Positions 1 through 64,000 of a stretch of 64,000 nucleotides of DNA are shown here, in pieces. The DNA comes from a virus, in the IMG/VR virus record IMGVR_UViG_3300033150_000846, positions 1 to 64,000 of that record. The stretch is one strand, 5' to 3'. Numbering within the stretch: the first letter of the stretch is position 1; each line of letters begins with the position of its first letter. The notes beneath the pieces are model-generated. The model worked only from the letters and a program-made list of their open reading frames with translations, made no database searches and was not told where the DNA came from. The position numbers and the translations under genes are program-made.

Positions 1-30
1 GCGGAGGCTTCTGCCGGTCGGAGGTGAGAG

Positions 31-267
31 ATGAAAGAAAACAACAAGGATGATCTCTATCGTAAGAAGCCAGTGATCGTCCGGGCGCGGCGCTGCACAG
101 AGCGAACCGTGATCCACACGCTGGAAGGGGACATGGTTGCCGAGCCGGGCGATTGGATCATCACTGGCGTTAAGGGCGAGCAGTACCCATGCAAGGACGA
201 CATTTTCCAGCAAACTTACGAGAAGGTTGAGATACCAAGCCGTTACACTGCGTACCATTATGAGTAA
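31..267 (+). CDS. conserved small phage protein of unknown function
   Basis: A 78-residue protein. The central stretch [15 protein letters not shown], followed by a DIF...TYE segment, is the signature of a small protein carried by many tailed phages; I know of no biochemical role for it. The start is well supported by GGAGG at 20-24, placed 6 nt before the ATG. The last 8 nt overlap the start of the next gene, so the two are probably translationally coupled. No membrane segment or cysteine cluster is visible. The family assignment comes from memory of the motif and is fairly secure; the function is not known. Confidence 0.75.
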
Positions 268-838
268 TGCAATGATCGAACTTGAACGAAACGATAGACA
301 TTGGTGCGAACTGTTCATGGTAGCGGCGTCTTGGATCGCTGTGCTGTTCGTCATCATTTTGACCGCTGGGGCGCTGTACGGACAGGAATTGAAGCCGCTA
401 GAGGCTCCGGCAACCGACAGCGCTTGGACTGCCTACCGCAGGCCGACAGACGCCACGGAACTTGCCGAGAAGCTGAGACAATTGCGGCGCTATTGTGCAG
501 CCGGGCGAGGGCTTGCCTTTGGAACGCCGGCGCTGTTCCGCGATCCTCAGGGGCGACTTGTGGCGGCGTTCAGTCATCCGACATTTGCCGCACCGCGCAA
601 GGTTGTCCAGGACGCCGAGGGCAACATCATCAGCGAGAGTGGCGGAGACAGAATTCTCCTGGTGCGCGGCAAGGCATTGATCCAGGCTGCTTCACAGCTT
701 TGCGCCCCGGCTTTTAGAGATGGCCGACGCGACCGGCGCTTTCTGCGGGCATTTTGGGAGCTGGATCAAGCTAGCGGCAATGTGCGGTTTGTGCGACGGA
801 TTCCGGAGGGACTGAAGCCGGTGGAGGCCCCGGAGTGA
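260..838 (+). CDS. hypothetical protein with N-terminal signal anchor
   Basis: A 192-residue protein starting at an ATG that overlaps the previous stop. Residues about 18-39 are strongly hydrophobic and end in AGALYGQ, which reads as a signal anchor or signal peptide, so most of the chain should lie outside the cytoplasm. The remainder is Ala/Arg-rich with no domain I recognise, and it ends in a Pro/Glu-rich tail (GLKPVEAPE) echoing the LKPLEAP stretch just after the membrane segment. A spanin-like or periplasmic role is possible from the topology alone, but there is no clear coiled coil and no embedded Rz1-like lipoprotein frame that I would trust. Confidence 0.6.
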
Positions 839-888
839 AGTTTCTTACTAGCCAACTGTTTCCACGTGACACTTTGGAGGCAGAAGCA

Positions 889-1065
889 ATGACTTGCCCA
901 AGCTGCGGCTGCTCTGTGCCTTTAACGGCTTCACGATACGCAGTCTCCCTCATTGAAGCGCTGTGCGACGAACTCGCTCGACAACAGCACAAAGACCCCG
1001 AAACAAAACAACTACTAAACCAAGCAGAAGCCTTCCTCAAAGGAACCAGAGGCAAAACAGAATAG
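889..1065 (+). CDS. small CxxC zinc-ribbon-like protein
   Basis: A 58-residue protein beginning MTCPSCGCS. The ATG at 889 is preferred over an in-frame GTG at 835 because GGAGG lies at 874-878, 10 nt upstream. The N-terminal CPSCGC could hold half of a metal site or a redox pair; only three cysteines cluster here plus one further Cys in the helix, so a full zinc ribbon is not certain. The C-terminal half is a charged helix. Function unknown. It ends 4 nt before the next start. Confidence 0.5.
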   Translation: MTCPSCGCSVPLTASRYAVSLIEALCDELARQQHKDPETKQLLNQAEAFLKGTRGKTE

Positions 1066-1069
1066 CTGT

Positions 1070-1594
1070 ATGATAAAGCACCTACGATACCTACACTATG
1101 TACTGCGGCACAAATATTACGTGCTCCGTGAGTGCTGGAAGCATGGCCTGATTTGGCGCGGGTTGACCCATGACTTAAGTAAATTCCTTCCTAGTGAATG
1201 GCTCCCATACGCAAATTACTTCTACGGCAAAGCCCATACTGTTCGGGACGAGACAGGTTACTATAAACCTACTGATACTGGTGATGCAAGGTTTGACTTC
1301 GCTTGGCTCCTCCACCAGAAGCGCAATGATCATCATTGGCAATGGTGGATTTTACCGGAGGATGAAGGTGGAATAAAAGTGCTGCCCATGTCACGTGAAG
1401 CTCGCCTGGAAATGCTCTGTGACTGGATCGGTGCCGGTCTAGCCCAGGGAACACCAGGCACTCGTGCTTGGTACCTAAAGAACAAAGACAAGATGCTGCT
1501 ACATCCAGAGACACGTGCATGGGTTGAACGCCAGCTTAGCACAAGCAATCCTTTGATACTGTCCAATGAACGCCAAACTCAAGCAACTGGTTGA
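1070..1594 (+). CDS. DUF5662 family phage protein
   Basis: A 174-residue protein matching the DUF5662 family common in phages: an N-terminal LHYVLRHKYYVLREC helix, the THDLSKF motif near residues 34-40 and a later HQKRNDHHWQWW motif near residues 81-92. The spaced His/Asp residues (THDLSK, HHWQ) resemble an HD-like metal site, so a metal-dependent hydrolase is plausible, but no activity has been shown to my knowledge. The 3' end overlaps the following gene by 29 nt. Confidence 0.8.
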   Translation: MIKHLRYLHYVLRHKYYVLRECWKHGLIWRGLTHDLSKFLPSEWLPYANYFYGKAHTVRDETGYYKPTDTGDARFDFAWLLHQKRNDHHWQWWILPEDEGGIKVLPMSREARLEMLCDWIGAGLAQGTPGTRAWYLKNKDKMLLHPETRAWVERQLSTSNPLILSNERQTQATG

Positions 1595-1829
1595 CGCCCT
1601 GCCATGGAACTGGAAGGACCTAGCGCAACATCTGGACATGCTATCCCTGCGCTGCGAGAAGAAGCCGCCGGGCTGGGTCGACCCGAATGATCCGATTGTC
1701 CTAGATCTCATGAAGACAGCGGCGAAGGTTTCCAGGGATCGCGGGCTGAAACCGCCACCAAATTACGACGAGGAATACCGGCAGTTCATGGAGTGCTTCG
1801 AGGAACTGTACACCAAGGGTGAAATATGA
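1566..1829 (+). CDS. hypothetical protein
   Basis: An 87-residue soluble, mixed-charge protein with Trp-rich N-terminal part (ALPWNWKDLAQ) and a C-terminal acidic helix. It starts inside the end of the DUF5662-like gene, an overlap typical of this compact operon. No membrane segment, repeat or recognised motif. Function unknown; real gene status is supported by position, length and codon continuity with its neighbours. Confidence 0.55.
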   Translation: MNAKLKQLVDALPWNWKDLAQHLDMLSLRCEKKPPGWVDPNDPIVLDLMKTAAKVSRDRGLKPPPNYDEEYRQFMECFEELYTKGEI

Positions 1830-1870
1830 CAGAGTCCTGACTGGTGAATTCAAACAAAGCGAAAGTTAGG

Positions 1871-1876
1871 TATAAT
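1871..1876 (+). promoter_or_regulatory. possible -10 box
   Basis: TATAAT lies 15 bp before the ATG of the small basic gene. No convincing -35 hexamer is seen 17 nt upstream and there is no TGn extension, so this is a weak call based on the hexamer and its intergenic position. Confidence 0.3.
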
Positions 1877-1890
1877 AGAGAGGCAAGACT

Positions 1891-2058
1891 ATGCCAAAAG
1901 AACTGGAAAGAAAGCTACGACGACAGGTGAAGTACATGAAGCTTCGCCGAAGAAAAGGCGAAACCCGTAAAGAAGCCGAGGACCGCTACGTTTACGGAAC
2001 TCTCCGTAAGACAGGTTGGAAGCCCAAGCGTAAGAAGCACACAAAAAAGAAGAAATAA
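1891..2058 (+). CDS. small highly basic protein
   Basis: A 55-residue, very Lys/Arg-rich protein (begins MPKELERKLRRQ, ends KKHTKKKK). Its charge suggests nucleic-acid binding, but no fold is recognised. The start is set by GAGAGG at 1878-1883, and its TAA shares a base with the ATG of the next gene (TAATG at 2056-2060), indicating translational coupling. Too short to be a confident family assignment; coding status rests on the coupling and codon pattern. Confidence 0.55.
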   Translation: MPKELERKLRRQVKYMKLRRRKGETRKEAEDRYVYGTLRKTGWKPKRKKHTKKKK

Positions 2059-2675
2059 TGCGACTCGCCAAACTAGCATGTATCGCAACAATCTTTGCGG
2101 CCACCGGCCTGGCTTGTGAACCAACACTCAAGCCCTGCTTGGTTACCGCCAACTTCTCGACAAACCTTGAAGGTGACCCAGATACACGCCCTTCCACGTG
2201 GGGCATGGCCAAGGCTCAGACATGGACGCTACAATTCACCCCGCTGCCAAACACCCGAGTGGAGATTCTTGAGGTCTCAGGTGACTTAGTGGCATGGCCG
2301 ACTACAGGGGGCCTTGGCCCGGCAATTGTGGAGCCAGGCCGTTTTGCCGGAGTGCTGTTTGGGCTACAGACGACTGAGCCTGAAGGCTCAACCCGTGCTT
2401 TCCCAGCTTCCGACAACACTCTGGTCTACATTCAGGACGCGGTAGCCCAGGAGCCCAGACGTGCCTCTTTCGACCGTCACATCAGGCGTACTCTGCCTGC
2501 CGACAACAAAATCATCGTGAAGGTCGCAGTCTGGCTCAACGACACCGGCTACAAAATCCACATTGAACCAACATTCACCATCAAGTACCGTTTCGTCCCC
2601 GCCAACTACAAGGGGTGGGGAGAGTTTGGCAGCGGGGTTCTAGAGTTTCGACCGGCCTCGGAAAAGGAGGAATAA
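2058..2675 (+). CDS. exported or lipoprotein-like hypothetical protein
   Basis: A 205-residue protein with a clear N-terminal export signal (RLAKLACIATIFAATGLAC). The Cys after TGLA would suit a lipobox-like cleavage site, although the residue three before it is Gly rather than the usual Leu, so lipidation is uncertain. The mature part is beta-rich with no recognised domain. Two copies of the 15-bp interspersed motif lie inside this gene in opposite orientations (2238-2252 and 2624-2638), the second encoding FGSGV near the C terminus. It may act in the host envelope or virion surface; this is inference. Confidence 0.6.
   Translation: MRLAKLACIATIFAATGLACEPTLKPCLVTANFSTNLEGDPDTRPSTWGMAKAQTWTLQFTPLPNTRVEILEVSGDLVAWPTTGGLGPAIVEPGRFAGVLFGLQTTEPEGSTRAFPASDNTLVYIQDAVAQEPRRASFDRHIRRTLPADNKIIVKVAVWLNDTGYKIHIEPTFTIKYRFVPANYKGWGEFGSGVLEFRPASEKEE
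2238..2252 (-). repeat. interspersed 15-bp motif, copy 1
   Basis: ACCCCGCTGCCAAAC on the + strand, i.e. GTTTGGCAGCGGGGT on the - strand. Inside the exported-protein gene, read there as PLPN. Confidence 0.95.
2624..2638 (+). repeat. interspersed 15-bp motif, copy 2
   Basis: GTTTGGCAGCGGGGT in the same gene as copy 1 but in the opposite orientation, 386 bp away; encodes FGSGV. Confidence 0.95.
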
Positions 2676-2885
2676 ATGATGGATAAGCTTCTTAAGGTAT
2701 TGTCTCCCGGCAAGACAGTCGGGATGAACACGACACTTGGGGTTGTTTTGTACTGGATTTCTCAGATGGAGTTCCAGACGGAAGTGGGGCGGATTGTCCA
2801 GATGGTCGTGATGGCGGCTACTGTTGTCGGTATTGCCGTGGTCACGAACCTTGCACATCAGGCTCCAAGTCCTCGTAAGAAATGA
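2676..2885 (+). CDS. small membrane protein, holin candidate
   Basis: A 69-residue protein with a hydrophobic stretch in the middle (about residues 18-29) and a stronger one near residues 40-59 (VQMVVMAATVVGIAVVTNLA), ending in a basic tail (SPRKK). Size, two hydrophobic segments and charged C terminus fit a class II-type holin, but it is far from the endolysin gene, so the role is only a guess. Preceded by GGAGGAATAAATG, overlapping the spacing of the upstream stop. Confidence 0.55.
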   Translation: MMDKLLKVLSPGKTVGMNTTLGVVLYWISQMEFQTEVGRIVQMVVMAATVVGIAVVTNLAHQAPSPRKK

Positions 2886-3211
2886 CTAAGCAGACAAGGG
2901 TTGAGAGACAGAAGAAAGCTATTGCAGACGCTGATCTTGTCACTAACTTGCTGGAGCACGCTGGCTGGGTGGATGTAATCAAGCCCAGGCTGGAGGCCAA
3001 GGTGAATGAGCTTAGGACTTTGCTCCCGCAACTTGTGCTGAGCTCGGGTCTGCAGGTGACTACAGGAGCTACGAAGGAGCAAGTAGCTGCTAGAATTCAA
3101 GGTATTACCGAGGTCATTAAGCTGATTGAGAATATCCTTCGGGATGGAGCTACGGCTTTTGAGGAGCTTAATGCCTTTGGTAAGCTAAGTACGCAGGAGA
3201 AGCCCAGATAG
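2882..3211 (+). CDS. hypothetical helical protein upstream of scaffold
   Basis: A 109-residue, predominantly alpha-helical protein with no membrane segment or recognised motif. The start ATG overlaps the previous stop (AAATGA). It sits just before the scaffold and capsid genes, so a head-assembly or connector role is possible, but nothing in the sequence proves it. Confidence 0.55.
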   Translation: MTKQTRVERQKKAIADADLVTNLLEHAGWVDVIKPRLEAKVNELRTLLPQLVLSSGLQVTTGATKEQVAARIQGITEVIKLIENILRDGATAFEELNAFGKLSTQEKPR

Positions 3212-3217
3212 TATAAT
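3212..3217 (+). promoter_or_regulatory. possible -10 box before scaffold
   Basis: TATAAT in the 20-bp gap before the scaffold ATG. No good -35 and no TGn extension. Weak call. Confidence 0.3.
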
Positions 3218-3231
3218 ATAGAGGTAACATT

Positions 3232-4194
3232 ATGCCAGACAACGATATCACCAAAAACGAAGAAAGCACTGAGGAAGCACCGGTTACGGAACCGGAAAAC
3301 AGTGGTGTGGAAGAGAAGACCGCCCGCGAAAAGATTTATGAAAAGTACTACGGGAGTCAGACAGACTCGCCTGTTGTGAGCACGGAGGGAGCTAAGGAAG
3401 AGGAATCCTCGGCTCCGCAGGAGGAGTCTGCGGTTGACAGGGACCAGGAGATGTCCGCGAAGGAGGCCCCGGAGGCTAGCGAGGGTTCGACTGGTCCGCG
3501 TAGTGAGGAGGAAATTGCTCGGAAGTTGGCTGAAGTGGAGGCTTTGATCAAGGCACAGCAGGAGGAAATTGCCCGCTTCAAAGCGGCAGCATCTTCTAAT
3601 GAGCCTGAAGCTCCGCAGCCAGCCGAGGAGCAGAAGCAAGAGAGTTGGGTAGAGCTTTATCGTGAAGGCAAGTTCGAGGAAGGTGATCGTGCTCTGGCTC
3701 GGCGCATTGATGAGTTGAATGCTCAGAAGAGGGCTTCTGAGGCACAGGCTATCATGGCGCAGACAGTCGAGATGCTTGAAGCCAAGCACAGAATGCAGAA
3801 GTTTACCGACGAGATTAAGCGAGAAAATCCCCATTTGAAGAATCTTGAGGGAGTTTTCAATTCCGCTATTGAGCGCGATATCATTCGTGCGAAAGAAGAA
3901 GGCAAGATTAGGAGTCACAAAGACTTTGCCGATTTCTATGTTGAACGGCTAAAGGCTTATGTGGACAGCGCGAATAATGTTGTTAAGGAGTCCCGCGCCT
4001 CTGGTGCCAAAGACGCTACTGTTAGAACGCAGGAAGTTATCAGTGAAGGGGTAATGAAGCCACAGGAGGTTTCGTCTCCTCGGGTTCCCGAGAAGGAAGA
4101 GGAGAAGAAGCAAGAAGTGCCGGAAGACCCTCTCGAAGCTTATATCTTTTTGCGGAGACAACAGGCAGCGAAACGTGATGGGCTAGCAACTTAA
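3232..4194 (+). CDS. putative capsid scaffolding protein
   Basis: A 320-residue, highly acidic, Glu-rich protein. The first 100 residues are low-complexity and probably disordered; residues about 100-230 form long charged helices with coiled-coil character; the C terminus is Glu/Lys-rich again. This composition and the position immediately before the major capsid gene (16-bp gap with AAAGGAG) are typical of phage scaffolding proteins that guide procapsid assembly and are removed before packaging. No protease motif is seen. The assignment rests on composition and gene order rather than a sequence signature. Confidence 0.7.
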   Translation: MPDNDITKNEESTEEAPVTEPENSGVEEKTAREKIYEKYYGSQTDSPVVSTEGAKEEESSAPQEESAVDRDQEMSAKEAPEASEGSTGPRSEEEIARKLAEVEALIKAQQEEIARFKAAASSNEPEAPQPAEEQKQESWVELYREGKFEEGDRALARRIDELNAQKRASEAQAIMAQTVEMLEAKHRMQKFTDEIKRENPHLKNLEGVFNSAIERDIIRAKEEGKIRSHKDFADFYVERLKAYVDSANNVVKESRASGAKDATVRTQEVISEGVMKPQEVSSPRVPEKEEEKKQEVPEDPLEAYIFLRRQQAAKRDGLAT

Positions 4195-4210
4195 CCAAAG
4201 GAGATGAATT

Positions 4211-4498
4211 ATGGCAGGACAAACATGGTCAGTTGGCTCTCTTGGAGGCACAGGCATCGGCGCGGTTCCGTATCTGTCGGATCGTTTGCGCTATGTGGCG
4301 CAGCCGGAGTGGAGACTGCGCAGCTTTGTGGACGTAAAAGAGGCCATTGGCAAAAATCGTGGAGACACCTGGCTTTTTGACAAAGTCGGGAACCTTGCTA
4401 CGCAGGGTACCACGTTGATTGAAACGGCTACCATGCCGGAGACCAACTTTACGGTTGGTCAGGGTACGGGAACTATTGATGAGTGGGGTAAACTGAAT
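4211..4498 (+). CDS. major capsid protein, exon 1 (N-terminal 96 residues)
   Basis: The first exon of the major capsid protein. It begins MAGQTWSVGSLGG after AAAGGAG and ends GTIDEWGKLN. Capsid proteins of this type continue from E-(Y/W)-G-N into A/S-V-P-Y-T, and that continuation is found 625 nt downstream, in exon 2. Reading on past 4498 hits TGA immediately, so without splicing the product would be a 96-residue fragment. The exon ends in T, as expected for the U.G pair at a group I 5' splice site. Joined to exon 2 it gives a product of about 321 residues, normal for a HK97-fold capsid protein. Confidence 0.85.
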
Positions 4499-5123
4499 TG
4501 ATTGCCCTTTTACGTGGTAGTTGCAGGAAAGCCCTAAAGCCATCGGCCCCTACTGATGGAACAGTTCGATGGATGTAACAATGGGTAACCCGCATATGCA
4601 AGAGGTTGAGATGGCATACTTGGCAGGATTGATTGATGGGGAAGGGACGATTACCTTAGAGAGGTCAGGTAACCGTCGCCTGAATGGCATGATGGGCCTG
4701 AGCCCCAAGGTGATTGTAACCGACACAGACCGGGCGATTGTTGACGCTACTATGACAATCATGCGTCGGCTCGGTGTGAACCCCTATGTTAAGGTACAGT
4801 CTCCTGCTAAGCGCAAGAAGGCTTGCTTTTGGGTTACGGTCAGCGGTCTTAGTAAGTGCAAGAAAGTGCTGGAGGCCGTGAAGCCTTACCTGGTCGGCAA
4901 GTTGGCGCAGGCTCAGCTTGTACTGGACTTTGTGGAAAGCCGAGGCAATTCGCAGGCTGCTAAAGGCCAACAGTACAGTGAAGCTGAGCTGCAAATTCTG
5001 GATAAATTGCGTGCTCTCAACCATCGAGGCGTGTCAGAGACTGAAGACCACGGACTCCGTTGGAAGCTAGCTTCCAAGAGTCAAATGACAGTCCACTCCG
5101 CAGTGAAAGCTGCGGGCTGAGTG
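4499..5123 (+). other. group I intron in the major capsid gene
   Basis: About 625 nt separate two halves of one capsid protein. Conserved group I core elements can be seen: a P-like element GTTGCAGGAAAGCCCTAAAG shortly after the 5' splice site, an R-like CAGAGACTGAAGAC near 5035-5048, and an S-like AATGACAGTCC near 5084-5094. The exon end CTGAAT can pair with GTTGCAG (U.G at the splice site). The intron ends in G before AATAGCGTTCCG. Exact boundaries are inferred from the need to keep frame, to follow U and to end in G; a shift of a codon is possible. It houses the LAGLIDADG gene. Confidence 0.75.
4569..5120 (+). CDS. LAGLIDADG homing endonuclease (intron-encoded)
   Basis: A 183-residue protein with the diagnostic LAGLIDGEG motif at about residues 18-26, in a frame different from both capsid exons. 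LAGLIDADG enzymes cut intronless alleles at a long target and so spread the intron. Only one strong motif is obvious, so it may act as a homodimer or have a degenerate second motif. Several in-frame ATGs (residues 1, 5, 10, 15) lie before the motif and no strong ribosome site decides between them. The 3' end of the gene overlaps the intron core, as is common. Confidence 0.85.
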   Translation: MDVTMGNPHMQEVEMAYLAGLIDGEGTITLERSGNRRLNGMMGLSPKVIVTDTDRAIVDATMTIMRRLGVNPYVKVQSPAKRKKACFWVTVSGLSKCKKVLEAVKPYLVGKLAQAQLVLDFVESRGNSQAAKGQQYSEAELQILDKLRALNHRGVSETEDHGLRWKLASKSQMTVHSAVKAAG

Positions 5124-5801
5124 AATAGCGTTCCGTACACCCTGAAGATTGATGCTCTTGGGCAGATTTCGATCTCGTCCGTTACTGAGCACAAGCTCAG
5201 GGATGACATGGTGGCTGCCCTGGAGAATGGCTGCGGTGACGAGTATGTGAAGACTGACTTCATTGCCGTCAACGTGGGCACTGCTTCAGTGGCGATCACA
5301 ACTGATGGTACCGCCACTGCTACTGCTTCGGCGGATCTCACTGCCGCGAATGTTCGTTCCATTGTGAACTTCATGAAGCGGAAGAAGATTCCCAAGTATA
5401 GTGGTGGGACATATGTGTGCGTTGGCTCGGTGAATTTGCTTGCTGGACTTCAGGCCGACACCGCGACTGGTGGCTGGATTGATGTGAGCAAGTATACTGG
5501 TGAATTTGCCCGTAACATTCACAACGGCGAGATTGGTAAGTTTTACCAGACTCGGTTTGTGGAGGAAACCGGGTACTTCTCCAATACCATCGGTAGTGGG
5601 AGCGACAACGGCTCCGGCGTCTTCTTCGGGATGGACAACGTCTATGAGGCGGTGGCTATTCCGGAGGAAATTCGCGTGAAGAATTCCACTGACTACAATC
5701 GAGACCTGGGCTTGGCGTGGTACGCCCTGCTTGGCTTCAAGATTGTGTGGGATTACTCTGCCGACAATGAGCAGCACATTGTCTACGTGACAAGTGCGTA
5801 G
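5124..5801 (+). CDS. major capsid protein, exon 2 (C-terminal 225 residues)
   Basis: The second exon starts NSVPYTLKIDALGQ, the usual continuation of the EYGNAVPYT region of HK97-fold capsid proteins, and carries the P-domain and A-domain of the subunit. A GTG at 5121 could in principle start an independent protein, but no ribosome site precedes it and the sequence makes sense only joined to exon 1. It ends 17 bp before the next gene, whose AAAGGAGG site lies in the gap. Confidence 0.85.
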   Translation, partial: NSVPYTLKIDALGQISISSVTEHKLRDDMVAALENGCGDEYVKTDFIAVNVGTASVAITTDGTATATASADLTAANVRSIVNFMKRKKIPKYSGGTYVCVGSVNLLAGLQADTATGGWIDVSKYTGEFARNIHNGEIGKFYQTRFVEETGYFSNTIGSGSDNGSGVFFGMDNVYEAVAIPEEIRVKNSTDYNRDLGLAWYALLGFKIVWDYSADNEQHIVYVTSA

Positions 5802-5818
5802 GGAAAGGAGGAGTAATT

Positions 5819-6232
5819 ATGGCATACCCTGACCAGAAGTATTACACACGGCAGGTAAACCTGTGGGGCCAAGCAGTAGACTTCGGCACTGCGGGCGGCA
5901 CAACTGTCAGCTCGGCAGATGCTGTGAAGCAGCTTCCGAAGTTCTTCCGCAAAACCAAGGTTAACAAGCTCCGTCTGCGTTGCACAACCATTCCGAACGC
6001 AGAAGCTACTGCTCTGGTGGCTTCGTTCTTGAATGGGACAGACACGTTTGCAACTGTGACTTTGACGACAGCAACTGCTGATCAGTCTCTTGATGCTACA
6101 GTCACTAGTGCAAACGCTGTGTTTGACGCAGACTCTCAGCCAACTGTGAAAATCACTGGGACGGCTACCGCTTCCGGCGATAGCCTCGGTGACTTTGACA
6201 TTTGGGCTGAGACCCAGGAAGTCTACGAGTAG
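5819..6232 (+). CDS. putative capsid decoration or head protein
   Basis: A 137-residue, Thr/Ala/Ser-rich, beta-rich protein immediately after the capsid gene, with a very strong AAAGGAGG ribosome site, implying high expression. Position, size and composition are typical of head decoration or minor head proteins. No diagnostic motif is visible. The gene is followed by hairpins that probably end part of the capsid transcript. Confidence 0.6.
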   Translation: MAYPDQKYYTRQVNLWGQAVDFGTAGGTTVSSADAVKQLPKFFRKTKVNKLRLRCTTIPNAEATALVASFLNGTDTFATVTLTTATADQSLDATVTSANAVFDADSQPTVKITGTATASGDSLGDFDIWAETQEVYE

Positions 6233-6244
6233 TAGCCTTAGATT

Positions 6245-6285
6245 GCTAGGAGCTGGGGCATCCTGGCTCCTAGCCCACTTTCTAC
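6245..6285 (+). terminator. likely terminator after the capsid/decoration genes
   Basis: GCTAGGAGC (6245-6253) and GCTCCTAGC (6266-6274) form a 9-bp stem, followed by a modest pyrimidine run (CCACTTTCT). The T-run is imperfect, so efficiency is uncertain. Confidence 0.5.
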
Positions 6286-6317
6286 CTACTCAACTTGGTG
6301 CAAGCCCTTGAGTAGGT
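6284..6317 (+). other. 10-bp inverted repeat upstream of the promoter
   Basis: ACCTACTCAA (6284-6293) and TTGAGTAGGT (6308-6317) are perfectly complementary around a 14-nt loop. It sits 7 bp before a -35 box; it could be a second hairpin of the terminator or an operator. Confidence 0.5.
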
Positions 6318-6323
6318 TATCAC

Positions 6324-6352
6324 TTGACTTTTGTCAAGGTTTGTGGTATAGT
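6324..6352 (+). promoter_or_regulatory. strong sigma70-type promoter (upstream of a short RNA)
   Basis: TTGACT (6324-6329), 17-nt spacer, TATAGT (6347-6352), with a TGn extension. The -35 lies in a small palindrome CTTGAC-TTTT-GTCAAG (6323-6338), a possible operator. Transcription should start near 6359. Confidence 0.75.
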
Positions 6353-6358
6353 GAGAGT

Positions 6359-6424
6359 GGAGGCTGCCCAAGGGTCTAGGCTGCTTGGGAGGTCTCCCCT
6401 TACGGCCCGAAAGGGCCGTTTTCT
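6359..6424 (+). ncRNA. candidate small RNA, about 65 nt
   Basis: A strong promoter is followed after only about 65 nt by a textbook intrinsic terminator and then by a second promoter, leaving no room for a protein. The predicted RNA has a hairpin CCCAAG...CTTGGG (6367-6389) and the terminator hairpin. No tRNA or known RNA family is recognised. An attenuator or decoy leader for the next gene is the main alternative. Confidence 0.5.
6402..6424 (+). terminator. intrinsic terminator of the 6.4-kb small RNA
   Basis: ACGGCCC-GAAA-GGGCCGT forms a perfect 7-bp GC-rich stem with a GAAA tetraloop, followed directly by TTTTCT. Textbook rho-independent terminator. Confidence 0.85.
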
Positions 6425-6425
6425 C

Positions 6426-6454
6426 TTGACAAATGGAGAAGTTTGTGGTATACT
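6426..6454 (+). promoter_or_regulatory. strong sigma70-type promoter, leaderless start downstream
   Basis: TTGACA (6426-6431), 17-nt spacer, TATACT (6449-6454) with TGn extension. The next ATG is at 6465, about 4 nt from the predicted transcription start near 6461, leaving no room for a ribosome site. Confidence 0.8.
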
Positions 6455-6464
6455 CAGTGTGAGT

Positions 6465-6908
6465 ATGCCTACAAAACAACCTGCAAGAAAGACCAAAACC
6501 AACTGGAAGGCCCTTTACCAGGCTAAGATCTGGCCAAAGGAAATCATTTGTCAAAGCTACTATCCTACCCACTTCGCAAATGTAGCTTGCCATAGCCGCA
6601 TTATTCCCAAGGTAGAGAACATCAAGAATCACATGAGGAACTGTTCGGACGATGTCGGCTTGGGTATCTATGTCGTTATGGAAACCCGTTCCGAGGGCTG
6701 CCCCTTGTGGAAAGACCTGGAGGAAGCTGGCATTGAGGCGCTGGATTTTCGCTGTGCCGTAGACAACCATATTGTTCCGTTCCACCCCTTCCACATCGCA
6801 AAGCACACCAAGCCGCACTCGGGCAACCGCCGGAGAGTGACTGAAGGGAACAGGTTCTACTTCACGTTGTCTTATGAGCAGCCCATTGACGAAGAAGAAG
6901 AGTTCTAG
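6465..6908 (+). CDS. hypothetical protein, likely leaderless
   Basis: A 147-residue protein with basic N terminus (MPTKQPARKTKT) and acidic C terminus (DEEEEF). The open frame extends upstream to 6324, but the promoter and terminator lie there, so the ATG at 6465 just after the -10 box is chosen; the mRNA would be essentially leaderless. Scattered Cys and His residues do not form an obvious zinc finger. It is the first gene of a unit leading into the heptosyltransferase-like gene, which overlaps its last 35 nt. Function unknown. Confidence 0.6.
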   Translation: MPTKQPARKTKTNWKALYQAKIWPKEIICQSYYPTHFANVACHSRIIPKVENIKNHMRNCSDDVGLGIYVVMETRSEGCPLWKDLEEAGIEALDFRCAVDNHIVPFHPFHIAKHTKPHSGNRRRVTEGNRFYFTLSYEQPIDEEEEF

Positions 6909-8364
6909 GCTGCCGCCGTGGGTAGTTTACCATAGTGCTGCATACATGGGAGGTAAGGGGCTGCTGTACGGTACCGGCCCCATATACAACAGGGAGGCTC
7001 GTACCAAACAGAACTTTGCCTTTCCGGTAGAGAACGGCGATTTTTCACTATTTGCAAATGACAGATTCGACTTTGTTTTACTGGGCAGTGTTGGTGCTGA
7101 TATCACTGAGTCTGTTGTATCTGAAGCCGCCGGACACTTACGTGTAGGCGGCAACTTAATTCTTGCTCTGTCCTTCTCGGACCCTTCCTCGGCCCTCCCC
7201 CAAATCAATGAAGTTGTCTCCAAGTGTGGGTACTGGCTCAAGAAAGACCAGTTCGTCAAAGACGGCATAGTCTACGCTATTTTTAAGCGGCTTCGGGGGC
7301 GGCTTGGGCTGAAGCAGAACCCCGCTGCCAAACTCCCTCGGGCGTGTGTGAGCCGGTTGGGGGCCATTGGGGACATGATTATGGTCACTCCTTTGCTCAG
7401 GTGCTTGAAGGAGGACGGCTACTATGTGACCGTCAATGGCTCAACGGCGAGCATTCCGGTGCTGTTCAACAATCCCAATGTGGACAACATAGTTCCGCAG
7501 GTTCGCAACATTGTGCCTAACCGGGAGCTTGGGCAGTACTGGGCGTATTGGGCCAAGAAATACGATAAGTACGTGAATCTTTCTGAGAGTATTGAGGGGA
7601 CACTGTTGAAGGTCGAGGGTAGACGAGACTTCTACACAACTAAAGAGTGGCGGCACAAGATGTGCAATGTGAACTACTATGATGCTAGTTTGGCAGCGGG
7701 GTCATATGGGCATGTGAGGGGAAGGAACGGGGAGATTTACTTGACGGCCAAGGAGCGCAGGTTTGCTAAGCGGATGTTGCCGGACGATACGTTTAATATT
7801 GTGGTGTCCTTGACCGGTACTAGCCATCACAAGTATAATCCTTTGCTTGGTCCTATTCTTGGGCGATACTTGAATGAGCACCCTGAGACGAGGGTTTTCA
7901 TGGTTGGGGACGAGCGAGCCAGCCGGGTGACGTTTGTGCATTCACAGGCGATTGATCTTACGGGGAAGACAACGTTGAGGGAGGTGTTTGCTCTGGTGGA
8001 GCGGGCGGATCTGGTTATTGGGCCGGAGACGGCGCTGACAAACGCGGCTGCTTGTTTTGACACGCCTGAGATTGTCTTTTTGTCTCACAGTACGCGGGAG
8101 AACTTGACGAAGTACTGGAAAAATTGCGTGGCACTGGAGCCGGAAGGGTGTCCTTGTTACCCGTGCCACCAGCTTCATTATAGTGAGGATAGTTGTCCGT
8201 TGGCCAATATTCAAGATGAGAAAGGGGAGGTGTTGGCTACCGGTCCGCTGTGTGCTATGGGAAGCGTGTCAGCCGAGAGAATAGTCAAGGCCATCGACGA
8301 TTTGAGGGGTGACTGTGCTATAATGAAGAGGCATGGCACTACAATGGACGCGGAGCGAACTTAG
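6874..8364 (+). CDS. GT9 heptosyltransferase-like protein with N-terminal methyltransferase-like region
   Basis: A 496-residue protein. From about residue 150 it resembles ADP-heptose:LPS heptosyltransferases (GT-B fold, family GT9): SRLGAIGDMIMVTPLLRCLK for the N-terminal nucleotide-sugar fold, then VVSLTGTSHHKYNP, FMVGDE, and the acceptor/donor loop DLVIGPETALTNAAACFDTP near the C-terminal domain. The first 140 residues (FDFVLLGS...RVGGNLIL) look like the back half of a methyltransferase fold but lack a clear SAM-binding glycine motif. GT9 enzymes add heptose to LPS core; here the acceptor is unknown and could be a virion protein, host LPS or DNA. Two copies of the interspersed motif lie inside (7319, 7688). 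Confidence 0.8.
   Translation: MSSPLTKKKSSRLPPWVVYHSAAYMGGKGLLYGTGPIYNREARTKQNFAFPVENGDFSLFANDRFDFVLLGSVGADITESVVSEAAGHLRVGGNLILALSFSDPSSALPQINEVVSKCGYWLKKDQFVKDGIVYAIFKRLRGRLGLKQNPAAKLPRACVSRLGAIGDMIMVTPLLRCLKEDGYYVTVNGSTASIPVLFNNPNVDNIVPQVRNIVPNRELGQYWAYWAKKYDKYVNLSESIEGTLLKVEGRRDFYTTKEWRHKMCNVNYYDASLAAGSYGHVRGRNGEIYLTAKERRFAKRMLPDDTFNIVVSLTGTSHHKYNPLLGPILGRYLNEHPETRVFMVGDERASRVTFVHSQAIDLTGKTTLREVFALVERADLVIGPETALTNAAACFDTPEIVFLSHSTRENLTKYWKNCVALEPEGCPCYPCHQLHYSEDSCPLANIQDEKGEVLATGPLCAMGSVSAERIVKAIDDLRGDCAIMKRHGTTMDAERT
7319..7333 (-). repeat. interspersed 15-bp motif, copy 3
   Basis: ACCCCGCTGCCAAAC on the + strand, at the junction of the two domains of the heptosyltransferase-like gene, read there as NPAAK. 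Confidence 0.95.
7688..7702 (+). repeat. interspersed 15-bp motif, copy 4
   Basis: GTTTGGCAGCGGGGT in the same gene as copy 3, opposite orientation, 369 bp away; read as LAAG. Confidence 0.95.
8316..8324 (+). promoter_or_regulatory. extended -10 promoter before the adaptor gene
   Basis: TGCTATAAT, an extended -10 box (TGn plus a perfect TATAAT at 8319-8324) inside the end of the preceding gene. The ATG at 8333 lies about 2 nt from the predicted transcription start. No good -35. Confidence 0.55.
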
Positions 8365-9265
8365 GGCGGCTGTACGTAGGGAGTTGATGGACTCCGGGGG
8401 AGCTTGGTGGACTGACTCTGAGCTTAACAATTACCTGGATGCTTGGCAAGACAAGGTAAATGATGAGCTTGAGTTTGTTTGGGGAACCGCGACATACGCT
8501 ACTTCTTCCAGCACTTGCACTCTTACCGACATTGCCACTGATATACTAAGGCCCAGCCTTGTATATTGGGAGGCTACTCTACTTTCTCCACTCACTACAG
8601 AGGAGCTCAGTATTATTAAGCGTGATTGGCGAAATGTGACTACTGGGGGAGTGCCTGCTGTTGTTTACCGGGAGACGGAAGGGGAGTTCGGGTTGTGGCC
8701 TCCTCCCGACAGCACGGGCACACTTACCTTGGAGTACCCGGTCAAGCTGTCGTTTTCCACTGACACGGACACTTGTAATCTTCCTCCGTGGACGCGGTAC
8801 AGTTGCGTGGATTATTGTGCGTACAGGGCCTATGCTCGGAATGGGCCGACAGCGGACATGAACCGGGCTTTGGCCTACAAAGCAGCGTTCAAGGAGCGTT
8901 TGCTGAAGTATAAGAAAGTGAAAAGGAAGTTCTTCCCGAGGCTGTACACAGGCTTTGTTGAGGCTGAAGACTTCGAGAAGAGACTTGTTAGTCCGTCGTT
9001 TGGAGGTTTAGACGTGATTGTTACCGGGCCTTCTGGTTTGGCGTTTTACGATGAGGTACCCTCTGGGACCATTAATGGTTCAAATGATACGTTCACGCTC
9101 ACTCACTCCCCCAGCCCAACAGACAGCTTGAAGCTGTTTCTGGATGGCGTGTTGCTGAAGCAAGACACTCACTATACGCTTAGTGGCAGCACAATTACGT
9201 TCGTTGCAGCGTATATTCCGCAGACCGGGCAGACACTGTTTGCTAGCTACAGATACTCTACGTAG
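8333..9265 (+). CDS. head-tail adaptor-like protein
   Basis: A 310-residue protein. The N-terminal 190 residues (MALQWTRSELRAAVRREL, then Trp-rich helices and a YRAYARNG segment) resemble phage adaptor or connector proteins that bind the portal. The C-terminal 80 residues (GTINGSNDTFTLTHSP...LDGVLL...YTLSGSTITF) form a small beta-domain seen at the ends of many phage structural proteins. GAAGAGG sits only 1 nt before the ATG, too close to act as a normal ribosome site, so translation may be leaderless or coupled to the preceding gene. Confidence 0.65.
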   Translation: MALQWTRSELRAAVRRELMDSGGAWWTDSELNNYLDAWQDKVNDELEFVWGTATYATSSSTCTLTDIATDILRPSLVYWEATLLSPLTTEELSIIKRDWRNVTTGGVPAVVYRETEGEFGLWPPPDSTGTLTLEYPVKLSFSTDTDTCNLPPWTRYSCVDYCAYRAYARNGPTADMNRALAYKAAFKERLLKYKKVKRKFFPRLYTGFVEAEDFEKRLVSPSFGGLDVIVTGPSGLAFYDEVPSGTINGSNDTFTLTHSPSPTDSLKLFLDGVLLKQDTHYTLSGSTITFVAAYIPQTGQTLFASYRYST

Positions 9266-9273
9266 GGGGCGTT

Positions 9274-9933
9274 ATGAGTCTTGTTACGGATGTACAGGAA
9301 ATTTTGGGGGAAGCCGGTGGTGCGACGTTCTGGACCAAGGACCATATTTACGATGCTTTGAATGACGCGCTGTTTGACGAGTATACGCTGGACCACAATA
9401 GTGTTGTCGTTGGGACCAGTATTTGCTCTGCGGGGAATCCATGGATGAATATTCCCAGCAACGTGATGATTCCCCAAACAATCAGCTATAATGGGCAGGA
9501 CTATTGGCCTACCACGTATGCCGAGTTGGAGAGGTATTCGAGTACGTGGAAGGGGGAGACGGCTGACCGGCCTATTGCGTTTGTCCCCGTGTCATGGAAC
9601 GTTCTTCGTGTTTGGCCGGTACCGGATGCGCGATATGAGTTCATTGTTAGGGGAGTTCCATGGCCTGCTGAGATTGCGGCTGGCACGGAAGATGTAGCAT
9701 TGAACTCTATTTGCAAGAGAGCGATTGAGCTAAAAGCTGCCTCCAGGTTGGTCAGGAATACACTTCCTTTGTTCGCTAGAATGTGGGAGGCGGAGGCCCT
9801 CGAAGAAAAAGCCAAGTGGAAGAAGCATCAACGTAACAGGAGAGGGAAGTTTCGCTTTAACCGGCTGCGACCAGTAACCAACTATACTGTTGGTCAGCGT
9901 GGAGCTATATCAGTAATTAAGAGTTGGAGCTAG
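9274..9933 (+). CDS. putative head-tail connector or tail completion protein
   Basis: A 219-residue protein with an N-terminal segment (VTDVQEILGEAGGATFWTKDHIYDALNDAL) of the same style as the preceding adaptor, a beta-rich middle with VWPVPDARYEF, and a very basic C-terminal region (KWKKHQRNRRGKFRFNR). Position between the adaptor and the large tail protein suggests a connector or tail-tube role. No direct family signature recognised, so this is inferred from order and composition. Confidence 0.6.
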   Translation: MSLVTDVQEILGEAGGATFWTKDHIYDALNDALFDEYTLDHNSVVVGTSICSAGNPWMNIPSNVMIPQTISYNGQDYWPTTYAELERYSSTWKGETADRPIAFVPVSWNVLRVWPVPDARYEFIVRGVPWPAEIAAGTEDVALNSICKRAIELKAASRLVRNTLPLFARMWEAEALEEKAKWKKHQRNRRGKFRFNRLRPVTNYTVGQRGAISVIKSWS

Positions 9934-9935
9934 GC

Positions 9936-12900
9936 GTGAAAAGAGAACAGCATTTGGTTGTGTTCAACAAAGTCAACTCTCGTGCTGCCGAGCATCTTCT
10001 CGCTGAGGACGAGGTAGCAACTGCTACTAACGTTGACTTTGCAATGGGGGCTGGCGGGGCACGTGTGAGAAGGGGGAGTTGGAAGCGGTACACTGCCGGA
10101 ACCGGAACAGTCACCCAGTTGTACAGACACTATGACTTGGGTTTGGGCAGTGACTCCAGGGTGTTTGCGATTAGTGGGAAGGATTTGTACCAAGGCTACA
10201 CTGGGACGTTCAGCCTGGTGCAGAGTGGCGGGCTCAATGATGCTAATGGCATTACGTCGTATGGGAACCGAGTATATGTGTCTCTTACACCTGGAGGCAG
10301 TTCTGTAGCTGTTGATACTGACGGGTCTGCTGTGCCTTGGCCGCCGGGAGCTCCGTCTGGCGCTCCTACAATCGGAAGTTCTACTCTTACTCCACTGACC
10401 GTAGTTTCGACAATGACGGTCGAGGAGGGTACAGACGGGGGAGCAACTTCCGGAACATCTACAGGGACTACTGACGCCACTACATTGAGGCTCGAATTCA
10501 GGCACGTTCCCGGCACTAGCGACTTGTCGGTTAATGGCACACACACGATAGGGGATTATGGCATTCATGGAGTATCGCTGAAAATCAGCGATCCTGCCAA
10601 GGTCGTGAAGGTGTCCCAAGACTATTCTATTGGGGATGCAACCTTCACGAACTTTTGGCACACTGAAATGGATGTTTTGTTGGAGTACAAGAGTCTGGCT
10701 GACCCGGAGACTCTCGTGGACTCTCTGTTGCAGAGCGACACTGGGACAGCGGTGAATGCCGACCAGCGCGAGGCAATGGTCAGCATTGCGAGGGACGCTG
10801 TTCGGGTTCCTGTGTCCCATGTGGCTGCCGCCAAGGACTCTTGGACGGTCTGGAAAACAATGAGACCGGATTTTAAATTGATTGGGGAAGGCGGCTCATG
10901 GAGTAATATTGGGGCGGTTCGGATCGTTATTGAAGCGCGGGACCTTGTCACTGTTGAGCTTACCGACTTCAACATATCAGGGGCCGAGGACTACCCGCTC
11001 AACGATGCTAATGTGGGGTATGCATATTGGGAGACCTGGGTAGAGAAGGACTCTGACGGTAACATTATTAGTGAGAGTGCCCCAAGCCCTGTGAGTGGTC
11101 GAGTGAAGATGCAGTATGCTCAGGCCACCGCAACATTTACCGACACTGCTCCAGCAACTCCTTACACGCACAGAATATTGTATGCTCAGGGCGGGTACAT
11201 GCAGCAGCCTTACGCAGTGGCGACGGTTACCGGCACTGCAACCACCGCAGTCCATAACATAACGGACGTGACGGCGATTAGTCGGGGGCGGCCCTTGGAT
11301 ACAGGGGTTTTGTCCGCTCTCTACAACAACATAACTGTTGCAAGCAAGCCCTTCCTCAACAGAATATTTCTTGGCCACATTAACGAGTTGATGTGGACGG
11401 TGCCTGGAAAGCCCAACACTATCCTTACCGGCAATAGTGCCACAGTAAGTCACAAAGGAGACCCAATCAGAGCAATCATTCCCTGGGCATCTACCCTAGT
11501 CATTGTCAATAGGGACACGATTTATGAGATGCATGGAAATGTCTTTGAAGGGAGAGGACAAGACTGGGTGCTGCACAAGACAGCGGCACGTCGAGGGAGC
11601 CTGGCCTTCAACTCTGCAATCGAAACTCCTTACGGAATTCCTCTGGTTGGATTTGATGGGCTGTACTTCTATATTCCGGGGCAAGGCATTGAGCAATCGA
11701 TTGGGTGGATTACCGAGGCGCTTAAGGATGCATGGGAGGGTGTGGAGATTACTGACCCAGGCACACTGAAAGGGGGCAGAATTCCGGTCATCAACTCTTA
11801 CATCTTTAATGCTGTTACCGCCTTCGGCGATGAGAGGCTATACTTGGCGGTACCGACCGGCACCGATCAATATCCAAAGACTCTGTTTGTAATAGACTTT
11901 AAGAGTCAGCGGGTGTGGTGGTACACGTACCCATTCTCGATCTATTCACTGTTTTGGGACGCTATTAACAAAGAGGTGATTGCAGGCTCCTCAAATGGAG
12001 CTATACTCAAGCTTGAAGGAGCGTCGCAAGACACGACGCCTGACGGCACTGTTACACCCATTTCGTGGTTGGTCAAGACCAAGAAGTGGACAACTCCTTC
12101 CGACCTTGTGCTGGAGAATGTACAGGTGGAGTACGAGGGAACAGGGGTCGCTGTCCACGCGTACATTGATGGTACAACCACCATGACGTTGGGCACCCTT
12201 ACCAGTGCAGAGCGCACGTGGGACACTTTGCCGTTTCACGGGACGGTCGGGAACTCTTTGCAGTTTAAGTTTAGTGGGTTGAGGAATTTTGATGGGGACT
12301 GTTGTGTGTATGGGGTGAGTTGGGAAGCCCTTGTTGAGCCGCCCCGCGTAAAGTACTACAAGACTGACTACTTCAACAACGGTAACGATGGGGAGAAGCG
12401 CTGGATTGCAGACTTGACCAAGATCGAAATTCCAGGAACCTCTACGGTGACGAAAGTCAGCTATGTTGACGGCGTTGCCAAAATGACCAGTACGTTCACC
12501 GGCCCGACGAGCGGTCAGCACGTGTTTGTCAACAATTTCCCGAACGAGACATATGGCAACATAGCGTATGGCACTCTTACTGGTAATGGCGAGTTTAAAG
12601 TGTGGGACACGCAGATGGCCGCTGAAAACGAGCCTCTTCCAGTCACCTCCTGGAAGACCGACGTTACGTCCCTTGAAGAGAATATTGTAGACGCCTTTGA
12701 CTGTGACATAAACCCAGGTGGTGGTACAGTGTACGGGACGTGCTTCGTCGATAACACTGCTGTCAGCACTGGCACTTTTACTGGCACAAAGAGACAGTCC
12801 TACACATGGAAGCTCCCCGTTGAGACCTACGGCAGAACTGTCTATGTGTTGTACAGTGTTGCTTCCGGGGGTACCTTTAAGCATTACAATACGTGGTTTC

Positions 12901-13871
12901 ATCTTCGGCCACAGCCGGACAGATGGACCAACTATGTAACAGACAAAATTTCCGGAAACGAGCAAAGATTCGAGAGGCACGAGTGTATTCTAGATCCTCT
13001 TGGGAACACTGTGTACGGGACGGCTTACGTTGATGGGACGGCAGTGAGCACGTTCACTTACACCGGCACTGGGCAAACCTCTTTTGTGAATGCGTTTCCT
13101 GCTGACACGTATGGGCGCACCAGCTATACTATTTACAATGTGGCTAGTGGCCGCTTCAAACACTACAAGACATGGGTAGAGGGTCAGCCTGAGCCGGACA
13201 GGGTGGACAAACACACGGAAATCATTACTCTGCCCACAAAATCAAACCTAAAGACTTGGCTGGCCGAGCTCAACCCCCTCAACCAAACTGTGACAGGAAC
13301 AGCCTACCTGGATGGCACAGCCATAAGCACAGCAACGTTTGGCAGCGGGGTTCGTAAGGTTTTCAGTGTTGCTCTTGATTTGGATGGTTTGCACACTGTT
13401 CAGGCAGGCCATGCTGTAGAAATCAGGTATAATTGTGCTTCGGGCGTGTTTAAGCACTACAAGACTCGGCTGGAGGCTGAAGAGAAGCCCTTTGGTAAGA
13501 AACAATGGGCAATGACGTACAAGAAGGTAGGTGGGGCGACCTCCCTTGACCTTTTGCGGTATTGGCACTTGGATGCTGAAGCGGAGGGAACGGCTACTAT
13601 TACCAGTGTGTGGGACGTTGATGGTACTAGTACGCACACACAGACGCACACCTTGACAGGGAGAGAGCGTCTGTCGGACATGAGCTTTCCTCCTGGAGTC
13701 AGGGCACGCATTTGTCAGGTTAGATTGTGGAGCTCGGAGAACTTTGAAGTGTACAAGAGTGAGCTCGACATTATGCGGGTTGGTGTGAAGGGCTTTAGTC
13801 GAGTGACTGTCCCTGGTACGCCGGTTGAGCAGAAAGTTTTGGTGGGTGAGGAGCGTTTGATCAATGGGTAG
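9936..13871 (+). CDS. very large tail protein with tandem beta-domain repeats
   Basis: A 1311-residue protein starting at GTG 9936, 2 nt after the previous stop, with GGAG at 9926-9929; an upstream in-frame TTG at 9924 is less likely. Residues 1-800 resemble the nozzle or stabilisation proteins of podovirus-like tails (ATATNVDFAMGAGGARVRRGSW at the start). From about residue 810 onward there are at least four tandem units of roughly 90-100 residues, each with a VYGT.(F/Y)VD.TA(V/I)ST core, an ETYGRT strand and ending FKHYKTW. One unit carries the interspersed motif at 13337. The repeats are probably Ig-like or other beta sandwiches exposed on the virion. Confidence 0.7.
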   Translation: MKREQHLVVFNKVNSRAAEHLLAEDEVATATNVDFAMGAGGARVRRGSWKRYTAGTGTVTQLYRHYDLGLGSDSRVFAISGKDLYQGYTGTFSLVQSGGLNDANGITSYGNRVYVSLTPGGSSVAVDTDGSAVPWPPGAPSGAPTIGSSTLTPLTVVSTMTVEEGTDGGATSGTSTGTTDATTLRLEFRHVPGTSDLSVNGTHTIGDYGIHGVSLKISDPAKVVKVSQDYSIGDATFTNFWHTEMDVLLEYKSLADPETLVDSLLQSDTGTAVNADQREAMVSIARDAVRVPVSHVAAAKDSWTVWKTMRPDFKLIGEGGSWSNIGAVRIVIEARDLVTVELTDFNISGAEDYPLNDANVGYAYWETWVEKDSDGNIISESAPSPVSGRVKMQYAQATATFTDTAPATPYTHRILYAQGGYMQQPYAVATVTGTATTAVHNITDVTAISRGRPLDTGVLSALYNNITVASKPFLNRIFLGHINELMWTVPGKPNTILTGNSATVSHKGDPIRAIIPWASTLVIVNRDTIYEMHGNVFEGRGQDWVLHKTAARRGSLAFNSAIETPYGIPLVGFDGLYFYIPGQGIEQSIGWITEALKDAWEGVEITDPGTLKGGRIPVINSYIFNAVTAFGDERLYLAVPTGTDQYPKTLFVIDFKSQRVWWYTYPFSIYSLFWDAINKEVIAGSSNGAILKLEGASQDTTPDGTVTPISWLVKTKKWTTPSDLVLENVQVEYEGTGVAVHAYIDGTTTMTLGTLTSAERTWDTLPFHGTVGNSLQFKFSGLRNFDGDCCVYGVSWEALVEPPRVKYYKTDYFNNGNDGEKRWIADLTKIEIPGTSTVTKVSYVDGVAKMTSTFTGPTSGQHVFVNNFPNETYGNIAYGTLTGNGEFKVWDTQMAAENEPLPVTSWKTDVTSLEENIVDAFDCDINPGGGTVYGTCFVDNTAVSTGTFTGTKRQSYTWKLPVETYGRTVYVLYSVASGGTFKHYNTWFHLRPQPDRWTNYVTDKISGNEQRFERHECILDPLGNTVYGTAYVDGTAVSTFTYTGTGQTSFVNAFPADTYGRTSYTIYNVASGRFKHYKTWVEGQPEPDRVDKHTEIITLPTKSNLKTWLAELNPLNQTVTGTAYLDGTAISTATFGSGVRKVFSVALDLDGLHTVQAGHAVEIRYNCASGVFKHYKTRLEAEEKPFGKKQWAMTYKKVGGATSLDLLRYWHLDAEAEGTATITSVWDVDGTSTHTQTHTLTGRERLSDMSFPPGVRARICQVRLWSSENFEVYKSELDIMRVGVKGFSRVTVPGTPVEQKVLVGEERLING
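13337..13351 (+). repeat. interspersed 15-bp motif, copy 5
   Basis: GTTTGGCAGCGGGGT encoding FGSGV within a tandem beta unit. The matching position in sister units reads FTGT or similar with no length change. Confidence 0.95.
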
Positions 13872-15480
13872 ACCGCACTTCTCCGCAAATGTACCATATG
13901 TCGAAGATATTGATGAGTTGAGGCTGCACGTCATCAATGAAATAAACCGTCTGGCTGGCGTGACTTCCGACCAGACGTTCTATAGTGATGTGTCAGCCAA
14001 CAACAACAGGCTCAAGGAGTTGGCAAACCCTGCCGGTGAATACGACGCGGTCAATCTGCACACGTTGCGGCGAGAGATTGACAAAGCCATGAAGGAGCTT
14101 TATGCGAAGCTGCACCGGCCCAACTTGGGGAAAGCGTTTCGGTACAATGACGAGGAGTTTGAGGTAGTCCCTGGAGGCTTCACTATTAAAGGCGTCGATA
14201 TGACGAAGGCTTTCAACTTCGACACCGACATCTTTGGAAACACCGTAGACTTTACGATCCTCAACGAAGCCATCAAAGAAGACCACATTGCGGCTGGTGC
14301 AGTTACGACTTTGAAGTTGACGACGCAGGAAATTAACATTGGGTATGGCGGCAATGACATGCCGGTCCGCCTGCGAATCTATGATGCTGCGAATAACCCA
14401 ATTGCTTGGATCGGTGATGACTCTGCTGACCATGGTGGCGACACGGATTACGTAGGGGCTTGGTTTAAGAGAGTGCTGTTTGGCGGGGACGGTACTATGG
14501 CCAACATGAAGGCGTTTGCCGATGCCAACGGCAACTTCGTGTTGAAGAGTGTTTGGGTATATGATGCTCTTGGGACTGTTGGTTGGATCGGCCATAGGCA
14601 AATATCTTCGGTTGATTACTATGGGGGTTGGTTTAAAGAACTCTATATTGGCGGGACCGACCCAGCTAGTGCAAAGATCTATGCTGACGGTACCGGCAAT
14701 GTTAGCATTGACGGTGCCACATTTACCCTTACAGCCAACGATATTACGACAACCATAGATCATAGCAGTTACGGCGGAGCTTATCATGGGGTTAGAGTAT
14801 CGGCTTCTACTGGACCTGCGTATACCAGTAGCATTACACCTACTGGATTTTCCCTATTCAACGGAAGTACCCAAACACGCGGTTATTTGTATCTTGATAC
14901 TGCTACTGATGCAGGTAGACTTGCATTAAAAGATACCAATAATGTTGAGAGGGTCGTCTTATTTGCTGGGGCTGGTGCTGGTAACGATAGTCTTTATTGC
15001 TATAGGGATGCCACCATTGGAGGTGAGCTTACAGCAGCGTCAATTGCAGCCCAACCAACTGTTGGAGTTTATAAGCTTGGCGTTAACACCGTTATTGACG
15101 CCAGTGGTAATGTATCTAATCTTAATAATGTTACCCTTGGAGGCAATATTAATGCAACTGGATATGTTAACACTTCTGATGTCTACAAGATGGATGGTAT
15201 TGAGATTGTTAACACCAGTAGGCAGTTCACTGGGGGTGGGATTGCAACTAACAATGGTATTGGCTGTACTGGCTTGAACATCTACACGAGCTACCCCAGT
15301 AGCTATGTTAATGTAATTGGTTCGAGTGGTGAGATAAAGCCCAGGTACTTCGGCGCTTCTAGCAGGCCCACCTTGTCGGATGGAGAAGGAGCTTTTTGGT
15401 GGGATTCTGCGAACAGCAAGTTTTATTGGCTGGCCCGAGTAGGCAGCAACTACTTCAAGGTTGAAATGCCTTTAGCATAG
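13864..15480 (+). CDS. tail fibre-like structural protein
   Basis: A 538-residue protein overlapping the previous gene by 8 nt. The N-terminal 60 residues are helical and resemble a virion-attachment segment; the rest is Gly/Asp/Thr-rich beta structure with repeated phrases (VLFGGDGTMANMKAFADANGN, LYIGGTDPASAKIYADGTGN), followed by fibre-like sequence and a C-terminal block (STRPTLSDGEGAFWWD-like: SSRPTLSDGEGAFWWDSANS) typical of phage fibre ends. Likely a side fibre or tail appendage; receptor unknown. Confidence 0.65.
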   Translation: MGRPHFSANVPYVEDIDELRLHVINEINRLAGVTSDQTFYSDVSANNNRLKELANPAGEYDAVNLHTLRREIDKAMKELYAKLHRPNLGKAFRYNDEEFEVVPGGFTIKGVDMTKAFNFDTDIFGNTVDFTILNEAIKEDHIAAGAVTTLKLTTQEINIGYGGNDMPVRLRIYDAANNPIAWIGDDSADHGGDTDYVGAWFKRVLFGGDGTMANMKAFADANGNFVLKSVWVYDALGTVGWIGHRQISSVDYYGGWFKELYIGGTDPASAKIYADGTGNVSIDGATFTLTANDITTTIDHSSYGGAYHGVRVSASTGPAYTSSITPTGFSLFNGSTQTRGYLYLDTATDAGRLALKDTNNVERVVLFAGAGAGNDSLYCYRDATIGGELTAASIAAQPTVGVYKLGVNTVIDASGNVSNLNNVTLGGNINATGYVNTSDVYKMDGIEIVNTSRQFTGGGIATNNGIGCTGLNIYTSYPSSYVNVIGSSGEIKPRYFGASSRPTLSDGEGAFWWDSANSKFYWLARVGSNYFKVEMPLA

Positions 15481-15486
15481 TAGAGT

Positions 15487-16083
15487 ATGAAAATGCGAGT
15501 GATTAGTGGAACAACCGTAGATATAATCGAGCCCTTTCCTGAAGGGCAATACAGTCGCCTTTGGCGATGGACCAAGATGACGAAGATGATTACGGCTCTC
15601 GATGGGTCTCCCCAATCGGAGAAGGACTTCATAGAGTTCATGAAGAACACTTCTCCATTCTGTCGCTCCTTTGGGGTGATCGACAAGAACAATGAGCTAG
15701 GGCTTAGACACGAGGCTCCGATTATCGGGTTTGTAATGTTCGAGCCGATGCCGCCTTGCTCGTTGTATGCTCACATAGCGTCAAGCCGCAGGGCCTGGGG
15801 AACAGGCCTTATGGAGGAAGCAGCCAAACTTGCCATTGACGAAGTGTTTAAGACAGAGCCAGGAGCTCTTAGAGTAAGCGCGGCAATTCCTGCTTTTAAC
15901 AAGAGGGCCATTGAGTTTGCCAAGAAGGTAGGTATGCACAAAGATGGGTTCTTTTTGAAGGCAGCAACCATAAAGGGCAAACCAATCAATATCGTGCATT
16001 TTGGTATAATAAGAGAAGACAAAAAGGAGACAGAGGAAGATGGCGTCAGCACTGGTAGGGATAGCGAAGCCCTTGATAGGTAG
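15487..16083 (+). CDS. GNAT-family acetyltransferase
   Basis: A 198-residue protein with the features of a GNAT N-acetyltransferase: a central beta strand (PIIGFVMFEPMP), the acetyl-CoA loop region RRAWGTGLMEEAAKLAID in the place of the usual R-x-x-G-x-G/A, and a late AFNKRAIEFAKKVGMHKDGF helix-strand typical of the fold's C terminus. The substrate is unknown. GNAT genes among virion genes are found in several phages. The 3' end overlaps the next gene by 44 nt and contains an extended -10 box for it. Confidence 0.75.
   Translation: MKMRVISGTTVDIIEPFPEGQYSRLWRWTKMTKMITALDGSPQSEKDFIEFMKNTSPFCRSFGVIDKNNELGLRHEAPIIGFVMFEPMPPCSLYAHIASSRRAWGTGLMEEAAKLAIDEVFKTEPGALRVSAAIPAFNKRAIEFAKKVGMHKDGFFLKAATIKGKPINIVHFGIIREDKKETEEDGVSTGRDSEALDR
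16002..16010 (+). promoter_or_regulatory. extended -10 promoter before internal virion genes
   Basis: TGGTATAAT (TGn plus perfect TATAAT at 16005-16010), 30 bp before the ATG at 16040, with AAGGAGA between. No clear -35. Confidence 0.5.
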
Positions 16084-16801
16084 TGCTTTAGGGGGTTTGT
16101 TCGGCAGTCGGCCTAGCCGCAGCACTCAAACAGTGGAGAGCCGCAAGAAGGCTACTGTGTCCAGCAAGGAGGCCAGTCGAGGGCAATCCCTCTTGGACTC
16201 GATGTTCAAGAACTTGATGCTTCCGGTCGAGGACCCCTTGATGGCCCAGTTTCGGCGAAGTTTGCTCCCATTGATGGCAGAAGAGTATACGCGCATCCAA
16301 AAACCGATTTATGGAGAAGGGGAAATTGCGTCCCAGCTCCAAGATATAGGGAGACAGTACAGCGGTGCTTCAGACTTGATTCTCAGTAAGCTGGCTAGTG
16401 TCGGGGCTCTTGGGTCCGGTCGTTCAGTCCAGGCGTTGACCGACATTGGTTTGGGAGAGGCCGGAGCAAAGGCCGCTTTCCTTTCCGGTCTTCCAATGAA
16501 GGAAGAGTTAGCGAGACGATCGGGGTTAGGCCAGATCTTCTCGCTGATGACCGGGCTTACTGGACGTGCTCCAATTGGGCAAGTCGGTACCGGCACCCAA
16601 AAGCAAGCTCGTGAAATGACTACTACTACCGAAGCTCAGAGAATCGCCGAGGAAGAAGCTCAAGAGCGCCAAACGACTTCTGCTGCCTCGGGCGGGTTCT
16701 GGCGCAACTTTGCTGGCAACATTGCCAAAGGAATGGGCATGGGCGAATTTGACCCGGCCTTTGAGAGCCTGTCTAATCTGATGTTTGGGAACGAGCCCTA
16801 A
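16040..16801 (+). CDS. putative internal virion (DNA ejection) protein
   Basis: A 253-residue protein with a Gly/Ala/Leu-rich hydrophobic N terminus (LVGIAKPLIGSALGGLFGS) and a mostly helical, Gln/Glu/Ala-rich body. Small proteins of this sort placed before a giant internal protein are typical of the ejection proteins of P22- or T7-like phages, which leave the head and form a conduit through the envelope. No specific family motif recognised. Starts inside the GNAT gene with an AAGGAGA ribosome site. Confidence 0.6.
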   Translation: MASALVGIAKPLIGSALGGLFGSRPSRSTQTVESRKKATVSSKEASRGQSLLDSMFKNLMLPVEDPLMAQFRRSLLPLMAEEYTRIQKPIYGEGEIASQLQDIGRQYSGASDLILSKLASVGALGSGRSVQALTDIGLGEAGAKAAFLSGLPMKEELARRSGLGQIFSLMTGLTGRAPIGQVGTGTQKQAREMTTTTEAQRIAEEEAQERQTTSAASGGFWRNFAGNIAKGMGMGEFDPAFESLSNLMFGNEP

Positions 16802-16812
16802 GGAGGATAATC

Positions 16813-17811
16813 ATGGGAGCTTCTCCATTTCCATATTTCGATGCACGAGAAAAGATTCTTCAGCGGCAAGCAGCGGCAGCAGAAGCACTGAAGCAGCGGG
16901 AGTTCGAGGCCGCCGAAAAGGAGAAAGACCGCAAGCAAAGAGCCGAAGAGTTTGCAAAAACCTTCTCGCTCCGGGAGAGGCAAGCCAAGCTGGAGGAAGA
17001 GCGCTTTGGTCTTGAGAAGAAACGGACAAAGGCTACCATTGACTACACCAAGGCAATGACCCAAAATCTCAAAGACCAAAAATCTAAGCTCATGCTTGAC
17101 ATCGGCAAAGAGGTTACAGCAGGTAACATTGTCAGAGTTGAGCCTGAGACTCCTGGAGCGTATTCCATAGATGGCGTGTGGTACAGGCCAGCTAAGCCTC
17201 AAGAGAAGACGGAGCAGGCAATTCGTCAAAGACGCCAGCTTGAACTGGCTGCTGAAGCGGACTGGAAAATTAAGGCTTTCTCTTTGGCTAAGACCGGGGC
17301 TGTTCCCGAGGAGGTAGCGGCCGTTTTGCCGTTTGTCGGAGAGAAGATCGGCCTTGCCATCCTGTCAAGTACCATGGCGGCTTCCCTCAGCCCAAGCAAT
17401 ATGTACCAATTCGTCAGTTCACTGACAAAGAAACTTGAAACAGGCAAGATGACGATGGACGAGGTCCGAAACACCTTGGGCATCTTTCGCCAAGTCAGTG
17501 AGGCTGCCACCGCGCAACCAGGATCCGTAGAGTATCTCAAGAACCGAAACAGGATACTTGAGTTTCAAATTGAGAAATACGAGGTATTGCCGAAGGTGTC
17601 GCAGTTAGTGTTCTCAATGGTCAGCCCCAGCCCCAAAGACCCTAACTACAACAAGATCATCGGTTCCGCTGTAGGCGAGCTTATGAGGAAGGGCAAAATA
17701 ACGGAGCGGGAAGCCGGAATCTTCATGCATGACTTGTTTGAGAAAACCCGGATTACTCCAGGAGACTTCATGGACGCCATGATGGGGAAGATGCGCTTCC
17801 AAGGTGAATAA
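16813..17811 (+). CDS. putative internal virion protein, coiled-coil
   Basis: A 332-residue protein. Residues about 10-105 are a long charged coiled coil (QRQAAAAEALKQREFEAAEK and following heptads); the rest is helical without motifs. It follows an AGGAGGATAATC ribosome site and sits between the small ejection-like protein and the 1372-residue protein, so it is probably part of the internal core or ejection apparatus. Function inferred from context only. Confidence 0.6.
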   Translation: MGASPFPYFDAREKILQRQAAAAEALKQREFEAAEKEKDRKQRAEEFAKTFSLRERQAKLEEERFGLEKKRTKATIDYTKAMTQNLKDQKSKLMLDIGKEVTAGNIVRVEPETPGAYSIDGVWYRPAKPQEKTEQAIRQRRQLELAAEADWKIKAFSLAKTGAVPEEVAAVLPFVGEKIGLAILSSTMAASLSPSNMYQFVSSLTKKLETGKMTMDEVRNTLGIFRQVSEAATAQPGSVEYLKNRNRILEFQIEKYEVLPKVSQLVFSMVSPSPKDPNYNKIIGSAVGELMRKGKITEREAGIFMHDLFEKTRITPGDFMDAMMGKMRFQGE

Positions 17812-17814
17812 GAG

Positions 17815-20800
17815 ATGCCGAAGCCTGAAACCCCGCCGCCAAACTCCTCATTCATTGATGAACTGCTCAGTACAGTGAAGCAGGTTCCTACCTTCTTGGG
17901 GCAGCTCCCACCTTTTGCACCAACTGAGCCGACAGCCGCTGACAAGGAGCTTCTCTCCTACTTGTCTTATTGGAACAATGTGGTGACTGAGAAGCCCAAG
18001 AGAATGGTCAATGAGCTTGGGAAAATCTTCTTTCACACCGGTGAGGACGCCGAGACCAAGCTCAACCGGGACGGCTCTCTGAAAGGTGAGGACATTCTTG
18101 GCAAGCCCCCGGAGACAGTGTACTTTTCTGATGATATGATTGCCGAGTTTCGGAAGAAGGGCTACGATGTCTCTGACTTGCCGGTGGAGCCAAGGGCTTT
18201 AAGGGCTGCGTGGGAGGCGGCCAAGCATCCCATTGAAACGGGGGTTAAGGGGCTTTTGACCCCTGTGGCGGACTTTGCGGGGATGGTATGGAAGATGGCC
18301 GAGCCTGACTATGGGCCAAACGCCCCTTTGTATGAGAAGGTCTTTAAGGACCTTACCAAGGTTTACGCTTTGGCTTATGGGCTGACGTTGAAGCCTCTAG
18401 TTGACAACATTAAGGCGACCAAGGACCCGGACGATCCGTACTCTCACATTAACATTGAACAGGGGTTGTGGAAGACCGTCGAAGACTTTCTTCCACTTCG
18501 GGAGGTGTTGGCTTTGGCGACCGGACGAAACCCGGAGACCAAGGAACTGCTCACTCCGAAGGAGTGGGGAGCCAACCTTACAACAGGCCTACTCAAGTTT
18601 TGGATGGCGAAGGCTGGAACTGATTGGGCCAGAGGGAAATGGCGGGCCGACATTGAAGTGACACACCCGGCTCTTCTGGATATTCCTAAGTCGAGGTTCT
18701 TGGAAGAGCAGCAAGCCCTTGAATTGGAGGCCGCCAAGAAGGGTATAGCGTCTGGAAAACGTGCCGCTACAAGGGAACTGAAGAAGGCTGCTGAAAAAGG
18801 GCAAAAGACTGTTGCTGAGGCAGGGGCGACTTTGGACGAGGCAATGGACGTAATTGACCTCAAGACTCCTGTGGACAAAGCTAAGCTGAGTCCGGAAGTT
18901 CGGAAGATCGCCGACCAGGTTGAGGATGCAGGGGCCGGTCCTTTGACAGTAGAGGACTTCGTTGATGTTTACAAGGAGCTAGGGCTTGAGCCTAGTACAA
19001 TACCGGACCTTACACCAGCCCAACTCTACAAGATCTTCAATGAGCTGGGGAACAGCCTCAGTGATTTGTACAAGACGAATCCTGACAAGTTCCAGGAGAC
19101 TTTGTTCAATGTTGCGATGAAGCAAGCGAAAGCTAAGAAGCTTGCCCAGGCTGCCGGTAAACCAACTGGCCTCACAAAGACCAACATATTTGCTGATCTT
19201 GTTCGGTCGGAGGCTCTTGGACCGAGGGCGATTGCTGATATTTTTAAGCGGAAAACTTTGGACACTGGCATGTCTCCGGAGGCGGTCGCCCGAGAAGCTC
19301 AGGCAATTGCAGCCTTGATTGAGGACAGTCTGAGTAAGAGCGGGGCTAGACTGAATGCTATTTCAAAGGCTACGCTGGAGGGGCTGGAAGAGGTTTTGGT
19401 TGGGAACCCCGAGGCTCTTGAGGCTCTTGGAGGGCTGAAAGAGGCGCTGAGCCGTAACTACAAGTACATGGGGACTTTCCAGAAGATAAACTACTTCTAC
19501 AGAAAGTTTGGCCTGAAGTGGACTCGTGGTGGAGCTACTTCCCAGCCCGCTACTGTTGCCCGTAACGTCAGTGTTCAAGGCGGGGCTTATCTTGTGGGCA
19601 CATGGGAAGACTTCTTGGGTGATTTGCGAATATGGACCAAGAGCATGAAGGATGCTGTAACCCGAGGAGCAAGACCCCTGTCTCCGTCAGAGGCTTTTCA
19701 TCAAACCCTTTTTGACATCACCAATATCATTCATCAGTTACATGGGGCAAGTGTCAAGGCCTACGGTTTGGGTAAGTTCGCCCTTACCAAGATGGGCAAG
19801 AAGACAGGGGAGAACACCTATGAGTACATAGTGAAGAACCCTAAGAACTTCAAACCCCTTTACAATGTCTATGACAAGATCATGGAGGCTCTTCCCGTAG
19901 AGGAGGCTGCCAAGCTGGAGCACACGTTCTCAATGGAGTTTGAACCAGCCAGTGTCATGACTAAGGCTTACTGGAAGAACTTCATTAAGAAAGTCACTGT
20001 CTTGAACAGAGACCCAACTTACGGCCCTATGTCCAGGCTCGCCAAGCAGGGAGCTACCATCATGGACACGATAGTGGACCTTGGTGGCATAGGAAACATG
20101 ACGCAAGAACTCTTTTGGCGCAGGGCATTCTTTGTGCGGGCCGTTGAAAAATATGCACGTGAAAGGGGCTACCTTGGGGCTGAGGATTATTGGCAAGCAC
20201 TGAAGGCAGGACGTACTGACTCACGCACCACCATGATTGGCGGGTTCCGCAATGCTGAAGAGGCTTTGGCTAGACTCAAGAAGCTCAAGGAAGAAGATAT
20301 TCCGCAAATGGCTGATGAGACAGTGACCAAGATGGCTCAAAGCTTCAAGAAGCGAATGAAGGACCCTTACAAGCTTGGGAACCGGATTCTCGAAGCCCGA
20401 AAAAACATAATTGATGACTTGAATAAGAAGGCGGACGAAGCCATAAGGCTGTTGGAAGCGAAAGTCAACCCGAACGAGGCCCTTGGAGTGTTGCCCGACA
20501 GTCTTGCTAAAAGGCTTGGAGGGGAAGTTGAAACCGACATGACTGTGATTAGTAGGGCCAGACATGAAGCGCATGTGAACACGTTTGCGGCAACTCCTCC
20601 TCAACACACTTTTGCCGGGCATGTTTTGCAAGCCTACAGAACACTTCCCCTTGCAGGAGTAGGGCCTTGGTTTCCTCGCTTTCTGTCCAACTTGTACACC
20701 TGGATGAATGAGCGCAATCCTTTGGCTTACAGCCAGTTCGCCAAAACACGGATTGCACAAGAGCTGGACGCTTTTGTTGGAAAGCGCACTACGGTCGGTT

Positions 20801-21933
20801 TGTCCAGAAGAGCCCTTGATGAATGGGCCAGACACGTCGATGGAATCATCATGCTTGGTACAGCGAAGTTCATTCAAGGTTCTTCGCTGGCTGGCCCGGC
20901 TTACTACCAAGTATGGACAGGCTTGAAAGACAAAGAGGGCAACAAGATCTTTTGGGATGTGAGGCCACTTCAACCCTTCTCGACCTTCATGTTTCTGCAA
21001 AAAGCGTTTAGTCTCGCGGCTACAGGAGCCAGCTTCAAAGGAAAGATCAGCCCTAGTGACATTTCAGATGCTTTGGTTGGGGTTCGTAGATTACAAGATC
21101 AGCTTGGCTTTGCTTTCACTGACTTGGTGCGGCAGATAAGTACCGACAATCCCGACAGCTTTTGGCGAAGCGTCAAGAGGCTTGCCGGGCAGCCGCTGGC
21201 AATGCCTTTCTTAGGACTTCGTGGTTTTGTGAACATGCTGGCTGATGTCGGTCTTGGAAAGACCTACTCGGAAGTTCGGGACATGACAGGCCAGGAACTG
21301 ACCGGCCCCGTGCTCAATGACATTGCTCCGTCCTTGCTTCCTAAGCAGTATGATCCGTACACAGGGGAAGTGAGGGAAAGCAAAGTCGATATAGCTACGA
21401 AGGTTCCGCCATTCATTGACATGACAGGAAAGGAACCTACAGTGAAAGAGAGTGCTGAACTAACGCTTGGGCCGCGCTTCAGACAATTGACCGGGATGTC
21501 GCTGCAAGAAATATCGCCTTTGGAAGAGTACTTCTCGCATCTCGGAATTAGCACAACTGACTTGGTTGGCCGCTGGAAGTCCCAGGAAGCAAGCGCCTTG
21601 GTAAGACGCATCATGGGTGAGGTCCTTGGGCGGAAGCAAGAAAACGGGGAAACTACCAACGCAGCCCTTGCCAGGATTTTACGGGAAGGGCTAAGAGCCG
21701 TGCCGGACCCCCTAGCCAGGATGCTCATAATGAAAGAGTTTGTCATTCCGTTTAGGAAAGCCGTAGTGGACCGGGCTGCTTTGGAAGCTCCAAAAGTGTT
21801 TGCCAAAGAGGAACGAGGTTCCCCAGTGAAGGTGTCGGCCCCCAAGGTCATGCAGCCGATGTTCCAGAAATTCATTGAGGAGGGCCTTCCAAGCCACATA
21901 GATTGGGAGAAGATAGGAGAGACTTTGAAATGA
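17815..21933 (+). CDS. giant internal virion protein
   Basis: At 1372 residues this is the largest protein in the window. It is helix-rich, with Lys/Glu/Ala repeats around residues 290-345 and no transmembrane-rich region, resembling the large internal core proteins of podoviruses. I see no convincing lytic transglycosylase motif (no clear ES...AxSxxGAxGLMQ). It starts 4 nt after the previous stop and its end overlaps the next gene by ATGA. It likely forms the inner core and is ejected ahead of DNA. Confidence 0.7.
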   Translation: MPKPETPPPNSSFIDELLSTVKQVPTFLGQLPPFAPTEPTAADKELLSYLSYWNNVVTEKPKRMVNELGKIFFHTGEDAETKLNRDGSLKGEDILGKPPETVYFSDDMIAEFRKKGYDVSDLPVEPRALRAAWEAAKHPIETGVKGLLTPVADFAGMVWKMAEPDYGPNAPLYEKVFKDLTKVYALAYGLTLKPLVDNIKATKDPDDPYSHINIEQGLWKTVEDFLPLREVLALATGRNPETKELLTPKEWGANLTTGLLKFWMAKAGTDWARGKWRADIEVTHPALLDIPKSRFLEEQQALELEAAKKGIASGKRAATRELKKAAEKGQKTVAEAGATLDEAMDVIDLKTPVDKAKLSPEVRKIADQVEDAGAGPLTVEDFVDVYKELGLEPSTIPDLTPAQLYKIFNELGNSLSDLYKTNPDKFQETLFNVAMKQAKAKKLAQAAGKPTGLTKTNIFADLVRSEALGPRAIADIFKRKTLDTGMSPEAVAREAQAIAALIEDSLSKSGARLNAISKATLEGLEEVLVGNPEALEALGGLKEALSRNYKYMGTFQKINYFYRKFGLKWTRGGATSQPATVARNVSVQGGAYLVGTWEDFLGDLRIWTKSMKDAVTRGARPLSPSEAFHQTLFDITNIIHQLHGASVKAYGLGKFALTKMGKKTGENTYEYIVKNPKNFKPLYNVYDKIMEALPVEEAAKLEHTFSMEFEPASVMTKAYWKNFIKKVTVLNRDPTYGPMSRLAKQGATIMDTIVDLGGIGNMTQELFWRRAFFVRAVEKYARERGYLGAEDYWQALKAGRTDSRTTMIGGFRNAEEALARLKKLKEEDIPQMADETVTKMAQSFKKRMKDPYKLGNRILEARKNIIDDLNKKADEAIRLLEAKVNPNEALGVLPDSLAKRLGGEVETDMTVISRARHEAHVNTFAATPPQHTFAGHVLQAYRTLPLAGVGPWFPRFLSNLYTWMNERNPLAYSQFAKTRIAQELDAFVGKRTTVGLSRRALDEWARHVDGIIMLGTAKFIQGSSLAGPAYYQVWTGLKDKEGNKIFWDVRPLQPFSTFMFLQKAFSLAATGASFKGKISPSDISDALVGVRRLQDQLGFAFTDLVRQISTDNPDSFWRSVKRLAGQPLAMPFLGLRGFVNMLADVGLGKTYSEVRDMTGQELTGPVLNDIAPSLLPKQYDPYTGEVRESKVDIATKVPPFIDMTGKEPTVKESAELTLGPRFRQLTGMSLQEISPLEEYFSHLGISTTDLVGRWKSQEASALVRRIMGEVLGRKQENGETTNAALARILREGLRAVPDPLARMLIMKEFVIPFRKAVVDRAALEAPKVFAKEERGSPVKVSAPKVMQPMFQKFIEEGLPSHIDWEKIGETLK

Positions 21934-22184
21934 CGTTGAATGGGCGCTTACGCAACATAACAGACTCGAAGATGCTTGTAGGCATCATCATAATGCTCAT
22001 TAGTGCTTGGGCATCTTGGTCTACAACCGCGATCATACGAGCTTCGGAGCAACGCGCCCAAATCAGAGAAAACGTCCAAAGGAATGCTACCACGAACGAG
22101 AGCATTCAGAAGAGTCTGGAAGACATCAAGAAGACTGTAGACACTCTTCTACAGTTAGAGTTGGAGAGAGTCAATGCACGTTAA
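21930..22184 (+). CDS. small membrane protein with coiled coil
   Basis: An 84-residue protein whose ATG overlaps the previous TGA. One membrane segment (about residues 16-37, MLVGIIIMLISAWASW) is followed by a charged coiled coil. The topology and closeness to the endolysin gene suggest a lysis role such as pinholin or i-spanin, but neither is proven. It overlaps the next gene by 11 nt. Confidence 0.6.
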   Translation: MTLNGRLRNITDSKMLVGIIIMLISAWASWSTTAIIRASEQRAQIRENVQRNATTNESIQKSLEDIKKTVDTLLQLELERVNAR

Positions 22185-22701
22185 ACACCTCCTCTTGTAT
22201 CCGCAGGTCATACAAGAGTGGATCACTAATATAGAGGCCAAGAAGGACAACGTAGAGGAGCCAAGCAAGAGCCCAAAGCCCCTGTTTACTGATCCGGAGG
22301 GAGAAGCTCTAATGGCCAACCTCCGCAAACTCTTCTTGGCCAGGGGAATCAAGGACATGACATCCCAGGAAGTTTTCTCTCTCCAGCCCTCTAGAGAAAA
22401 GATGTCAATGGAGGAGATGTTTGGCAGCGGGGTCATCCTCGACAAAGTTCGGGGGAAGATTCAGCGGTCTTTCAGCAACGACGAAATTCGGGCTGGAATC
22501 TCCAGGGCTGTGGGTAGCAAAGCTTTGCGAAGAGACCTGTACACGGTTCTGCCGAAAGCAAAAGGAAAGCTTCCGGAGCGGTTTCCGGACAGAACCAATC
22601 TTGGGGCATTGCGTGACGGAGCCGAGAGGGTTTTGGACTATCTTGTGGCCTCGAAAAAAGTGAGAAAAAAGTCGCCCAGGCCCTTGACAAACTTCCCCTA
22701 G
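22174..22701 (+). CDS. hypothetical helical protein
   Basis: A 175-residue basic, helical protein without recognised motifs. It contains a copy of the interspersed motif (22419-22433, read as FGSGV). Its last codons overlap the -35 box of the small RNA promoter at 22684. It may be a virion or lysis-region protein; unknown. Confidence 0.6.
   Translation: MHVKHLLLYPQVIQEWITNIEAKKDNVEEPSKSPKPLFTDPEGEALMANLRKLFLARGIKDMTSQEVFSLQPSREKMSMEEMFGSGVILDKVRGKIQRSFSNDEIRAGISRAVGSKALRRDLYTVLPKAKGKLPERFPDRTNLGALRDGAERVLDYLVASKKVRKKSPRPLTNFP
22419..22433 (+). repeat. interspersed 15-bp motif, copy 6
   Basis: GTTTGGCAGCGGGGT, encoding FGSGV, 301 bp upstream of and inverted relative to the copy at the 5' end of the small RNA. 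Confidence 0.95.
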
Positions 22702-22712
22702 TGTAGTATACT
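22684..22712 (+). promoter_or_regulatory. strong sigma70-type promoter of a small RNA
   Basis: TTGACA (22684-22689), 17-nt spacer, TATACT (22707-22712). Predicted start near 22719. Shares the GGCCCTTGAC/CCCTTGAC context with the promoter at 50522. Confidence 0.85.
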
Positions 22713-22719
22713 GAAAATA

Positions 22720-22734
22720 ACCCCGCTGCCAAAC
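22720..22734 (-). repeat. interspersed 15-bp motif, copy 7 (in small RNA)
   Basis: ACCCCGCTGCCAAAC on the + strand, starting within 1-2 nt of the predicted transcription start. Confidence 0.95.
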
Positions 22735-22736
22735 AC

Positions 22737-22780
22737 AGAGTGGTTGGGATGTAGAACCGGCATCCCAGCCACTCTTTTTG
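22737..22780 (+). terminator. strong intrinsic terminator of the 22.7-kb small RNA
   Basis: AGAGTGGTTGGGATG (22737-22751) pairs with CATCCCAGCCACTCT (22761-22775), 15 bp with one G.U, then TTTTTG. It ends the small RNA before the endolysin ATG at 22798. Confidence 0.9.
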
Positions 22781-22797
22781 TATTGGGGCCGTTTACT

Positions 22798-23316
22798 ATG
22801 AGAACCAAAGTGATGGTAGGAGCCATTGCCTGTTGCCTGGCAGTGAGGCAAGGAGCAGAGGTGGCTATACCGAAGAAACTTGAGAGAGAAATGGTTAGTC
22901 CGAACCGAGACCTCAGTATTGAAGAGCAGGCACCCTTGGTACTTTTGCCTATGACTGTGTGGGGAGAGGCAAGAGGGGAGCCGTTCCTTTCCAAGATCTG
23001 TGTTGCTCATGTCATTGTGAACAGGAGCAAGAAGCGCCGTATGTCGATCAAGGAGGTGGTGCTTCAGCCGAAGCAGTTCTCGGTATTTAACCTGAATGAT
23101 CCTAACAGGGACAAGCTGCTGTTGGCGGATTCCTTGGAAGGTGAAGAGGTTTGGGGAGAGTGCGTGGCGGCTTCGTGGGTTGCCCTGGTAAGCCGGGAGT
23201 ATGATCCGACTAACGGGGCAACCCACTACTACTCAGGGAAGCGGCGGCCCAAGTGGGCAAAGAGAATGAGAGAAACCCTTACTCTTGGGCGTCTTCACTT
23301 TTTGCGTCCTGGGTAA
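22798..23316 (+). CDS. endolysin, SleB-type cell wall hydrolase
   Basis: A 172-residue protein. TVWGEARGEP (about residues 52-61) is the signature of the Hydrolase_2/SleB family of cell wall lytic enzymes; the VAHVIVNRS, QPKQFSVF and GATHYYS motifs follow in family order. The Glu of WGEARGE is the expected catalytic acid. The N-terminal 20 residues (VMVGAIACCLAV) are moderately hydrophobic and could act as a signal-arrest-release or export signal. ATG 22798 is chosen because an upstream in-frame TTG at 22744 lies inside the terminator hairpin. It converges with the leftward genes, overlapping by 38 bp. Confidence 0.85.
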   Translation: MRTKVMVGAIACCLAVRQGAEVAIPKKLEREMVSPNRDLSIEEQAPLVLLPMTVWGEARGEPFLSKICVAHVIVNRSKKRRMSIKEVVLQPKQFSVFNLNDPNRDKLLLADSLEGEEVWGECVAASWVALVSREYDPTNGATHYYSGKRRPKWAKRMRETLTLGRLHFLRPG

Positions 23317-23530
23317 GGTAGAGGCCGTCGTTTCTGATGGTTGTCGGCTTTCCTTTGCTGACTAAGTGGCAGAAGTCAGCGAATCCCTCCTTTAGAGTGT
23401 TGAGCTTGGCTTCCAGAAGCGTAATGGAAATCAAGTACTTCTGAAAGATCTTCTCCTCTAGCTTGGACATTTCAATTTTGACGGGAGGCGGAGCCTCTCG
23501 GGCTGTGGGGGATTTACTTTTTTGTGACAT
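23279..23530 (-). CDS. hypothetical protein at the convergent junction
   Basis: An 83-residue protein starting MSQKSKSPTAREAPPP. The inner ATG at 23530 is preferred over an upstream in-frame ATG because it sits at the end of the HTH gene, a normal overlap spacing. The body is helical (EEKIFQKYLISITLLEAKLNTL). Function unknown. It is the last gene of the leftward block and overlaps the endolysin tail-to-tail. Confidence 0.55.
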   Translation of the reverse strand: MSQKSKSPTAREAPPPVKIEMSKLEEKIFQKYLISITLLEAKLNTLKEGFADFCHLVSKGKPTTIRNDGLYLTQDAKSEDAQE

Positions 23531-23834
23531 GGTGATTCTCCTGCTGGTCGGTGCCGTACATTTCATTGAAGATATATTCGGGTAGAGATGGGCCGTGAGT
23601 TTTCATGTGCTGGAGGCGGTCGTATCGAGCTTTCCATCTCTTTAGGTTCTTTATTATGTGGGCTTCGACAGTGGGTACGTCGAAGAAGATTGGCTTTCCT
23701 CTTGTGCCCTTTGTTCTTGGTATTGGGCGTGGGTTGTATCCTTTGTGACAGTTTTGGTACATTGTGGCCTTTGATATTCCCAGCACGCGAGTCACTTCCT
23801 CTAAAGTCAAAACGGTTCTTTTGGTTTGCTCCAT
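23514..23834 (-). CDS. AlpA/MerR-like helix-turn-helix protein
   Basis: A 106-residue protein. Residues about 8-35 (LTLEEVTRVLGISKATMYQ) form a winged helix-turn-helix like those of AlpA, excisionase-type and MerR N-terminal domains, followed by the expected wing with IPRTKGTRGKPIFFD. Such proteins regulate promoters or act as recombination directionality factors; some terminase small subunits also carry this fold. With no integrase in the window a regulator is more likely. It overlaps the next leftward gene by 17 nt. Confidence 0.7.
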   Translation of the reverse strand: MEQTKRTVLTLEEVTRVLGISKATMYQNCHKGYNPRPIPRTKGTRGKPIFFDVPTVEAHIIKNLKRWKARYDRLQHMKTHGPSLPEYIFNEMYGTDQQENHHVTKK

Positions 23835-23847
23835 GTCTTTGTTCCTC

Positions 23848-24402
23848 TTAGAGTTCTCCTAGGATGATGGCCTTTGCCTCGTTCCACGTGGTAATTCCTG
23901 GAATGGGGTCTGTGTTCGTTTTGGTGAACCAGTCATCCCAAGATGGGTGATGCACGTAGACTACATGGAATTGGGAAAGTCCGCCCTCTGTCTTTTTGCG
24001 TGCCTCCAGAAAGACACGAGGGTCATCGTCAAAGTGGACTAGAGGGCGAATTTCTTTTAGGACATGGATCTTTCGTTGTCTGCTCCCTGTGCATACCACT
24101 AGTGGTAGTTCGAATTTATCGTTACCCAGAGTATACATAGCTGTCTCATAGTCCATGTTCCTTTTGCCCGTTAACCAGTCTAGTGTGTCGTCTGTTGTTT
24201 CGGGCGGACGGCTGGACACTAAAGCAAATTTGTAATTGTCTGGTAGCCACAGAGATGGATACAGTATGTCATGGATGGCGTTAGGCCACCTCTTCTTGAG
24301 ATTGGGCAGGTCCCGTAGCCAGCGGTCACGACCGCCGTTTTCCCAAGGATGGTAGGATGGAGTGTCGGCAAGAACGCCGTCAATGTCCAGTGTAATCAGC
24401 AT
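23848..24402 (-). CDS. HAD-superfamily phosphatase
   Basis: A 184-residue protein that begins MLITLDIDGVLADTPSYHPW, the HAD motif I with nucleophile and acid aspartates (DIDGV). Motif II may be VSSRPP (Ser) near residue 68 and the late acidic motif HFDDDPRVF near residue 132. This resembles phage nucleotidases and the phosphatase half of polynucleotide kinases. It lies next to the dNMP kinase, suggesting nucleotide metabolism. ATG 24402 is chosen because motif I starts at residue 4; upstream in-frame sequence overlaps the kinase gene. Confidence 0.75.
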   Translation of the reverse strand: MLITLDIDGVLADTPSYHPWENGGRDRWLRDLPNLKKRWPNAIHDILYPSLWLPDNYKFALVSSRPPETTDDTLDWLTGKRNMDYETAMYTLGNDKFELPLVVCTGSRQRKIHVLKEIRPLVHFDDDPRVFLEARKKTEGGLSQFHVVYVHHPSWDDWFTKTNTDPIPGITTWNEAKAIILGEL

Positions 24403-24415
24403 AGTGTTACCGCCT

Positions 24416-25252
24416 TTATTGGCATTCAATTCCTTTTTCGTTGAAGGCAAACGATAGTTGCTTGCTTGGAGGCAGTTCGTCAGTTGGGCAGAGCTCGACA
24501 TTGGAGGTTTGAGACACCTCAGGAGCAGCAGTACTGAGTACTACGGGAGCACTTCCTGCACTGCTTGGAGTTTGGCAGCGGGGTTCAAAGCTGAGGACGA
24601 TGGGGAGGATTTTGTTGGCAGTGTCTGCTGAGGTTTCGGTTCGTGGATCGGTAGTAACTGTGAAGTCACAGTAGTAGGGGTGAAGAGAGTTTTCGGAAGG
24701 GTGGCGGGCTTGCTTTCCGGTAAGGAAACGAACTGGAGCAGGATTGTGTACCCAAAAGATGCTGCCGTTGTGACGGCGGATTGCCTCAACTTCGTTGGGG
24801 AAGCGGACATCGTCAATGAGGATGAACCGATTCTTAACAGGGGGTAGGAAGAGTCGGCTTTTTGTGAAGAAGGCAGTTACCCAGTAGTTTGGGTCTTGGG
24901 CTCGGCGGTAAGAGGTGCCCCACCATTGAAGAAGCCAACGGACAAGAGGGGCAGGAGGCTTGATGTAGAGTAGCTCCGTTATGTCTTTCTTTCTCAAGGT
25001 GAGGTAGTACTGACCAATGGCGGCGGCTATGGTTTTAGCTTTGAGAGATGGAGGAGAGTTAAGGGGTCTTCCGAAGTAGAGGTCTCTTAGCTCGTCACGG
25101 ACGGCGTCGGCAAAGCTACGAACACAAGTCGAGGTTTGTGGGCGCTCCTTTAGGCGACGGGCTAAAGCATGGGCAATGGAGGTTTTACCGGCTCCGGCTT
25201 TACCTGCAAAGCCAACAAGGATTGGAGGCTTTTGTAAGGAGTTAGGTTGCAT
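24416..25252 (-). CDS. deoxynucleoside monophosphate kinase
   Basis: A 278-residue P-loop kinase: Walker A GFAGKAGAGKTS (about residues 14-25), a DDVRFPNEVEAI motif near 147-158 and HPSENSL near 184-190, the pattern of phage dNMP kinases related to T4 gene 1. These phosphorylate dNMPs, including hydroxymethyl or other modified ones, for DNA synthesis. The last 70 residues are a Ser/Pro-rich tail without homology that I see, beginning at the interspersed motif (24570-24584, read as PRCQT here). Confidence 0.8.
   Translation of the reverse strand: MQPNSLQKPPILVGFAGKAGAGKTSIAHALARRLKERPQTSTCVRSFADAVRDELRDLYFGRPLNSPPSLKAKTIAAAIGQYYLTLRKKDITELLYIKPPAPLVRWLLQWWGTSYRRAQDPNYWVTAFFTKSRLFLPPVKNRFILIDDVRFPNEVEAIRRHNGSIFWVHNPAPVRFLTGKQARHPSENSLHPYYCDFTVTTDPRTETSADTANKILPIVLSFEPRCQTPSSAGSAPVVLSTAAPEVSQTSNVELCPTDELPPSKQLSFAFNEKGIECQ
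24570..24584 (+). repeat. interspersed 15-bp motif, copy 8
   Basis: GTTTGGCAGCGGGGT on the + strand inside the leftward dNMP kinase gene, at the border of the kinase fold and its tail. Confidence 0.95.
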
Positions 25253-25649
25253 GGGTTGGTTCCTTTTCGTAGTAGATGGTTAGGGGAATCTTAGCTTTTT
25301 TGGTAAGTGCTACCATGTTGGCTGTACCCCTGGTTAGGGTGCTGCCTGCAGTGAATGCACATACGAAAGTGGGCCTTCCTTTGGTCAGCATTTCGCGGTT
25401 GCGTATCATCCCGGCTTTGCGCCCGTGTATTGACCACTTGGCTGGGAAGGCTAGTATTGGGACGTGGTTTTGTTTGGCCCAATCCTTAGCCATTGTGTCG
25501 GCACCGGCAGCTTCACCTTCAATGAGGAAGGAGAGACCTCCGCTTTTTTGGGCTATGTTGGTAAGGACCTGGTGTAGGAAGGCTTTGTCTTTCCAGGCTC
25601 TGCTGCCACAAACTAGGAGGCGAGGGCCTTTGGTGTTGTGAAGGCTCAT
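25242..25649 (-). CDS. DUF2493/SLOG-family protein (YspA/YAcAr-like)
   Basis: A 135-residue Rossmann-like protein with the DUF2493 pattern: LLVCGSRAWKD (residues 10-20), EGEAAGADTMAKDWA (residues 44-58), FPAKW..HGRKAGMIRNREML (residues 67-88) and LTRGTANM near 104. The SLOG superfamily binds nucleotides or nucleotide-derived ligands and occurs in phages and defence-related contexts; the ligand here is unknown. It overlaps the kinase by 11 nt. Confidence 0.8.
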   Translation of the reverse strand: MSLHNTKGPRLLVCGSRAWKDKAFLHQVLTNIAQKSGGLSFLIEGEAAGADTMAKDWAKQNHVPILAFPAKWSIHGRKAGMIRNREMLTKGRPTFVCAFTAGSTLTRGTANMVALTKKAKIPLTIYYEKEPTHAT

Positions 25650-25969
25650 TTTATCTTTCCTTGTTTATCGTTTATCTTTCGCGCGCTGAGCTTCAGCTCG
25701 TAGCCCAGCTCGTACAGCATGGCGGCAAGATCCCGAAGTAAAACCTCGCCACGAGACAAAAGCTTGTTGACAACCTGCTTACCATCGCTGATCCCGTAGT
25801 CCCGTGTCAGTTGCTCGCCAAGCCAATCTCTGCCGCAGTTTTCCTTCTCCAAGAACCGCGCCACCAGTTCTGCAGCATCAATGCCAGCACCGTGTACATA
25901 GTAGAGTCGGCGGTACGTTGGGCTTCGCATGAGCTTTTCGTGTGTAGTCATTTTAACTTTGTTTCTCAT
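25646..25969 (-). CDS. hypothetical protein, possible DNA-binding
   Basis: A 107-residue protein, His/Arg-rich at the start and helical, with a segment (QLTRDYGISDGKQVVNKLLSRGEVLLRDLAAML) of helix-turn-helix style. The start ATG at 25969 overlaps the TGA of the small gene upstream (ATGA), which favours it over the later in-frame ATG. Function unknown; a Cro/XRE-like regulator is possible. Confidence 0.55.
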   Translation of the reverse strand: MRNKVKMTTHEKLMRSPTYRRLYYVHGAGIDAAELVARFLEKENCGRDWLGEQLTRDYGISDGKQVVNKLLSRGEVLLRDLAAMLYELGYELKLSARKINDKQGKIK

Positions 25970-26136
25970 ATTTTAGAGGCTGCGACTGGTCCGAAGCGGT
26001 TCAGCCATTGTAAAAGGTTTTTGAATGGCTGCCCAATGAAGACTCTCCATACTGGAGGAGCAGCTATGATTTTGTGGTTGCTGTCGATGTCTACTTGTCC
26101 GGTCATCTTTGAGCAAGAGATGTAAAGTTTTTTCAT
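25966..26136 (-). CDS. small hypothetical protein
   Basis: A 56-residue protein, MKKLYISCSKMTGQVDID at the start and ending PVAASKI. The ATG is 2 bp before the phosphoesterase stop and the TGA overlaps the next ATG, so it fills the space between two genes exactly. No motif recognised. Confidence 0.55.
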   Translation of the reverse strand: MKKLYISCSKMTGQVDIDSNHKIIAAPPVWRVFIGQPFKNLLQWLNRFGPVAASKI

Positions 26137-26138
26137 TG

Positions 26139-26978
26139 TTAGTCTTCTGTTAGAAGGTAGTCGGGGGCTACGCCAAGTTTTTTGGAGGTTGATAGAGGAG
26201 CGTGGACGAACTCGGGGGTGATTGAGACTGTCAGGTGTTTGCCTTTTCGGGCTTGGGATAAGTGGAGGATGACGTGGGAGGCAGTTATTGGGCTGTACAG
26301 TTTTTCTTCCGCGTAACCGGTGCGTCCGTCATAGGCTGAGCCACAAGCAAACACTCTTGAGGAGATCCACTTTACCCGTCCGTTCTTGAGGGTTGCATAG
26401 ACGTTAGGGGGCCAAACTTCTCCACAACCGTGGCTATGGCCGGTAAGGATTATGTCTGCTAGAATGAAGGCTACTGGCTTGGTAGCTGCCTTGATTTTGC
26501 CGGTGTGCGTAGTAGCTACGCTTACACCGTGGTGAGCATAGAGAGAGGTTGTGGTTCGGCGATTGTTAGCTCCTTCCAAGCGAAGGCTTACCATGGCTGA
26601 GACGCCAGCGTAAGGTAAGTTGAGGGTTCTGCAAAGGACTTCATCCCACTCGACTCCAGTATCTTTGTCGATTCTGTCTCCGTGGTTTCCACGAATGCCG
26701 AAAAGGCCTTTGGTCATGACTGGCTTTAGGATGTTGTAGATGATTTTTAGTTGGGTGCCAGGATCGTACACTTGCTCGTGGACACGCCCTTTCGAAGACT
26801 TTGTTACGCATTCTCCTCCGTCACCAAGGTAGAGCCAGTATCCGATGGGGTCGTTCTTGACACGGTTGACCATGTGCTCTATGAACTGGAAGTCGCATTG
26901 CTTGGACCCAACATGCCAGTCCGTGAAGGGATAGATGTTTACTTTTGGTGTTTTAAACTTGAAGGTTAGATGTTTCAT
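26139..26978 (-). CDS. calcineurin-like metallophosphoesterase
   Basis: A 279-residue protein with all metallophosphoesterase motifs in order: DWHVGS (about residues 20-25), GDGGE near 52, GNHGDR near 97, and GHSHGCGEVW near 181. These place two metal ions for phosphodiester or phosphomonoester hydrolysis. Phage members are often annotated as SbcD-like nucleases or DNA repair exonucleases; the specific substrate is unknown. It overlaps the next leftward gene by 4 nt (ATGA type). Confidence 0.8.
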   Translation of the reverse strand: MKHLTFKFKTPKVNIYPFTDWHVGSKQCDFQFIEHMVNRVKNDPIGYWLYLGDGGECVTKSSKGRVHEQVYDPGTQLKIIYNILKPVMTKGLFGIRGNHGDRIDKDTGVEWDEVLCRTLNLPYAGVSAMVSLRLEGANNRRTTTSLYAHHGVSVATTHTGKIKAATKPVAFILADIILTGHSHGCGEVWPPNVYATLKNGRVKWISSRVFACGSAYDGRTGYAEEKLYSPITASHVILHLSQARKGKHLTVSITPEFVHAPLSTSKKLGVAPDYLLTED

Positions 26979-28111
26979 GTTTGAATGACTTTCTTGGTTT
27001 TCGGGTCTAGCTGTATAAGCTTTGCAGCTAGCAAAACTTTCTCAGCATTGACTATTTGGAGATTGTCATAGGTTTTGCGCAGGCGACGAAACACCCCTGC
27101 ACGAGTGGCAGGAAGGGCCTTTAGGTAATCTTGCTGGCACTGTCCCTCCTTGGACATGGGCTTGATTACGGTTTCTATGCTGGAGCATGTGTACCTCATG
27201 ATTTTATCAGCACACTCCATGTCATGCTCGTCGATGTAGTTCTTGTCTCTAGTGAAAGAGACGATAAGAGCCAACCGCAGCATTTGGTCCCTGGCGCGAC
27301 TGGCGTATTCCTGCATGGACGGAGCAAAGTACCTAAACCTATTATAATACCAATTAGCATAGTAGTCAATAGCTTTTTTGGTTGAAGGCACTGCTCTTGG
27401 CGTTTTCCGTGCTTCTGAGACAGCTTCTTGCGCCCATCGGTAGAAGTGTTGGATTGCAGCTTCCCGACGAAGAATCTCTTTTTTGGTGCCAAAGAGCTTT
27501 ACCCAGGGGACGAACTGTCGAGGGGCGGTTTCATGGACTACAACGAAGCGAGGGAAAAAGCCGCCTTCCATGGAACCACGGGGCATGTTGGTCTGTAGCC
27601 AAGCTGCTGTTGAGCCGAACATGCAGGACACAGTAGCATTTCGGATGTAGGAGTCTCCATCCTTTTGGGTTGAAAAGTCTACTTTGGGCTTTGTTGATAG
27701 AAGTTCTGTGATGAATTCGATCTTGCCGCTCTGGTACTCCTTTTTTCCAAAGAAGGCGGTTGCCTCTGGTGCTACGATTGCAGCAACCGCCGGGTTTCCT
27801 AAGCGGATTAGCTTAGTGCCTATGTACTCAACGGTCCTGCCTGCAATTACTGGAACGTCTAAGGTCTCTAGGAGTTTGACGCCCTCGTCGATTGAAGTAT
27901 CTTTGCCTATGCCGGAAGGGCCTACAAGAAAGATGGACAAGTTGGGGAAGACTTTCCATCTTTCCTGGTCAATCCAGCGTGAGCGGCCAAGGCTGACTCC
28001 TAAAGAGCTGAGGCACACCAAGGTTAGGAAAGAGGTTGGTGCCTCAAGGGAACTGAGACCGTCGAGGAACGTGTGTATTTGGCTGTCTTTTGGTATTATG
28101 GTCTCATTCAT
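26975..28111 (-). CDS. DUF3987-like P-loop ATPase
   Basis: A 378-residue protein with Walker A GPSGIGKDT at about residues 63-71 and a conserved FGSTAAWL..NMPRGSMEGGFFPRF segment near 166-190, the pattern of DUF3987/YfjI-like ATPases found in phages and plasmids next to primases and replication genes. It lacks a primase domain. It is probably a replication ATPase, perhaps helicase-like or a loader; the role is inferred from its location beside the polymerase. Confidence 0.7.
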   Translation of the reverse strand: MNETIIPKDSQIHTFLDGLSSLEAPTSFLTLVCLSSLGVSLGRSRWIDQERWKVFPNLSIFLVGPSGIGKDTSIDEGVKLLETLDVPVIAGRTVEYIGTKLIRLGNPAVAAIVAPEATAFFGKKEYQSGKIEFITELLSTKPKVDFSTQKDGDSYIRNATVSCMFGSTAAWLQTNMPRGSMEGGFFPRFVVVHETAPRQFVPWVKLFGTKKEILRREAAIQHFYRWAQEAVSEARKTPRAVPSTKKAIDYYANWYYNRFRYFAPSMQEYASRARDQMLRLALIVSFTRDKNYIDEHDMECADKIMRYTCSSIETVIKPMSKEGQCQQDYLKALPATRAGVFRRLRKTYDNLQIVNAEKVLLAAKLIQLDPKTKKVIQT

Positions 28112-28323
28112 TGGCCTTGGTAAAGGAGCTTTGCTTTTGAGATTTGGGCTTTGGTAGCTTCAAGGGAGGCTACCAGGTCCTTGTAGTGTTTGTAGGTGCT
28201 CAGTATGGCCAAGCATGTTGGGCATCCTCCACGTATCGCCCCTTCTCCCATTGTAGCAGGATTGTACCGCCTATGTCTAGGACACGTTAGGTGAATGCTC
28301 ATGGAGACTTTCTTTTTCCACAT
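28108..28323 (-). CDS. small Cys-rich protein with C-terminal coiled coil
   Basis: A 71-residue protein with CPRHRRYNPA...GGCPTC, a possible Cys/His metal site in the first 37 residues, and a helical coiled-coil-like tail (LVASLEATKAQISKAKLL). It overlaps the ATPase gene by ATGA. A downstream in-frame ATG (MSIHLTCP) is an alternative start. Function unknown. Confidence 0.5.
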   Translation of the reverse strand: MWKKKVSMSIHLTCPRHRRYNPATMGEGAIRGGCPTCLAILSTYKHYKDLVASLEATKAQISKAKLLYQGQ

Positions 28324-28329
28324 TGCTAC

Positions 28330-28611
28330 TCAACCGAGGTCTTCATAGGCGTCCAGCAGGCGATTCAGGATGACGCTTAGGTCTTCCGGGAGTTCTTGGC
28401 CATCGACAAGTAGGACCGGAGATGCTCCTTCTTTGTCGTAGTCTCTGTCGATCACGTCAAACAGTTGTCCGAGCAGGTCGAAAACTTCGCGCTCTCTTTC
28501 CTTTTTGTATGAGAGTGGTTCGAACACATCAATGGCCTCGTCTGACAGTTTGTATGAGACTATTGTAGCTTCATCGCCGAAGATGATGTCAGTGTTGTGT
28601 TTGGCAGTCAT
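28330..28611 (-). CDS. hypothetical acidic protein
   Basis: A 93-residue acidic protein, helical in its second half, with no motif I recognise. It sits between the polymerase and the small Cys-rich gene. Function unknown. Confidence 0.55.
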   Translation of the reverse strand: MTAKHNTDIIFGDEATIVSYKLSDEAIDVFEPLSYKKEREREVFDLLGQLFDVIDRDYDKEGASPVLLVDGQELPEDLSVILNRLLDAYEDLG

Positions 28612-28627
28612 TCTGATTGTACCTAAG

Positions 28628-31366
28628 TTACATTCTTATAGTGTGGATGGTTTGGCAGTCTCCCCATGACCGGCCCTTCCCGCTGTAGCCTACTTCTACT
28701 CCCAGCCTGAAGCCTTCAAGTTCACGCCAAGGTTGTGTAGCTACCGCAATGAGAGCTTTTGCTGCTTCTTCATGGGATTCGTCCGGACCTTGTACAACCA
28801 GCTCATCGTGGACTTGGATGCTAAGGTACCAGCCTTCTGGCAAGACTGCCGTTGTTGCTAAACGTAGTTGTTCAATTTCTTCTGAAAAACGCTCGGGGTG
28901 GAGAGCAATCATTATTCTGAGGACTATGTCTGCGAGGGAGGAGGCAGGCAAGAAAGCCAGCGCCTTGTTTTCCATGCGGGCCATGTTGAACCATCGTTTG
29001 CGGCCAAACGGGTTGACTAGGAAACCTTGTCTTTGGGCAAGTTTGATGGTTCGTTCTTGCCAAGCAGCAGTCTCGGGGTTGAGTTCAGTTGACCAAATGT
29101 GAATCATCCTCTTTACATCTTGGGCGGTTATCGAGGTGTAGCCTTCGTTGTGGATATACTCAAGGGTCTTCTTCCACTTGAGGCCGTAGTTCCTACCGTG
29201 GTTCACGATTTTGCCTAGTTTGTACAGGTGAGAGTTCTCTCCGTGTTTGCGGACAGGAACACCAAAGGCCCGAGTAGCAATGTCTTCATGTTCGTTGTAG
29301 CCAGGAGTGTGGAGGCGCTTGAGCCTGTCTGTGTCGTTAGCTAGAAAGGCGGTCAGCATGTTCTCCCCCTGGATTATGTCCGCCGTGATGAAACTGAAGG
29401 ATGGGTCATCGGGGACGAACAATTTGCGAATTTCTTTTGGTTGGTTTTGGATGTTGGGGTCTATGCCTCGACGTTGGCCGGAACAAGAGAGACGGCCTTC
29501 ACTCGTGCCATGGACCTTGAGGGAGAAAAAGACTCTGTCTACTTCTGTAAGGCCGTTCTTTGCAAATGTGTTGAGGAGAGTAGCCGTCTTCTTGATTTGG
29601 TCGAGGATGATGAATTCAGGGGCTTTGGTAGCCCAAAGTGTCCTGGCCGACTTGTCGGTTGCTATCTTGCCCGAAGGTGTAAGCTTCGCTTTCAGCCCTT
29701 TTGCCTCAATGTACTTGCGCAACTCAACCGGGCTATTCCAAGGACGTACAACTTTCTCAACATCTTCTGTAATGAGAGTTGCCTTCTTCATGACCCCAGG
29801 CTCTATCATCCGTCCACAGACTGGGCAGGGTTTGGCAGCGGGGTTCAAAAATGTGATTGGAGTGGGGTCATGGGCAGTTTTGTCTTTGACGAAGCCTTTA
29901 CAGATTTTTGTTTTGGCTTTCCAGGGAGCCCGGTCTTCAGGGATGCGCGTGAACTTCTTGTGTTTTTCTGTGTAGGGGCGGAGTTCGGGAGGGAGCTTGG
30001 CTTCCAGGGAGGCAATTTGGTTTGTGTACTCTTCCCTGATTTTGACGAGGGCGGTCTTGTCTATTTTGAGGCCCCTGTTGTTCATGTCTCGGCATATAAA
30101 GGCTGCCGGTATCGACACGTTTGTGTAGACGTGGCGCATGTTGTAGTGGTCTAAGAGGGTTTGGAGAGGTTTTGAAATTTGAAGGGAAGCGTCAGTGTCT
30201 CTGGCGTTGTAGAGAGCAAAGGCTTCTTGGGTAGAGGTACAGCCGCCGTAGCCGCCCAGTTCTCTTGGGATTGCGCTGGGTTGGTTCCAAGTTTTGTGTT
30301 GGGAAGAGAAGACGATGTTTCCTTTTTCGTCTTTGTGGGAAGAGGAGCCGCCCTTCCAAGCTACCTTGTTTGTAAATACACTGGCGACGAAAGCGAGAGA
30401 GTGGGGGAAGTCGGGCTGAACTAAATGCTGGATGAGCATTGTGTCGATGTACTTGGCTTTTACGTCCCATCCTAGTGCGTTGAAGTAGAGACTGTCAGCC
30501 CCGACTATGTTGTGGCCGATGAGAGCTTCTGCGTTTTCGAATATGCGTTTTAGTTCTTGGATGTAGGGCTCGACGAAGGGGACTACAATGGCAGTGTAAG
30601 GTTTGGCGGACAAACCGCAGAGGGTTATTTCGCCTGTGTTGGGGTCCCACTCAAAGTCGAAAGCGAACTTTTTGGGAGAGAAATTCTTTACTTCTTCTAT
30701 GGTTGGGGCAAGGTTGTAGTTCTCTGGGGGAACTGCTGGGTACCTTCTGAAGTCTACCGTGGCACACACCGAGAAAAGTTTAGAGTCACGAGCATGAGCG
30801 GCGGGGTGAATGGTAGGGATTACTAGGGGCTTGGAGGAGTGTAAAGAGCCACAGTCCAGGGGAAGAGGGGAACCTCTCCAAGTGTGAATGCCTTCTCGCT
30901 TTGTTAGGGCTTTCAGGGCTTTGTTGCCTAAAGCAATTATGCGTTGCCATTTTTGGGTCTTGAGGTATGGGAGCAGGTGATGGTTTCGGCAATACTTTAG
31001 AGCCGCGTAGGCATCTTCCTTGGGTGTGAAGGTCCAGTCAGGATCACCGGGAAAAATGTTCTTTGGCGGGCGGCACCCAATTACGTTAATGATATGGAAG
31101 ATAGATCTGTCTAGGCCTGCATTTCGTAGAAGGGAGTTTAACCAGCGGCCTGCCCCTCCAACAAAAGGTTGCCCAGCATAAACTTCGTCTTCACCGGCAG
31201 CTTCACCTACTAAGAGCTCTGGCCTAGTTCCTTTGTGGGGTGGGATGTAGCCTAGTGTGACGTGGGCTATTGGGCACTTTGCACAGAAGGAAGGCCTGTT
31301 CTTGTTTAGTTCGCTTCTTACTGAGGGGTCGAAGAAGGGGGCTAGCGCCTTGTCAACTTTTGGCAT
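28628..31366 (-). CDS. family A DNA polymerase fused to N-terminal uracil-DNA glycosylase-like domain
   Basis: A 912-residue fusion. Residues about 1-200 are a family 4/5-type uracil-DNA glycosylase: CAKC near 28, VGEAAGEDEVYAGQPFVGGAG near 53-73, GCRPPKN near 98 and HPAAH near 184. Next comes a 3'-5' exonuclease with DFEWD (ExoI), GHNIVGAD (ExoII) and YNARDTD (ExoIII), then the polymerase: motif A ADIIQGE, motif B KIVNHGRNYG, motif C QVHDELVV. The residue matching E. coli Pol I Phe762 is His (His723). It is the replicative polymerase of the phage. The interspersed motif at 29830 encodes NPAAK just before a CPVCGR segment between exonuclease and polymerase. Confidence 0.9.
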   Translation of the reverse strand: MPKVDKALAPFFDPSVRSELNKNRPSFCAKCPIAHVTLGYIPPHKGTRPELLVGEAAGEDEVYAGQPFVGGAGRWLNSLLRNAGLDRSIFHIINVIGCRPPKNIFPGDPDWTFTPKEDAYAALKYCRNHHLLPYLKTQKWQRIIALGNKALKALTKREGIHTWRGSPLPLDCGSLHSSKPLVIPTIHPAAHARDSKLFSVCATVDFRRYPAVPPENYNLAPTIEEVKNFSPKKFAFDFEWDPNTGEITLCGLSAKPYTAIVVPFVEPYIQELKRIFENAEALIGHNIVGADSLYFNALGWDVKAKYIDTMLIQHLVQPDFPHSLAFVASVFTNKVAWKGGSSSHKDEKGNIVFSSQHKTWNQPSAIPRELGGYGGCTSTQEAFALYNARDTDASLQISKPLQTLLDHYNMRHVYTNVSIPAAFICRDMNNRGLKIDKTALVKIREEYTNQIASLEAKLPPELRPYTEKHKKFTRIPEDRAPWKAKTKICKGFVKDKTAHDPTPITFLNPAAKPCPVCGRMIEPGVMKKATLITEDVEKVVRPWNSPVELRKYIEAKGLKAKLTPSGKIATDKSARTLWATKAPEFIILDQIKKTATLLNTFAKNGLTEVDRVFFSLKVHGTSEGRLSCSGQRRGIDPNIQNQPKEIRKLFVPDDPSFSFITADIIQGENMLTAFLANDTDRLKRLHTPGYNEHEDIATRAFGVPVRKHGENSHLYKLGKIVNHGRNYGLKWKKTLEYIHNEGYTSITAQDVKRMIHIWSTELNPETAAWQERTIKLAQRQGFLVNPFGRKRWFNMARMENKALAFLPASSLADIVLRIMIALHPERFSEEIEQLRLATTAVLPEGWYLSIQVHDELVVQGPDESHEEAAKALIAVATQPWRELEGFRLGVEVGYSGKGRSWGDCQTIHTIRM
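29830..29844 (+). repeat. interspersed 15-bp motif, copy 9
   Basis: GTTTGGCAGCGGGGT on the + strand inside the leftward polymerase gene, read as NPAAK on the coding strand. Confidence 0.95.
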
Positions 31367-32372
31367 TTCGTCCTTTCTGCGCTTCGAGGTACTGGGGGCT
31401 TACTGCCTTGAGAATGACTCTGTCAAGTTTGAGGTTGGAACGTTCGGCTACGGGACGGATTACTACTCCCTCACGAAGGTGGTCTGCACCTTCGATTTTT
31501 GTTTTTCCATCTATGTACTTTTGCACAGTAGGGGTGGAGTATGGGCCGAAGTAAAGGATTGGAGGTCTTCTTTGGAGGTCAAGGCCCAAGATTGAGTTGC
31601 GTTCGTCCAGGTTCAAGAACCTCATGTCAAGAGGATCGTAGATGTCGAAGAGTACGATTTTGTAAGGGTTGTCGGGGGTTGCTCCGTAGTGAAGATTTTG
31701 GACCATGCCAAAAACTTCCCCGTAGAAGATCTTGATGGGGTATCTTTGGGCAAGTTCTTTTACCCAAGGGTTTGCTTCAAGGGCTTGGTGGTAGGCATCC
31801 TTTTTGTTGTCTTCAGGAGGTTTTATCCACCTATGGCGGGAAGCAACGAAGAGTTTGGGAGTGCCGTCTTTGGCTTCTTGCCAAGTTACCCTGAAGTTCG
31901 TTCCGTGGATCTTCTCCGAGATTTCTACTTCTTCTCCATCCTGGAAAGAGGATGCGTACTTGTGCCAGTTTTCGATGTCGTAGGTTGGGCCGGTCAACGG
32001 TGGAGGCTCTCCAGCGGTAGGCTTGCCTACTAGTGGTGGAGGCTCATAGTGAGTTACGCCTAGAACTTTGGCAAAGTCTTTGCCTATTGGGGCTTCCGGA
32101 GGAATGGAGGGAAAGGCTGATAAGGGCATTAGCAAGCCTTGGCTCATCACGCCTCTGAATCTTCTGACAGTGACTCTGCCGTCTTTCAGGAAGCCAGGGG
32201 GAAGTACAGAGTCCGGGGGAAAGTAGATGCCCTTGTTGTCGTTTGCAAAGTCTTCGGTCCTGACGCAGACCGTGTACTTGTCGAAGACTTTGACAATGCT
32301 CAGATTGGTTGCGTTTGGGTGAGGTTCCAGTATGATTGGGACTACTTCACATCTGTGTGTGCTTACAGACAT
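31353..32372 (-). CDS. RNA ligase of the Rnl5 (DraRnl) type
   Basis: A 339-residue protein. Residues 1-135 are an OB-like N-terminal domain; the ligase domain then shows motif I EKIHGTNFRV (Lys about residue 155), motif IIIa YGEVFGMVQ near 216, motif IV REGVVIRP near 303 and motif V ILKAV near 321. The N-terminal OB plus nucleotidyltransferase order fits the Deinococcus DraRnl group (Rnl5) rather than T4 Rnl1 or Rnl2. Such ligases seal nicks with an RNA 3'-OH. In phages, RNA ligases often repair tRNAs cut by host defences; that role is inferred. CAAGGAG precedes the ATG. Confidence 0.8.
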   Translation of the reverse strand: MSVSTHRCEVVPIILEPHPNATNLSIVKVFDKYTVCVRTEDFANDNKGIYFPPDSVLPPGFLKDGRVTVRRFRGVMSQGLLMPLSAFPSIPPEAPIGKDFAKVLGVTHYEPPPLVGKPTAGEPPPLTGPTYDIENWHKYASSFQDGEEVEISEKIHGTNFRVTWQEAKDGTPKLFVASRHRWIKPPEDNKKDAYHQALEANPWVKELAQRYPIKIFYGEVFGMVQNLHYGATPDNPYKIVLFDIYDPLDMRFLNLDERNSILGLDLQRRPPILYFGPYSTPTVQKYIDGKTKIEGADHLREGVVIRPVAERSNLKLDRVILKAVSPQYLEAQKGRNAKS

Positions 32373-32383
32373 CTTAGCTCCTT

Positions 32384-32417
32384 GAAAAAAATGGGGGTAA
32401 GGCTAAGCCCTACCCCC
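32384..32417 (-). terminator. intrinsic terminator after the SSB-like gene
   Basis: On the - strand a stem GGGGGTAGGGC/GCCTTACCCCC is followed by ATTTTTTTC. Textbook intrinsic terminator, ending the short transcript that starts at the promoter at 32952-32980. Confidence 0.85.
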
Positions 32418-32432
32418 TTCCCTATAGGAGAC

Positions 32433-32446
32433 ACAACGCTGTCATT
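32433..32446. repeat. 14-bp direct repeat flanking the SSB-like gene, copy A
   Basis: ACAACGCTGTCATT, spanning the end of the SSB-like gene. An identical copy sits before the gene at 32937-32950. Confidence 0.85.
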
Positions 32447-32921
32447 CTGTGGGCTCTTCGAGTGCAGAGGCTTCTGTGTAGGGTTGGACTTCGAACCAGT
32501 TCACAGAAACCTCAACGTTTTCGCCTTCGCCAGTAGTTCTTACCTGGCAAGTGACGCAAGGTTTAGTGGTGTCGAGTTTCTTGAGCCAATCGTCAAAGTC
32601 GCCATCTTGTTCAATTCCCGTAGCATCGGCAATACGCCGAAGTGCTTTGAACGTTGCAGGGCGGGGCCACAATGTGCCCCGAATAGAACGTCCGGAAAGT
32701 GTAGGATGATCGATGATGACTACTCTGTAAGGGATTCTGTCGCCCTTCACATCACCGGCCATTGCTTCACCAGCCATGACCTTTGGGTCATCTTCCTTGT
32801 AGAAGTAAGGGCGGCGCTCAATGTTCATGATGCGAAGGTTGTAGATCCCGGTTTCAATAGGCTCGAACTCCGGATTGATATCAGGAAGGTTAAGGTGTTC
32901 AAATGTAGAAGGTTGATCCAT
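32442..32921 (-). CDS. putative single-stranded DNA-binding protein (DUF669-like)
   Basis: A 159-residue protein with beta-rich core (GIYNLRIMNIERRPYF...RIPYRVVIIDHP...IRGTLW) followed by a small helical region and an acidic C terminus (ALEEPTE), all expected for a phage SSB with OB-like fold. It sits beside the Sak4-like ATPase, as SSB-like genes often do. It has its own promoter, terminator and a flanking 14-bp direct repeat, so it seems to be transcribed as a single strong unit. Confidence 0.65.
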   Translation of the reverse strand: MDQPSTFEHLNLPDINPEFEPIETGIYNLRIMNIERRPYFYKEDDPKVMAGEAMAGDVKGDRIPYRVVIIDHPTLSGRSIRGTLWPRPATFKALRRIADATGIEQDGDFDDWLKKLDTTKPCVTCQVRTTGEGENVEVSVNWFEVQPYTEASALEEPTE

Positions 32922-32936
32922 GTTGTTCTCCGTTGT

Positions 32937-32950
32937 ACAACGCTGTCATT
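32937..32950. repeat. 14-bp direct repeat flanking the SSB-like gene, copy B
   Basis: ACAACGCTGTCATT, at the predicted transcription start of the SSB-like gene (about 32945). It could be an operator. Confidence 0.85.
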
Positions 32951-32951
32951 T

Positions 32952-32980
32952 ACTCTACCACAAAGTTTCGCTGTTGTCAA
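32952..32980 (-). promoter_or_regulatory. promoter of the SSB-like gene
   Basis: On the - strand: TTGACA (32975-32980), 17-nt spacer, TAGAGT (32952-32957). Predicted start near 32945, 24 nt before the ATG. It overlaps the end of the Sak4-like gene. Confidence 0.7.
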
Positions 32981-33864
32981 GTGTCTTGTCGTTCTTTCGT
33001 CGTTTTCTCCACTGCTGGAATCCAGAACTCCTCGAAGATCTTGTCAAGCCCGACCGGGTTGCCGTCAAGGTCTGTGAGTGGGAAGTTGTTCGGAAAGATC
33101 CCGGTGCGGTCATCCAGGATTTCCACGCCGTCAGACTTGATGCGAAGAAAGTGCATGTGAACGCGTTTCCGCTTCTTCCCGGTAGGATCGTTTGGATCAG
33201 GAACAGCTTGAGCCTTTACCCCAATTTGGGCTACAGTCTGAAACATGGCCGTAGCAGAATCAGACATTGCGCCTGGAAGATCCGGGCACACACGATACAG
33301 ATTCCCTTTCTCGTCAAACTTTTCCTTGATTAGAGCGGTGACAATCAAGTGTTTTCGTATCGACAAGTCTGGAGTTGAGGTTAGTTCGATTAGTCTGTTG
33401 AAGAAGATGCGGCCTACTTCTCCCATGAACTGGTAATCGTTACGAGCAGGAACACCGTATTGACGGGTTGGGTAGTAGTTTGCTCCTGGGAAAGTGTTTT
33501 GAAGGGCGAAAGGCTGTAGGAAGCGCTTTACGTACTCCGAAGCAGAGTCAATTACTACGCCGCCATAGTAGGTGTCACGTTGAAGAGCTGCTATGATTCC
33601 GTCCAACTCCTTCCTTGTTCTAGGTTGGACATAGTCGATATCCAAGTCTTTGAGAGAGAGCGTACCGCCACCGTCTGAAGCTTCCATTGATACAAACAGT
33701 GTCGGTTTGTTGTCGTACTTCTTTGTGACTTTGTCCAGGGACGCAGCAAAGGTGGTTTTGCCACGCTTGGGGGCCTGGTACACCATCATGCAAACTTTGG
33801 TGTTCGGGCCGAAGACTTCTCTTGTTGAATGGACTGGAAGGCCAGCAAACAGTTTCTTGCTCAT
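32977..33864 (-). CDS. Sak4-like RecA-fold ATPase
   Basis: A 295-residue protein. A P-loop YQAPKRGKTTFA near residues 30-41 and a Walker B-like VVIDSASEY near 105 fit the AAA_24/Sak4 group of small phage RecA-like ATPases that anneal or exchange single strands with an SSB partner. ATG 33864 (MSKKLFAGLPVHS) is preferred over one further upstream, which overlaps the Clp-like gene. It lies between the Clp-like ATPase and the SSB-like gene. Confidence 0.75.
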   Translation of the reverse strand: MSKKLFAGLPVHSTREVFGPNTKVCMMVYQAPKRGKTTFAASLDKVTKKYDNKPTLFVSMEASDGGGTLSLKDLDIDYVQPRTRKELDGIIAALQRDTYYGGVVIDSASEYVKRFLQPFALQNTFPGANYYPTRQYGVPARNDYQFMGEVGRIFFNRLIELTSTPDLSIRKHLIVTALIKEKFDEKGNLYRVCPDLPGAMSDSATAMFQTVAQIGVKAQAVPDPNDPTGKKRKRVHMHFLRIKSDGVEILDDRTGIFPNNFPLTDLDGNPVGLDKIFEEFWIPAVEKTTKERQDT

Positions 33865-33883
33865 ATAGGTAGTTTCCTTTTTG

Positions 33884-34870
33884 TTACGAATTTTGGCCAA
33901 CGGCAAGCTGGCCATACTCTCGTTCAGTTGTCTTGATCAAAAATCCTGTCGGTGTCGTCGTAATGGTGACTACTTGGTTTGGCTTAACGCCGTTCAGTAT
34001 GATGCGAGCTACTGGATGGACTAGCTTCTGCTCGATGATGCGTTTCACTTGACGGGCACCAAACTCTTCAGAATACCCGAAGTCGGTGATTTTGTCAAGT
34101 ACAGTCTCATCAATCGAGACATCAACAGGAGCTCCGTCGAACACAGCAGCTAGCTCATGACGCACTACATCCTTTACCTCCTCTCGGCTCAACTGATTCA
34201 TTACCAAGATGCCATCAAGGCGATTTCTAAACTCCGGGGAGAAGAATCTTTCGATGGAAGCCTTTATTATTGACTTCTTTGCCGTTTCGGAAAGGGTGGT
34301 TGGAGTGAATCCATACTTCAGCTTTGTTGAAGTATCCTTGACGCCCTGGTTCGAGGTCATGAGAATCAAAGAAGAGGCAAACGAGGTTACTTCGTTGTTT
34401 CCCAGGGTTAGGCGGCCTGCATCCAAAATGCCCAGCAGCAAGTCATGGAACTCCGGAGCAGCCTTCTCAATCTCATCGAATAGGACAACTGAGATTGGAG
34501 AGTGCTCCGAGGTTTGTAGCTGAAGCCTAGTTTGGCCTAGCAAAGCAGGAGATTCTCTGTGGCCTAAGTAGCCCGGCGGTGCGCCAAGTAACTTCGCTAC
34601 TTCGTGGCTTTGCTGGAACTCCCCACAATCGACTCTTAGAAGTTTTTTACTGTCGTAGTGGAGAGCATAGGCTACAGCTCTAGCCAAGGTGGTTTTGCCA
34701 CAGCCCGTGGGGCCGGCCAATAGGAAAGAGCCTACAGGTCTAGTATTGTCACCTAGACCAGCAGCATAAATTTCCAGGTGCTCCAAGATAGAAGACAGAG
34801 CATCAGCATGGCCAACCAATACCTCTCTTCCAAGGGCATACTTTTCGTCGAAGAACTTTGTTTTAGGCAT
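33884..34870 (-). CDS. AAA+ ATPase, ClpA/ClpB D2-like, single module
   Basis: A 328-residue protein equivalent to the second AAA+ ring and C-terminal domain of ClpA/B/C: Walker A AGPTGCGKTT near 52-61, pore loop GAPPGYLGH near 97-105, Walker B VVLFDEIEKA near 129-138, sensor 1 LILMTSNQG near 170, arginine finger region FSPEFRNRLDGI near 211, and the D2-small-domain GYSEEFGARQVKR near 270. It has no N-domain or first ring, and I see no IGF/L-type loop for ClpP. It may be a stand-alone disaggregase or remodel phage replication or host proteins. Confidence 0.85.
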   Translation of the reverse strand: MPKTKFFDEKYALGREVLVGHADALSSILEHLEIYAAGLGDNTRPVGSFLLAGPTGCGKTTLARAVAYALHYDSKKLLRVDCGEFQQSHEVAKLLGAPPGYLGHRESPALLGQTRLQLQTSEHSPISVVLFDEIEKAAPEFHDLLLGILDAGRLTLGNNEVTSFASSLILMTSNQGVKDTSTKLKYGFTPTTLSETAKKSIIKASIERFFSPEFRNRLDGILVMNQLSREEVKDVVRHELAAVFDGAPVDVSIDETVLDKITDFGYSEEFGARQVKRIIEQKLVHPVARIILNGVKPNQVVTITTTPTGFLIKTTEREYGQLAVGQNS

Positions 34871-34872
34871 AG

Positions 34873-35157
34873 TTATATCTTATCTAAGTCTTCTCGCAGC
34901 CTTGAGACAGCGCCTCCTACCTCTACAAGATTGTCGCTAAGCCAGCCATTGAACCAGTCTATGTTGGTCACAAACCATTCAATAGCCTGAGCTAGTTTAA
35001 TGGCCTTTGGCTCCTCAGGCTTCTTCTCCAGGCTCTTCTTTATATTTGACAGGTCTTGAAGCGTTTGGTCAATGGATTCCAGCCCTGACCTGTAGGTGGT
35101 GTCACATATTGAAGAGACTTTGTTGGCTAGTTTGAGGACATCTTTTTTGTGGGTCAT
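34873..35157 (-). CDS. hypothetical helical protein
   Basis: A 94-residue charged helical protein with a Trp-containing stretch (IEWFVTNIDWFNGWL) that could be amphipathic. It ends 2 bp before the Clp-like start. No motif recognised; possibly an adaptor for the ATPase by neighbourhood only. Confidence 0.5.
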   Translation of the reverse strand: MTHKKDVLKLANKVSSICDTTYRSGLESIDQTLQDLSNIKKSLEKKPEEPKAIKLAQAIEWFVTNIDWFNGWLSDNLVEVGGAVSRLREDLDKI

Positions 35158-35171
35158 TGTTGTGCTCTTTT

Positions 35172-36188
35172 CTAGGAGAGTCCCATGTAGGCAGTTGGGT
35201 CAACTGTAACGAATTCAGGGTGTGAAGACGGAATAACAGCATCCTGAGTATTGTGAAGCTCAAAGTACTGGCAAGTCTGTCTCCACGTAGAGCAGTTGGG
35301 CCGCCATGGTGGAACACTCCTAATACCCTCTTTCATCATTGTCATCATTGTGTCGGCTACCTTGATAATTTCCGGTAGAGATTGGTTGAGGAGTCTCTCT
35401 TGGGTCCTGGTGACTGCGAACCTGTAGAAGTTGCACTTGGGGGCGGACTTTGGTTCTTTTACTGGAGCAAAGTCTTGTTCATGTCCACACAATTGGCACT
35501 TGTACTTGCCCTTCTGAGTAATTGTGTAAGCGTCGAAAGGCTGAATAACCCTGCAATTTTTGCAGGTTCGCTTTGGTTTGTGAATGTTGGGCTTTTCAAG
35601 AACATTCACCAGCAATCCTTGGATAGGCCCGATCTTGTGACTAAGGGCTAGGAGTTGAAAGTCAGCTTGCATGTTCGACTGCCACCCCTTCATGTAAAGG
35701 GGCATTGGGACATAACTGGATTTTGTCTTGTGCTCTTTGATCCACCATCCTTTAGTGAGAAGTGTCGTATCGCCCTGCCAACCCGTAGGCATTTCCACGT
35801 CTTCCTCCACATAGAAGTACCTATCAACCTTAGCAAGCAACGCTAAGTCCTTGGTAATAGGCCGGATAACCGGCTCCTCCACAGAGAATTGTTTGGCAGC
35901 GGGGTCATTAGTGTAGTTGCTGGTATACTGGTCTAACAGAAGGTGTGCCATAAACAGGGCATCCTTAGTTGGATCAAACTCCTTTATGACCTCTTCGCTT
36001 ATCTCGTAATTGCCGGTAGCATAGAAATTTTCTAGCCCACTGTGGACTAAGGCTCCTATGCATAAAGGGTCGTCTCGCTGGCCAAGATGTCTCCGTACAC
36101 GTTTGGTAACATAGTTCTCGTACCAGTGCCACGGACATATCCCGGTAAACTGGTAGTATTGTGAGTGGTCAATAATGAACTGGGTCAT
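35172..36188 (-). CDS. RecB/Cas4-like PD-(D/E)XK nuclease
   Basis: A 338-residue protein of the PD-(D/E)XK_1 type: GALVHSGLENFY near residues 45-56 (His motif), LLAKVDRYFYVEED near 116-129 (Asp), and GWWIKEHKTKS near 147-157 (E-x-K). A Cys4 zinc site (CKNC...CQLC) follows near 207-235 and further Cys/Trp residues near the C terminus may hold a [4Fe-4S] cluster as in Cas4. Likely a phage recombination or DNA-processing exonuclease. The interspersed motif at 35891 encodes NDPAAK within it. Confidence 0.75.
   Translation of the reverse strand: MTQFIIDHSQYYQFTGICPWHWYENYVTKRVRRHLGQRDDPLCIGALVHSGLENFYATGNYEISEEVIKEFDPTKDALFMAHLLLDQYTSNYTNDPAAKQFSVEEPVIRPITKDLALLAKVDRYFYVEEDVEMPTGWQGDTTLLTKGWWIKEHKTKSSYVPMPLYMKGWQSNMQADFQLLALSHKIGPIQGLLVNVLEKPNIHKPKRTCKNCRVIQPFDAYTITQKGKYKCQLCGHEQDFAPVKEPKSAPKCNFYRFAVTRTQERLLNQSLPEIIKVADTMMTMMKEGIRSVPPWRPNCSTWRQTCQYFELHNTQDAVIPSSHPEFVTVDPTAYMGLS
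35891..35905 (+). repeat. interspersed 15-bp motif, copy 10
   Basis: GTTTGGCAGCGGGGT on the + strand inside the leftward RecB-like nuclease gene. Confidence 0.95.
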
Positions 36189-36191
36189 GAG

Positions 36192-36407
36192 TTATTCCTT
36201 GGAGGTGAGGTGTATACACTCAGGCAACCTTCTTGTGTACTTGGTTAATGGCTCCTTCTCTAAGTATCGATGGTAGAAGGTACAAACCCTTTTGCCATCA
36301 TCTTCGGTCATTAAGAAGGGGCAAGCTCCTACATCGACAAATTCACACAAGAAGTCCTTTGGTACCCTTCCTGGACACACACTTATCGTCCGGCTTGCTT
36401 CAGTCAT
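36192..36407 (-). CDS. small Cys-rich protein
   Basis: A 71-residue protein with five cysteines (CPGR, LCEF, ACPF, VCTF, ECIH), several of which could bind metal. It ends 3 bp before the nuclease start, suggesting coupling. No family recognised. Confidence 0.5.
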   Translation of the reverse strand: MTEASRTISVCPGRVPKDFLCEFVDVGACPFLMTEDDGKRVCTFYHRYLEKEPLTKYTRRLPECIHLTSKE

Positions 36408-36438
36408 TGAGTTAGCTCCTAGTCAGTTTCTTCCTCGC

Positions 36439-36612
36439 CTACCACTGCTCTAGGAGGAGGTCCTCTAGTTCTATAATTAAATCTTCAACTTTCTCCCTAG
36501 CTACGGCCAAGTCTTGAAGACAAGAGTCCATATTGCTGTACAAATCGTCTTGAACTTCCTTAACTTCAGTGGCCAGATCAAGTATTTTTTCGAGGGCGTC
36601 TTTTCGTGGCAT
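36439..36612 (-). CDS. coiled-coil paralogue array, member 4 (short)
   Basis: A 57-residue acidic protein (starts MPRKDALEKILDLATEV) made of heptad-like helices. It belongs to the same family as the three following genes: the (L/I)EKILDL opening and the V(E)DL..ELEDLLLE ending match, but a central segment is missing. Likely oligomeric; partner unknown. Confidence 0.5.
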   Translation of the reverse strand: MPRKDALEKILDLATEVKEVQDDLYSNMDSCLQDLAVAREKVEDLIIELEDLLLEQW

Positions 36613-36641
36613 TTCTACCTCCGTCCTTTGCGTCCAGTGTT

Positions 36642-36869
36642 TTAGTTTTCAACTTCGTTGAGAAGGTCAAGGATGGCGGTTTCCAAACTTGAAACAGACC
36701 TTCTAACGTCATCTTCAGCTACAATCATCGTATCGGAAAGTTCGTCAACCTTGTCGCTAATCTTGGTGATCATCTCTGCGTGACTCTCATACTGAGTACG
36801 CTCAAGCTTAGTAACTAAATCGAGCATTTCTTGGAGAATATCAGTGAGAGCTTTTTTTGTCTCAGTCAT
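36642..36869 (-). CDS. coiled-coil paralogue array, member 3
   Basis: A 75-residue acidic protein (MTETKKALTDILQEMLDLV) built almost wholly of heptads. Compared with members 1 and 2 it keeps the DL..LE..Q...H.E...KI..KV opening and the AE.DV..(S/A)LS.L...ILDLLNE ending. No Cys, no membrane segment. Probably forms homo- or hetero-oligomeric bundles. Confidence 0.6.
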   Translation of the reverse strand: MTETKKALTDILQEMLDLVTKLERTQYESHAEMITKISDKVDELSDTMIVAEDDVRRSVSSLETAILDLLNEVEN

Positions 36870-36878
36870 TATGGGCTC

Positions 36879-37106
36879 CTAGTCTTCAGCTTCGTTTACT
36901 ATATCGATGAGGACAGACTGTAGGTCTGATAAAGCTTCTTCAACCTCTGCTTCAGCGTCTCCTATCTTTTCTTTCAGAGTGTGGACTTTTTGCGTAACCT
37001 CGTCGAGTATCTCTTCATGGCCCTTAAACTGGGCCATGTCAAGGTCCGCGACTAAGGCAATCACCTTGTCAACAACGTCGATTTGGTCTTGCTTTAACTT
37101 AAGCAT
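36879..37106 (-). CDS. coiled-coil paralogue array, member 2
   Basis: A 75-residue acidic heptad protein (MLKLKQDQIDVVDKVIALV). The core AQFKGHEEILDEVTQKV and the ending DAEAEVEEALSDLQS match member 1 closely. Each gene of the array has its own start and ribosome site, so all appear to be expressed. Confidence 0.6.
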   Translation of the reverse strand: MLKLKQDQIDVVDKVIALVADLDMAQFKGHEEILDEVTQKVHTLKEKIGDAEAEVEEALSDLQSVLIDIVNEAED

Positions 37107-37123
37107 TGGTTTGGCTCCTTTGG

Positions 37124-37354
37124 TTAGGCTTCTTCGAGTTTGTCCAGCTCATCGAGGATGATAGTGTCCAGTTTTGAGAGAGCGTCTTCAACCTCTGCTT
37201 CAGCCTCAATCATCTTTTCTCCAATACGCTGGACTTCTTCTGTAATCTTGTCAAATATTTCATCGTGGGCGTCAAGCTGAGCTTGCTTAAGGTCGTCGGT
37301 TAGGTCAAGTATTTTTTCGAGGGTGTCTTTGAGGGTTTTTGTTGTTTTGGTCAT
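37124..37354 (-). CDS. coiled-coil paralogue array, member 1
   Basis: A 76-residue acidic heptad protein (MTKTTKTLKDTLEKILDL). AQLDAHDEIFDKITEEVQ and AEAEVEDALSKLDTI match member 2. It is separated from its neighbours by short gaps containing AGGAGCC sites; the repeated tctcc/ggagcc context suggests recent tandem duplication. Confidence 0.6.
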   Translation of the reverse strand: MTKTTKTLKDTLEKILDLTDDLKQAQLDAHDEIFDKITEEVQRIGEKMIEAEAEVEDALSKLDTIILDELDKLEEA

Positions 37355-37372
37355 TGGTTTGGCTCCTTTGGG

Positions 37373-37639
37373 TTAGGCCATGTGGGATACAAGGGAAGCC
37401 TTTTTCAGGTCTTCCCGAGCAAGGGAAAGCCCGTCTCTCTTCAGTTGGGAGAAGAGCAACATTATCTCGTGAAGGTTAAGAATGCGGGGCTTCCACACCT
37501 TGTTGAGGCCTGGGAAGTTCGGGTCAATGAAACTAATTGCCGCTGTCATAACTAGTCTTGCTGCCGGAGTACCCCCCGGCATCGACACAACTACCCCAGT
37601 CTCAAATAATGTGTGCATCCTTTGAATTACCGCATTCAT
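37373..37639 (-). CDS. small paralogous protein B
   Basis: An 88-residue protein (MNAVIQRMHTLFETGVVV). The ATG at 37639 follows AAGGAACAGGAAA; an earlier in-frame ATG at 37687 would add a run of arginines encoded by an AGA microsatellite. It aligns with the next upstream gene over its whole length (HTLF..VVVS...RLVM.A..F.DP.FPG...W..R.....IM.LF.Q), so the two are tandem duplicates. Function unknown. Confidence 0.55.
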   Translation of the reverse strand: MNAVIQRMHTLFETGVVVSMPGGTPAARLVMTAAISFIDPNFPGLNKVWKPRILNLHEIMLLFSQLKRDGLSLAREDLKKASLVSHMA

Positions 37640-37679
37640 TTTCCTGTTCCTTCTCTTTCTTCTTCTTCTTCTTCGTCTT

Positions 37680-37961
37680 CTACTCATGGTTAACAACTGA
37701 CTGCACCAAGATCGTAGTTCCTTCAAGAGACCTTGGCCACTCTGTCCGCATTTGGTTAAATAAGTTCATGATGTCTGGGATGGAGATAGTTCGTAGCCTC
37801 CAAGTAGAGCCAAAGCCCGGAAACATAGGATCGGCAAACTTGAGGGCCGTGAACATTACCAGCCTGCTCCTGTCGGTAGGCCTGACTAGAGACACAACCA
37901 CAGGATCACCAAATAAAGGGTGAACTCTATTCTTCAAGAATTTTGGTGAGCGTGGTGTCAT
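37680..37961 (-). CDS. small paralogous protein A
   Basis: A 93-residue protein with VHPLFGDPVVVS, RLVMFTALKFADPMFPGF and IPDIMNLFNQM, matching paralogue B. Its end overlaps the arginine-coding microsatellite. No enzymatic motif. Function unknown. Confidence 0.55.
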   Translation of the reverse strand: MTPRSPKFLKNRVHPLFGDPVVVSLVRPTDRSRLVMFTALKFADPMFPGFGSTWRLRTISIPDIMNLFNQMRTEWPRSLEGTTILVQSVVNHE

Positions 37962-38196
37962 CAGGGGTTTCTTGCGCCTCCACTTTAGCGGCCGTCTTCA
38001 ACTGAGTAATGTTCGATCCGAGGTCTTTGAGAGCCTTGGTAAGAATTGAAATGACTCTGAGACGAGTATCAATACTTACTTCATCTTGGTCGGCTTCTCG
38101 GAATGCCTTGTCAACCAACCGGCTAACCCGGAGCCGAGTCTTCTTCATGGCTTGAATGGTCGCGTTAATTTCCCGCTGTATAGACAGCTCTTTCAT
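37927..38196 (-). CDS. hypothetical helical basic protein
   Basis: An 89-residue protein starting MKELSIQREINATIQAMKK, chosen because AAGGAGAAAGCAA precedes that ATG; it overlaps the end of the amidotransferase gene by 32 nt. Highly charged helices. No recognised motif. Confidence 0.5.
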   Translation of the reverse strand: MKELSIQREINATIQAMKKTRLRVSRLVDKAFREADQDEVSIDTRLRVISILTKALKDLGSNITQLKTAAKVEAQETPDDTTLTKILEE

Positions 38197-39211
38197 TTGC
38201 TTTCTCCTTTTTCGTTTTTCCTTCAGTGTTCTCTTGCATGATGACTGCAAGGAGAGCACCGTTCAACAACTCGATGCATTCAGGGCAGAGAACATCAGTG
38301 TTGCCCTTTGTGGGCTTGTGGCACCTAATGCACTGTGTTACGGTTTTGGAAACCCCGCTGCCAAACAGCTGAGCTATAGGGGGATTGACTGGGGAGGCGT
38401 AGGGACCTCTGTAGTAGCGCTGGTAAGGAAGTTCGTAAGAATCGTCGTCTTGAAAAGTGTGGATTGCGGAAGCTGCTCGTTTCCAAATTCCTCGTTCGCC
38501 AAAAGGGAGGTCAGCGATGGGAACCAAGTTTTGTGTGTCAGCGTCGAGGTCCACCGCATAAAGAACTTTAGGATCGATTGTGTAAATGCTGGGCTCTTCT
38601 TCTCCGGTTGCAAACCTGTAGGCTGTGGTCAATGCTTCCATGGTTGAGGCGTAAGCTGTGCCGCCTTCTGGAAGATCGACAAAGTACAAAGCCTCGTGGT
38701 TGAAGCGGAAGAAAATCATGTAAGGCTTTGGGGTGGTTACGAGGGCGGCACAGGAGCCCCAGCCTCGAATTTCCCCAACGTCCTTTTTGAGTAGGAGGTA
38801 GTCCCATATGATTTGGGAGTCCACTTCGTACTTCAGGGAGCTTTTTGTGAGGAGTTCTTTGAAGTTGGAGATGACGCCGTTGTGAGTACCGGCGACCTTC
38901 ACGAAACTGCCGTCCTCTTCTTTGCGACCAAAGAGGAAGGGGTGAGCGTTTTCTTTTGTTACATCACCGTGAGAGGCTGCCCTAGTGTGGGCGATGAAGG
39001 GGGATTTTGCTTTTGCAGGTTTGCTCAGCAGCTTCTTGGTGAAGAAGGCGGAGCTTATTCTGCCTACGTCCTTCTGGATTTTGATGCCGTCTTTGTCGAA
39101 GTAGGCCAGCCCGTAGCTGTCAGTTCCACGGGCTTCCATAGCATTGGCGAGGAACGGGGCCATAATGGCTGCTTGTTTGTTGAATTCAGTGAATCCGAAA
39201 ATTCCACACAT
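38165..39211 (-). CDS. class II glutamine amidotransferase (Ntn hydrolase) with C-terminal zinc ribbon
   Basis: A 348-residue protein starting MCGIFGFTEF: the Cys directly after Met is the Ntn nucleophile of GlmS/PurF/AsnB-type glutaminases. ARGTDSYGLAYF, IAHTRAASHGDVTKENAHPF and GTHNGVISNF follow as in the family. No synthase domain follows, so the ammonia or a hydrolysis product must go to a partner. The C terminus carries a Cys4 zinc ribbon (CIRC..CPEC), preceded by the interspersed motif (FGSGV). It opens a cluster with two amidoligases and an ATP-grasp enzyme. The start at 39211 is fixed by the need for Cys at position 2. Confidence 0.85.
   Translation of the reverse strand: MCGIFGFTEFNKQAAIMAPFLANAMEARGTDSYGLAYFDKDGIKIQKDVGRISSAFFTKKLLSKPAKAKSPFIAHTRAASHGDVTKENAHPFLFGRKEEDGSFVKVAGTHNGVISNFKELLTKSSLKYEVDSQIIWDYLLLKKDVGEIRGWGSCAALVTTPKPYMIFFRFNHEALYFVDLPEGGTAYASTMEALTTAYRFATGEEEPSIYTIDPKVLYAVDLDADTQNLVPIADLPFGERGIWKRAASAIHTFQDDDSYELPYQRYYRGPYASPVNPPIAQLFGSGVSKTVTQCIRCHKPTKGNTDVLCPECIELLNGALLAVIMQENTEGKTKKEKANERAVYTAGN
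38352..38366 (-). repeat. interspersed 15-bp motif, copy 11
   Basis: ACCCCGCTGCCAAAC on the + strand; on the coding strand of the amidotransferase gene it reads GTTTGGCAGCGGGGT and encodes FGSGV. Confidence 0.95.
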
Positions 39212-39218
39212 TTGTTTG

Positions 39219-39602
39219 TTATTCTCCTTCGATTTCCGGGAGGCCCTGGAACAAAGCATACAGGGCTTCGCTTGAGATAGAGTAGTCTTTGTTGCTCTCA
39301 ATGTTGAAAGGAAACACACCGAGGATGGTGTACTTCCGGGATTTTACGAGGTCGTGGAAGGTTGTTCGTCTTTCCATGAGGAGTGTTGCGGCTGGGTCTT
39401 CAAGGACTTGTGGACGTATTCTGCGACCATGGTTGGTTTCCCTAGCGTTGGTAGCAAACTTCTGTTGGAACAGCACCAAGGCGTGTTCTTGGCGGAAGTA
39501 GGAGACCGCCAGAACCAAGTTTTCGATTCCTTTGGTTGCATACCAACCCTTGGGGAAGCCTTTGATTTCTACTGATTTACTCTTCCGGTAGAGATCCATC
39601 AT
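39219..39602 (-). CDS. hypothetical protein in the amidoligase cluster
   Basis: A 127-residue protein. The ATG at 39602 follows AAGGAG by 7 nt; a second ATG follows immediately. Central part VLAVSYFRQEHALVLFQQKF is beta/helix mixed; no motif recognised. It lies between the amidotransferase and a zinc-finger gene, overlapping the latter by 26 nt, so it may serve the same pathway. Confidence 0.55.
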   Translation of the reverse strand: MMDLYRKSKSVEIKGFPKGWYATKGIENLVLAVSYFRQEHALVLFQQKFATNARETNHGRRIRPQVLEDPAATLLMERRTTFHDLVKSRKYTILGVFPFNIESNKDYSISSEALYALFQGLPEIEGE

Positions 39603-40008
39603 CAAAAAGCTCCTTTTCTTCAATCATGAAACGTGTGATGTCGCTGTATAGAGGGGTACTCCATTCTCTCCAATTCCAAACTTTGTTGGCGGTGTGGGAA
39701 ATTACTCGCACAGGCTTTCCTTGCATGACAAGAGAATCGGCCAAGTTCCTTGTGCTGCTGCTGAAGTGGCTTGCTGATGGATGAGTGTACTTTGGCGGCA
39801 GTGTCAGCAAGAGGTGGTCGAGAAGAACTTCTCGCATTGAGAAGCCACTTCGCGCCTTTTTCCATTCTTTGAAGCACTGTTTGCACCAGGGAAAGAAGCC
39901 GCTCTTCCTGTTTTTGTCTTGGTAGAAGTCGAAGGCTGGGCGGGCTTTGCCACAGCGAGGGCAGACCCTGTCTTTAATAAGCTCCAGCTCGTCGTTTTCT
40001 TGTTTCAT
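39577..40008 (-). CDS. zinc-finger protein, endonuclease VII-like ribbon
   Basis: A 143-residue protein with CPRCGKARPAFDFYQDKNRK...CKQCFKEW near residues 15-50, the zinc ribbon found at the start of phage recombination endonuclease VII-like and other HNH proteins. No catalytic HNH His-Asn pair follows, so it may be only a binding module. ATG 40008 follows AAGGAG; the gene overlaps the amidoligase gene by 35 nt. Confidence 0.55.
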   Translation of the reverse strand: MKQENDELELIKDRVCPRCGKARPAFDFYQDKNRKSGFFPWCKQCFKEWKKARSGFSMREVLLDHLLLTLPPKYTHPSASHFSSSTRNLADSLVMQGKPVRVISHTANKVWNWREWSTPLYSDITRFMIEEKELFDDGSLPEE

Positions 40009-40966
40009 GGAATTCCCACTCCTTTTGGAAGGTCTCTTGGCGACGATTGAACCAATCGACCAGGCTTTTGTTGAAGTACTTTTCGACAAATTGTTTGAGG
40101 GTCAGGTCTTTGAGCTTGTCGTAGGCCTTGACTCTTGCGGTCAAGTCTACGTAGGTGGCGCAGAAGAGGGGCCACAGCAACCCTTCTTCGTCAATGGCTC
40201 CTTCATGTTGGCGGAACTCGATGGTTCCACGAGAGAGGTAAGAATGGATGTTGCAGCCGTAGTACCTCGCTCCCATGTATCGAGTTCCTTTGGCCCGGAT
40301 AAAGGACCGGGAGTTGAGGGGAGACAAAGTTAGCATTCCGTAAGTCCCAAATGCGAGGAGGGACTTTATTGCACGGGCTGTAGTAGCTTGTTCAAGGCGA
40401 GAGATTGCCGCTCGCATTTGTTCGGATAGAGGTTTTGCGTATCCTCCGTGGTTGGAGTCGGGGTTGTAAATTCTTCTGACCGGGAAGAGACGGTTGAAGT
40501 CCCTTTCCCATTGGCCATAAAGGAGGAGGAAAGAACGAATGTCCCAGGCGTAGAGGTCTCGGGCATCTACATGAACGTGAAGGGAGCAAGTGTCGTTCAC
40601 GGTGACTTCTTGGGCTTTGAAGAGGGTGAGAAGTTGGGGAATGTACTCCAGGATAGCGTCTCCGGCAATTGGGCCAACGACGAGTTCTTGCCGCGAGGGC
40701 CTTACGCTGCTGTCGTAGACCTGGGCAAGGTTGAGTTTTGCAGATAGAGTTTGGTAGTGTGCGGAGAGGGTTTCTTCCAGGCCGTTCCATTCAGCAAGCT
40801 CAAACTCCATCCCAATAGCTCGTTTGGTGGTGATTGTGTGGAAGGGGCCACTGGGAAACTTTTTATGTTTGGGCAAGACGAAAGGCATATGGCGACATGT
40901 GCACTTATATTTGTACTCACCGCACCACTGGCAGCGAGCGGAAGATCTGGTTTTAGCCATTCTCAA
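39974..40966 (-). CDS. amidoligase, Amidoligase_2-type (COOH-NH2 ligase)
   Basis: A 330-residue glutamine synthetase-fold ligase of the Amidoligase_2 group. Motifs in order: GMEFEL (about residue 52), YDSSVRPSRQELVVGPIAGD (about 83-102), CSLHVHVD (about 125) and RGTIEFRQHEGAIDEE (about 246). The two Glu residues, the HVH pair and the EFR segment form the metal/ATP site in this fold. A Cys4 motif (CQWCGEYKYKCTC) opens the chain. Family members join a carboxylate to an amine, often in peptide or surface modification. It overlaps the ATP-grasp gene by ATGA. Confidence 0.8.
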   Translation of the reverse strand: MRMAKTRSSARCQWCGEYKYKCTCRHMPFVLPKHKKFPSGPFHTITTKRAIGMEFELAEWNGLEETLSAHYQTLSAKLNLAQVYDSSVRPSRQELVVGPIAGDAILEYIPQLLTLFKAQEVTVNDTCSLHVHVDARDLYAWDIRSFLLLYGQWERDFNRLFPVRRIYNPDSNHGGYAKPLSEQMRAAISRLEQATTARAIKSLLAFGTYGMLTLSPLNSRSFIRAKGTRYMGARYYGCNIHSYLSRGTIEFRQHEGAIDEEGLLWPLFCATYVDLTARVKAYDKLKDLTLKQFVEKYFNKSLVDWFNRRQETFQKEWEFHETRKRRAGAY

Positions 40967-41727
40967 TTTTCCTCGTTGATTCTGGTTTCAAGAAACTCGG
41001 CTGTCTCTTCGCCTAGAGATTGAAGGCTTTCGCTTGGGTTTTGTAGGAGTAGTGTTTGGAGGAAGCGCCGCCTTGTGTGAGGAGACTTCAGGGCGAAAGC
41101 GGAGTTGACCTCCAAGACAATGAACTCTCCTGAAGGAAGTTGTAGAATGTCTACAGCTCCAAAGTCATAACCGAGGGCGTCTACAGCTTTTCGAGCAAGA
41201 GGGCGGATTCCTTTGGGAGGCTTCTCAGTGAAGGAAATTACCCATCCTAGCCGCCTTGAGCGGATGTTTGGCAGCGGGGTTTCCTCTAGGGAGACTTTTT
41301 TGCCGACAGCGAAAGTTCGGGCTTTTGGAAGGTAAGAAGAGCTTGCACAGAAGACTCTCCACTCAGCGGTTACTTCGCTGATCCAGGCTGTCCAATAGTC
41401 GGCAGTAAGCCACTTTTCTGAGATAGTGCGTGGTGGTGTTGGGAAGTAGATGAAGCGGCCTTGTGAATGGTTGTTACGGCGACCTACTACTAGTTGACCT
41501 TCGCAAAGGCCTTGTGTTGCTTCCTGTAGTGTAGTGTAGAAAGTTGGAACGGGAATTTCGTGGTCTTTGAGAAGGGAAAGTTGGTTGAGGCCGTAGAGTT
41601 TTGGTTGACCTCCTATGGAGTTGGGGCGTTCTATGCCCCAAGCGAGGTCTTGGTCTGAGGGGATTGGGGCTAGGGTGTTTCGTAGCCAACGTACAGTTGG
41701 CCACTTCGAGTTGCCGTAGACTTTCAT
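40963..41727 (-). CDS. ATP-grasp ligase
   Basis: A 254-residue protein with the ATP-grasp C-terminal signature FGAVDILQLPSGEFIVLEVNSA near residues 190-211 (Asp, Glu and Asn Mg2+ ligands) and a basic strand QLVVGRRNNHSQG in the nucleotide-binding lobe. The size and the ALGYDFGAVD phrase resemble phage and RimK/YheC-like ATP-grasp peptide ligases. With the amidoligases it probably joins amino acids or modifies a peptide or protein end. The interspersed motif at 41266 encodes PLPN in a loop. Confidence 0.75.
   Translation of the reverse strand: MKVYGNSKWPTVRWLRNTLAPIPSDQDLAWGIERPNSIGGQPKLYGLNQLSLLKDHEIPVPTFYTTLQEATQGLCEGQLVVGRRNNHSQGRFIYFPTPPRTISEKWLTADYWTAWISEVTAEWRVFCASSSYLPKARTFAVGKKVSLEETPLPNIRSRRLGWVISFTEKPPKGIRPLARKAVDALGYDFGAVDILQLPSGEFIVLEVNSAFALKSPHTRRRFLQTLLLQNPSESLQSLGEETAEFLETRINEEN
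41266..41280 (+). repeat. interspersed 15-bp motif, copy 12
   Basis: GTTTGGCAGCGGGGT on the + strand inside the leftward ATP-grasp gene. Confidence 0.95.
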
Positions 41728-42551
41728 AATTCGACGTAGCTCCTTGCAACTTTGCCCTTTCGAAGGGCTTCAATGGTTTGTGCGATGTTGGGAGGGATTG
41801 TTGTTTTGTGGGCTGTGAAGAGGCTTCTGATTTGGTAAAGGATTTCGTCACAGACTGTGACTGCATTGTCGATTGTTATGGGGCGGTAATGTTTTGTTCG
41901 CCCGACTTTGTAAACAAGGCCTGAAGGAGCCACTGCGCTCAACCAGAATTTGCTACTTATAGAGGGGTTAAGGAAGGGGAAGAAGGTTTGTTGGAGGAGC
42001 TTTCCGTTTCTGAGGAGGAGATCGACAAGTTCTTTGTTGAGTGTGTACCTTTCGGTGTCTGGTTGGGTTTTGGCAAAGACTTCAGCGGCGATGGTGGAAA
42101 TTGATGAGGGGGGTTCTAACTTTGGGCTGATGCTTTCCGGCCATTTTGACAGGACTTCGCACTCTCTTTGGAGGCCAGGAGCATTGGTGAAGGCTATTGT
42201 TATTCTGCTGAGGGGGGAAGCGATGATTCCTCCAAACTTGTCGGAAGGGTGTCTGTTTGATTGAAGGTAGAGTTTGCCTGATCCTGAGTAAGGGGGTAGA
42301 ATGGCCCTAGCTATGGCTTTAAGGTAGGTGCGAGTGCTTAGGTCTTTGAAGGAGGAGATTCCCAAAGTGGGGTAGAGAGGGTAGACAACGCTTGAAGGCA
42401 GGCGTAAGATGGAGCTTGTCAGTTCTGGGGACCATTCCTCGTCTAGGTTTACGTTTTTGTGGACTCTTTTCTCCAGGGGAGGGTAGATCATGAATAAGAG
42501 GTTGTAAGCAGGGTGTGACTTGTGGGTTTCTGAAAGAGTGACTGTGATCAT
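41724..42551 (-). CDS. hypothetical protein between ATP-grasp and amidoligase genes
   Basis: A 275-residue protein with no motif I recognise. The sequence is Pro/Ser-rich with mixed alpha/beta character (LPSSVVYPLYPTLGISSFKDL, LSRITIAFTNAP). It overlaps the ATP-grasp gene by 4 nt and lies 9 bp from the second amidoligase, so it is almost certainly part of the same pathway, perhaps as substrate-binding subunit or modified target. Confidence 0.6.
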   Translation of the reverse strand: MITVTLSETHKSHPAYNLLFMIYPPLEKRVHKNVNLDEEWSPELTSSILRLPSSVVYPLYPTLGISSFKDLSTRTYLKAIARAILPPYSGSGKLYLQSNRHPSDKFGGIIASPLSRITIAFTNAPGLQRECEVLSKWPESISPKLEPPSSISTIAAEVFAKTQPDTERYTLNKELVDLLLRNGKLLQQTFFPFLNPSISSKFWLSAVAPSGLVYKVGRTKHYRPITIDNAVTVCDEILYQIRSLFTAHKTTIPPNIAQTIEALRKGKVARSYVEL

Positions 42552-42560
42552 TGGTTTCTC

Positions 42561-44015
42561 CTATAGTGAGACTACTTTGGCTTTTCGGTTGGTTGCTCGG
42601 CGAAGAAGGTTGGTGCAATGGGATATTGCACAATCCTCTGATGAGCTATGGCCTGTCCAAGAGTCGAGTTTCCAGGCTTGGCGAGCGGACCATCTTGGAA
42701 AGGCGTCTTTTATGCGAATGTGGAACAGTTTGTTGATGGTTGTGGCGAGGTCGTACTTTAGGTAGTAACCTAGGGGGGCGGTGATTTTGGGGAGCCATTC
42801 TCTGGCGGTGGCGTAATCGTAGTTGAGAAGGGTGTGGTAAACTTTTTCGGGGTCCGGGGTTTCTCTTTCTAGTTGGGAGAGATTGCCTGTGAGGGCGGCG
42901 TCGATTACTGCTCGTCCTATTTCTAAAGCTAAGTGGACGAGTACCGGGGAATACATGGTAGCTGATGATAGGACTCTGTACTCAATGCCATGGGGAGGTC
43001 TTCGAAATTCTCCTGGAAGGCCATAGTATTTGCGACGTTCTGTGGTTTCTATCCCTTCAAGTATGCACATGTTTGGGATAGCTACGTAGTAGTCGAGCAT
43101 TCTGATTAGTCGGGCTATTTCGGAGTTTGACTTTGGGGCGAACTCTTTGAGGCCGAAGTGAATGTGGAAGCCTGCTGTTCGGATTGGCATGTTGGGATCA
43201 AGGCAACGGTTTTGTGGTTGATCGTAGGCGTTCATTGAAGGATCACAGCCAAGTTCCTTGAATTGAGGAGGGTAAGAGTCGATATTGGGAATGTTGACGG
43301 TGTCGATGGGCTTGACTTTGTAGTTGTAGTAATCGCAGATGTTGATTAGTTGTTTGAAAGATGCTTGGAGGGAATCTACGGTGTAGGCAAAACAGTAGTA
43401 GGGGTCTGTTTGGAACTCGGCTGCAAAGCCATCCCAATATGGGCCGTGAGCTTTGCGAATCGCCGTTTGGTAAGAATCGGGGTAGACACGGTACTTCTTG
43501 AGGTAGTCTGCCATTTTGGCTTCTTGTTCCTTTAGGGTGGGAAGGAACTTAAAGGCTGGGACAAGGTTTCCTCTTCGATTGAAGACGAAAAATTCTGGGT
43601 CGAAGCCAGCTCCCATGTGCATCCAGTAGGCTTGGGGAGATCTTGGAAGGCGGTAGTTGGCGGTAGGGAGAGGCCTGTCAAAGTCCCAGATTTGGTAGAT
43701 GTAGTGTTGGTTGTCGAGGGAGAGGGAGAAAGGAAGAACTGAAGAACCAAACTCCCAGTCTTTGGTCCTAACGAAGTTTATTCTTCGGTTTGTGCTGTGG
43801 GTCAGAAAGGAGGAGAGTTTTGCGGCTTCTTTTTGGGTTACTGTTGGGGGCAAAGTGTAGGGGTAGTTGTGTGCTACTAGCTTGGTGCCCCATTTGGAGA
43901 TGTCTTGGTTGGGGAATAGAGACGCCTTTCGATGGCTGCCGTCGGTTTTGGTTTCGATGAGGATGGAGGGGGCCTTTTCCAGGTCCTCCCAAGATTCAAT
44001 CTTCTTGACCTTCAT
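42561..44015 (-). CDS. phiEco32-like COOH-NH2 ligase-type 2 amidoligase
   Basis: A 484-residue protein. GFDPEFFVFNRRGNLVPAFKF (about residues 137-157) is the hallmark opening of the phage phiEco32-like amidoligase group; DGFAAEFQ (about 196), TAGFHIHFG (about 286) and HGIEYRVLSSA (about 342) complete the glutamine synthetase-like metal site. The first 130 residues are an additional domain. It differs from the Amidoligase_2-type enzyme next door, so the cluster has two distinct amidoligases. Substrate unknown. Confidence 0.8.
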   Translation of the reverse strand: MKVKKIESWEDLEKAPSILIETKTDGSHRKASLFPNQDISKWGTKLVAHNYPYTLPPTVTQKEAAKLSSFLTHSTNRRINFVRTKDWEFGSSVLPFSLSLDNQHYIYQIWDFDRPLPTANYRLPRSPQAYWMHMGAGFDPEFFVFNRRGNLVPAFKFLPTLKEQEAKMADYLKKYRVYPDSYQTAIRKAHGPYWDGFAAEFQTDPYYCFAYTVDSLQASFKQLINICDYYNYKVKPIDTVNIPNIDSYPPQFKELGCDPSMNAYDQPQNRCLDPNMPIRTAGFHIHFGLKEFAPKSNSEIARLIRMLDYYVAIPNMCILEGIETTERRKYYGLPGEFRRPPHGIEYRVLSSATMYSPVLVHLALEIGRAVIDAALTGNLSQLERETPDPEKVYHTLLNYDYATAREWLPKITAPLGYYLKYDLATTINKLFHIRIKDAFPRWSARQAWKLDSWTGHSSSEDCAISHCTNLLRRATNRKAKVVSL

Positions 44016-44292
44016 ATGTGTCTCCTAAGTTGTTGAAAGAGGCTAGGGCAGCGGCCATAGCTTCTTTGGCCCCATCCCTTTTGACAGTACACAGTGCATC
44101 TTTGGGGATTGACACAAAGTGGGCGGGGGTTTTTCCTAGGTTTTTGGTTGGGAAGGCTGTACCTCCTATCTTTCTCATTTCCGTGCCGGGAGGAGTGTCT
44201 CCCAGTTTGTTGCAGTTGGTGAACAGTTCCATGTCCCTAACGTAGGTGTAGGGGACGAAGATGCGCTGGAGTGTTTTGGTTTCGTTGTTCAT
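43996..44292 (-). CDS. hypothetical protein
   Basis: A 98-residue protein starting MNNETKTLQRIFVPYTYV, overlapping the amidoligase gene by 20 nt and the next gene by ATGA. Mixed composition with a possible binding loop GGTAFPTKNLGKTPAHFVS. Function unknown. Confidence 0.5.
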   Translation of the reverse strand: MNNETKTLQRIFVPYTYVRDMELFTNCNKLGDTPPGTEMRKIGGTAFPTKNLGKTPAHFVSIPKDALCTVKRDGAKEAMAAALASFNNLGDTYEGQED

Positions 44293-44573
44293 GACTTGAC
44301 GAAGTGGTAAAGGCCCTTTGGTTTGGTTTCCTTTGTGCGGCAGTATTCTTTTGCTGCCTTTTTTGGGTTGTCGAAGGTTGTGACTTCTTTGGTTAGGCCA
44401 AGGAGTTTGAGCTCGCGCTTCAAAATTTCCGTGGCGTCTTTTTCTTTAGGAGGGTCTTTGAGCTGGTAGTAGTTTTCGAGAATGTTCTGGGGCGTGGTCT
44501 TTAGGCCTAGCTTTGTGAGGAGTGGGGTGAAATTCATTTGGCCTTCCTGCTTGGGGCTATCAAAGTTACTCAT
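44289..44573 (-). CDS. hypothetical protein
   Basis: A 94-residue Lys-rich helical protein (MSNFDSPKQEGQMNFTPLL). Overlaps both neighbours by a few bases. An internal ATG at residue 13 is an alternative start. No motif recognised. Confidence 0.5.
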   Translation of the reverse strand: MSNFDSPKQEGQMNFTPLLTKLGLKTTPQNILENYYQLKDPPKEKDATEILKRELKLLGLTKEVTTFDNPKKAAKEYCRTKETKPKGLYHFVKS

Positions 44574-45117
44574 CAGCTACTCCTACATAGTTGCCAGTTA
44601 AACGTAGAGTTTCTTCTTGTTGGGGGGTTAAACCATGAACGTTGACGAAACAGCAGTCTCGAAAGACGTTTGGGTTGAAGTCGCTCCCGATAATCTCGAC
44701 TTCGCGGAGTTCGCATTTGTAGAATGAAGGGTATGGTATTCCAGAGAATGCTAGCTTAGTGGCAAAGAACCGACAGTTGACAAAAGCAATGTTTGCCAGG
44801 CTACGGAAAACAATTTCGCTTCTTTGAAATTTACAATCAGCAAATATCATTGAGTGGGTTTGCGGGCTGGGTACAATGGAATAATGGTCAAAGTCTCCGC
44901 CCTTGACCATAGCCTCTTCTTCAAACGCTTCAATGAATTCGTCAAGACCGAGCTCTCCAACCCACAAGACGCGATCTAAAGATCGTATTTGCTCTAATGT
45001 TGGGTTTTCGTGGTCTATTTCTAGGGCAGCCTGGTGGAAGTCTTTGGCAAGCTCAGAGAAGAGTTCAGCCTCTCCCCATAAGGTAAGGGGAAACTCTTCG
45101 TACCTGGAAAAGGTCAC
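44566..45117 (-). CDS. pentapeptide-repeat-like protein
   Basis: A 183-residue protein. Residues about 90-165 show an approximate five-residue beat with central Phe/Leu/Ile and Ala/Cys/Ser before it (FADCKF, SEIVF, IAFVNCRF, TKLAF, YKCEL, DCCFVNV), a degenerate pentapeptide-repeat helix. Such solenoids can mimic DNA or serve as scaffolds; fewer than the usual number of clean repeats are present, so the assignment is tentative. Overlaps both neighbours. Confidence 0.5.
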   Translation of the reverse strand: MTFSRYEEFPLTLWGEAELFSELAKDFHQAALEIDHENPTLEQIRSLDRVLWVGELGLDEFIEAFEEEAMVKGGDFDHYSIVPSPQTHSMIFADCKFQRSEIVFRSLANIAFVNCRFFATKLAFSGIPYPSFYKCELREVEIIGSDFNPNVFRDCCFVNVHGLTPQQEETLRLTGNYVGVADE

Positions 45118-45293
45118 TTAACATCTCCTTTCTTGAAGGAAGAAAGGGCTTCGTAGAGCCCAAGAATATTTTCTTTTGCCTCTTTAAGCTGCTGGTACGG
45201 CACACGTCCAGTACGAGCACGGACGCCCATTGATACAGCCAAGGTTTGAAGAGCCCTGTCTGTCTCAAGTATTTTAGTGGTAAGATCGGTCAT
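45114..45293 (-). CDS. small hypothetical protein
   Basis: A 59-residue helical protein starting MTDLTTKILETDRALQTL. The inner ATG is chosen because it follows AGGAGACAAC, near the end of the upstream gene. No motif recognised. Confidence 0.45.
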   Translation of the reverse strand: MTDLTTKILETDRALQTLAVSMGVRARTGRVPYQQLKEAKENILGLYEALSSFKKGDVK

Positions 45294-45477
45294 GTTGTCT
45301 CCTAGCAAGGCGGGGAACCACGCAGTCTCGGAAAGCTCTACGCGCAATTCGTTGGGCATGGAGCTGGTTCTTTGCGACGCGATGAAACTGTCCTTGGACG
45401 TAGACAGAGAAGGTTTTGTTGTAAATGCCCTTCTCAATGTGAATTGACGTGTGAGGGTAAGGTCTCTCAATTTTCAT
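45274..45477 (-). CDS. small basic protein
   Basis: A 67-residue, Arg/His-rich protein starting MKIERPYPHTSIH after a perfect AAGGAGGAACAC ribosome site. The second half (QRIARRAFRDCVVPRLARRQ) is strongly basic and may bind nucleic acid. It overlaps both neighbours. Confidence 0.5.
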   Translation of the reverse strand: MKIERPYPHTSIHIEKGIYNKTFSVYVQGQFHRVAKNQLHAQRIARRAFRDCVVPRLARRQHDRSYH

Positions 45478-45740
45478 GTGTTCCTCCTTAGCAAACGGTC
45501 CCATTGAATGGGCTTGTTTGGCCAGAAGCCGAACAAGGTTTTGTCCTTAGGGTGTGAGTCAAAGTGAAAGCCCTTTGGAGCGGAGTCCTTAAGTTTGATG
45601 TAAAGGTCGTGGATGTACCATGGGCCTTTTGGAGGAAGCTCTTCGCCTAGTGCGTGAAGGGCTCTCTCGAAATTCGCAACCATCCTTTTAGTCTCGTAGG
45701 TACCATATGAGACTATGATGGGGTTAGGGGTCGTCTTCAT
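45474..45740 (-). CDS. small paralogous protein, AP-G-HP-GFW type (a)
   Basis: An 88-residue protein whose C-terminal half (LKDSAPKGFHFDSHPKD..LFGFW) resembles that of the gene at 46106-46351 (LNELAPEGYYFGAHPGDG..LGFW). The two seem to be paralogues separated by two genes. Function unknown. Confidence 0.5.
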   Translation of the reverse strand: MKTTPNPIIVSYGTYETKRMVANFERALHALGEELPPKGPWYIHDLYIKLKDSAPKGFHFDSHPKDKTLFGFWPNKPIQWDRLLRRNT

Positions 45741-45746
45741 GTTTTT

Positions 45747-45989
45747 TCACCAGTAGACAGCGTGGTCATGCAACTGTCTGCGTCCAACCTTGAAAAATTT
45801 TTCAATGAGATGGTTGGCAATCGACGCGTAGTAACCACAACCTGAGATGTCATCGTTGCGGGCTGCAGCTAGGGCTTGTTGCAAGTTTGTCTCAACTTCT
45901 TGCAGGCATTGTTTACGAGCCGCTAGAACACTGTTCTGGCGGCGAAGTTTCTCTTCTTCGGGCAAATGTTCCCATTCTTCGTATCTCAT
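45747..45989 (-). CDS. hypothetical helical protein
   Basis: An 80-residue protein starting MRYEEWEHLPEEEK after AAAGGAGACACA. Mostly helical with Gln/Ala/Arg heptads and a phrase NDDISGCGYY that is echoed (NGDISGCDLHF) in the C-terminal part of the Csx16-like gene at 46379. Function unknown. Confidence 0.5.
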   Translation of the reverse strand: MRYEEWEHLPEEEKLRRQNSVLAARKQCLQEVETNLQQALAAARNDDISGCGYYASIANHLIEKFFKVGRRQLHDHAVYW

Positions 45990-46000
45990 TGTGTCTCCTT

Positions 46001-46081
46001 TTAGTCGAGGGTAGCTAGCCAGTAGGCTAGCCAGAAGTATAGTATGCCTATGGCAAAGGCTAACAATTGCATTGGCTCCAT
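46001..46081 (-). CDS. 26-residue single-pass membrane peptide
   Basis: Starts MEPMQLLAFAIGIL and ends LAYWLATLD, almost entirely one hydrophobic helix. It fits exactly in the gap between two genes, its TAA touching the AAAGGAG site of the next. No strong ribosome site of its own. Could be a tiny membrane effector; coding status is uncertain because of its size. Confidence 0.35.
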   Translation of the reverse strand: MEPMQLLAFAIGILYFWLAYWLATLD

Positions 46082-46105
46082 AAGCGTTTTTCTCAGCCAA
46101 GTAAC

Positions 46106-46351
46106 TTAGTAATTTTCGATTGACCAGAAGCCAAGGCAAGCCCCGTCTCCAGGGTGAGCACCAAAATAGTAGCCTTCAGGAGCAAGTTCATTGAGTTGGT
46201 CGTCTAGGTGCTCTAGGTAGTACTCATCGTGAGGTTCCTTTTCGAAAGGAATGTTGAGAGAGTTGAGGAAGTCTTCGAAGGCTTCAATTAGATCCTCTGT
46301 ACGGAGAGTACCTTCAGAGACTGTGTAGTTGCGAAGATCGATGTTTTTCAT
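46106..46351 (-). CDS. small paralogous protein, AP-G-HP-GFW type (b)
   Basis: An 81-residue acidic protein (MKNIDLRNYTVSEG) whose last 35 residues match those of the gene at 45474-45740 (AP.G..F..HP.D....GFW). No known domain. Likely an early protein. Confidence 0.5.
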   Translation of the reverse strand: MKNIDLRNYTVSEGTLRTEDLIEAFEDFLNSLNIPFEKEPHDEYYLEHLDDQLNELAPEGYYFGAHPGDGACLGFWSIENY

Positions 46352-46378
46352 TGAGTGTCCTTTCTTGGCAAGGTGTTT

Positions 46379-46900
46379 TCAGGTGATTTCCCAGAGGTCA
46401 AACTCCTTTTCTTTTTTCTTGAAATGGAGGTCACAGCCAGAGATGTCGCCGTTATCCAAAGCTACGGTGATTGCGTGCAGGAGGTTTTCCATCCCACGCT
46501 TTTGAGTCTTGTCTTGCGCTTTCATGTCTTCCTTTGAAGGTTCTTCGAAGTCGATGAGACTTCGAGGATCTGAGTAGCCGCCTAAGCGGGCAGCCTCGTG
46601 GAGTTTGATGATTTGGTTGTCGTCTAGGACGACTAAAGCGTTGAGGTAAGCTCCCTCCTTGGCCATTTCTTCGGCTGTAAGACCAGGCCGAGAGGGACGA
46701 CCGTTTGGGAAACAAATTGCCCAGACGGCTTTGGCTATTGCAGCTAAGTGAAGGGGGATATTGCCTGCAACAACTTTGTTGCGGACATCCTTTTCTGTAA
46801 CTTCGGTCTTTATTGGGGCGTTTTGAAAGCCCGGCAAGTTCTGGCGGATGAAGTCAATTGCGCCTTTGTGGCGTGAGACAATAAGGTTGTTGTTTGGCAT
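46379..46900 (-). CDS. Csx16-like protein with C-terminal extension
   Basis: A 173-residue protein. Residues about 5-92 fit the Csx16 (VVA1548) pattern: LIVSRHKGAIDFI, VAGNIPLHLAA, and RPGLTAEEMAKEGAYLNAL. Csx16 proteins accompany type III CRISPR systems and have been reported as ring nucleases that degrade cyclic oligoadenylate. A phage copy would therefore be expected to blunt type III signalling, but this is inference. The last 80 residues are an extra helical part containing NGDISGCDLHF. Confidence 0.55.
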   Translation of the reverse strand: MPNNNLIVSRHKGAIDFIRQNLPGFQNAPIKTEVTEKDVRNKVVAGNIPLHLAAIAKAVWAICFPNGRPSRPGLTAEEMAKEGAYLNALVVLDDNQIIKLHEAARLGGYSDPRSLIDFEEPSKEDMKAQDKTQKRGMENLLHAITVALDNGDISGCDLHFKKKEKEFDLWEIT

Positions 46901-46924
46901 TGTGGCTCCTTTTCTTGGTTGCGG

Positions 46925-47113
46925 CTAGGCAGTGGCTGCTCTGGTTGCTAGTGGGGCAGCCACGAAGATTGTGATTGGTTTTGGTTCACCGGCTTTGGTA
47001 AACCTCAGTTCATCGCGGAGAACTGCCAGTACCTCGCAATGCTCCCGGTGGTTGTTGATCCAAATGTCCCCTGTCTTGATAGGGGCTTCTGTTTTGTAGA
47101 TTCTTGCTAGCAT
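46925..47113 (-). CDS. small hypothetical protein
   Basis: A 62-residue beta-rich protein (MLARIYKTEAPIKTGDIWI) between the two Csx16-like genes. No motif recognised. A GGAGACAC site precedes the ATG. Confidence 0.45.
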   Translation of the reverse strand: MLARIYKTEAPIKTGDIWINNHREHCEVLAVLRDELRFTKAGEPKPITIFVAAPLATRAATA

Positions 47114-47123
47114 TTGTGTCTCC

Positions 47124-47408
47124 TTAGTCTTTTGGGACTTCGACTGTGAGGAGCCTTTTAATGTGGGCTCCGTAGAGTCGAAGTTGGGTTGCAGTTAGCC
47201 TTCTCCCTTTTGGAGGAGAGGCGTTAAAGCAAAGGGCAAAGACTTCTTTGGCTTCTGCGGCAATGGAGACTGGGATGTCTCCTGCAATAGACGCGCCTTT
47301 AGCGTCTTCAGTGGAGATGAAGGAAAGGACACGAGCATCTTTGAATTGGGGAAGGAGCTCCCTGATGTAGTCTATTACAGCAGGGTGTTCCGTAACAATG
47401 ATTTTCAT
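47124..47408 (-). CDS. Csx16-like protein, single domain
   Basis: A 94-residue protein covering just the Csx16-type domain: MKIIVTEHPAVIDYI, IAGDIPVSIAAEAKEVF and KGRRLTATQLRLYGAHI, in the order of VVA1548 proteins and parallel to the gene at 46379. The usual RH of the first motif is EH here. ATG 47408 is chosen because a longer frame would run through the neighbour. Two such genes close together suggest duplication and divergence. Confidence 0.55.
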   Translation of the reverse strand: MKIIVTEHPAVIDYIRELLPQFKDARVLSFISTEDAKGASIAGDIPVSIAAEAKEVFALCFNASPPKGRRLTATQLRLYGAHIKRLLTVEVPKD

Positions 47409-47421
47409 TTGAGAGTCCTTG

Positions 47422-47652
47422 CTAGCACAGGGCAAAGACGCGTTTGTGCCTTTGGTCGAACTCAGCGCGAACTCCGTAGCCGAGTTCTTCGGTTGGGTCA
47501 CAAAGAGCGTCCATATAATCGACGTCTTCGTCAAGGACTACTGCTGCAGTGAGAGGGTCAATGCGGTGAAATTCATTTTCATGCATGTACTGGGCTAGAC
47601 GGCCAAGAACATGATGTTTTTCAAAGACCGGGTCTTTACTTTCGTGAGTCAT
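47422..47652 (-). CDS. small hypothetical protein
   Basis: A 76-residue acidic protein (MTHESKDPVFEKHHVLGRL). Overlaps the next upstream gene by 17 nt. No motif recognised. Confidence 0.5.
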   Translation of the reverse strand: MTHESKDPVFEKHHVLGRLAQYMHENEFHRIDPLTAAVVLDEDVDYMDALCDPTEELGYGVRAEFDQRHKRVFALC

Positions 47653-47914
47653 TAAAGTGGCTCCTTTCTTGTTCGTCTAGGAAGACAACCTTGTCCCTCA
47701 AGAGCCCCTGTACTAAGAGGCTTGATACGGTTTCTTTTTCCCATTGGTCGTAGTGGAAAGAGCATACCGGGAACATTACCGATTGTAGGTTAATGTCCTC
47801 ATAAACCCTTACACTATGGGTGGCTGGCTCATTACAGCCAGCAGTACTGCACAGTTGGGCAGGACCGTCAAACTTGCTACGGCCCTTGATGTACTGAGCG
47901 TAGCTTTGAGACAT
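47636..47914 (-). CDS. small Cys/His protein
   Basis: A 92-residue protein (MSQSYAQYIKGRSKFDG) with CSTAGCNEPATHSV...FPVCSFHYDQW, a plausible treble-clef-like C2-C-H metal site in the middle. No catalytic motif. It is the last gene of the contiguous leftward block before a 378-bp gap. Confidence 0.5.
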   Translation of the reverse strand: MSQSYAQYIKGRSKFDGPAQLCSTAGCNEPATHSVRVYEDINLQSVMFPVCSFHYDQWEKETVSSLLVQGLLRDKVVFLDEQERSHFNDSRK

Positions 47915-48292
47915 ACTTTCTCCCTTTTTTTAGTTTGCGACACATCCTTTGTGCAGGTTGTGCCTTTTTTGTAAAGTTGAGTGGCGGCGGCTCAAGGATT
48001 GTTGAGTGTCGCTCACTCAGATCTTGTGCCTAGGCTAAGCTAAGACTTTGGGCCGTTGGCTAGGCTAGACTGATTCTCCCAGGTGGAATATCGGTGTGCC
48101 AGGTGACGTTCGCTTCACCTGGGACGCTCACAGATGCCTGGAGCGGTTCTCGGCAGATGCCTGAGGACGCTCAGGGACGCTCAGAGCGATTCTCAGGCAT
48201 GGCCAGGCACCTAGACACCTGAGAGGCGCTAGGATTGCGCCACAGGCTTGCTATGGCGCAGGGACGAGGGATTCTCAGGGGAGTAGAGGGGA
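47915..48292. other. repeat-rich non-coding region
   Basis: No open frame I trust. Short direct repeats are visible: GGACGCTCA at 48122-48130, 48165-48173 and 48175-48183, CAGATGCCTG at 48131-48140 and 48154-48163, and GAGCGGTTCTC/GAGCGATTCTC. It could hold promoter and operator sites for the leftward operon or a structured RNA leader. No clean promoter is seen. Confidence 0.5.
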
Positions 48293-48583
48293 CTACTGGC
48301 GAGGGAAGATCGCGGCACGGATGGCATGGGCGCGCGACCGAAGTTTGGCCGCTTGCCGTGCGTCGATCGAGGATTGGGTTTCAGGTCTAGGTCTCGGTCG
48401 GTGGAAGTAGGCTGGACGAACTACTACTTCAGTAGCGCGAGACCAGGGACCGTTCCCAGGCTGGATAGAGCGATGATTAGGCGTGGTAGCACGTTTCGGT
48501 GGCCGGATGCCTTTGACCTGAGACGGGAACTGGTATCGCCACTGGCGAGAGAATGGTGGTTGAGGCGGTTTTGGTAAATTCAT
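48293..48583 (-). CDS. Pro/Arg-rich hypothetical protein
   Basis: A 96-residue basic protein (MNLPKPPQPPFSRQWRYQF), likely disordered in its first half, with a basic helical end. TGAGGAACT precedes the ATG. The start lies just after a terminator, so it would depend on read-through or an unseen promoter. Coding status moderate. Confidence 0.45.
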   Translation of the reverse strand: MNLPKPPQPPFSRQWRYQFPSQVKGIRPPKRATTPNHRSIQPGNGPWSRATEVVVRPAYFHRPRPRPETQSSIDARQAAKLRSRAHAIRAAIFPRQ

Positions 48584-48593
48584 AGTTCCTCAC

Positions 48594-48631
48594 AAATAAA
48601 AGAATCCCTGCCAGGCGGTACCTGGCAGGGA
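48594..48631 (-). terminator. intrinsic terminator after the 170-aa early gene
   Basis: On the - strand TCCCTGCCAGG and CCTGGCAGGGA pair perfectly (11 bp, 5-nt loop), followed by TTCTTTTATTT. Strong intrinsic terminator. Confidence 0.85.
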
Positions 48632-48654
48632 CAATTTCAAAGGCTGAAGGCGTG

Positions 48655-49167
48655 CTACTTGGCAGCCTTACGCGTCTTAGGCGGACGTGGAGGGGCTTTC
48701 ACGGGCTTAGGCGATGCCACAGCCTGGGGCTGGGGCTGGGGCTTCACGATGCTGAAACGTGCGTCCACCGGCTCGATTGTGAGCCACCCCCGCGACATGG
48801 GCAGGTGCAGCTTGAGCCGGACTACAGCACGGAGTGACTCGCCATTACGTGGAATCACTCCATCGGCAGAGGCAGCGGCAAGCAGTTGCTTACCTGCAGC
48901 GTCCATGGCGTTGGAAGGGACGTCAATAGTTTTTTCGATCTCCCCTTCAACGTCAACAAGATCAACGCCTTCATAAGGCGTGCCTTGCTTGCCGTCTTTG
49001 GTCTTACGGAAGCGCTGGATTGTAGCGGCCTCCAGGTCTGCGAGTGACCCAAGGCTGATGAATGCATTGCCTTGGTCGTCGAATACGATCGGGGCCGATA
49101 CCGGTTTTTCCGGTATGCGGCCACTGGATGATTGGGGCTGACCCAATCGCGAGAATGTTAATGCCAT
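48655..49167 (-). CDS. early hypothetical protein
   Basis: A 170-residue protein (MALTFSRLGQPQSSSGRIP). The body is beta-rich (APIVFDDQGNAFISLGSLADL) with a C-terminal Pro/Gln/Lys-rich tail built from PQ and PK repeats. ATG 49167 follows AGGAGAATCAAAGC. It has its own promoter (49226-49254) and terminator (48594-48631), so it is a separate strong early unit. Function unknown; an OB-like binding protein is possible. Confidence 0.6.
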   Translation of the reverse strand: MALTFSRLGQPQSSSGRIPEKPVSAPIVFDDQGNAFISLGSLADLEAATIQRFRKTKDGKQGTPYEGVDLVDVEGEIEKTIDVPSNAMDAAGKQLLAAASADGVIPRNGESLRAVVRLKLHLPMSRGWLTIEPVDARFSIVKPQPQPQAVASPKPVKAPPRPPKTRKAAK

Positions 49168-49225
49168 AGCTTTGATTCTCCTATAGGTAGATTTTAGGGC
49201 CGGCCGGAGCACGGCCACTGCGGAC

Positions 49226-49254
49226 AGGGTAGCACAGCGGCGGCAGGGTGTCAA
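49226..49254 (-). promoter_or_regulatory. leftward promoter, early unit 2
   Basis: On the - strand CCCC-TTGACA (49249-49254), 17-nt spacer, TACCCT (49226-49231). Same hexamers and spacer as the promoter at 49600-49628. Confidence 0.65.
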
Positions 49255-49366
49255 GGGGAAAGTGTGAAAAAAGTTGGAAGTCGTTTGTTTTCAGTGGTTT
49301 GCGGGCGGCGGGCAACTGTTCGCCGGGTGGGCGGTTTCGCCTTTTGTTCGCCTCGCGGGGCGGTGA

Positions 49367-49400
49367 AGGAAAACCCCTAGCTAGGGGATAGCTAGGGGTT
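49367..49400 (-). terminator. terminator after the 53-aa early gene
   Basis: On the - strand AACCCCTAGCT (reverse complement of 49390-49400) and AGCTAGGGGTT pair over 11 bp, followed by TTTTCC. The CCCCTAGCTAGGGG palindrome lies within. Confidence 0.65.
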
Positions 49401-49414
49401 AGGGAGAGGTTAGG

Positions 49415-49576
49415 TTAGTGCTTAGCGACCGTTGGTTGGTCTCGTGGGTCTGGTGGCGGCGGCAAGAGTCTGGGGATTGGCAGGGTGTGCCAGTTCCAGA
49501 TGGTTCGTGCGGCAATGAGAGGGTGTCTCAGGCTGTAGCGTAGCCTGAGGATGATAAATTGTGCTTTGGTGTACAT
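49415..49576 (-). CDS. small basic early protein
   Basis: A 53-residue protein (MYTKAQFIILRLRYSLRHPL) rich in Arg, Leu and Pro. It sits between its own promoter (49600-49628) and terminator (49367-49400), with an AGGAGACA site. It is the first leftward gene after the central non-coding region. No motif recognised. Confidence 0.45.
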   Translation of the reverse strand: MYTKAQFIILRLRYSLRHPLIAARTIWNWHTLPIPRLLPPPPDPRDQPTVAKH

Positions 49577-49599
49577 AGGGTTTGTGTCTCCTGTCTCCT

Positions 49600-49628
49600 A
49601 GGGTAAGGGATGGGAAAGGGTTTGTCAA
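49600..49628 (-). promoter_or_regulatory. leftward promoter, early unit 1
   Basis: On the - strand CCCC-TTGACA (49623-49628), 17-nt spacer, TACCCT (49600-49605). Predicted start near 49593, 17 nt before the ATG at 49576. Confidence 0.65.
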
Positions 49629-50075
49629 GGGGAAAATGCACGCCTGCCTCACTTTCTTTCTCGGCGACCAATCGCAAGCCTAAAGCCCCGTACCTTGCCT
49701 AGCCTGCCGCTTAAGGCGCGTTCCTCTCAGCCCAGCCTGCTCCACCCTAGCCTAGCCTAGCCTGTCGCTCGCCTAGCCCCAGTCCCTAGCCAATGCCCTA
49801 AGCCTAGCTAGTCCAAGCCTTAGCAAACCTAGCGAAAGTTTCGGAGCCCCCTAGGCGATAAGAAAAAGGTTGGGGGCGGGCAATCAAAGCGCGTCTGTTT
49901 AGGGGCAGGAGGGGCGTTATACCCGCTTTCGCCCCATCCCTACCTTTCCAAACCTTCCCCCGCTGCCAAACCCTTTATTTTCACCAACTTAAGGGGGGCT
50001 CCCCCTCCCAAAGCCCCCAACCATGTAAAATTTACATAGTCAGCCAAAAAATCCAAAAAAGATTTTCACCCCTCT
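49629..50075. other. CTAG-rich non-coding region
   Basis: No gene seen. From about 49676 the + strand becomes C-rich, with many CCTAG/CTAGCC words including a CCTAGCCTAGCCTAGCC run near 49751-49766. Base composition of the + strand switches here from G-rich (left) to C-rich (right). One interspersed 15-bp motif copy lies at 49957. Could be an origin, packaging or regulatory region. Confidence 0.5.
49957..49971 (-). repeat. interspersed motif, copy 13 (only intergenic copy besides the small RNA)
   Basis: CCCCCGCTGCCAAAC on the + strand: the 13-bp core is intact, with the outermost A of the 15-mer replaced by C. Confidence 0.9.
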
Positions 50076-50514
50076 ACCTGGCTCTAACAGTCCAATTGTT
50101 AGAGCCAGGTGAGCTGCCCCTAACCCCTTTGTTTTCAACAACTTACATTTTACCTGGCTCTAACAAAAATCGGCCCAAAATGGCCTAACCCCTTCATTTT
50201 CAACAACTTCCCCCGATTACCTGGCTCTAACAATCGCCTCTACGCAAACGAACAAAAACAAAACTCCCTCCTTATACGCGAAAGCATTTTTTCTTTTTAT
50301 ATAAATACAATACTATACACCACTATATTTTTAAGCCCATATTTGGGTAAACCCCATTGTTAGAGCCAGGTCGGCCCAAAAAATCGCCCTAACTCCTTTC
50401 CCTTCAACAACTTACACCACTTCAGGCCCAAAAAATTGTTAGAGCCAGGTACTTGCAAACTCTTCATTCTAAAGGACTTACAAAATCACTGTTAGAGCCA
50501 GGTTAGAGCCAGGT
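50076..50514. repeat. iteron-like array of TGTTAGAGCCAGGT in both orientations
   Basis: ACCTGGCTCTAACA occurs at 50076-50089, 50152-50165 and 50219-50232; its reverse complement TGTTAGAGCCAGGT at 50097-50110, 50358-50371, 50437-50450 and 50490-50503, with an overlapping one-mismatch copy at 50501-50514. The first pair forms a 14-bp inverted repeat with a 7-nt loop. A second word, TTCAACAACTT, accompanies the units (about 50134, 50199, 50403). The array ends 8 bp before a strong promoter. A replication origin or operator array is likely. Confidence 0.9.
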
Positions 50515-50521
50515 CCGGCCC

Positions 50522-50550
50522 TTGACTTCGCCCCTTCCCTATGCTATACT
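50522..50550 (+). promoter_or_regulatory. strong rightward promoter, leaderless start
   Basis: TTGACT (50522-50527), 17-nt spacer, TATACT (50545-50550) with TGn extension. The ATG at 50557 coincides with the predicted transcription start. It lies next to the iteron-like array and probably drives the whole 50.5-55.7 kb operon. Confidence 0.85.
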
Positions 50551-50556
50551 CGAAGT

Positions 50557-50997
50557 ATGGCCGACCAAGCCCAAAGATTCCCAACTGAGCTCCCGGAGAC
50601 TCCCCCGACCCTCTGCTCCTACCTGACCTGTCCCAACAACCACCGGTGGTTCCCTGACCTGGCTATCACAACCTGTCCTGGCTGCCATGGCCCTATTCTA
50701 GCCCTACGGCTCCAGAACTGCCCTATCTGCAACGAGCCCTCAGTCCAACTCACCCTCAGAATGGACCACACCACCCGAGCCATTCCCACTGCCCCCCTGT
50801 GTCGAGGAGCAAGCACAGCAGCCGAAGCCGGAACCCTGGAAGTTCCCCTCACTGCTTGGAAGACAGCCGAAAACGAGGAGGTGCCCATCGCCAACGACCA
50901 GTTCAAAAAGCTCCAACAAACCCTAAAAACCCTCCGTGAGGCCCAAGAGGCCCAAGAGGCCCAAGAGAAGAAACCCCAAGAGAAGACCAATGCCTAG
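50557..50997 (+). CDS. zinc-ribbon protein, leaderless
   Basis: A 146-residue protein with two Cys pairs (LTCPNNH..TTCPGCHG and NCPICNEP) in the first 65 residues, a rubredoxin-like or zinc-ribbon arrangement, and a C-terminal helix with EAQ tandem repeats (EAQEAQEAQEK, from a 9-bp DNA repeat). The ATG is exactly at the predicted transcription start, so the mRNA seems leaderless. First gene of the operon; function unknown. Confidence 0.6.
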   Translation: MADQAQRFPTELPETPPTLCSYLTCPNNHRWFPDLAITTCPGCHGPILALRLQNCPICNEPSVQLTLRMDHTTRAIPTAPLCRGASTAAEAGTLEVPLTAWKTAENEEVPIANDQFKKLQQTLKTLREAQEAQEAQEKKPQEKTNA

Positions 50998-51238
50998 CCC
51001 GACCAACAAAGAGCCCATTTCTCGCATGATCATCGTCCGCATCGATGACATCATCAACCTCTTCAAGGACTACCTGGACGAGAGCGACATTCCCCCTGAC
51101 ACCAAGCCTCTTCGTCTGTTCCTCAACCCAAGAGACAAAAAGATCGGCATTCTGTGCGAAAGCACAAAGTGGAAGCCCATCAACGAAACCATTGAAATTC
51201 CCGTGCAGTTCAAACTAAAGAGGATCTACAGCGTATGA
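50990..51238 (+). CDS. small paralogous protein, D-NL-Y type (a)
   Basis: An 82-residue protein (MPSPTNKEPISRM). IIVRIDDIINLFKDYLDESDIPPD matches the next gene (ILVVSVEDLLNLLTHYTDGDVPLD), followed by PL...GI...S..W in both. Tandem duplicates. The ATG at 50990 follows AAGAGAAGA and overlaps the previous gene; function unknown. Confidence 0.55.
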   Translation: MPSPTNKEPISRMIIVRIDDIINLFKDYLDESDIPPDTKPLRLFLNPRDKKIGILCESTKWKPINETIEIPVQFKLKRIYSV

Positions 51239-51567
51239 ACAAGGAAACGATCCAACTAGGGGAGCCAGGCCGACGCATTCTCGTCGTGAGCGTCGAGGAC
51301 CTTCTCAACCTCCTCACGCACTACACAGACGGCGACGTTCCCCTTGACGCCGAGCCCCTCTTCGTGGGCTTCAACAAGTACCTGCAGCGCATGGTCGGCA
51401 TTTTCACCCGTTCCCGCCAGTGGCGACACGCAAGAGTTGACCCCGTCACCGGCGTCGCCAAGCCCCTGCACATCAGGTACGAAGGCAAGAAAATCATGAG
51501 CTGGCACCAAAGGCCCGAAGAGCCCACAGCCTGGAAGGAAGGTCCCGATGCACCCAAAAGAGACTAA
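51235..51567 (+). CDS. small paralogous protein, D-NL-Y type (b)
   Basis: A 110-residue protein, paralogous to the preceding gene in residues 12-65 with a longer basic C terminus (RYEGKKIMSWHQRPEEP). Starts with ATGA overlap. Function unknown. Confidence 0.55.
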   Translation: MNKETIQLGEPGRRILVVSVEDLLNLLTHYTDGDVPLDAEPLFVGFNKYLQRMVGIFTRSRQWRHARVDPVTGVAKPLHIRYEGKKIMSWHQRPEEPTAWKEGPDAPKRD

Positions 51568-52414
51568 AGGCTCAGTCCTCCTCGTCGGCGATGCAATGAT
51601 TGACGAGTTCATTCTCGTCACTAAAAGGAAGTCCCACACTCCCCTCGTTTACTACGCAAGCCCCCCAGCGGTCCGTCCCGGCGGTGCCGCCAACACCGCC
51701 AACCTACTAAAGTATCTCGGAGTCCCAACCACCCGCGTGTACTCCAAAGACATTACATGGCGAGTCCCAACCAAAACGTACATTCTCGCCTCTGACAACG
51801 CCATTCTTCTGCGCCTCGACCGGGACGACCATGTCAGGCCCCTGGACTACGACCAACTAGCCAGTCAGCTCCTCAAGTTCGACAACGTGGTCGTGAGCGA
51901 CTATAACAAGGGAACCATCGACGACAAAGCTATCGACCTCATAAACATCTTGGCCATGCGCCTCTTCATTGACACCAAGCGCGACCCCTATAGTTGGCGA
52001 AAGGACGCGACCTTCTTCCCAAACGAAACCGAATTCCAAAAGTACCAAGACCACTACCTAAAACTCCCCCGTGTAGCACACAAGCAAGGGGTCAAAGGAG
52101 CCAGGTTCCTCTCTTACGGAACCGTCAAGACCGAGGTTGAAGCACCGACCATCGCGTCTTATTACGCTTGTCAGCCTCACACAATCGGGGCGGGAGACGC
52201 CTTCCTTGCAGGCTGGGTCCGTGCCACCGTCGCAGAGAACCTAACGAACGACCGGGACCGGCTGGAGTTCGCTGTAGTAACCGCCTCCCTCTCATGCACG
52301 TACCCCTACACGCAAGGAGCACCCCTCCCCCAAATAAAGAAGTACATCGAAGAAGGCTCCCAAGACCTTCTCTTCTGTGAGCCCCTAGGAACTAAAAATG
52401 AAAGCTATACTTAA
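51548..52414 (+). CDS. PfkB-family sugar kinase, HldA/HldE-N-like
   Basis: A 288-residue ribokinase-fold protein closest in motif pattern to D-glycero-beta-D-manno-heptose-7-phosphate kinase (first half of HldE): VLLVGDAMIDEF (about residues 10-21), RPGGAANTANLLKYLGV (about 42-58), VVSDYNKGTI (about 117), DTKRDP (about 139), FFPNETEF (about 150) and the catalytic GAGDAFLAGW (about 213-222). This step makes heptose-1,7-bisphosphate in ADP-heptose synthesis. A matching nucleotidyltransferase lies 1.5 kb downstream. GGAAGGAAGG precedes the ATG. The exact substrate is not proven. Confidence 0.75.
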   Translation: MHPKETKGSVLLVGDAMIDEFILVTKRKSHTPLVYYASPPAVRPGGAANTANLLKYLGVPTTRVYSKDITWRVPTKTYILASDNAILLRLDRDDHVRPLDYDQLASQLLKFDNVVVSDYNKGTIDDKAIDLINILAMRLFIDTKRDPYSWRKDATFFPNETEFQKYQDHYLKLPRVAHKQGVKGARFLSYGTVKTEVEAPTIASYYACQPHTIGAGDAFLAGWVRATVAENLTNDRDRLEFAVVTASLSCTYPYTQGAPLPQIKKYIEEGSQDLLFCEPLGTKNESYT

Positions 52415-52655
52415 ACGTTTCGCAAAAAAGTTCGTGCTACTGGACAACTTCTGCCACTTGTGTGGTCGAAAAACTGCTCCTTGGAGGGCCTCTAACAGTC
52501 TATGGAACAAAGTAAACCCGAAGCATGAAATTCTTTGCTGGGACTGCTTCTACCAGCTAGCTAGCGACAAGGGAGTTCACGTGAGCATTCCCTTCGTGAC
52601 AGAGACACGAAAATGGGTAAATACACACCACAACCGGAGGAAGCGAAGCTTGTAA
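52398..52655 (+). CDS. conserved phage Cys-pair protein
   Basis: An 85-residue protein with NFCHLCGRKTAPWRASNSLWN and LCWDCFYQLA, a two-CxxC zinc-binding protein of a type seen in many phages. Basic tail HHNRRKRSL. AGGAACTAAAA precedes the ATG. Function unknown. Confidence 0.65.
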   Translation: MKAILKRFAKKFVLLDNFCHLCGRKTAPWRASNSLWNKVNPKHEILCWDCFYQLASDKGVHVSIPFVTETRKWVNTHHNRRKRSL

Positions 52656-52990
52656 ACAAAGTGTGGGGATGCGAGCAAATCGTCATAAACCGCGACTTTT
52701 GCTTCAAGATCATGTACGTGTTGCCCCATGCCCGCTCTTCAATTCACAAGCACGCAAAGAAGGACGAGCTCTTCTACGTCCTGAAAGGCCCAATACTCTT
52801 CGAGGTCGGCAAAAACATTCGCCGTCGTCGCGAAATTGTGGCCCACGAAGGAACAATCATTCACGTTCCCCCGAACACCTGGCACCGATTTACTAACTTT
52901 GGCAGCGGGGTTACACAATTTTTAGAAGCTTCTACACACGATGATCCAAACGACTCAAGACGAGCAACGAAGAGTACTCGCAATTTCTGA
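52613..52990 (+). CDS. cupin-domain protein (sugar isomerase-like)
   Basis: A 125-residue single cupin with the two metal motifs: SSIHKHAKKDELFYVLKG (about residues 41-58, His, His, Glu) and HVPPNTWHRFTN (about 84-95, His). The ending FLEASTHDDPNDSRR is typical of sugar-related cupins of the mannose-6-phosphate isomerase type. Next to heptose genes it could be an isomerase or epimerase for the sugar pathway; this is context only. The interspersed motif (52897) encodes FGSGV between the second metal motif and the end. Confidence 0.7.
   Translation: MGKYTPQPEEAKLVNKVWGCEQIVINRDFCFKIMYVLPHARSSIHKHAKKDELFYVLKGPILFEVGKNIRRRREIVAHEGTIIHVPPNTWHRFTNFGSGVTQFLEASTHDDPNDSRRATKSTRNF
52897..52911 (+). 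repeat. interspersed motif, copy 14
   Basis: CTTTGGCAGCGGGGT: intact 13-bp core plus T, with the first G replaced by C. In the cupin gene, read as FGSGV. Confidence 0.93.
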
Positions 52991-53915
52991 CAATATTTTC
53001 GTTCGTGACAAGGTACCAAAATATCCGGAGTGGTTTGGTCTCAACAACGAAACCTTGGAGTGGCTGGAAAAGTGCCCAACCAAGCTCAGAAAGAAAGCTG
53101 CCAAGGCAATGGCACAGGTTGAGTGGGACAAGTGCCACGACTCGCTGTTTTACTGGTTGGACCACACTCAGCATGTGAAGACGGACAAGTGGCCGGAGGG
53201 TCTCCCCTACGTCTTCACTTATGATCCTCACCAAGCGTTTCGCTGCACTCTCTGCAAAGGAACGGACAAGGACCGCACTCTGACTTTCGACAAACTGGCG
53301 GTCCACCTGGAGCTCGCCCACAGTCTCAGAGCTCCAAGCCACAGCGCTGTCCTCTCGTACTTCGAGGAACTGCCGAGCATCCGCCCGTTTCCCTACCATC
53401 TCCCTTACATCAAGCCTATAGCCGAGAGATGGCTCACGGAACGTTATCTCTTCATTATGAAGAGTCGGGACATGGTCGCCACTTGGATGGTCATTGCCTT
53501 CTACACCTGGGACACAATCTACAATGAGGGAGCGCAGAACATCGTCCAAAGTCTGAACGCGCGGAAAGCCTACGACCTCGTCAGCCGAGCTCACCACATA
53601 TACAAGAATCAACCGAAAATTCTCAGGGACATAAGCCCGGCCAAGCTGTCCGTCGGCAGCATGAAAGGTGGAGAATTCATTGTGAAAGGGGGAGAGTCTA
53701 TAATGATGGGATTCCCTCAAGACCCGGACCAGATTCGCCAGTTTCACCCTAGAGGTCTTTACCAAGATGAGGCTGCCTTTTTGCCCCAGGCAGCCGCTAG
53801 CTTCGCTGCCGCCAAGCCATCCATCCAGAATGGAGGCCGCTTCACGGCCACCAGTTCCGCCAACCCTGGGTGGTTCGAGGCGGCGTGCATGGACATGTTG
53901 AGTAACTATGACTAA
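52941..53915 (+). CDS. terL: terminase large subunit, ATPase half
   Basis: A 324-residue protein with the packaging ATPase only: Walker A-like IMKSRDMVATW near residues 172-182, Walker B GLYQDEAAF near 272-280 and motif III TATSSANPGWF near 303. It stops after that, where a complete large terminase continues into the nuclease; the nuclease is encoded separately at 54837. A C2H2 finger-like insertion (CTLCK...HLELAH) sits near residues 101-127. It starts inside the cupin gene without a clear ribosome site. Confidence 0.85.
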   Translation: MIQTTQDEQRRVLAISDNIFVRDKVPKYPEWFGLNNETLEWLEKCPTKLRKKAAKAMAQVEWDKCHDSLFYWLDHTQHVKTDKWPEGLPYVFTYDPHQAFRCTLCKGTDKDRTLTFDKLAVHLELAHSLRAPSHSAVLSYFEELPSIRPFPYHLPYIKPIAERWLTERYLFIMKSRDMVATWMVIAFYTWDTIYNEGAQNIVQSLNARKAYDLVSRAHHIYKNQPKILRDISPAKLSVGSMKGGEFIVKGGESIMMGFPQDPDQIRQFHPRGLYQDEAAFLPQAAASFAAAKPSIQNGGRFTATSSANPGWFEAACMDMLSNYD

Positions 53916-54468
53916 AGACACAAAGTTCTTTGAGAGGCGCGTGCCCAAAACTTGGTTTACTTGCAAGCAACATGAAGACGTGCTGTCCGCCCTCCAGAAC
54001 ACAACCGCCCTCAGTCTCAACAAAGTGAAACTGCTCCCGAGGCCATTGGGTATGATTAACGGAGGGTTCGACATTCTCACAAGCGGCCACCTTCGGCTCA
54101 TTGGAGAGGCCCGGCACAGGTGTGCCACGCTCGTGGCCCTCTTGGACAGTGACGCAAAGCTGAGGCGAACCAAAGGGAAGCTCCGCCCGATCATGAGCTG
54201 GCCCCAACGTGCAACATCTCTATACTACTGTGGAGCCGACGCCGTCTTCGAGGTAGACAACGACTTCGAGTTCGTAACAATCGTCGGGGCCATTGACCCA
54301 GATTTTCGGGTCCTCGGAGTTGAGTACAAGGGGCACCCTTCACGGTTCCCCGGCATACCGACAATCTACGTGCGTGACAGTGGAATACACACCACCGACA
54401 TCGTAACCAAGCTAATCGAGAAAATAAAAAATGAAGAGCAAAACGACGATCTCCCTGGCAAAACTTAA
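53908..54468 (+). CDS. HldC/HldE-C-like nucleotidyltransferase
   Basis: A 186-residue cytidylyltransferase-fold protein. GGFDILTSGHLRLIGEAR (about residues 53-70) is the GxFDxxHxGH nucleotide-binding motif (first His replaced by Thr), followed by VALLDSD, a KGKLRPIMSWPQR stretch and a late IHTTDIVTKLIEK (as STT in HldE). It would transfer AMP or CMP to a sugar-1-phosphate or similar; the HldE-like kinase at 51548 suggests heptose-1-phosphate. The gene is inserted between the two terminase halves and overlaps the ATPase gene by 8 nt. Confidence 0.7.
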   Translation: MTKDTKFFERRVPKTWFTCKQHEDVLSALQNTTALSLNKVKLLPRPLGMINGGFDILTSGHLRLIGEARHRCATLVALLDSDAKLRRTKGKLRPIMSWPQRATSLYYCGADAVFEVDNDFEFVTIVGAIDPDFRVLGVEYKGHPSRFPGIPTIYVRDSGIHTTDIVTKLIEKIKNEEQNDDLPGKT

Positions 54469-54835
54469 AAAAGACTCGTTGAGGTTCATTGACGATATAC
54501 TGGACCTGCTAAAGCTGAACGACTGGGAAGTAACCTTCTCCATAGTCTCAAAGCTACCCGACAACGACCTTGGGGAGTGCAGATGGAACTTGGAGTTTCG
54601 GGAGGCCCAAATCAGGGTAATGCGCCCCTCCAAACTGTACCCTCTGGCGGACGACAGAATGGAAGACTACAGGACCACTATCATCCACGAGATTGCCCAC
54701 ATTCTATTCGCAAAGGTGACAGGAAAGCCAGGGGTTGGTCTCTCCGTCCACGAGACTATCGCCTTGGAAAACGGCGTGGAGTCCGTAACAAACGCCATTG
54801 ACACTTTAATGTTTGGGAAAAGATACAAGTACTAG
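54431..54835 (+). CDS. putative zinc metallopeptidase-like protein
   Basis: A 134-residue protein with TTIIHEIAHILFAK near residues 76-89, the HExxH zinc-peptidase signature, and a downstream HE (VHETIALENG) that could give the third ligand. The rest is small and lacks a signal peptide, so a cytoplasmic peptidase or an inactive relative is possible. It lies between terminase halves and overlaps the nucleotidyltransferase by 38 nt. Confidence 0.6.
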   Translation: MKSKTTISLAKLKKDSLRFIDDILDLLKLNDWEVTFSIVSKLPDNDLGECRWNLEFREAQIRVMRPSKLYPLADDRMEDYRTTIIHEIAHILFAKVTGKPGVGLSVHETIALENGVESVTNAIDTLMFGKRYKY

Positions 54836-54836
54836 T

Positions 54837-55682
54837 ATGCCGAAAATCTTGTATGAAGACACTGGCCTTCAAATAAAGCGCAATGACAATAACGGCTTCT
54901 GCGTAGTTCGCCTTCACTACACTGCCGACCCGAGAAAGCGCTCTGAAGTGTGGAAGCGTGAAGCCCAGGCTGGAATGCGCCCCTCGGACTGGGCCATGGA
55001 ATACGAAATTGACTTCAGTGCTCTCAGTGGGGACCTTGCGTTTCCCGAAATTCGGGAGCACAAGGGCCACATAGTGGTCAGACGGCCTTACCCGGAGTTC
55101 GGCCCGGACATGCCCTACTGGGGAGGCTTGGACTATGGCTCGCGCAACCCCAGCAGTGTCCACTTCTACACCATTCACGAGGGCATAACCTACTGTGTGT
55201 GGGAGCTTTACGAGCCTTGCGTAAATATCGACGAGTTTGTATACAAGGTGAAGAGTTTTCCTTACTGGGCCAGTGTGAAGTACATAGCGGCTGACCCAAC
55301 CATCTTCGGGCGCACCACCCGCAATTCTCGGGGCTTACCTTCCAGCATGTACGAATTGTTCATGGAAAAAGGACTCACTAAACTCATTCGAGGCAACAAC
55401 AACGAGCAGGCTTGGCTTGCAAAAATGAAGGAGCACTGGTCGGACCCAAACCGCATCACCTTCAAAATCTTCGACTGTTGCAAAAACATGATCCAAGAAT
55501 TTGAGGGAGCTGTGTATGCCTCCATGAGCGACAAGCAGAAAGCAAGCAAGAACTGGAGGGAGACTCTTGCCGACCATAACAACCATGCCATGGACGACTG
55601 CAAATATTACATGAACAGCAGTCCAAAGACCCCCAGAATCCACCGTAGACACGTGCGAGAATTTTGGAGATTGTACACCTAA
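54837..55682 (+). CDS. terL: terminase large subunit, nuclease half
   Basis: A 281-residue protein that corresponds to the end of the terminase ATPase region plus the RNase H-like nuclease: WAMEYEIDFSALSGDLAFPE near residues 49-68, first acidic motif GGLDYGSRNPSS near 92-103, second AADPTIFG near 146-153, third NHAMDDCKYYM near 250-260. Three Asp residues fit the metal-dependent nuclease. The ATG at 54837 is preferred to an in-frame TTG at 54813 lying in the previous gene. It must act with the separate ATPase at 52941. Confidence 0.85.
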   Translation: MPKILYEDTGLQIKRNDNNGFCVVRLHYTADPRKRSEVWKREAQAGMRPSDWAMEYEIDFSALSGDLAFPEIREHKGHIVVRRPYPEFGPDMPYWGGLDYGSRNPSSVHFYTIHEGITYCVWELYEPCVNIDEFVYKVKSFPYWASVKYIAADPTIFGRTTRNSRGLPSSMYELFMEKGLTKLIRGNNNEQAWLAKMKEHWSDPNRITFKIFDCCKNMIQEFEGAVYASMSDKQKASKNWRETLADHNNHAMDDCKYYMNSSPKTPRIHRRHVREFWRLYT

Positions 55683-55695
55683 AGAGAGTCTTATG

Positions 55696-55704
55696 TGGTA
55701 TACT
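55696..55704 (+). promoter_or_regulatory. extended -10 promoter before portal
   Basis: TGGTATACT, an extended -10 in the 49-bp gap before the portal GTG; GAGGAAGGAAG follows. No good -35. Confidence 0.55.
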
Positions 55705-55731
55705 GGATGGGAGTAGGCGAGGAAGGAAGTC

Positions 55732-57741
55732 GTGGCTGGACAAACAAACCCTATTTCAATGATAGATGCTGAGGCGGAGCGCAACGGGGCAAAAAAAGAG
55801 ATCGTCTCGAACATCATAGACAAGTTCCAAAAAATACGCAACGCCCGGCGCAACAAAGTGGACATTTGGACTGAGTGCTGGGAGCTTTACCGAGGCAAAC
55901 AGGACTTCAGCGAAAAGGAGGAATGGAACTCCAAACTTGTCCTCCCAAAAAGCTTCAACAGCGTGAAGCAAGCGACCTCAACCATCGAACGCTTCCTAGG
56001 CATCTCGAAAGACCCTTGGAGCATTGAGCCGGTTGACCCCGACAACTTGACGCTCGGTGTCAGGGCGGGCCAACTCGCCCAGCTCGTCCAAGTCTTCCTG
56101 GAAAACGCTGGCTACAAGGACGAGTTCAGCACGGGCCTTGAAAGTGGCTTCATCATGGGCCTTGGGGTCTGGAAGCTTTGGTGGGAGCTGGCCGACAAGC
56201 CTGAACTGGCGACTGAGTCCGGCGGTCAACTTGTGGTCCGCACCGCCAAGGAAGGCCGCCTCATGGTCAAGGCCGTTGATCCCTACAACTTCTATTGGCT
56301 CCCCGGCAGTAAGCTCAACAACTGGAAGGGCACTCTCGAAGTAATTCGTATGCCGAAGTGGGAGCTCATTGAAAAAGCCAAGCAAGGCATCTTCAACGTA
56401 GCTACTTTAGAGGAAATCAAGCGCGTCAGTCCCAGCACGGTAAAAGACGAACAGCAAAAGACCATGACGCGTTTCGACGAGTACCAGTCCGACCAAGCAT
56501 CACAAGAAGAAGTCGAGCTAATCGAGTACTTTGGCCCGATCGTGCGTAACAACGAGGTCGTTGAGAAGCACGGCCACGTAATAATCGCCGACAAGACCCT
56601 CCTGTTGAGCTACAAACCCTACAAACTGTGGTCGAAGCGCTACCCTTACGTGGCCTTCAGTCCTCTCCAAGTTCCCTTCCGCACTGAGGGCGTCGGCCTC
56701 GTCGAAATGGTCCGAGAAATCGACAAGGCCCTCAACAAGCTCGCCAACCTGAGCATGGACGCCCTTCTTTTCCGCTTAATGCCGATCTTCGAGGTCTACC
56801 CCGATCTGTTCGAAAATGAAGAAGATCTTCGGACCGGCATTGCTCCCGGCAAATTCTTCATGCGCAGCATGTCCGACATTTCCGGGGTCCGGGCCATTCA
56901 GCCAATCCAAACAGAGGACATTAGCAATGGTGCCGTCCAACTGGTCGGCTTACTCGACAGGTCTCACCAGGAAGGCGCTTTAGTCAGTGAGGTCCAGCAG
57001 TCCATGCCTCGTTGGCGGGGCGTAACGACCGCAACCGAAATTGACAAGAAGGTCGCCCAGCAAGACACTTTCTTCGGCAACCTCGCCAGCAGCATCGAAA
57101 ACCACGCTTTGAAGCCAATGGTCGAGCTATCCATCGACTTAATCATGCAATACCTGGACACAAGCAATGACCCGCGCGTCCCCGCAATTCTCGGTGTCAA
57201 CGCTCCGTCAATTCAAAGCTTGACCAGGAGCCAACTTCTAGAGCTCATCAACGGGCAGTACGTCGTGAAAGTGACCGGCATCTCCAATCAAATCAAGAAC
57301 GTCGAGGTCCTGCAACACCTCGTGCAGTTCTTGAACATTCTGGGACAGAACGGCGACAAGTGGCTACCCTACATCCGTCAAGATGTCCTGCTTCGGAAAA
57401 TCCTGGCCGCCTTCCGAGCCGAAATTCCGGACATCGAAGACGTGATCGAAACTCCCGAGGTAGCGACTGCGAAGCTCCACGCCTTTGGAGTTGAGAAAGT
57501 CACTCCCGACATGCTCAAGTCTCTGCCGGGCATCATCAACGCCGAGAACAAGAAGATGCAGCAACTTGCCGCTATGCAGCAGCAACAGGCTTTGCTTGCC
57601 AAGCAGCAGCAGCGGGCCGACGAGGAGCACAGCATCAACCTCTTCAAGGCCATGATGGACATTGAGCTTCGCTCGCGTGAGCTCGACATCGAGGAAATGC
57701 GGGCAAAGGCCGCAATAAAGCAAGGAGAACAAAAGAAGTAA
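55732..57741 (+). CDS. portal protein
   Basis: A 669-residue protein starting at GTG after GAGGAAGGAAG. The order terminase-portal, the length and the content (helical N terminus with YRGKQDFSEKEEW; LVLPKSFNSVKQATST; wing domain with NFYWLPGS; a long Gln-rich C-terminal coiled coil with QQQALLAKQQQ) fit podovirus-type portal proteins forming the 12-subunit DNA gateway. The Gln/Lys tail may form the barrel. Confident. Confidence 0.85.
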   Translation: MAGQTNPISMIDAEAERNGAKKEIVSNIIDKFQKIRNARRNKVDIWTECWELYRGKQDFSEKEEWNSKLVLPKSFNSVKQATSTIERFLGISKDPWSIEPVDPDNLTLGVRAGQLAQLVQVFLENAGYKDEFSTGLESGFIMGLGVWKLWWELADKPELATESGGQLVVRTAKEGRLMVKAVDPYNFYWLPGSKLNNWKGTLEVIRMPKWELIEKAKQGIFNVATLEEIKRVSPSTVKDEQQKTMTRFDEYQSDQASQEEVELIEYFGPIVRNNEVVEKHGHVIIADKTLLLSYKPYKLWSKRYPYVAFSPLQVPFRTEGVGLVEMVREIDKALNKLANLSMDALLFRLMPIFEVYPDLFENEEDLRTGIAPGKFFMRSMSDISGVRAIQPIQTEDISNGAVQLVGLLDRSHQEGALVSEVQQSMPRWRGVTTATEIDKKVAQQDTFFGNLASSIENHALKPMVELSIDLIMQYLDTSNDPRVPAILGVNAPSIQSLTRSQLLELINGQYVVKVTGISNQIKNVEVLQHLVQFLNILGQNGDKWLPYIRQDVLLRKILAAFRAEIPDIEDVIETPEVATAKLHAFGVEKVTPDMLKSLPGIINAENKKMQQLAAMQQQQALLAKQQQRADEEHSINLFKAMMDIELRSRELDIEEMRAKAAIKQGEQKK

Positions 57742-57774
57742 GCCAAAAGTTTTCTCAAACGGGAAAAGAGCAAA

Positions 57775-60402
57775 ATGAAGAAACTTTTACTAGCACTCAT
57801 CATGGCAGGAGCCCTGGCTTTCGGCCAAGGAGTTGTCTCCCCGAGAATGCTCAAGCAAGGCGGAGCAGCTTCCGGCCAGTGCTTGCAATGGGACGGCTCA
57901 AAGTGGGCTCCAGCCGCCTGCACAACCTCCGCTGGCTCCGGCACCGAGTACCAATACAACAACAGTGGGAGTTTGGCAGCGGGGTTACAATGGCACTGTC
58001 CGAGCAACATTGTGGGCTTTGGGGGCTGCACCGCGAGTTTTCCAGCACTGAAGCGCTCCGGCACGAGCCTAGAGGTGCGCCTCGCGGACGACAGTGCTGA
58101 CACTCTCCTCAAAGCCAGCGTCTTCAATGCCTCGACGGGCTTCCAAGTGAGCGGTGCAGCGACGACCGGAAACTTTCTTCGAGGCAATGGAACTTACTTT
58201 GTGGCCAGTGCGATTCAAGCTGGAGACGTGCCGGACCTCTCTGCTACCTACCAAACTGTCTCCGAGAAGGGCGCCGCCAATGGCTATGCTTCGCTGAATG
58301 CTTCGTCGCTGGTGGTCCAGAACCCGGCCAATGCCACCACTACACCGACCGCGAGCAAAATTCCGATTGCCGATGCTAGCGGTGATCTCGATGATGGCTG
58401 GTTTCCCTCTACGATAACCCGGGACACCGAGATCATCAAGGGTGTTGGCAGCTTGACGACGACGAACGCCATTCCCAAAGTAACGACCAGTGGAACCCTG
58501 GGAGAGGGACTGCTCCGGGACAATGGCACGCTGATCGGCTTTGGCGGCCTAACCTCGTCCTACCCGGCACTGAAGCGTTCTGGGACTGGGCTTGAAGTCC
58601 GTTTGGCGAATGATAGCACTGATGGGTATCTCAAGGCCAGTGTCCTCAATGCCACAACCGGATTTCAGGTTAATGGTGGTGCAACAACTGGACACTTCCT
58701 TCGTGGGGACGGGACCAACTTTGTATCCAGTGCGATTCAAGCTAGTGATTTGCAGGGTCTGAACTACACTTGGACTGGTACTCACGACTTCAGTGGGGCT
58801 ACTTTGGAGATACCCAACAGCACGAGTTTGCCTGGGACGTGCGCTGTTGGTGAAGTCTATGTTGACAGTGACGCTAGTGCCGGGCAGCGGCTGTATTTGT
58901 GTGAGTCTGCCGATACTTGGGTGCTTCAGACGCAGTCTGTTTACAATGTCAAGGCGTTTGGTGCTGTTGGGGACGGTACCACGGATGATACAGCAGCTAT
59001 TTTCAGTGCTATCAGTGCTGCTGGTTCCGGGGACACTATCTACTTTCCTCCCGGTACGTACCTAACCTCAGGGTTTTCTGTGACAGATAAAGCGCTTAGG
59101 CTTGTCGGTGCGGGAGTAGAAGCGTCAATAATTAAAGGCAGTGAGGCAACAGGACAGGTTTTTCTGTCTAATGGAACCAATATCAGGTCTGAAATTCGTG
59201 ATCTCACTATAGATGCTGGTGGTAGTGGGATGCATGGTATGGTCTTGAACGGGTTTGGCTATGGATTGATACAGAATGTTCGTGTAGTCGATGCATGTGA
59301 CGGTATCGCTCTAGGTGCAGGAAGCGGCTACTCAACGATCAAGAAAGTGTTAATTCAGGACTCTTCATGTTACGGTGTCTACATCACTGGAGATTCTACA
59401 GGTGAGGTCACATTGGAGGATGTGCGGATAAAGAGCGAGAATGCCGCTACTACAACTACCGCTGGAATATACATAGATAAGACAACCGTTGTAGATCTAG
59501 GAGGTTTCTATCTGCGTGGTGTCCACGTTCTCGGTGTGACCGGGACATGGACTTACGGCCTTTACTACAATTCGTCTGTTGCAGGTAACTACGGTTTCTT
59601 ATTCGTAGACAACAGTAACTTTGAATTACTCCCGTTTCCTATCTATATAAAGAACGTGGATCGAGGCTACATAGAGGGGTCTTGGATTAACTCGTCTGGC
59701 TCGGGAAATGATGCCATAACATTGGATGGCTCCGATTTGTTTGTAATTGCCAATAACCTATTTCAGGGAATTGGCGCTAATGGTATAGCATTGTTGAACG
59801 GAGCTCAGAGAGCAACTATTATTGGAAACGACATGAGTGGTATAGGGGGTACTACCTTCCGCTTAGACACTGTCACGCCACCAGTAAACTTGAGTTTTGG
59901 TCTCAATCGCTTTGGTTCCGGTTCCCTTACCAACGATGTTTCTACCTTGAACTCTGCAATGGAACCTGTCAAAATCTCGTCGCTGGAAGTTAGTGGTGGT
60001 GACTTCCTGGTGCAGTCCACGGCACCGAGCGTCGATGTAAACGAGACAGATGCAGGGACGGACGAGAAGTACTGGCGAATCTACGCCAACGGGGGCAAGT
60101 TCTACGTCCAAACGGCGAATGACGCCTACACCGCCTTCGCCAACGCGATGTATTTCGACAGATCAGGAAATTCAGCAACGGAACTTAGAATTATGACCGG
60201 ACCAAGCAATAGTGACGCAGTGAGGATCAGTTCCTACGGCCTTAAGATCTACGACATGGGAACGAAGCCAGCTTGTAACTCAACCACTCGTGGTCAAATC
60301 TGGCGCGACGAAGGCGGCGCAGGGGTCGCTGACAAGTTAGAAGTATGTGCGAAGAACTCCAGCGACTCCTACGCTTGGTACCCGCTGGCTTCAATACCAT
60401 AG
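57775..60402 (+). CDS. tail spike with beta-helix domain and signal peptide-like N terminus
   Basis: An 875-residue protein. Residues 1-18 (MKKLLLALIMAGALAFGQ) look like a cleavable signal peptide, unusual for a phage spike. Two related blocks of about 75 residues follow (SFPALKRSG, LLKASVFNASTGFQ, FLRGNGTYFVASAIQAGD and SYPALKRSG, YLKASVLNATTGFQ, FLRGDGTNFVSSAIQASD). Then VKAFGAVGDGTTDDTAAI opens a pectate lyase-like parallel beta-helix of about 300 residues, the usual enzyme domain of spikes that bind or cut polysaccharide. The interspersed motif at 57971 lies in the first block. Confidence 0.8.
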   Translation: MKKLLLALIMAGALAFGQGVVSPRMLKQGGAASGQCLQWDGSKWAPAACTTSAGSGTEYQYNNSGSLAAGLQWHCPSNIVGFGGCTASFPALKRSGTSLEVRLADDSADTLLKASVFNASTGFQVSGAATTGNFLRGNGTYFVASAIQAGDVPDLSATYQTVSEKGAANGYASLNASSLVVQNPANATTTPTASKIPIADASGDLDDGWFPSTITRDTEIIKGVGSLTTTNAIPKVTTSGTLGEGLLRDNGTLIGFGGLTSSYPALKRSGTGLEVRLANDSTDGYLKASVLNATTGFQVNGGATTGHFLRGDGTNFVSSAIQASDLQGLNYTWTGTHDFSGATLEIPNSTSLPGTCAVGEVYVDSDASAGQRLYLCESADTWVLQTQSVYNVKAFGAVGDGTTDDTAAIFSAISAAGSGDTIYFPPGTYLTSGFSVTDKALRLVGAGVEASIIKGSEATGQVFLSNGTNIRSEIRDLTIDAGGSGMHGMVLNGFGYGLIQNVRVVDACDGIALGAGSGYSTIKKVLIQDSSCYGVYITGDSTGEVTLEDVRIKSENAATTTTAGIYIDKTTVVDLGGFYLRGVHVLGVTGTWTYGLYYNSSVAGNYGFLFVDNSNFELLPFPIYIKNVDRGYIEGSWINSSGSGNDAITLDGSDLFVIANNLFQGIGANGIALLNGAQRATIIGNDMSGIGGTTFRLDTVTPPVNLSFGLNRFGSGSLTNDVSTLNSAMEPVKISSLEVSGGDFLVQSTAPSVDVNETDAGTDEKYWRIYANGGKFYVQTANDAYTAFANAMYFDRSGNSATELRIMTGPSNSDAVRISSYGLKIYDMGTKPACNSTTRGQIWRDEGGAGVADKLEVCAKNSSDSYAWYPLASIP
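57971..57985 (+). repeat. interspersed 15-bp motif, copy 15
   Basis: GTTTGGCAGCGGGGT, read as LAAG, in the tail spike. The second block of the spike reads LGEG at the same place with no length change. Confidence 0.95.
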
Positions 60403-60408
60403 GGAGAC

Positions 60409-60954
60409 ATGAATTTTTGGAAACGAATATTTGGAGGTAAAAGAGAGATGCCGGAACTACCGGAGATGTTTCAGCCGGACACTTTGCTCCAACAGGCCTA
60501 CCGGGCCATGTTGGACTATGTTGCCCGACTCAACCGTAATTTGATTGCTCAGTACTACCAGGCCGTGGCTAACTACAACGCCATGGCCAAGGTGTACTGG
60601 AGCAACAAGGCAGTCATGGGCAAGGTTTCCGTGCCGCAGGTACCTCTTGGCTATGACGTGGAAATGGACAAAAACGGCGTTCACATTGTCCGTACCGACA
60701 AGCCCGTCTGTGACCCTCTGCCCTTGTGGAAGCACGAAGAACAGCCTGAAGGCCAGATAGCGTTTGGGCAGCAAGTGGACTTCCCCATGGAGGGCAGCTA
60801 CCAAGCCAGTGCTATGATTGGAGGCAAAGTGAAGACATCTACTGTGCCGCCTGGGACTGTTGTTGAGCATGAGGGAAGGAAGTACAGGCTCCAGCGCTTC
60901 AACGTTCCGGTTGGCTACGTTGCCGTCTGGGTCCCTACGGAGGTGGAAGGATGA
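60409..60954 (+). CDS. hypothetical structural-region protein
   Basis: A 181-residue protein with helical first half (LLQQAYRAMLDYVARLNRNLIAQYY) and beta-rich second half (STVPPGTVVEHEGRKYRLQ). No motif recognised. Between spike and lysis-like genes; possibly a spike chaperone or minor virion protein. Confidence 0.55.
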   Translation: MNFWKRIFGGKREMPELPEMFQPDTLLQQAYRAMLDYVARLNRNLIAQYYQAVANYNAMAKVYWSNKAVMGKVSVPQVPLGYDVEMDKNGVHIVRTDKPVCDPLPLWKHEEQPEGQIAFGQQVDFPMEGSYQASAMIGGKVKTSTVPPGTVVEHEGRKYRLQRFNVPVGYVAVWVPTEVEG

Positions 60955-61154
60955 CACCAACACAGGTTTTAGCTGCCATTCAGGCTTTGGCTACGGCCAC
61001 TGCCGAAATATTTAAGTGGCTCCAGACGCCGCAGGGCCAGCAGGTGGTGGAGCAGTCCCTGAAAGATCGCCAGAAGTGGGACGAGTTCTGGCAACAGGTT
61101 GGGAGCGCCCTTCACGATCTGTTCACGGGGAAAATGTTCGATGACGGCAACTGA
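60951..61154 (+). CDS. small hypothetical protein
   Basis: A 67-residue helical, Gln/Trp-rich protein (MTPTQVLAAIQALATATAE). Overlaps both neighbours by a few bases. No membrane segment strong enough for a holin. Confidence 0.5.
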   Translation: MTPTQVLAAIQALATATAEIFKWLQTPQGQQVVEQSLKDRQKWDEFWQQVGSALHDLFTGKMFDDGN

Positions 61155-61629
61155 CCGGAAGGCTTTACAGTTTGACGAAAACTTCCGTGCTTGGGCAGAG
61201 GCAGTAGGAGCACCACCATGCACCCTACTGCCTCACGTGTGTCGCCCGCTGCGGGAAGACCGAATTTTGTTCTTTGGCACGGAGCAATGGCGTGCTTTCC
61301 TAGCTTCAAGTCGCTTCGTTCCATGGAATATAATGATCAAGGAGCACGCGCCCCTCGGCCGCAAAACAGCTTTTAGGGGCTTTCGGGAGGACACTCCTTT
61401 CGCTGCTCTGCAAACCGTCCTTCACATTGACCCATACTACGGCTTCTTCATCGAAGCCGATTTCGATGTGGGCAACCCAGCCGAAGGCCTTCTGCCCCTG
61501 TTGACTCACATAGGAGAATTCTTGTGGTATCGGCTCCCCGCCCTCATCGGCAAAAGAACCAAACTAACTAACCCTTACCTCATCCGAAGGCTTTTGGCCC
61601 GTCGGGGCATTAAGGCCCGAAAAGTGTAG
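61141..61629 (+). CDS. hypothetical protein
   Basis: A 162-residue protein (MTATDRKALQFDENF). The ATG at 61141 follows GGGGAAAATGTTCG, near the previous stop; an in-frame upstream ATG at 61099 is inside the preceding gene. Basic, helical C terminus with RRLLARRGIKARKV. Unknown function; precedes the tRNA. Confidence 0.55.
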   Translation: MTATDRKALQFDENFRAWAEAVGAPPCTLLPHVCRPLREDRILFFGTEQWRAFLASSRFVPWNIMIKEHAPLGRKTAFRGFREDTPFAALQTVLHIDPYYGFFIEADFDVGNPAEGLLPLLTHIGEFLWYRLPALIGKRTKLTNPYLIRRLLARRGIKARKV

Positions 61630-61634
61630 AGCGA

Positions 61635-61643
61635 TGGTATAAT
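61635..61643 (+). promoter_or_regulatory. extended -10 promoter of the tRNA
   Basis: TGGTATAAT (perfect TATAAT at 61638-61643), 14 bp before the tRNA. No clear -35. Confidence 0.5.
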
Positions 61644-61657
61644 GGGAAGTGTTGGCC

Positions 61658-61733
61658 GCTGGTGTAGCTCAATTGGTAGAGCGGTGGGTTTGTAACCTAC
61701 GGGTTGAGGGTTCGAGTCCTTCCACCAGCTCCA
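61658..61733 (+). tRNA. tRNA-Thr (anticodon TGT)
   Basis: A complete 76-nt cloverleaf: acceptor GCTGGTG/CACCAGC, D-stem GCTC/GAGC, anticodon stem GTGGG/CCTAC with loop TTTGTAA (anticodon TGT at 61691-61693, decoding ACA), T-arm GAGGG-TTCGAGT-CCTTC, discriminator T and encoded CCA. It is the only tRNA seen in the window. Confidence 0.95.
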
Positions 61734-61750
61734 AGTTTTGAGGAGGAAAG

Positions 61751-62041
61751 ATGATTGCTGAAGGAACAAAGACCGTCTCCAGTGCTGGTACAGCCGAAAG
61801 ACTTTCAGCGACTGACGTGTACGTCTTCTGGCTGACCATTCAGGCCGATCCGTCTAACACAGGCAATGTATATCTTGGTGGGGACTCAGTCTCTTCGTCT
61901 TCCGGGATTCAACTGGCACCAGGTGACAGTCACCACTTCCCGCCGATAAGCCGCTACTACGTCTATAACCTGAAAAACATCTGGGTGGACGTAGGTGAAG
62001 ACGGTGAAGGTGTAAAGTACATTGCCGAGCAGCGCTACTAA
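61751..62041 (+). CDS. small beta-rich virion-type protein
   Basis: A 96-residue, Ser/Thr/Gly-rich protein (MIAEGTKTVSSAGTAERL) with a GNVYLGGDSVSSSSGIQLAPGDS phrase, typical of small phage head or fibre-associated proteins. GAGGAGGAAAG precedes the ATG. Function unknown. Confidence 0.65.
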   Translation: MIAEGTKTVSSAGTAERLSATDVYVFWLTIQADPSNTGNVYLGGDSVSSSSGIQLAPGDSHHFPPISRYYVYNLKNIWVDVGEDGEGVKYIAEQRY

Positions 62042-62051
62042 GGAGTAGTCC

Positions 62052-63983
62052 ATGAAACGGTTTCTCCTTCTACTTACCCTGGCAGCACTGACTTGGGGCC
62101 TGACAGCCCAAATTCACCGAAGCTTCGAGCCTCCTACCCGCCACGGGCGTGGCCTCGCAACAGCTCTTGGGCTCCCCGCCAATCCTGCCGCCCTCTACAC
62201 CTTCGGCCCTGACGGCTCGCTGGTGCCCGGTGCGCGGTGGTTTCAGCCGGGGTGGAATTTGCTGCGGTGGTCGGAAACGTTTGACAATTCGGCGTGGCTG
62301 AAAGTCCGTACCACTGTCAACGCGAGTGGGACATCTCCAAGGGGTGCTACTGCATGGGCGCTTGCGGCAACTACCGACGGGCAGAGCCATAGGGTTCAGC
62401 AGAGCTTCAGTGGAGATCCAGGAGTCGTCTATACACTCTCGTGCGATGTCAAGGCTGCCGACAAGAGCGTTGCCTATCTGGTCAGTGAGGCTACCAGTCC
62501 AACTGACTCAAATACCACTTACTTTGATCTGACCAATGGTGAAGTTCTAACATCTGGATCTAATCATAGCAACCCAACGATATCACCTCTTGGGGACGGT
62601 TGGTATCGAATCTCTGTTTCGTTCACCGGCTCGGATACGGAGTGTTGTGTTCACGTGGCCTTTGCAGAGGCTGATGGCGATCCAGAATGGACCGGTGATG
62701 GTACGACCATTGATGGCTATGCTACGGCAATGCAACTTGAACCCGGCACCTCTCTCAGCGCCTACCAAAAAACCGAAGCCCAGCAAACCTTCCATGACTG
62801 GTCGGGCAACGGATTCGACGCCGTTCGCGGCTCCACAGAGAACGTGGACACCAACGACCCGCAGTCGACGCCGAGCAGCCGGAACCTCCTGGCGCCGGGG
62901 AGCACGGAAGATTTCGAGCACACGGCGTGGAATTCAAGCAAGGTTACGGTGACTGCAAACTACGATGGCGTCGCTGATTTATTGGTAGGTACGGGTGGTG
63001 GGTATATTCACCAGACAGTCTCAGTCATTCCAGGAGCAAGTTATACCTTCCAATTTGCAGCCAAGAAGCACGGTACGTGCACCATTGCGCAGTATTCGGT
63101 ATTCGATCTTACTCACACAGCCGATATTATTCCTACGACAAATTATGCAGACACCTTGTCGTCTGATTCTTATACTACTGTAACGGTCCCTTTTACTGTG
63201 CCTGAAGGGTGTGACTCGGTCTCAACCTACGTTTTAAGGGGTTCTGCGGCGGGACAAACGTCAGTTTTGGTGAAAAATGTCCAGCTCGAAACCGGCTCCA
63301 CCGCAACCGCCTACACCAACCCGGCCGAGGAGAGCCTGGTGCAGGGGGCGACGTTTGATGGGACGGATGATTATGTAGCGACACGTCTTACAGTGGCGGG
63401 CAATAGGGCCATTGTCGCTCTGGTTCGCAACGATGGCCCTACGGCTCCTGACTTTCAGATAGTTGCTGGCCGTGGAGGTTGCTATGTCGGTTTCAAGAAC
63501 ACCGTTGAACGGTTCGTGGCTTGCCACCCATATGGAGGAGTGGGGGAATGTGGCAGCTTTGGTAATGCTCCGCTGTATAAACAGTGGGTACTGGTGGCGC
63601 GAGTTGCCGAGGACACTGCCCTAGTAGGGTATATAGGTGATCAGCGATTCACTGTTGCGTCCGGCTTGACGGATCCTGATAACGGTACGTTCAACCGTAT
63701 TGGCGACAACGGCGCCGGGTTATGGTGGTGGAATGGTCAGATCGCCCTTATCGCCGTTTACTCCCGCGCTCTCAGCGCCGCCGAGATCCAGCGCTCCTAC
63801 CGTAGCATTGCCCGGCTCTACTGGGACTACAGGAGCATTTGCGTGAGTGGCTGGGAATCGCACTGCCAAAGCCCGCCGTTGCACGCCAAGCTTCTTGCGC
63901 CATGGCAACCTGACGGCACTTGGGCGTTGGCGATGCTGCCGAGGAAGCTGGGGCTGGTGCCGGTTTGGAGGGAGGCGCAATGA
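62052..63983 (+). CDS. lectin-like tail protein with signal peptide-like N terminus
   Basis: A 643-residue protein starting MKRFLLLLTLAALTWGLTAQ, a signal peptide-like segment as in the tail spike. Two carbohydrate-binding-like beta domains of about 150 residues follow (NLLRWSETFDNSAWLKVRTT and NLLAPGSTEDFEHTAWNSSK). The last 200 residues contain a concanavalin A/LamG-like domain (GATFDGTDDYVATR...IALIAVYSRALSAAEIQ). It is likely a receptor- or glycan-binding tail protein. Confidence 0.75.
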   Translation: MKRFLLLLTLAALTWGLTAQIHRSFEPPTRHGRGLATALGLPANPAALYTFGPDGSLVPGARWFQPGWNLLRWSETFDNSAWLKVRTTVNASGTSPRGATAWALAATTDGQSHRVQQSFSGDPGVVYTLSCDVKAADKSVAYLVSEATSPTDSNTTYFDLTNGEVLTSGSNHSNPTISPLGDGWYRISVSFTGSDTECCVHVAFAEADGDPEWTGDGTTIDGYATAMQLEPGTSLSAYQKTEAQQTFHDWSGNGFDAVRGSTENVDTNDPQSTPSSRNLLAPGSTEDFEHTAWNSSKVTVTANYDGVADLLVGTGGGYIHQTVSVIPGASYTFQFAAKKHGTCTIAQYSVFDLTHTADIIPTTNYADTLSSDSYTTVTVPFTVPEGCDSVSTYVLRGSAAGQTSVLVKNVQLETGSTATAYTNPAEESLVQGATFDGTDDYVATRLTVAGNRAIVALVRNDGPTAPDFQIVAGRGGCYVGFKNTVERFVACHPYGGVGECGSFGNAPLYKQWVLVARVAEDTALVGYIGDQRFTVASGLTDPDNGTFNRIGDNGAGLWWWNGQIALIAVYSRALSAAEIQRSYRSIARLYWDYRSICVSGWESHCQSPPLHAKLLAPWQPDGTWALAMLPRKLGLVPVWREAQ

Positions 63984-64000
63984 CGAACTTCGACAAAGTT
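63980..64000 (+). CDS. start of a further gene, cut by the window end
   Basis: ATGACGAACTTCGACAAAGT begins just after GGAGGGAGGCGCA and overlaps the previous stop. Only MTNFDKV is visible. Confidence 0.6.

Follow-up and report, generated by a model that had tools for sequence, protein, structure and literature searches.

An asymmetric 16-bp motif dispersed in a tailed phage genome: a candidate recognition site on double-stranded DNA, with one copy at the predicted start of a short RNA upstream of the endolysin gene

Why does one short sequence recur at 16 places in a phage genome, mostly inside genes, and also form the first bases of a predicted short RNA? The question was raised by a stretch of viral DNA of 64,000 nucleotides, hereafter the window, which nearly spans the whole virus record of 64,275 bases. 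The two ends of this record have 114 bases in common, so that the genome map is a circle of 64,161 bp. The gene content is that of a tailed phage and includes a phiEco32-type peptide-ligase cluster along with SU10-like adaptor proteins and a Sak4-like annealing protein; a family A DNA polymerase and an exonuclease are also encoded. The best matches of the polymerase in the annotated collection were about 24% identical, and no close phage was present there.

Several other traits of this genome were recorded. The major capsid gene is broken by about 630 bp (4490-5124) carrying a LAGLIDADG ORF (4569-5120); it is unbroken in most relatives, a gap occurs close to this point in G009, and an Rfam search of the interruption gave no intron match. 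The large terminase seems to be split into two ORFs (52941-55682) with cytidylyltransferase-like and SprT-like ORFs between them, and both halves, as well as the cytidylyltransferase-like ORF, have homologues in distant relatives. Three similar small proteins of about 75 aa, coiled-coil in appearance, are encoded in tandem at 36642-37354. The main intergenic region, which separates divergent gene blocks, holds eight copies of ACCTGGCTCTAACA (50076-50514), mostly on the plus strand on one side of an AT-rich stretch and on the minus strand on the other. This cluster likely represents the iterons of a replication origin; the three copies covered in G003 were unaltered there whereas their flanks vary.

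The predicted short-RNA unit upstream of the endolysin gene

The unit from which the question arose comprises the following features, all on the plus strand.

22684..22689, +: -35 element TTGACA, overlapping the last codons of ORF 22174-22701
22707..22712, +: -10 element TATACT, with a 17-bp spacer from the -35 element
22719..22734, +: motif copy AACCCCGCTGCCAAAC, predicted +1 to +16
22719..22780, +: predicted short RNA or leader RNA of about 62 nt, ending at about 22780
22737..22775, +: intrinsic terminator hairpin (stem 22737-22751 / 22761-22775, loop 22752-22760), followed by TTTTG
22798..23316, +: endolysin gene (Cell Wall Hydrolase, Hydrolase_2), beginning 18 bp past the RNA end

The initial annotation had described a consensus promoter, a start on the motif, a 15-bp terminator stem and an exposed 5' end on a hairpin, and this description was borne out. 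The promoter (TTGACA-17-TATACT) matches the consensus at 11 of 12 positions; its sigma70-like score is tied for second best and is among the three best of the whole window, and the motif begins exactly at the predicted +1, base 22719. The terminator has 15 pairs, including one G-U, and a 9-nt loop, and is the longest terminator-like stem found when both strands were scanned. The predicted RNA would consist of the 16-nt motif, two spacer bases, the hairpin and a U-tract, and its predicted fold, at -29.9 kcal/mol (z = -5.3), leaves 11 nt unpaired at the 5' end. Within 115 bp, the promoter is followed by the short RNA, its strong terminator and then the lysis gene, the motif copy lying some 80 bp ahead of the endolysin start. 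No Rfam family scored above threshold against the short RNA, sub-threshold matches being limited to microRNA precursors and due to the hairpin; the hairpin was sought in other viral contigs and not found.

A second promoter-short RNA-terminator unit, located at 6324-6425 (TTGACT-17-TATAGT, hairpin 6402-6419), contains no motif copy. It abuts another near-consensus promoter at 6426 and is 99% identical in G004.

Distribution, conservation and origin of the motif copies

AACCCCGCTGCCAAAC is an asymmetric, non-palindromic motif of 15-16 bp with 16 copies in the genome, as follows. "Pairing" designates copies whose orientation would allow the 5' end of the short RNA to pair with the mRNA of the gene.

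2237..2252, +: ORF 2058-2675, non-pairing
2624..2639, -: ORF 2058-2675, pairing
7318..7333, +: glycosyltransferase-9 ORF 6874-8364, non-pairing
7688..7703, -: glycosyltransferase-9 ORF 6874-8364, pairing
13337..13352, -: ORF 9924-13871 (start at 9924 or 9936), pairing
17829..17844, +: codon 5 of ORF 17815-21933, one internal mismatch, non-pairing
22419..22434, -: ORF 22174-22701, G at the first base, pairing
22719..22734, +: intergenic, at the predicted transcription start (TSS)
24570..24585, -: ORF 24416-25252 (probably a dNMP-kinase-like gene), non-pairing
29830..29845, -: DNA polymerase A ORF 28628-31366, non-pairing
35891..35906, -: exonuclease ORF 35172-36188, non-pairing
38351..38366, +: glutamine amidotransferase-like ORF 38165-39319, pairing
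41266..41281, -: ORF 40963-41727, non-pairing
49956..49971, +: intergenic, at a distance of 105 bp from the putative origin iterons
52897..52912, -: cupin-like ORF 52613-52990, last base changed, pairing
57971..57986, -: tail-spike ORF 57775-60402, pairing

Sixteen sites with three mismatches or fewer were found against 0.75 expected, a number reached in 0 of 100 shuffles. The distribution of matches is bimodal, with 13 exact 15-mers, three one-mismatch sites, no two-mismatch site and a single three-mismatch site attributable to background. Six copies are on the plus strand and ten on the minus strand, and no bias of orientation with respect to the replication strand was apparent by inspection. 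At a coding density of 95%, the presence of 14 of the 16 copies in ORFs is about as expected, the two intergenic ones being those at 22719 and 49956. Genic copies are found on both strands and in each of the three reading frames, and the peptides they encode differ (FGSGV, LAAG, NPAAK, TPLPN, PRCQT). The copies are spaced somewhat more evenly than random placement would give (P = 0.04 by the Greenwood statistic as well as for the largest gap), and P falls to about 0.0015 once close copies are merged. No clear base conservation was seen flanking the 16 motif bases.

Conservation was evaluated with six IMG/VR loci, distributed over five contigs, that share about 92-98% identity with portions of the window. 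These fragmentary contigs, from two data sets, cover nine motif sites and allow 13 site-by-contig comparisons; none covers 11573-30765, where the short-RNA gene lies. The motif core of 15 bases showed 0 substitutions in 195 positions, versus 128 in 2590 (4.9%) in the flanks of 100 bp each side (P about 5e-5), and at third codon positions the numbers were 0 of 60 and 76 of 752 (10.1%; P about 0.002). Pairing copies (0/90), non-pairing copies (0/90) and the intergenic copy (0/15) were equally free of substitutions. Several of these contigs had been found by means of the motif, and the search was repeated with proteins as a control: protein-based scans again gave contigs L002, G004 and L052 and no contig lacking the motif. 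Two side observations concern single sites. G004 and L052, which belong to different assemblies, both stop at base 52910, inside copy 52897-52912, which may reflect strain variation at the site or chance; and the tail-spike gene, which contains internal repeats, matches L052 and G004 in a mosaic fashion and retains the motif copy close to its 5' end.

A polymerase-alignment search yielded fifteen more distant relatives at 35-53% identity. Neither the motif nor any comparable dispersed repeat was found in the ten distant-relative contigs (43-70 kb) that were fetched whole. When site-bearing proteins were aligned with these relatives, most alignable sites were ungapped and showed other residues in the relative, so that the alignable copies came about, for the most part, by substitution in place and not by insertion; some alignments were gapped near the site, and several site-bearing genes had no alignable homologue. 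Mobile insertion as the origin of the copies is accordingly disfavoured, a judgement limited to genes with homologues.

Other explanations of the motif were discarded. Protein-level conservation does not fit three reading frames, different peptides and variable positions in homologues. A role as promoter of a phage RNA polymerase or of sigma54 finds no flanking conserved bases, half of the sites oppose transcription, and no RNA polymerase is among the families listed. Close pairs (300-390 bp) as looping partners are no commoner than chance (P = 0.16). As for a motif of the host genome, the 114 16-mer matches in 84,980 species genomes are close to the chance number, with one per stretch among the matches listed. 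On the evidence of sequence comparison, the motif is lineage-specific and is held at 16 places, in both orientations, by nucleotide-level selection.

Proposed pairing with mRNAs and possible recognition of the DNA duplex

In the initial annotation the RNA was considered as a regulator hitting many phage genes through its 5' end, and the seven genes named as carrying the sense complement (2058, 6874, 9936, 22174, 38165, 52613 and 57775) are correct, the third starting at 9924 or 9936. A network in which the first 16 nt pair with and regulate seven phage mRNAs can draw on several observations. Complementarity to the RNA 5' end is perfect over 15-16 nt in all seven mRNAs, and the seed duplexes have energies of -29.9 to -32.1 kcal/mol, the next-best site anywhere in the mRNAs being at -20.5; these values were computed with the seed alone, whole-sRNA energies being dominated by the hairpin arms and uninformative. 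The 5' end is free on a stable hairpin, and trans-acting phage sRNAs exist, such as VpdS (about 50 nt) and lambda PreS (PMC12197685). The opposite orientation, however, is as well represented. Non-pairing genes, counted earlier as six, are actually seven (2058, 6874, 17815, 24416, 28628, 35172 and 40963), genes 2058 and 6874 holding the motif in both orientations, so that genic copies divide 7 to 7. Perfect 16-mers make up four of the seven copies in either class, and perfect duplex windows number 13 on the mRNA strand versus 12 on the antisense-strand control. The pairing sites, moreover, lie at 7% to 92% of ORF length, away from ribosome-binding sites and mostly within structured stretches of mRNA (mean unpaired probability 0.18-0.45), and two copies are intergenic. 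Since non-pairing copies are no rarer, less exact or less conserved, pairing does not appear to be the reason for the motif, and such a network is very unlikely. From the regulator proposal there remain the predicted short RNA, its motif 5' end and its terminator, while the idea that the motif is kept in genes for pairing has to be given up; a side effect of the short RNA on some mRNA may exist.

Recognition of the motif as double-stranded DNA, by a phage or host protein, accommodates both orientations. This reading, to which we give about an even chance together with the view of the TSS copy as an operator over a terminated leader RNA, is suggested by orientation-neutral copies, by the conservation of both classes and by a placement largely indifferent to genes. 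The leader with a transcribed operator is in turn suggested by the +1 to +16 position, by a promoter of a strength that would call for control and by the nearby endolysin gene. A putative sequence-specific protein, phage-encoded or from the host, would recognise the 16-bp duplex in either orientation. At 22719 the motif would be a transcribed operator over +1 to +16 of a strong host-type promoter, a classical position of repressor action where repressors such as LacI bind. The bound protein would set the amount of short leader RNA made and the frequency at which RNA polymerase passes the terminator into the endolysin gene, and the RNA would start with the motif since the operator is transcribed, not as a pairing seed. 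The other 15 copies may serve the same protein genome-wide, in structuring, titration, nicking or packaging. The motif, the selection on it, its indifference to orientation and, as sequence, the promoter and terminator are observed, while the binding protein, its promoter effect, the read-through into the endolysin gene and the use of the other 15 copies are what we infer. The annotation's alternative of a decoy for something that binds the motif is retained in altered form: a binder is still proposed, recast as a DNA-binding protein with other sites in the genome. Sixteen copies, largely built in place in unrelated genes, would imply a putative sequence-specific protein with a genome-wide job.

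Candidates for such a protein were sought among the families listed, which comprise the best 25 per scan, so that a DNA-binding protein or a nickase may be missed. The only recognisable small HTH-like protein among them is a weak HTH_17/excisionase-like one encoded at 23514-23834; its structure model is of moderate confidence (pLDDT 72) and gave weak excisionase/MerR-like fold matches, none with E below 0.001. A further candidate, at 25646-25969, has a low-confidence structure model. Neither a repressor nor an integrase was recognised among these families. Candidate endonucleases are a LAGLIDADG protein, which has no counterpart in the distant relatives, and an endonuclease VII-like protein.

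Points can be raised against the operator. A non-palindromic motif is a poor fit for the usual dimeric repressor, although asymmetric repressor sites are known from L5-type repressors (PMC9283540), and with one copy only at a promoter the operator covers one sixteenth of the sites. Chance remains a real rival, the probability of the TSS coincidence being about 0.003-0.026 according to the way of counting: for any of 16 randomly placed copies to begin no more than 3 bp from the start site of one of the top 3-10 promoters, in the same orientation, P was 0.003-0.009 in a post hoc test, and it was 0.026 with 10 promoters and a 10-bp tolerance. That one dispersed copy happens to lie at the TSS of an unrelated promoter-terminator unit would also agree with the motif-free unit at 6324-6425, but the exact +1 fit at a top-three promoter in the same orientation (P about 0.003) and the presence of another copy (22419..22434), inverted relative to the TSS copy and 300 bp upstream of it, make this unlikely. 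A low probability is likewise assigned to a late leader, in which a late factor would let RNA polymerase through the leader terminator, as in lambda Q/6S RNA or AlpA PalpB, with the motif as loading site or incidental. It is compatible with the operator and draws on the order of elements inside 115 bp, AlpA of P. aeruginosa and Q being known to work at such promoter-terminator-lysis units; the AlpA element, however, lies between -35 and -10 (PMC9371919) and not at +1 to +16. The action of Q and AlpA also depends on a -10-like pause sequence within the initially transcribed region, whereas +1 to +16 (AACCCCGCTGCCAAAC) has none. No Q-like antiterminator is among the families listed, where distant Q proteins are easily missed, the endolysin gene could instead share a transcript that begins further upstream, and the remaining 15 motif copies would be left unexplained.

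The motif may otherwise mark sites at which a phage nickase interrupts one strand of the packaged DNA, in the manner of T5, phiKMV-like and LUZ24-like phages. The anatomy is the same, with about 14 asymmetric copies along the phage genome compared to 16 here, 14 of them coding, and candidate endonucleases are encoded. All described nick motifs, however, are confined to a single strand, as opposed to 6 plus and 10 minus here; those of T5 and LUZ24-like phages are shorter, and those of phiKMV-like phages are partly degenerate. A LAGLIDADG protein with a single motif would moreover be expected to work as a dimer, on a site that is nearly palindromic. We regard nicking as unlikely.

Returning to duplex recognition, one extension deserves mention, to which we lend very little credence: a genome-copy counter for lysis, in which the TSS-bound protein would repress the 22719 promoter while the other 15 copies, present on each newly replicated genome, titrate it. 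The endolysin promoter would then open only after enough genomes had been made, and dispersed, orientation-neutral, gene-indifferent sites would be purposeful decoys.

Comparison with known systems

Likenesses to four groups of known elements can be drawn, but the present case cannot be claimed as a member of the nick-motif, L5-type stoperator or Q/AlpA class. The phage sRNAs VpdS and PreS resemble the predicted RNA in size, free 5' end and 3' intrinsic terminator; unlike in these sRNAs, perfect copies are equally frequent here in the non-pairing orientation, and selection for pairing is unsupported. The lambda pR'-6S RNA-tR' and AlpA PalpB-tB units share with the locus a strong promoter, a short terminated leader, an intrinsic terminator and a lysis gene, but here no Q or AlpA homologue was found among the families listed, the initially transcribed region has no pause element, and the sequence element lies outside the -35/-10 spacer.

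The L5-type operators and stoperators of Cluster A mycobacteriophages are more than 20 dispersed asymmetric 13-mers recognised by a monomeric repressor, and at least one of them lies at a promoter (PMC9283540, PMC6550527). Asymmetry, dispersal and a copy overlapping a strong promoter (22719 at +1) are common to both systems. L5 stoperators, however, occupy mostly short intergenic gaps in one orientation to transcription, reversed sites being inactive, whereas 2 of 16 copies are intergenic here and orientation is 7:7. The nick motifs of tf/LUZ24-like, phiKMV-like and T5 phages are likewise asymmetric and exact, with 13-14 copies in the tf group, coding as well as non-coding, and their placement is gene-indifferent: in 61 related Pseudomonas phages, 88% of nick motifs were coding, equal to the coding density (PMC3517423, PMC11780129). 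Their positions are conserved among relatives, as are those of the present motif in close relatives. They differ in being confined to one strand and shared by a whole phage group, while the present motif, known from sequence alone, is longer, occurs on both strands and belongs to one narrow lineage. Nick motifs, whose function has been a riddle for about 50 years, and stoperators are the two best-known precedents, and each obeys a strand or orientation rule that is broken here. This phage may therefore provide a clean test bed for why phages retain dispersed motifs, and the TSS copy before the endolysin gene singles out one promoter for measurements of binding and of what it does.

Follow-up and report, generated by a model that had tools for sequence, protein, structure and literature searches.

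A seven-gene phage operon that very probably represents a divergent variant of the COOH.NH2 ligase/Amidoligase_2/ATP-grasp/class II glutaminase cassette

Introduction

What do phages build with closely packed genes for amide-forming enzymes? Many phages encode such enzymes, and our literature search turned up neither a study that identifies their product nor an experiment that names one in phages, in line with the original prediction, which had regarded the phage product as not established. The question arises again in the window analyzed here, a 64,000-nucleotide stretch of one virus record (IMGVR_UViG_3300033150_000846), where seven genes form one tight minus-strand operon running from position 44015 to 38165. 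Its four enzyme genes (PF14395 ligase, Amidoligase_2, ATP-grasp ligase, and class II glutamine amidotransferase [GATase]) are neighbors on a single strand. The genes are listed below with the main evidence for each; L002 denotes a 94%-identical relative.

42561..44015, minus strand: phiEco32-type COOH.NH2 ligase, 484 aa (PF14395, 1.6e-14; phrog_3815, 2e-33; conserved residues; model core fold)
41724..42551, minus strand: 275-aa orphan protein (single relative, in L002; Ka/Ks 0.20)
40963..41727, minus strand: ATP-grasp carboxylate-amine ligase, 254 aa (phrog_2599, 9.5e-15; conserved residues)
39974..40966, minus strand: Amidoligase_2, 330 aa, with an N-terminal Cys cluster, CxxC...CxC (PF12224, 5.1e-13; conserved residues)
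39577..40008, minus strand: zinc-ribbon protein, ~143 aa (Shine-Dalgarno and ATG at 40008; Ka/Ks 0.03)
39219..39602, minus strand: ~127-aa protein, no family match (start from a Shine-Dalgarno-like stretch; Ka/Ks 0.09 for the 134-aa frame)
38165..39211, minus strand: class II (Ntn) glutamine amidotransferase, 348 aa, with a C-terminal CxxC...CxxC zinc ribbon (PF13230/PF13522; phrog_13807, 1.4e-15)

Results and discussion

The operon consists of real genes under selection

Along the operon, the intergenic gaps are 9, -4, -4, -35, -47 (with the listed TTG start), and 7, Shine-Dalgarno sites are present, and all reading frames are open in the window. Compared with L002, the six comparable cassette genes show Ka/Ks values of 0.03-0.27, indicating that these open reading frames (ORFs) are real and selected genes. 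The original prediction had named the four enzymes from the sequence, and Pfam, PHROG, and profile-profile matches place all of them on the minus strand at the predicted positions; the three further genes that it had left without a role (275 aa, listed 170 aa, and listed 134 aa) are likewise present. The genes for the COOH ligase, the 275-aa protein, and the ATP-grasp ligase have higher Ka/Ks values than two replication-region genes (Fisher p <1e-5), as would be expected for a role in conflict, although a relaxed constraint would also let them evolve faster. The cassette adjoins replication and recombination genes. It had no DNA-level relatives among phage records, and no fusions of cassette enzyme genes were found. 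A reading as a defense system was dropped, as PADLOC gave no match for the cassette.

The four enzymes retain their conserved residues

Compared with the known cassette families, the profile-profile probabilities of the four enzymes, 100% for the COOH ligase, 99.2% for Amidoligase_2, 99.6% for the glutaminase, and 99.1% for the ATP-grasp ligase, are far beyond chance. The previously proposed tie to phiEco32-type sets holds up. Loss of active-site residues, which would have spoken against the original prediction, was not observed: the residues are kept in the alignments of all four enzymes and in the structural model of one.

The COOH ligase (42561-44015) scores 54.2 bits against PF14395 (COOH-NH2_lig; curated cut-off, 25). 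Residues 134-415 form its glutamine synthetase (GS)/glutamate-cysteine ligase superfamily core, flanked by extensions of ~130 aa at the N terminus and ~65 aa at the C terminus, which match no other cassette family in profile-profile comparisons and are modeled with low confidence. The alignment shows conservation of D139-x-E141, E200, H284-x-H286, R327, R338, and E345-x-R347; columns Q183 and K162 are artefacts and were excluded from this count. The core models as a glutamine-synthetase/glutamate-cysteine-ligase fold, with Z 15.3 to YbdK and about equal similarity to YbdK, Dop, and PafA (Z 15.3-14.8). Since these values are tied with those of the small-molecule ligases GshF and GshA, the fold does not choose between the readings discussed below.

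Amidoligase_2 (39974-40966) scores 49.9 bits against PF12224 (curated cut-off, 22), aligns with conserved E54-x-E56, S87, H130-x-H132, R165, Y235, N239, and E250-x-R252, and has a Ka/Ks of 0.04 against L002. A quick tree had placed it outside the clade linked to gene X, the ~190-aa partner gene of known cassettes (SH-aLRT 99); the notion of a separate clade was withdrawn, as constraining the protein to lie within the X-linked clade gave a likelihood better by 35.7 (p-AU 0.97).

The ATP-grasp protein (40963-41727), which matches phrog_2599 at 9.5e-15, conserves E122-x-R124, D193, and E206-x-N208 in the alignment, and a Lys at position 46 that is nearly invariant elsewhere is Gly both in the window and in the related phage L108 (see below). 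Its family profile matches 7qys/5zct, and the nearest solved relatives are RimK-type alpha-L-glutamate ligases. However, the protein stays below the cut-offs of the R2K Pfam families (17.6 and 17.0 bits versus 26.3 and 26.2) and of the RimK family TIGR00768 (22.5 bits versus a curated 143.4), and is RimK-like only as a distant relative.

The glutaminase scores 32.7 bits against PF13230 (cut-off, 23) and 29.4 bits against PF13522 (cut-off, 27), its profile matches GlmS/PurF structures, and Cys2, R77, the N111-G112 oxyanion pair, and D131 are conserved in the alignment. The gene must start at 39211 (Met1-Cys2-Gly3) rather than at 39319, where a longer, mechanically called ORF begins. Its L002 counterpart has one 2-base gap and one 83-base gap, and the enzyme would be dispensable there if these gaps are no assembly error. 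Trees gave neither the glutaminase nor the ATP-grasp ligase a firm position and came with long-branch warnings.

An orphan protein occupies the slot of a conserved partner gene

Gene X lies between the COOH ligase and Amidoligase_2 in 70 of the 74 loci that hold all four enzymes. X has no HMM match in the window, where a homologue beyond recognition is possible, and its slot is occupied by the 275-aa gene. The only relative found for the 275-aa protein is that in L002 (93%); there was no match in Pfam, PHROG, NCBIfam, or PADLOC and no relative in phages, GTDB genomes, or L108. The idea that it is a diverged X was rejected, with a probability of <1% against the X profile (13- and 75-member X alignments), and found no support from PDB sequences or from structure prediction, whose model is unusable (pLDDT 40).

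The zinc-ribbon protein was listed at 170 aa, with an ORF open to 40089. The sequence AAAAGGAG lies upstream of an ATG at 40008, and since this Shine-Dalgarno points to that start, we assign the protein a length of 143 aa; only its zinc-ribbon part is similar to endonuclease VII/Lar-like PHROGs (1.8e-7 at best). Similarly, the listed 134-aa protein has a TTG start within an ORF open to 39623 and more likely starts at the ATG at 39602, which would give about 127 aa; it matches nothing in Pfam, PHROG, or NCBIfam.

Possible product and target

On balance, we favor a reading in which the operon encodes an amide/peptide assembly line that most likely modifies an envelope peptide to exclude competitors, and we consider it reasonably probable that the glutaminase and Amidoligase_2 act as an amidating unit alongside two further ligases. 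Such a phage operon would make amide or peptide bonds independently of the ribosome. Judging from the families, the glutaminase would free NH3 from host glutamine, with which Amidoligase_2 would amidate an ATP-activated carboxylate; the RimK-like ATP-grasp enzyme may then add an amino acid, probably glutamate, and the glutamine-synthetase-fold COOH.NH2 ligase would form a further amide bond, possibly a gamma-glutamyl one. Against the gamma-glutamyl reading, the genome lacks both gamma-glutamyl cyclotransferase and Peptidase_C26, the partners from which this reading had drawn its support. The acceptor might be a host-envelope peptide, such as a peptidoglycan precursor, altered during infection so as to keep out competing phages. 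We propose this target only tentatively, and no feature of the cassette sequence points to the envelope. Cell-wall changes against superinfection are predicted in phage papers citing Iyer et al. (PMC10580990, PMC5498523), and in the literature searched, peptidoglycan modification by this cassette family is published as a prediction only.

Alternatively, the ligases may modify a protein of the phage or the host by adding amino acids or a short peptide, as RimK or PafA do, with the 275-aa protein as a possible substrate or adaptor. It is tempting to connect this with the RimK-type glutamate ligases nearest to the ATP-grasp family profile, with the about equal likeness of the COOH ligase core to YbdK, Dop, and PafA, and with the argument of Burroughs 2015 that phage R2K ATP-grasp enzymes tag proteins with peptides (PMC4431377). 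However, the tie with GshF and GshA, the failure to find a conserved acceptor protein, and the lack of conservation of the 275-aa protein alongside the enzymes make protein tagging rather unlikely. Far less probable is a variant with host proteins as acceptors: the COOH ligase, with its PafA/Dop-like fold, and the RimK-like enzyme would link them through side-chain amide bonds to glutamyl or peptide groups or to a small phage protein, and a fast-evolving slot protein (275 aa in the window, X or others in other phages) would pick the target. A free gamma-glutamyl or peptide amide, serving as a signal, counter-defense metabolite, or antibiotic-like compound, is conceivable but unlikely as well. 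Each of the four families contains enzymes of small-molecule metabolism, the glutaminase is of the GlmS/PurF type, the ligase fold is of the GCS/YbdK type, and known cassettes also encode gamma-glutamyl cyclotransferase and a C26 hydrolase; yet the latter two are absent from the window phage, and the operon holds no recognized transporter or acceptor gene.

That the cassette adds an amide or amino acid to bases of the phage DNA seems very improbable. While replication and recombination genes adjoin the cassette and the window encodes a deoxynucleoside monophosphate kinase (24416-25252), the classical cassettes share this location, many adjoining primase-helicase; moreover, the cassette proteins match no known DNA-modification family (Pfam, PHROG, NCBIfam), and no base-precursor gene was recognized among about 40 window genes scanned. 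Nor do we give much weight to a decaying remnant that lost its partners and is drifting. The genes for X, GAT1, and GGCT are absent, the L002 glutaminase looks broken, and Ka/Ks is higher in the COOH ligase, 275-aa, and ATP-grasp genes, but Ka/Ks in the cassette is still 0.04-0.27, every catalytic motif is kept in open frames in the window, and the same four enzymes are retained in L108 despite large divergence.

If the product of the favored assembly line is an envelope modification, it would constitute a new route to superinfection exclusion. The stripped-down variant described here lacks the ~190-aa partner and both hydrolase-type partners, and with it the question comes down to four enzymes. 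Among these, co-occurrence makes Amidoligase_2 and the glutaminase look like a minimal unit, and this pair can be assayed alone.

Comparison with known systems

That minimal unit is suggested by phages in which the pair occurs alone: in Arthrobacter phages Shrooms and Ottawa and in siphovirus ctUh1700, Amidoligase_2 is followed by a class II glutaminase as a two-gene pair, and the COOH.NH2 ligase and ATP-grasp genes are absent from these three whole genomes. In Pseudomonas phage FJK.R9, both evolved stages carry missense changes in the amidoligase and glutaminase genes and in four structural genes (PMC11450229). More distantly, the COOH ligase core shares its fold and its ExE-like, HxH, and ExR signatures with the YbdK/glutamate-cysteine ligase/PafA-Dop superfamily, at only 10-13% identity.

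L108 (IMGVR_UViG_3300024279_000008) is a related phage (DNA polymerase, 49% identity; portal, 43-48%) and provides the best relatives after L002 for all four window enzymes (25-33%). Like the window, it has a long COOH ligase, a Cys-rich Amidoligase_2 N terminus, and a short glutaminase, whereas its gene order (COOH-264 aa-AMI-GAT2-...-ATPG) differs. It retains the four enzymes without the 275-aa gene; the 264-aa gene in that slot is unrelated by sequence to the 275-aa protein, and profile-profile comparison shows no relation.

Finally, the operon is very probably a divergent form of a cassette known from phages, which combines genes for COOH.NH2 ligase, Amidoligase_2, ATP-grasp ligase, and class II GATase and is called the "peptidoglycan modification cassette" in phages such as phiEco32 and LUZ24-like phages (PMC5498523, PMC3890496). 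The four enzyme families and their conserved residues are common to the window and to phiEco32, 7-11, LUZ24/PaP3/tf/UFV-P2, PA11, CW02, RIO-1, and PSA-HP1, and in these phages, too, the cassette genes are packed together and lie in the early/replication genome half. All four enzymes occur together in 74 of 94 other loci; being so widespread in phages, the set is no isolated curiosity in the window. The host phage, with its cyanopodophage-like portal (~20% identity), is not close to the classical cassette genera and belongs to a podovirus-like lineage unrelated to them. Peptidase_C26-type GAT1 and/or gamma-glutamyl cyclotransferase are common, if not universal, near classical cassettes, whereas neither PF07722 nor PF06094 was detected in the 64,275-base record, with positive controls. 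The standard order of other loci, GAT1-GAT2-COOH-X-AMI-ATPG, also differs from that in the window, as does the order in phiEco32/LUZ24/PA11-type cassettes. Compared with classical cassettes, the COOH ligase is longer (484 versus ~265 aa), the glutaminase is shorter (348 versus 370-690 aa), and a 275-aa orphan stands in the slot of the ~190-aa X. This kind of cassette is already known, and the window copy is divergent in its order, in the length of its COOH ligase, and in its missing partners.

A seven-gene operon encoding four ligase and glutaminase enzymes

The window covers bases 1-64000 of an IMG/VR record with a total length of 64,275 bases. Its phage is podovirus-like: the portal shares ~20% identity with those of cyanopodophages (e.g., Pf-WMP4 and A-4L), and it also encodes a DNA polymerase, a primase, exonucleases, and a tail spike. 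The original prediction of a cluster of amidoligases, an ATP-grasp ligase, and a class II glutaminase was borne out by Pfam and PHROGs matches in an operon of seven packed genes on the minus strand, running from 44015 down to 38165 in the order COOH.NH2 ligase type 2 (COOH ligase), 275-aa protein, ATP-grasp ligase, amidoligase (Amidoligase_2), 143-aa protein, 127-aa protein, and glutaminase. The intergenic gaps are 9, -4, -4, -35, -47, and 7 bases, where -47 reflects the listed TTG start and the likely start gives -26. The COOH ligase, amidoligase, and glutaminase scored above curated cut-offs in these databases and the ATP-grasp enzyme was recognized through phrog_2599, while the 275-, 143-, and 127-aa genes had no family match in either, save a zinc ribbon in the 143-aa gene.

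Small duplicated-looking genes occur on the same strand: three tandem coiled-coil-like open reading frames (ORFs) of 75-76 aa, apparent paralogues, directly downstream of the cassette (36642-37354); another ORF pair (37373-37726 and 37680-37961); and two more sets of small early genes that look like tandem paralogues (45474-45740 with 46106-46351, and 46379-46900 with 47124-47534). Elsewhere, a YAcAr/SLOG-family nucleotide-binding protein (25242-25649, minus strand; PF10686 at 1.3e-16) adjoins a deoxynucleoside monophosphate kinase (24416-25252).

Loss of active-site residues, on which the original prediction would have foundered, was not found: alignments with 10-13 phage homologues per enzyme, plus more distant cassettes, showed the signature residues kept in all four enzymes. 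The COOH ligase retains D139-P-E141, E200, H284-x-H286, R327, R338, and E345-x-R347, and the amidoligase retains E54-x-E56, H130-x-H132, R165, N239, and E250-x-R252, which, by what is established for glutamine synthetase, correspond to that enzyme's metal-binding ExE strand and its HxH and ExR motifs. All the residues by which the GlmS/PurF glutaminase site is defined (an initial Met-Cys-Gly, R77, N111-G112, and D131) are present in the glutaminase, whose profile matched GlmS and PurF among solved structures. Among solved structures, the top match of the ATP-grasp family profile was to RimK-type alpha-L-glutamate ligases, and the window's enzyme keeps its ATP and metal residues (ExR, Asp, and ExN); Lys46, nearly invariant in the family, is Gly in the window and in the related phage L108 (IMGVR_UViG_3300024279_000008), and position 83 is Arg in the whole family. 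For the COOH ligase, the AlphaFold2 model was good over most of residues 134-415 (block pLDDT 58-95, mostly >76), with low-confidence structure in its extensions; a structural aligner matched it to YbdK (Z 15.3, 3.6 Å, 245 residues), with Dop, GshF, and PafA scoring on a par, and to glutamine synthetases at Z about 12-13.

Evolution of the cassette within its lineage

Relative to the nearest relative, L002 (94% identical), Ka/Ks was 0.13 for the COOH ligase, 0.20 for the 275-aa protein, and 0.27 for the ATP-grasp enzyme, against 0.04 for the amidoligase, 0.03 for the 143-aa gene, 0.09 for the 127/134-aa gene, and 0.02 for two replication-region genes. The excess of amino acid changes was significant for the first three (Fisher p 4e-6 to 6e-10) and not for the amidoligase (p 0.23). 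Such raised rates are frequent in genes under conflict and also in genes under weaker constraint. Compared with the window, the L002 glutaminase (L002:11641-12700) has two gaps, of 2 and 83 bases, that break or split its frame, which may be biology or an assembly error.

An ATP-grasp alignment scan revealed a second cassette style, in which the COOH ligase is often long and the glutaminase often ~340 aa. One such cassette belongs to L108, whose polymerase (49%) and portal (43-48%) are related to those of the window's phage and which, within this set, provides the best relatives after L002 for all four enzymes (25-33% identity). Its counterpart of the 275-aa slot is a different 264-aa protein, unrelated by sequence; thus, the lineage retains the enzymes while the slot protein turns over. 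The model of the 275-aa protein was unusable (pLDDT 40, built from two sequences).

Proposed division of labor and possible target

In three whole phage genomes (ctUh1700, Shrooms, and Ottawa), an amidoligase is followed by a glutaminase, and neither a COOH ligase nor an ATP-grasp gene was found; in Bacillus and Geobacillus phages, the amidoligase lies near a gamma-glutamyl cyclotransferase instead. Directed evolution of Pseudomonas phage FJK.R9 yielded missense changes in amidoligase and glutaminase at both evolved stages, at differing positions and alongside changes in four structural genes (PMC11450229). Amidoligase and glutaminase probably form a glutamine-dependent amidating unit, with the RimK-like enzyme and the COOH ligase contributing further amide bonds. 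This division of labor among cassette enzymes is sharper than before and testable.

As to the substrate, Iyer et al. proposed, as repeated in PMC10580990, PMC5498523, and PMC11318856, that the cell wall is altered and superinfection thereby blocked. We tentatively favor the cell wall as the likeliest single target; tagging of a protein and synthesis of a free small molecule are less likely, and DNA modification is the least likely. Three further genes possibly form a phage-encoded ADP-heptose-like nucleotide-sugar set, which, if true, also points to the envelope:

51548-52414, plus strand, PfkB-family sugar kinase
52613-52990, plus strand, cupin of the WxcM/mannose-isomerase type
53908-54468, plus strand, HldE-like nucleotidyltransferase

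In the same region, two separate plus-strand ORFs (52941-53915 and 54813-55682) match the terminase large subunit. Between them lie a 134-aa zincin-like (HExxH) ORF (54431-54835) and the nucleotidyltransferase, and no homing endonuclease was seen in this interval.

Comparison with known cassettes

With tblastn, the COOH ligase was found in 285 phage records. Cassette-protein profiles, run on annotated regions of 14 records and on 80 IMG/VR loci, detected all four enzymes in 74 of the 94 loci (window and L002 not counted); this and the next count are not independent, some loci being copies of the same phage. The earlier interpretation as an amide-ligase set like the phiEco32 type is supported. 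A conserved partner protein of ~190 aa (X) accompanies 70 of the 74, and GAT1, an amidotransferase of the Peptidase_C26 type, or a gamma-glutamyl cyclotransferase is present in many. Nearly all classical cassettes carry X, placed immediately between the COOH ligase and amidoligase genes (e.g., at 3990-4538 of the known cassette locus L007); three scanned members had no Pfam match. Stand-alone COOH.NH2 ligases (~300-330 aa) also occur, in L048, L049, L053, L081, L097, and similar loci, with no other recognized cassette gene within the fetched stretch; a quick tree grouped 11 of them in a single clade. A separate clade for the window's amidoligase, suggested by a tree, was not upheld in a constraint test.

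This kind of cassette is already known, its standard order being GAT1, glutaminase, COOH ligase, X, amidoligase, and ATP-grasp enzyme. In contrast, profile searches of the window's whole record found no X, GAT1, or gamma-glutamyl cyclotransferase, and its cassette has a different gene order, a longer COOH ligase, and a shorter glutaminase than the usual ones. What is new is a divergent, partner-poor variant of the cassette in a new phage lineage.
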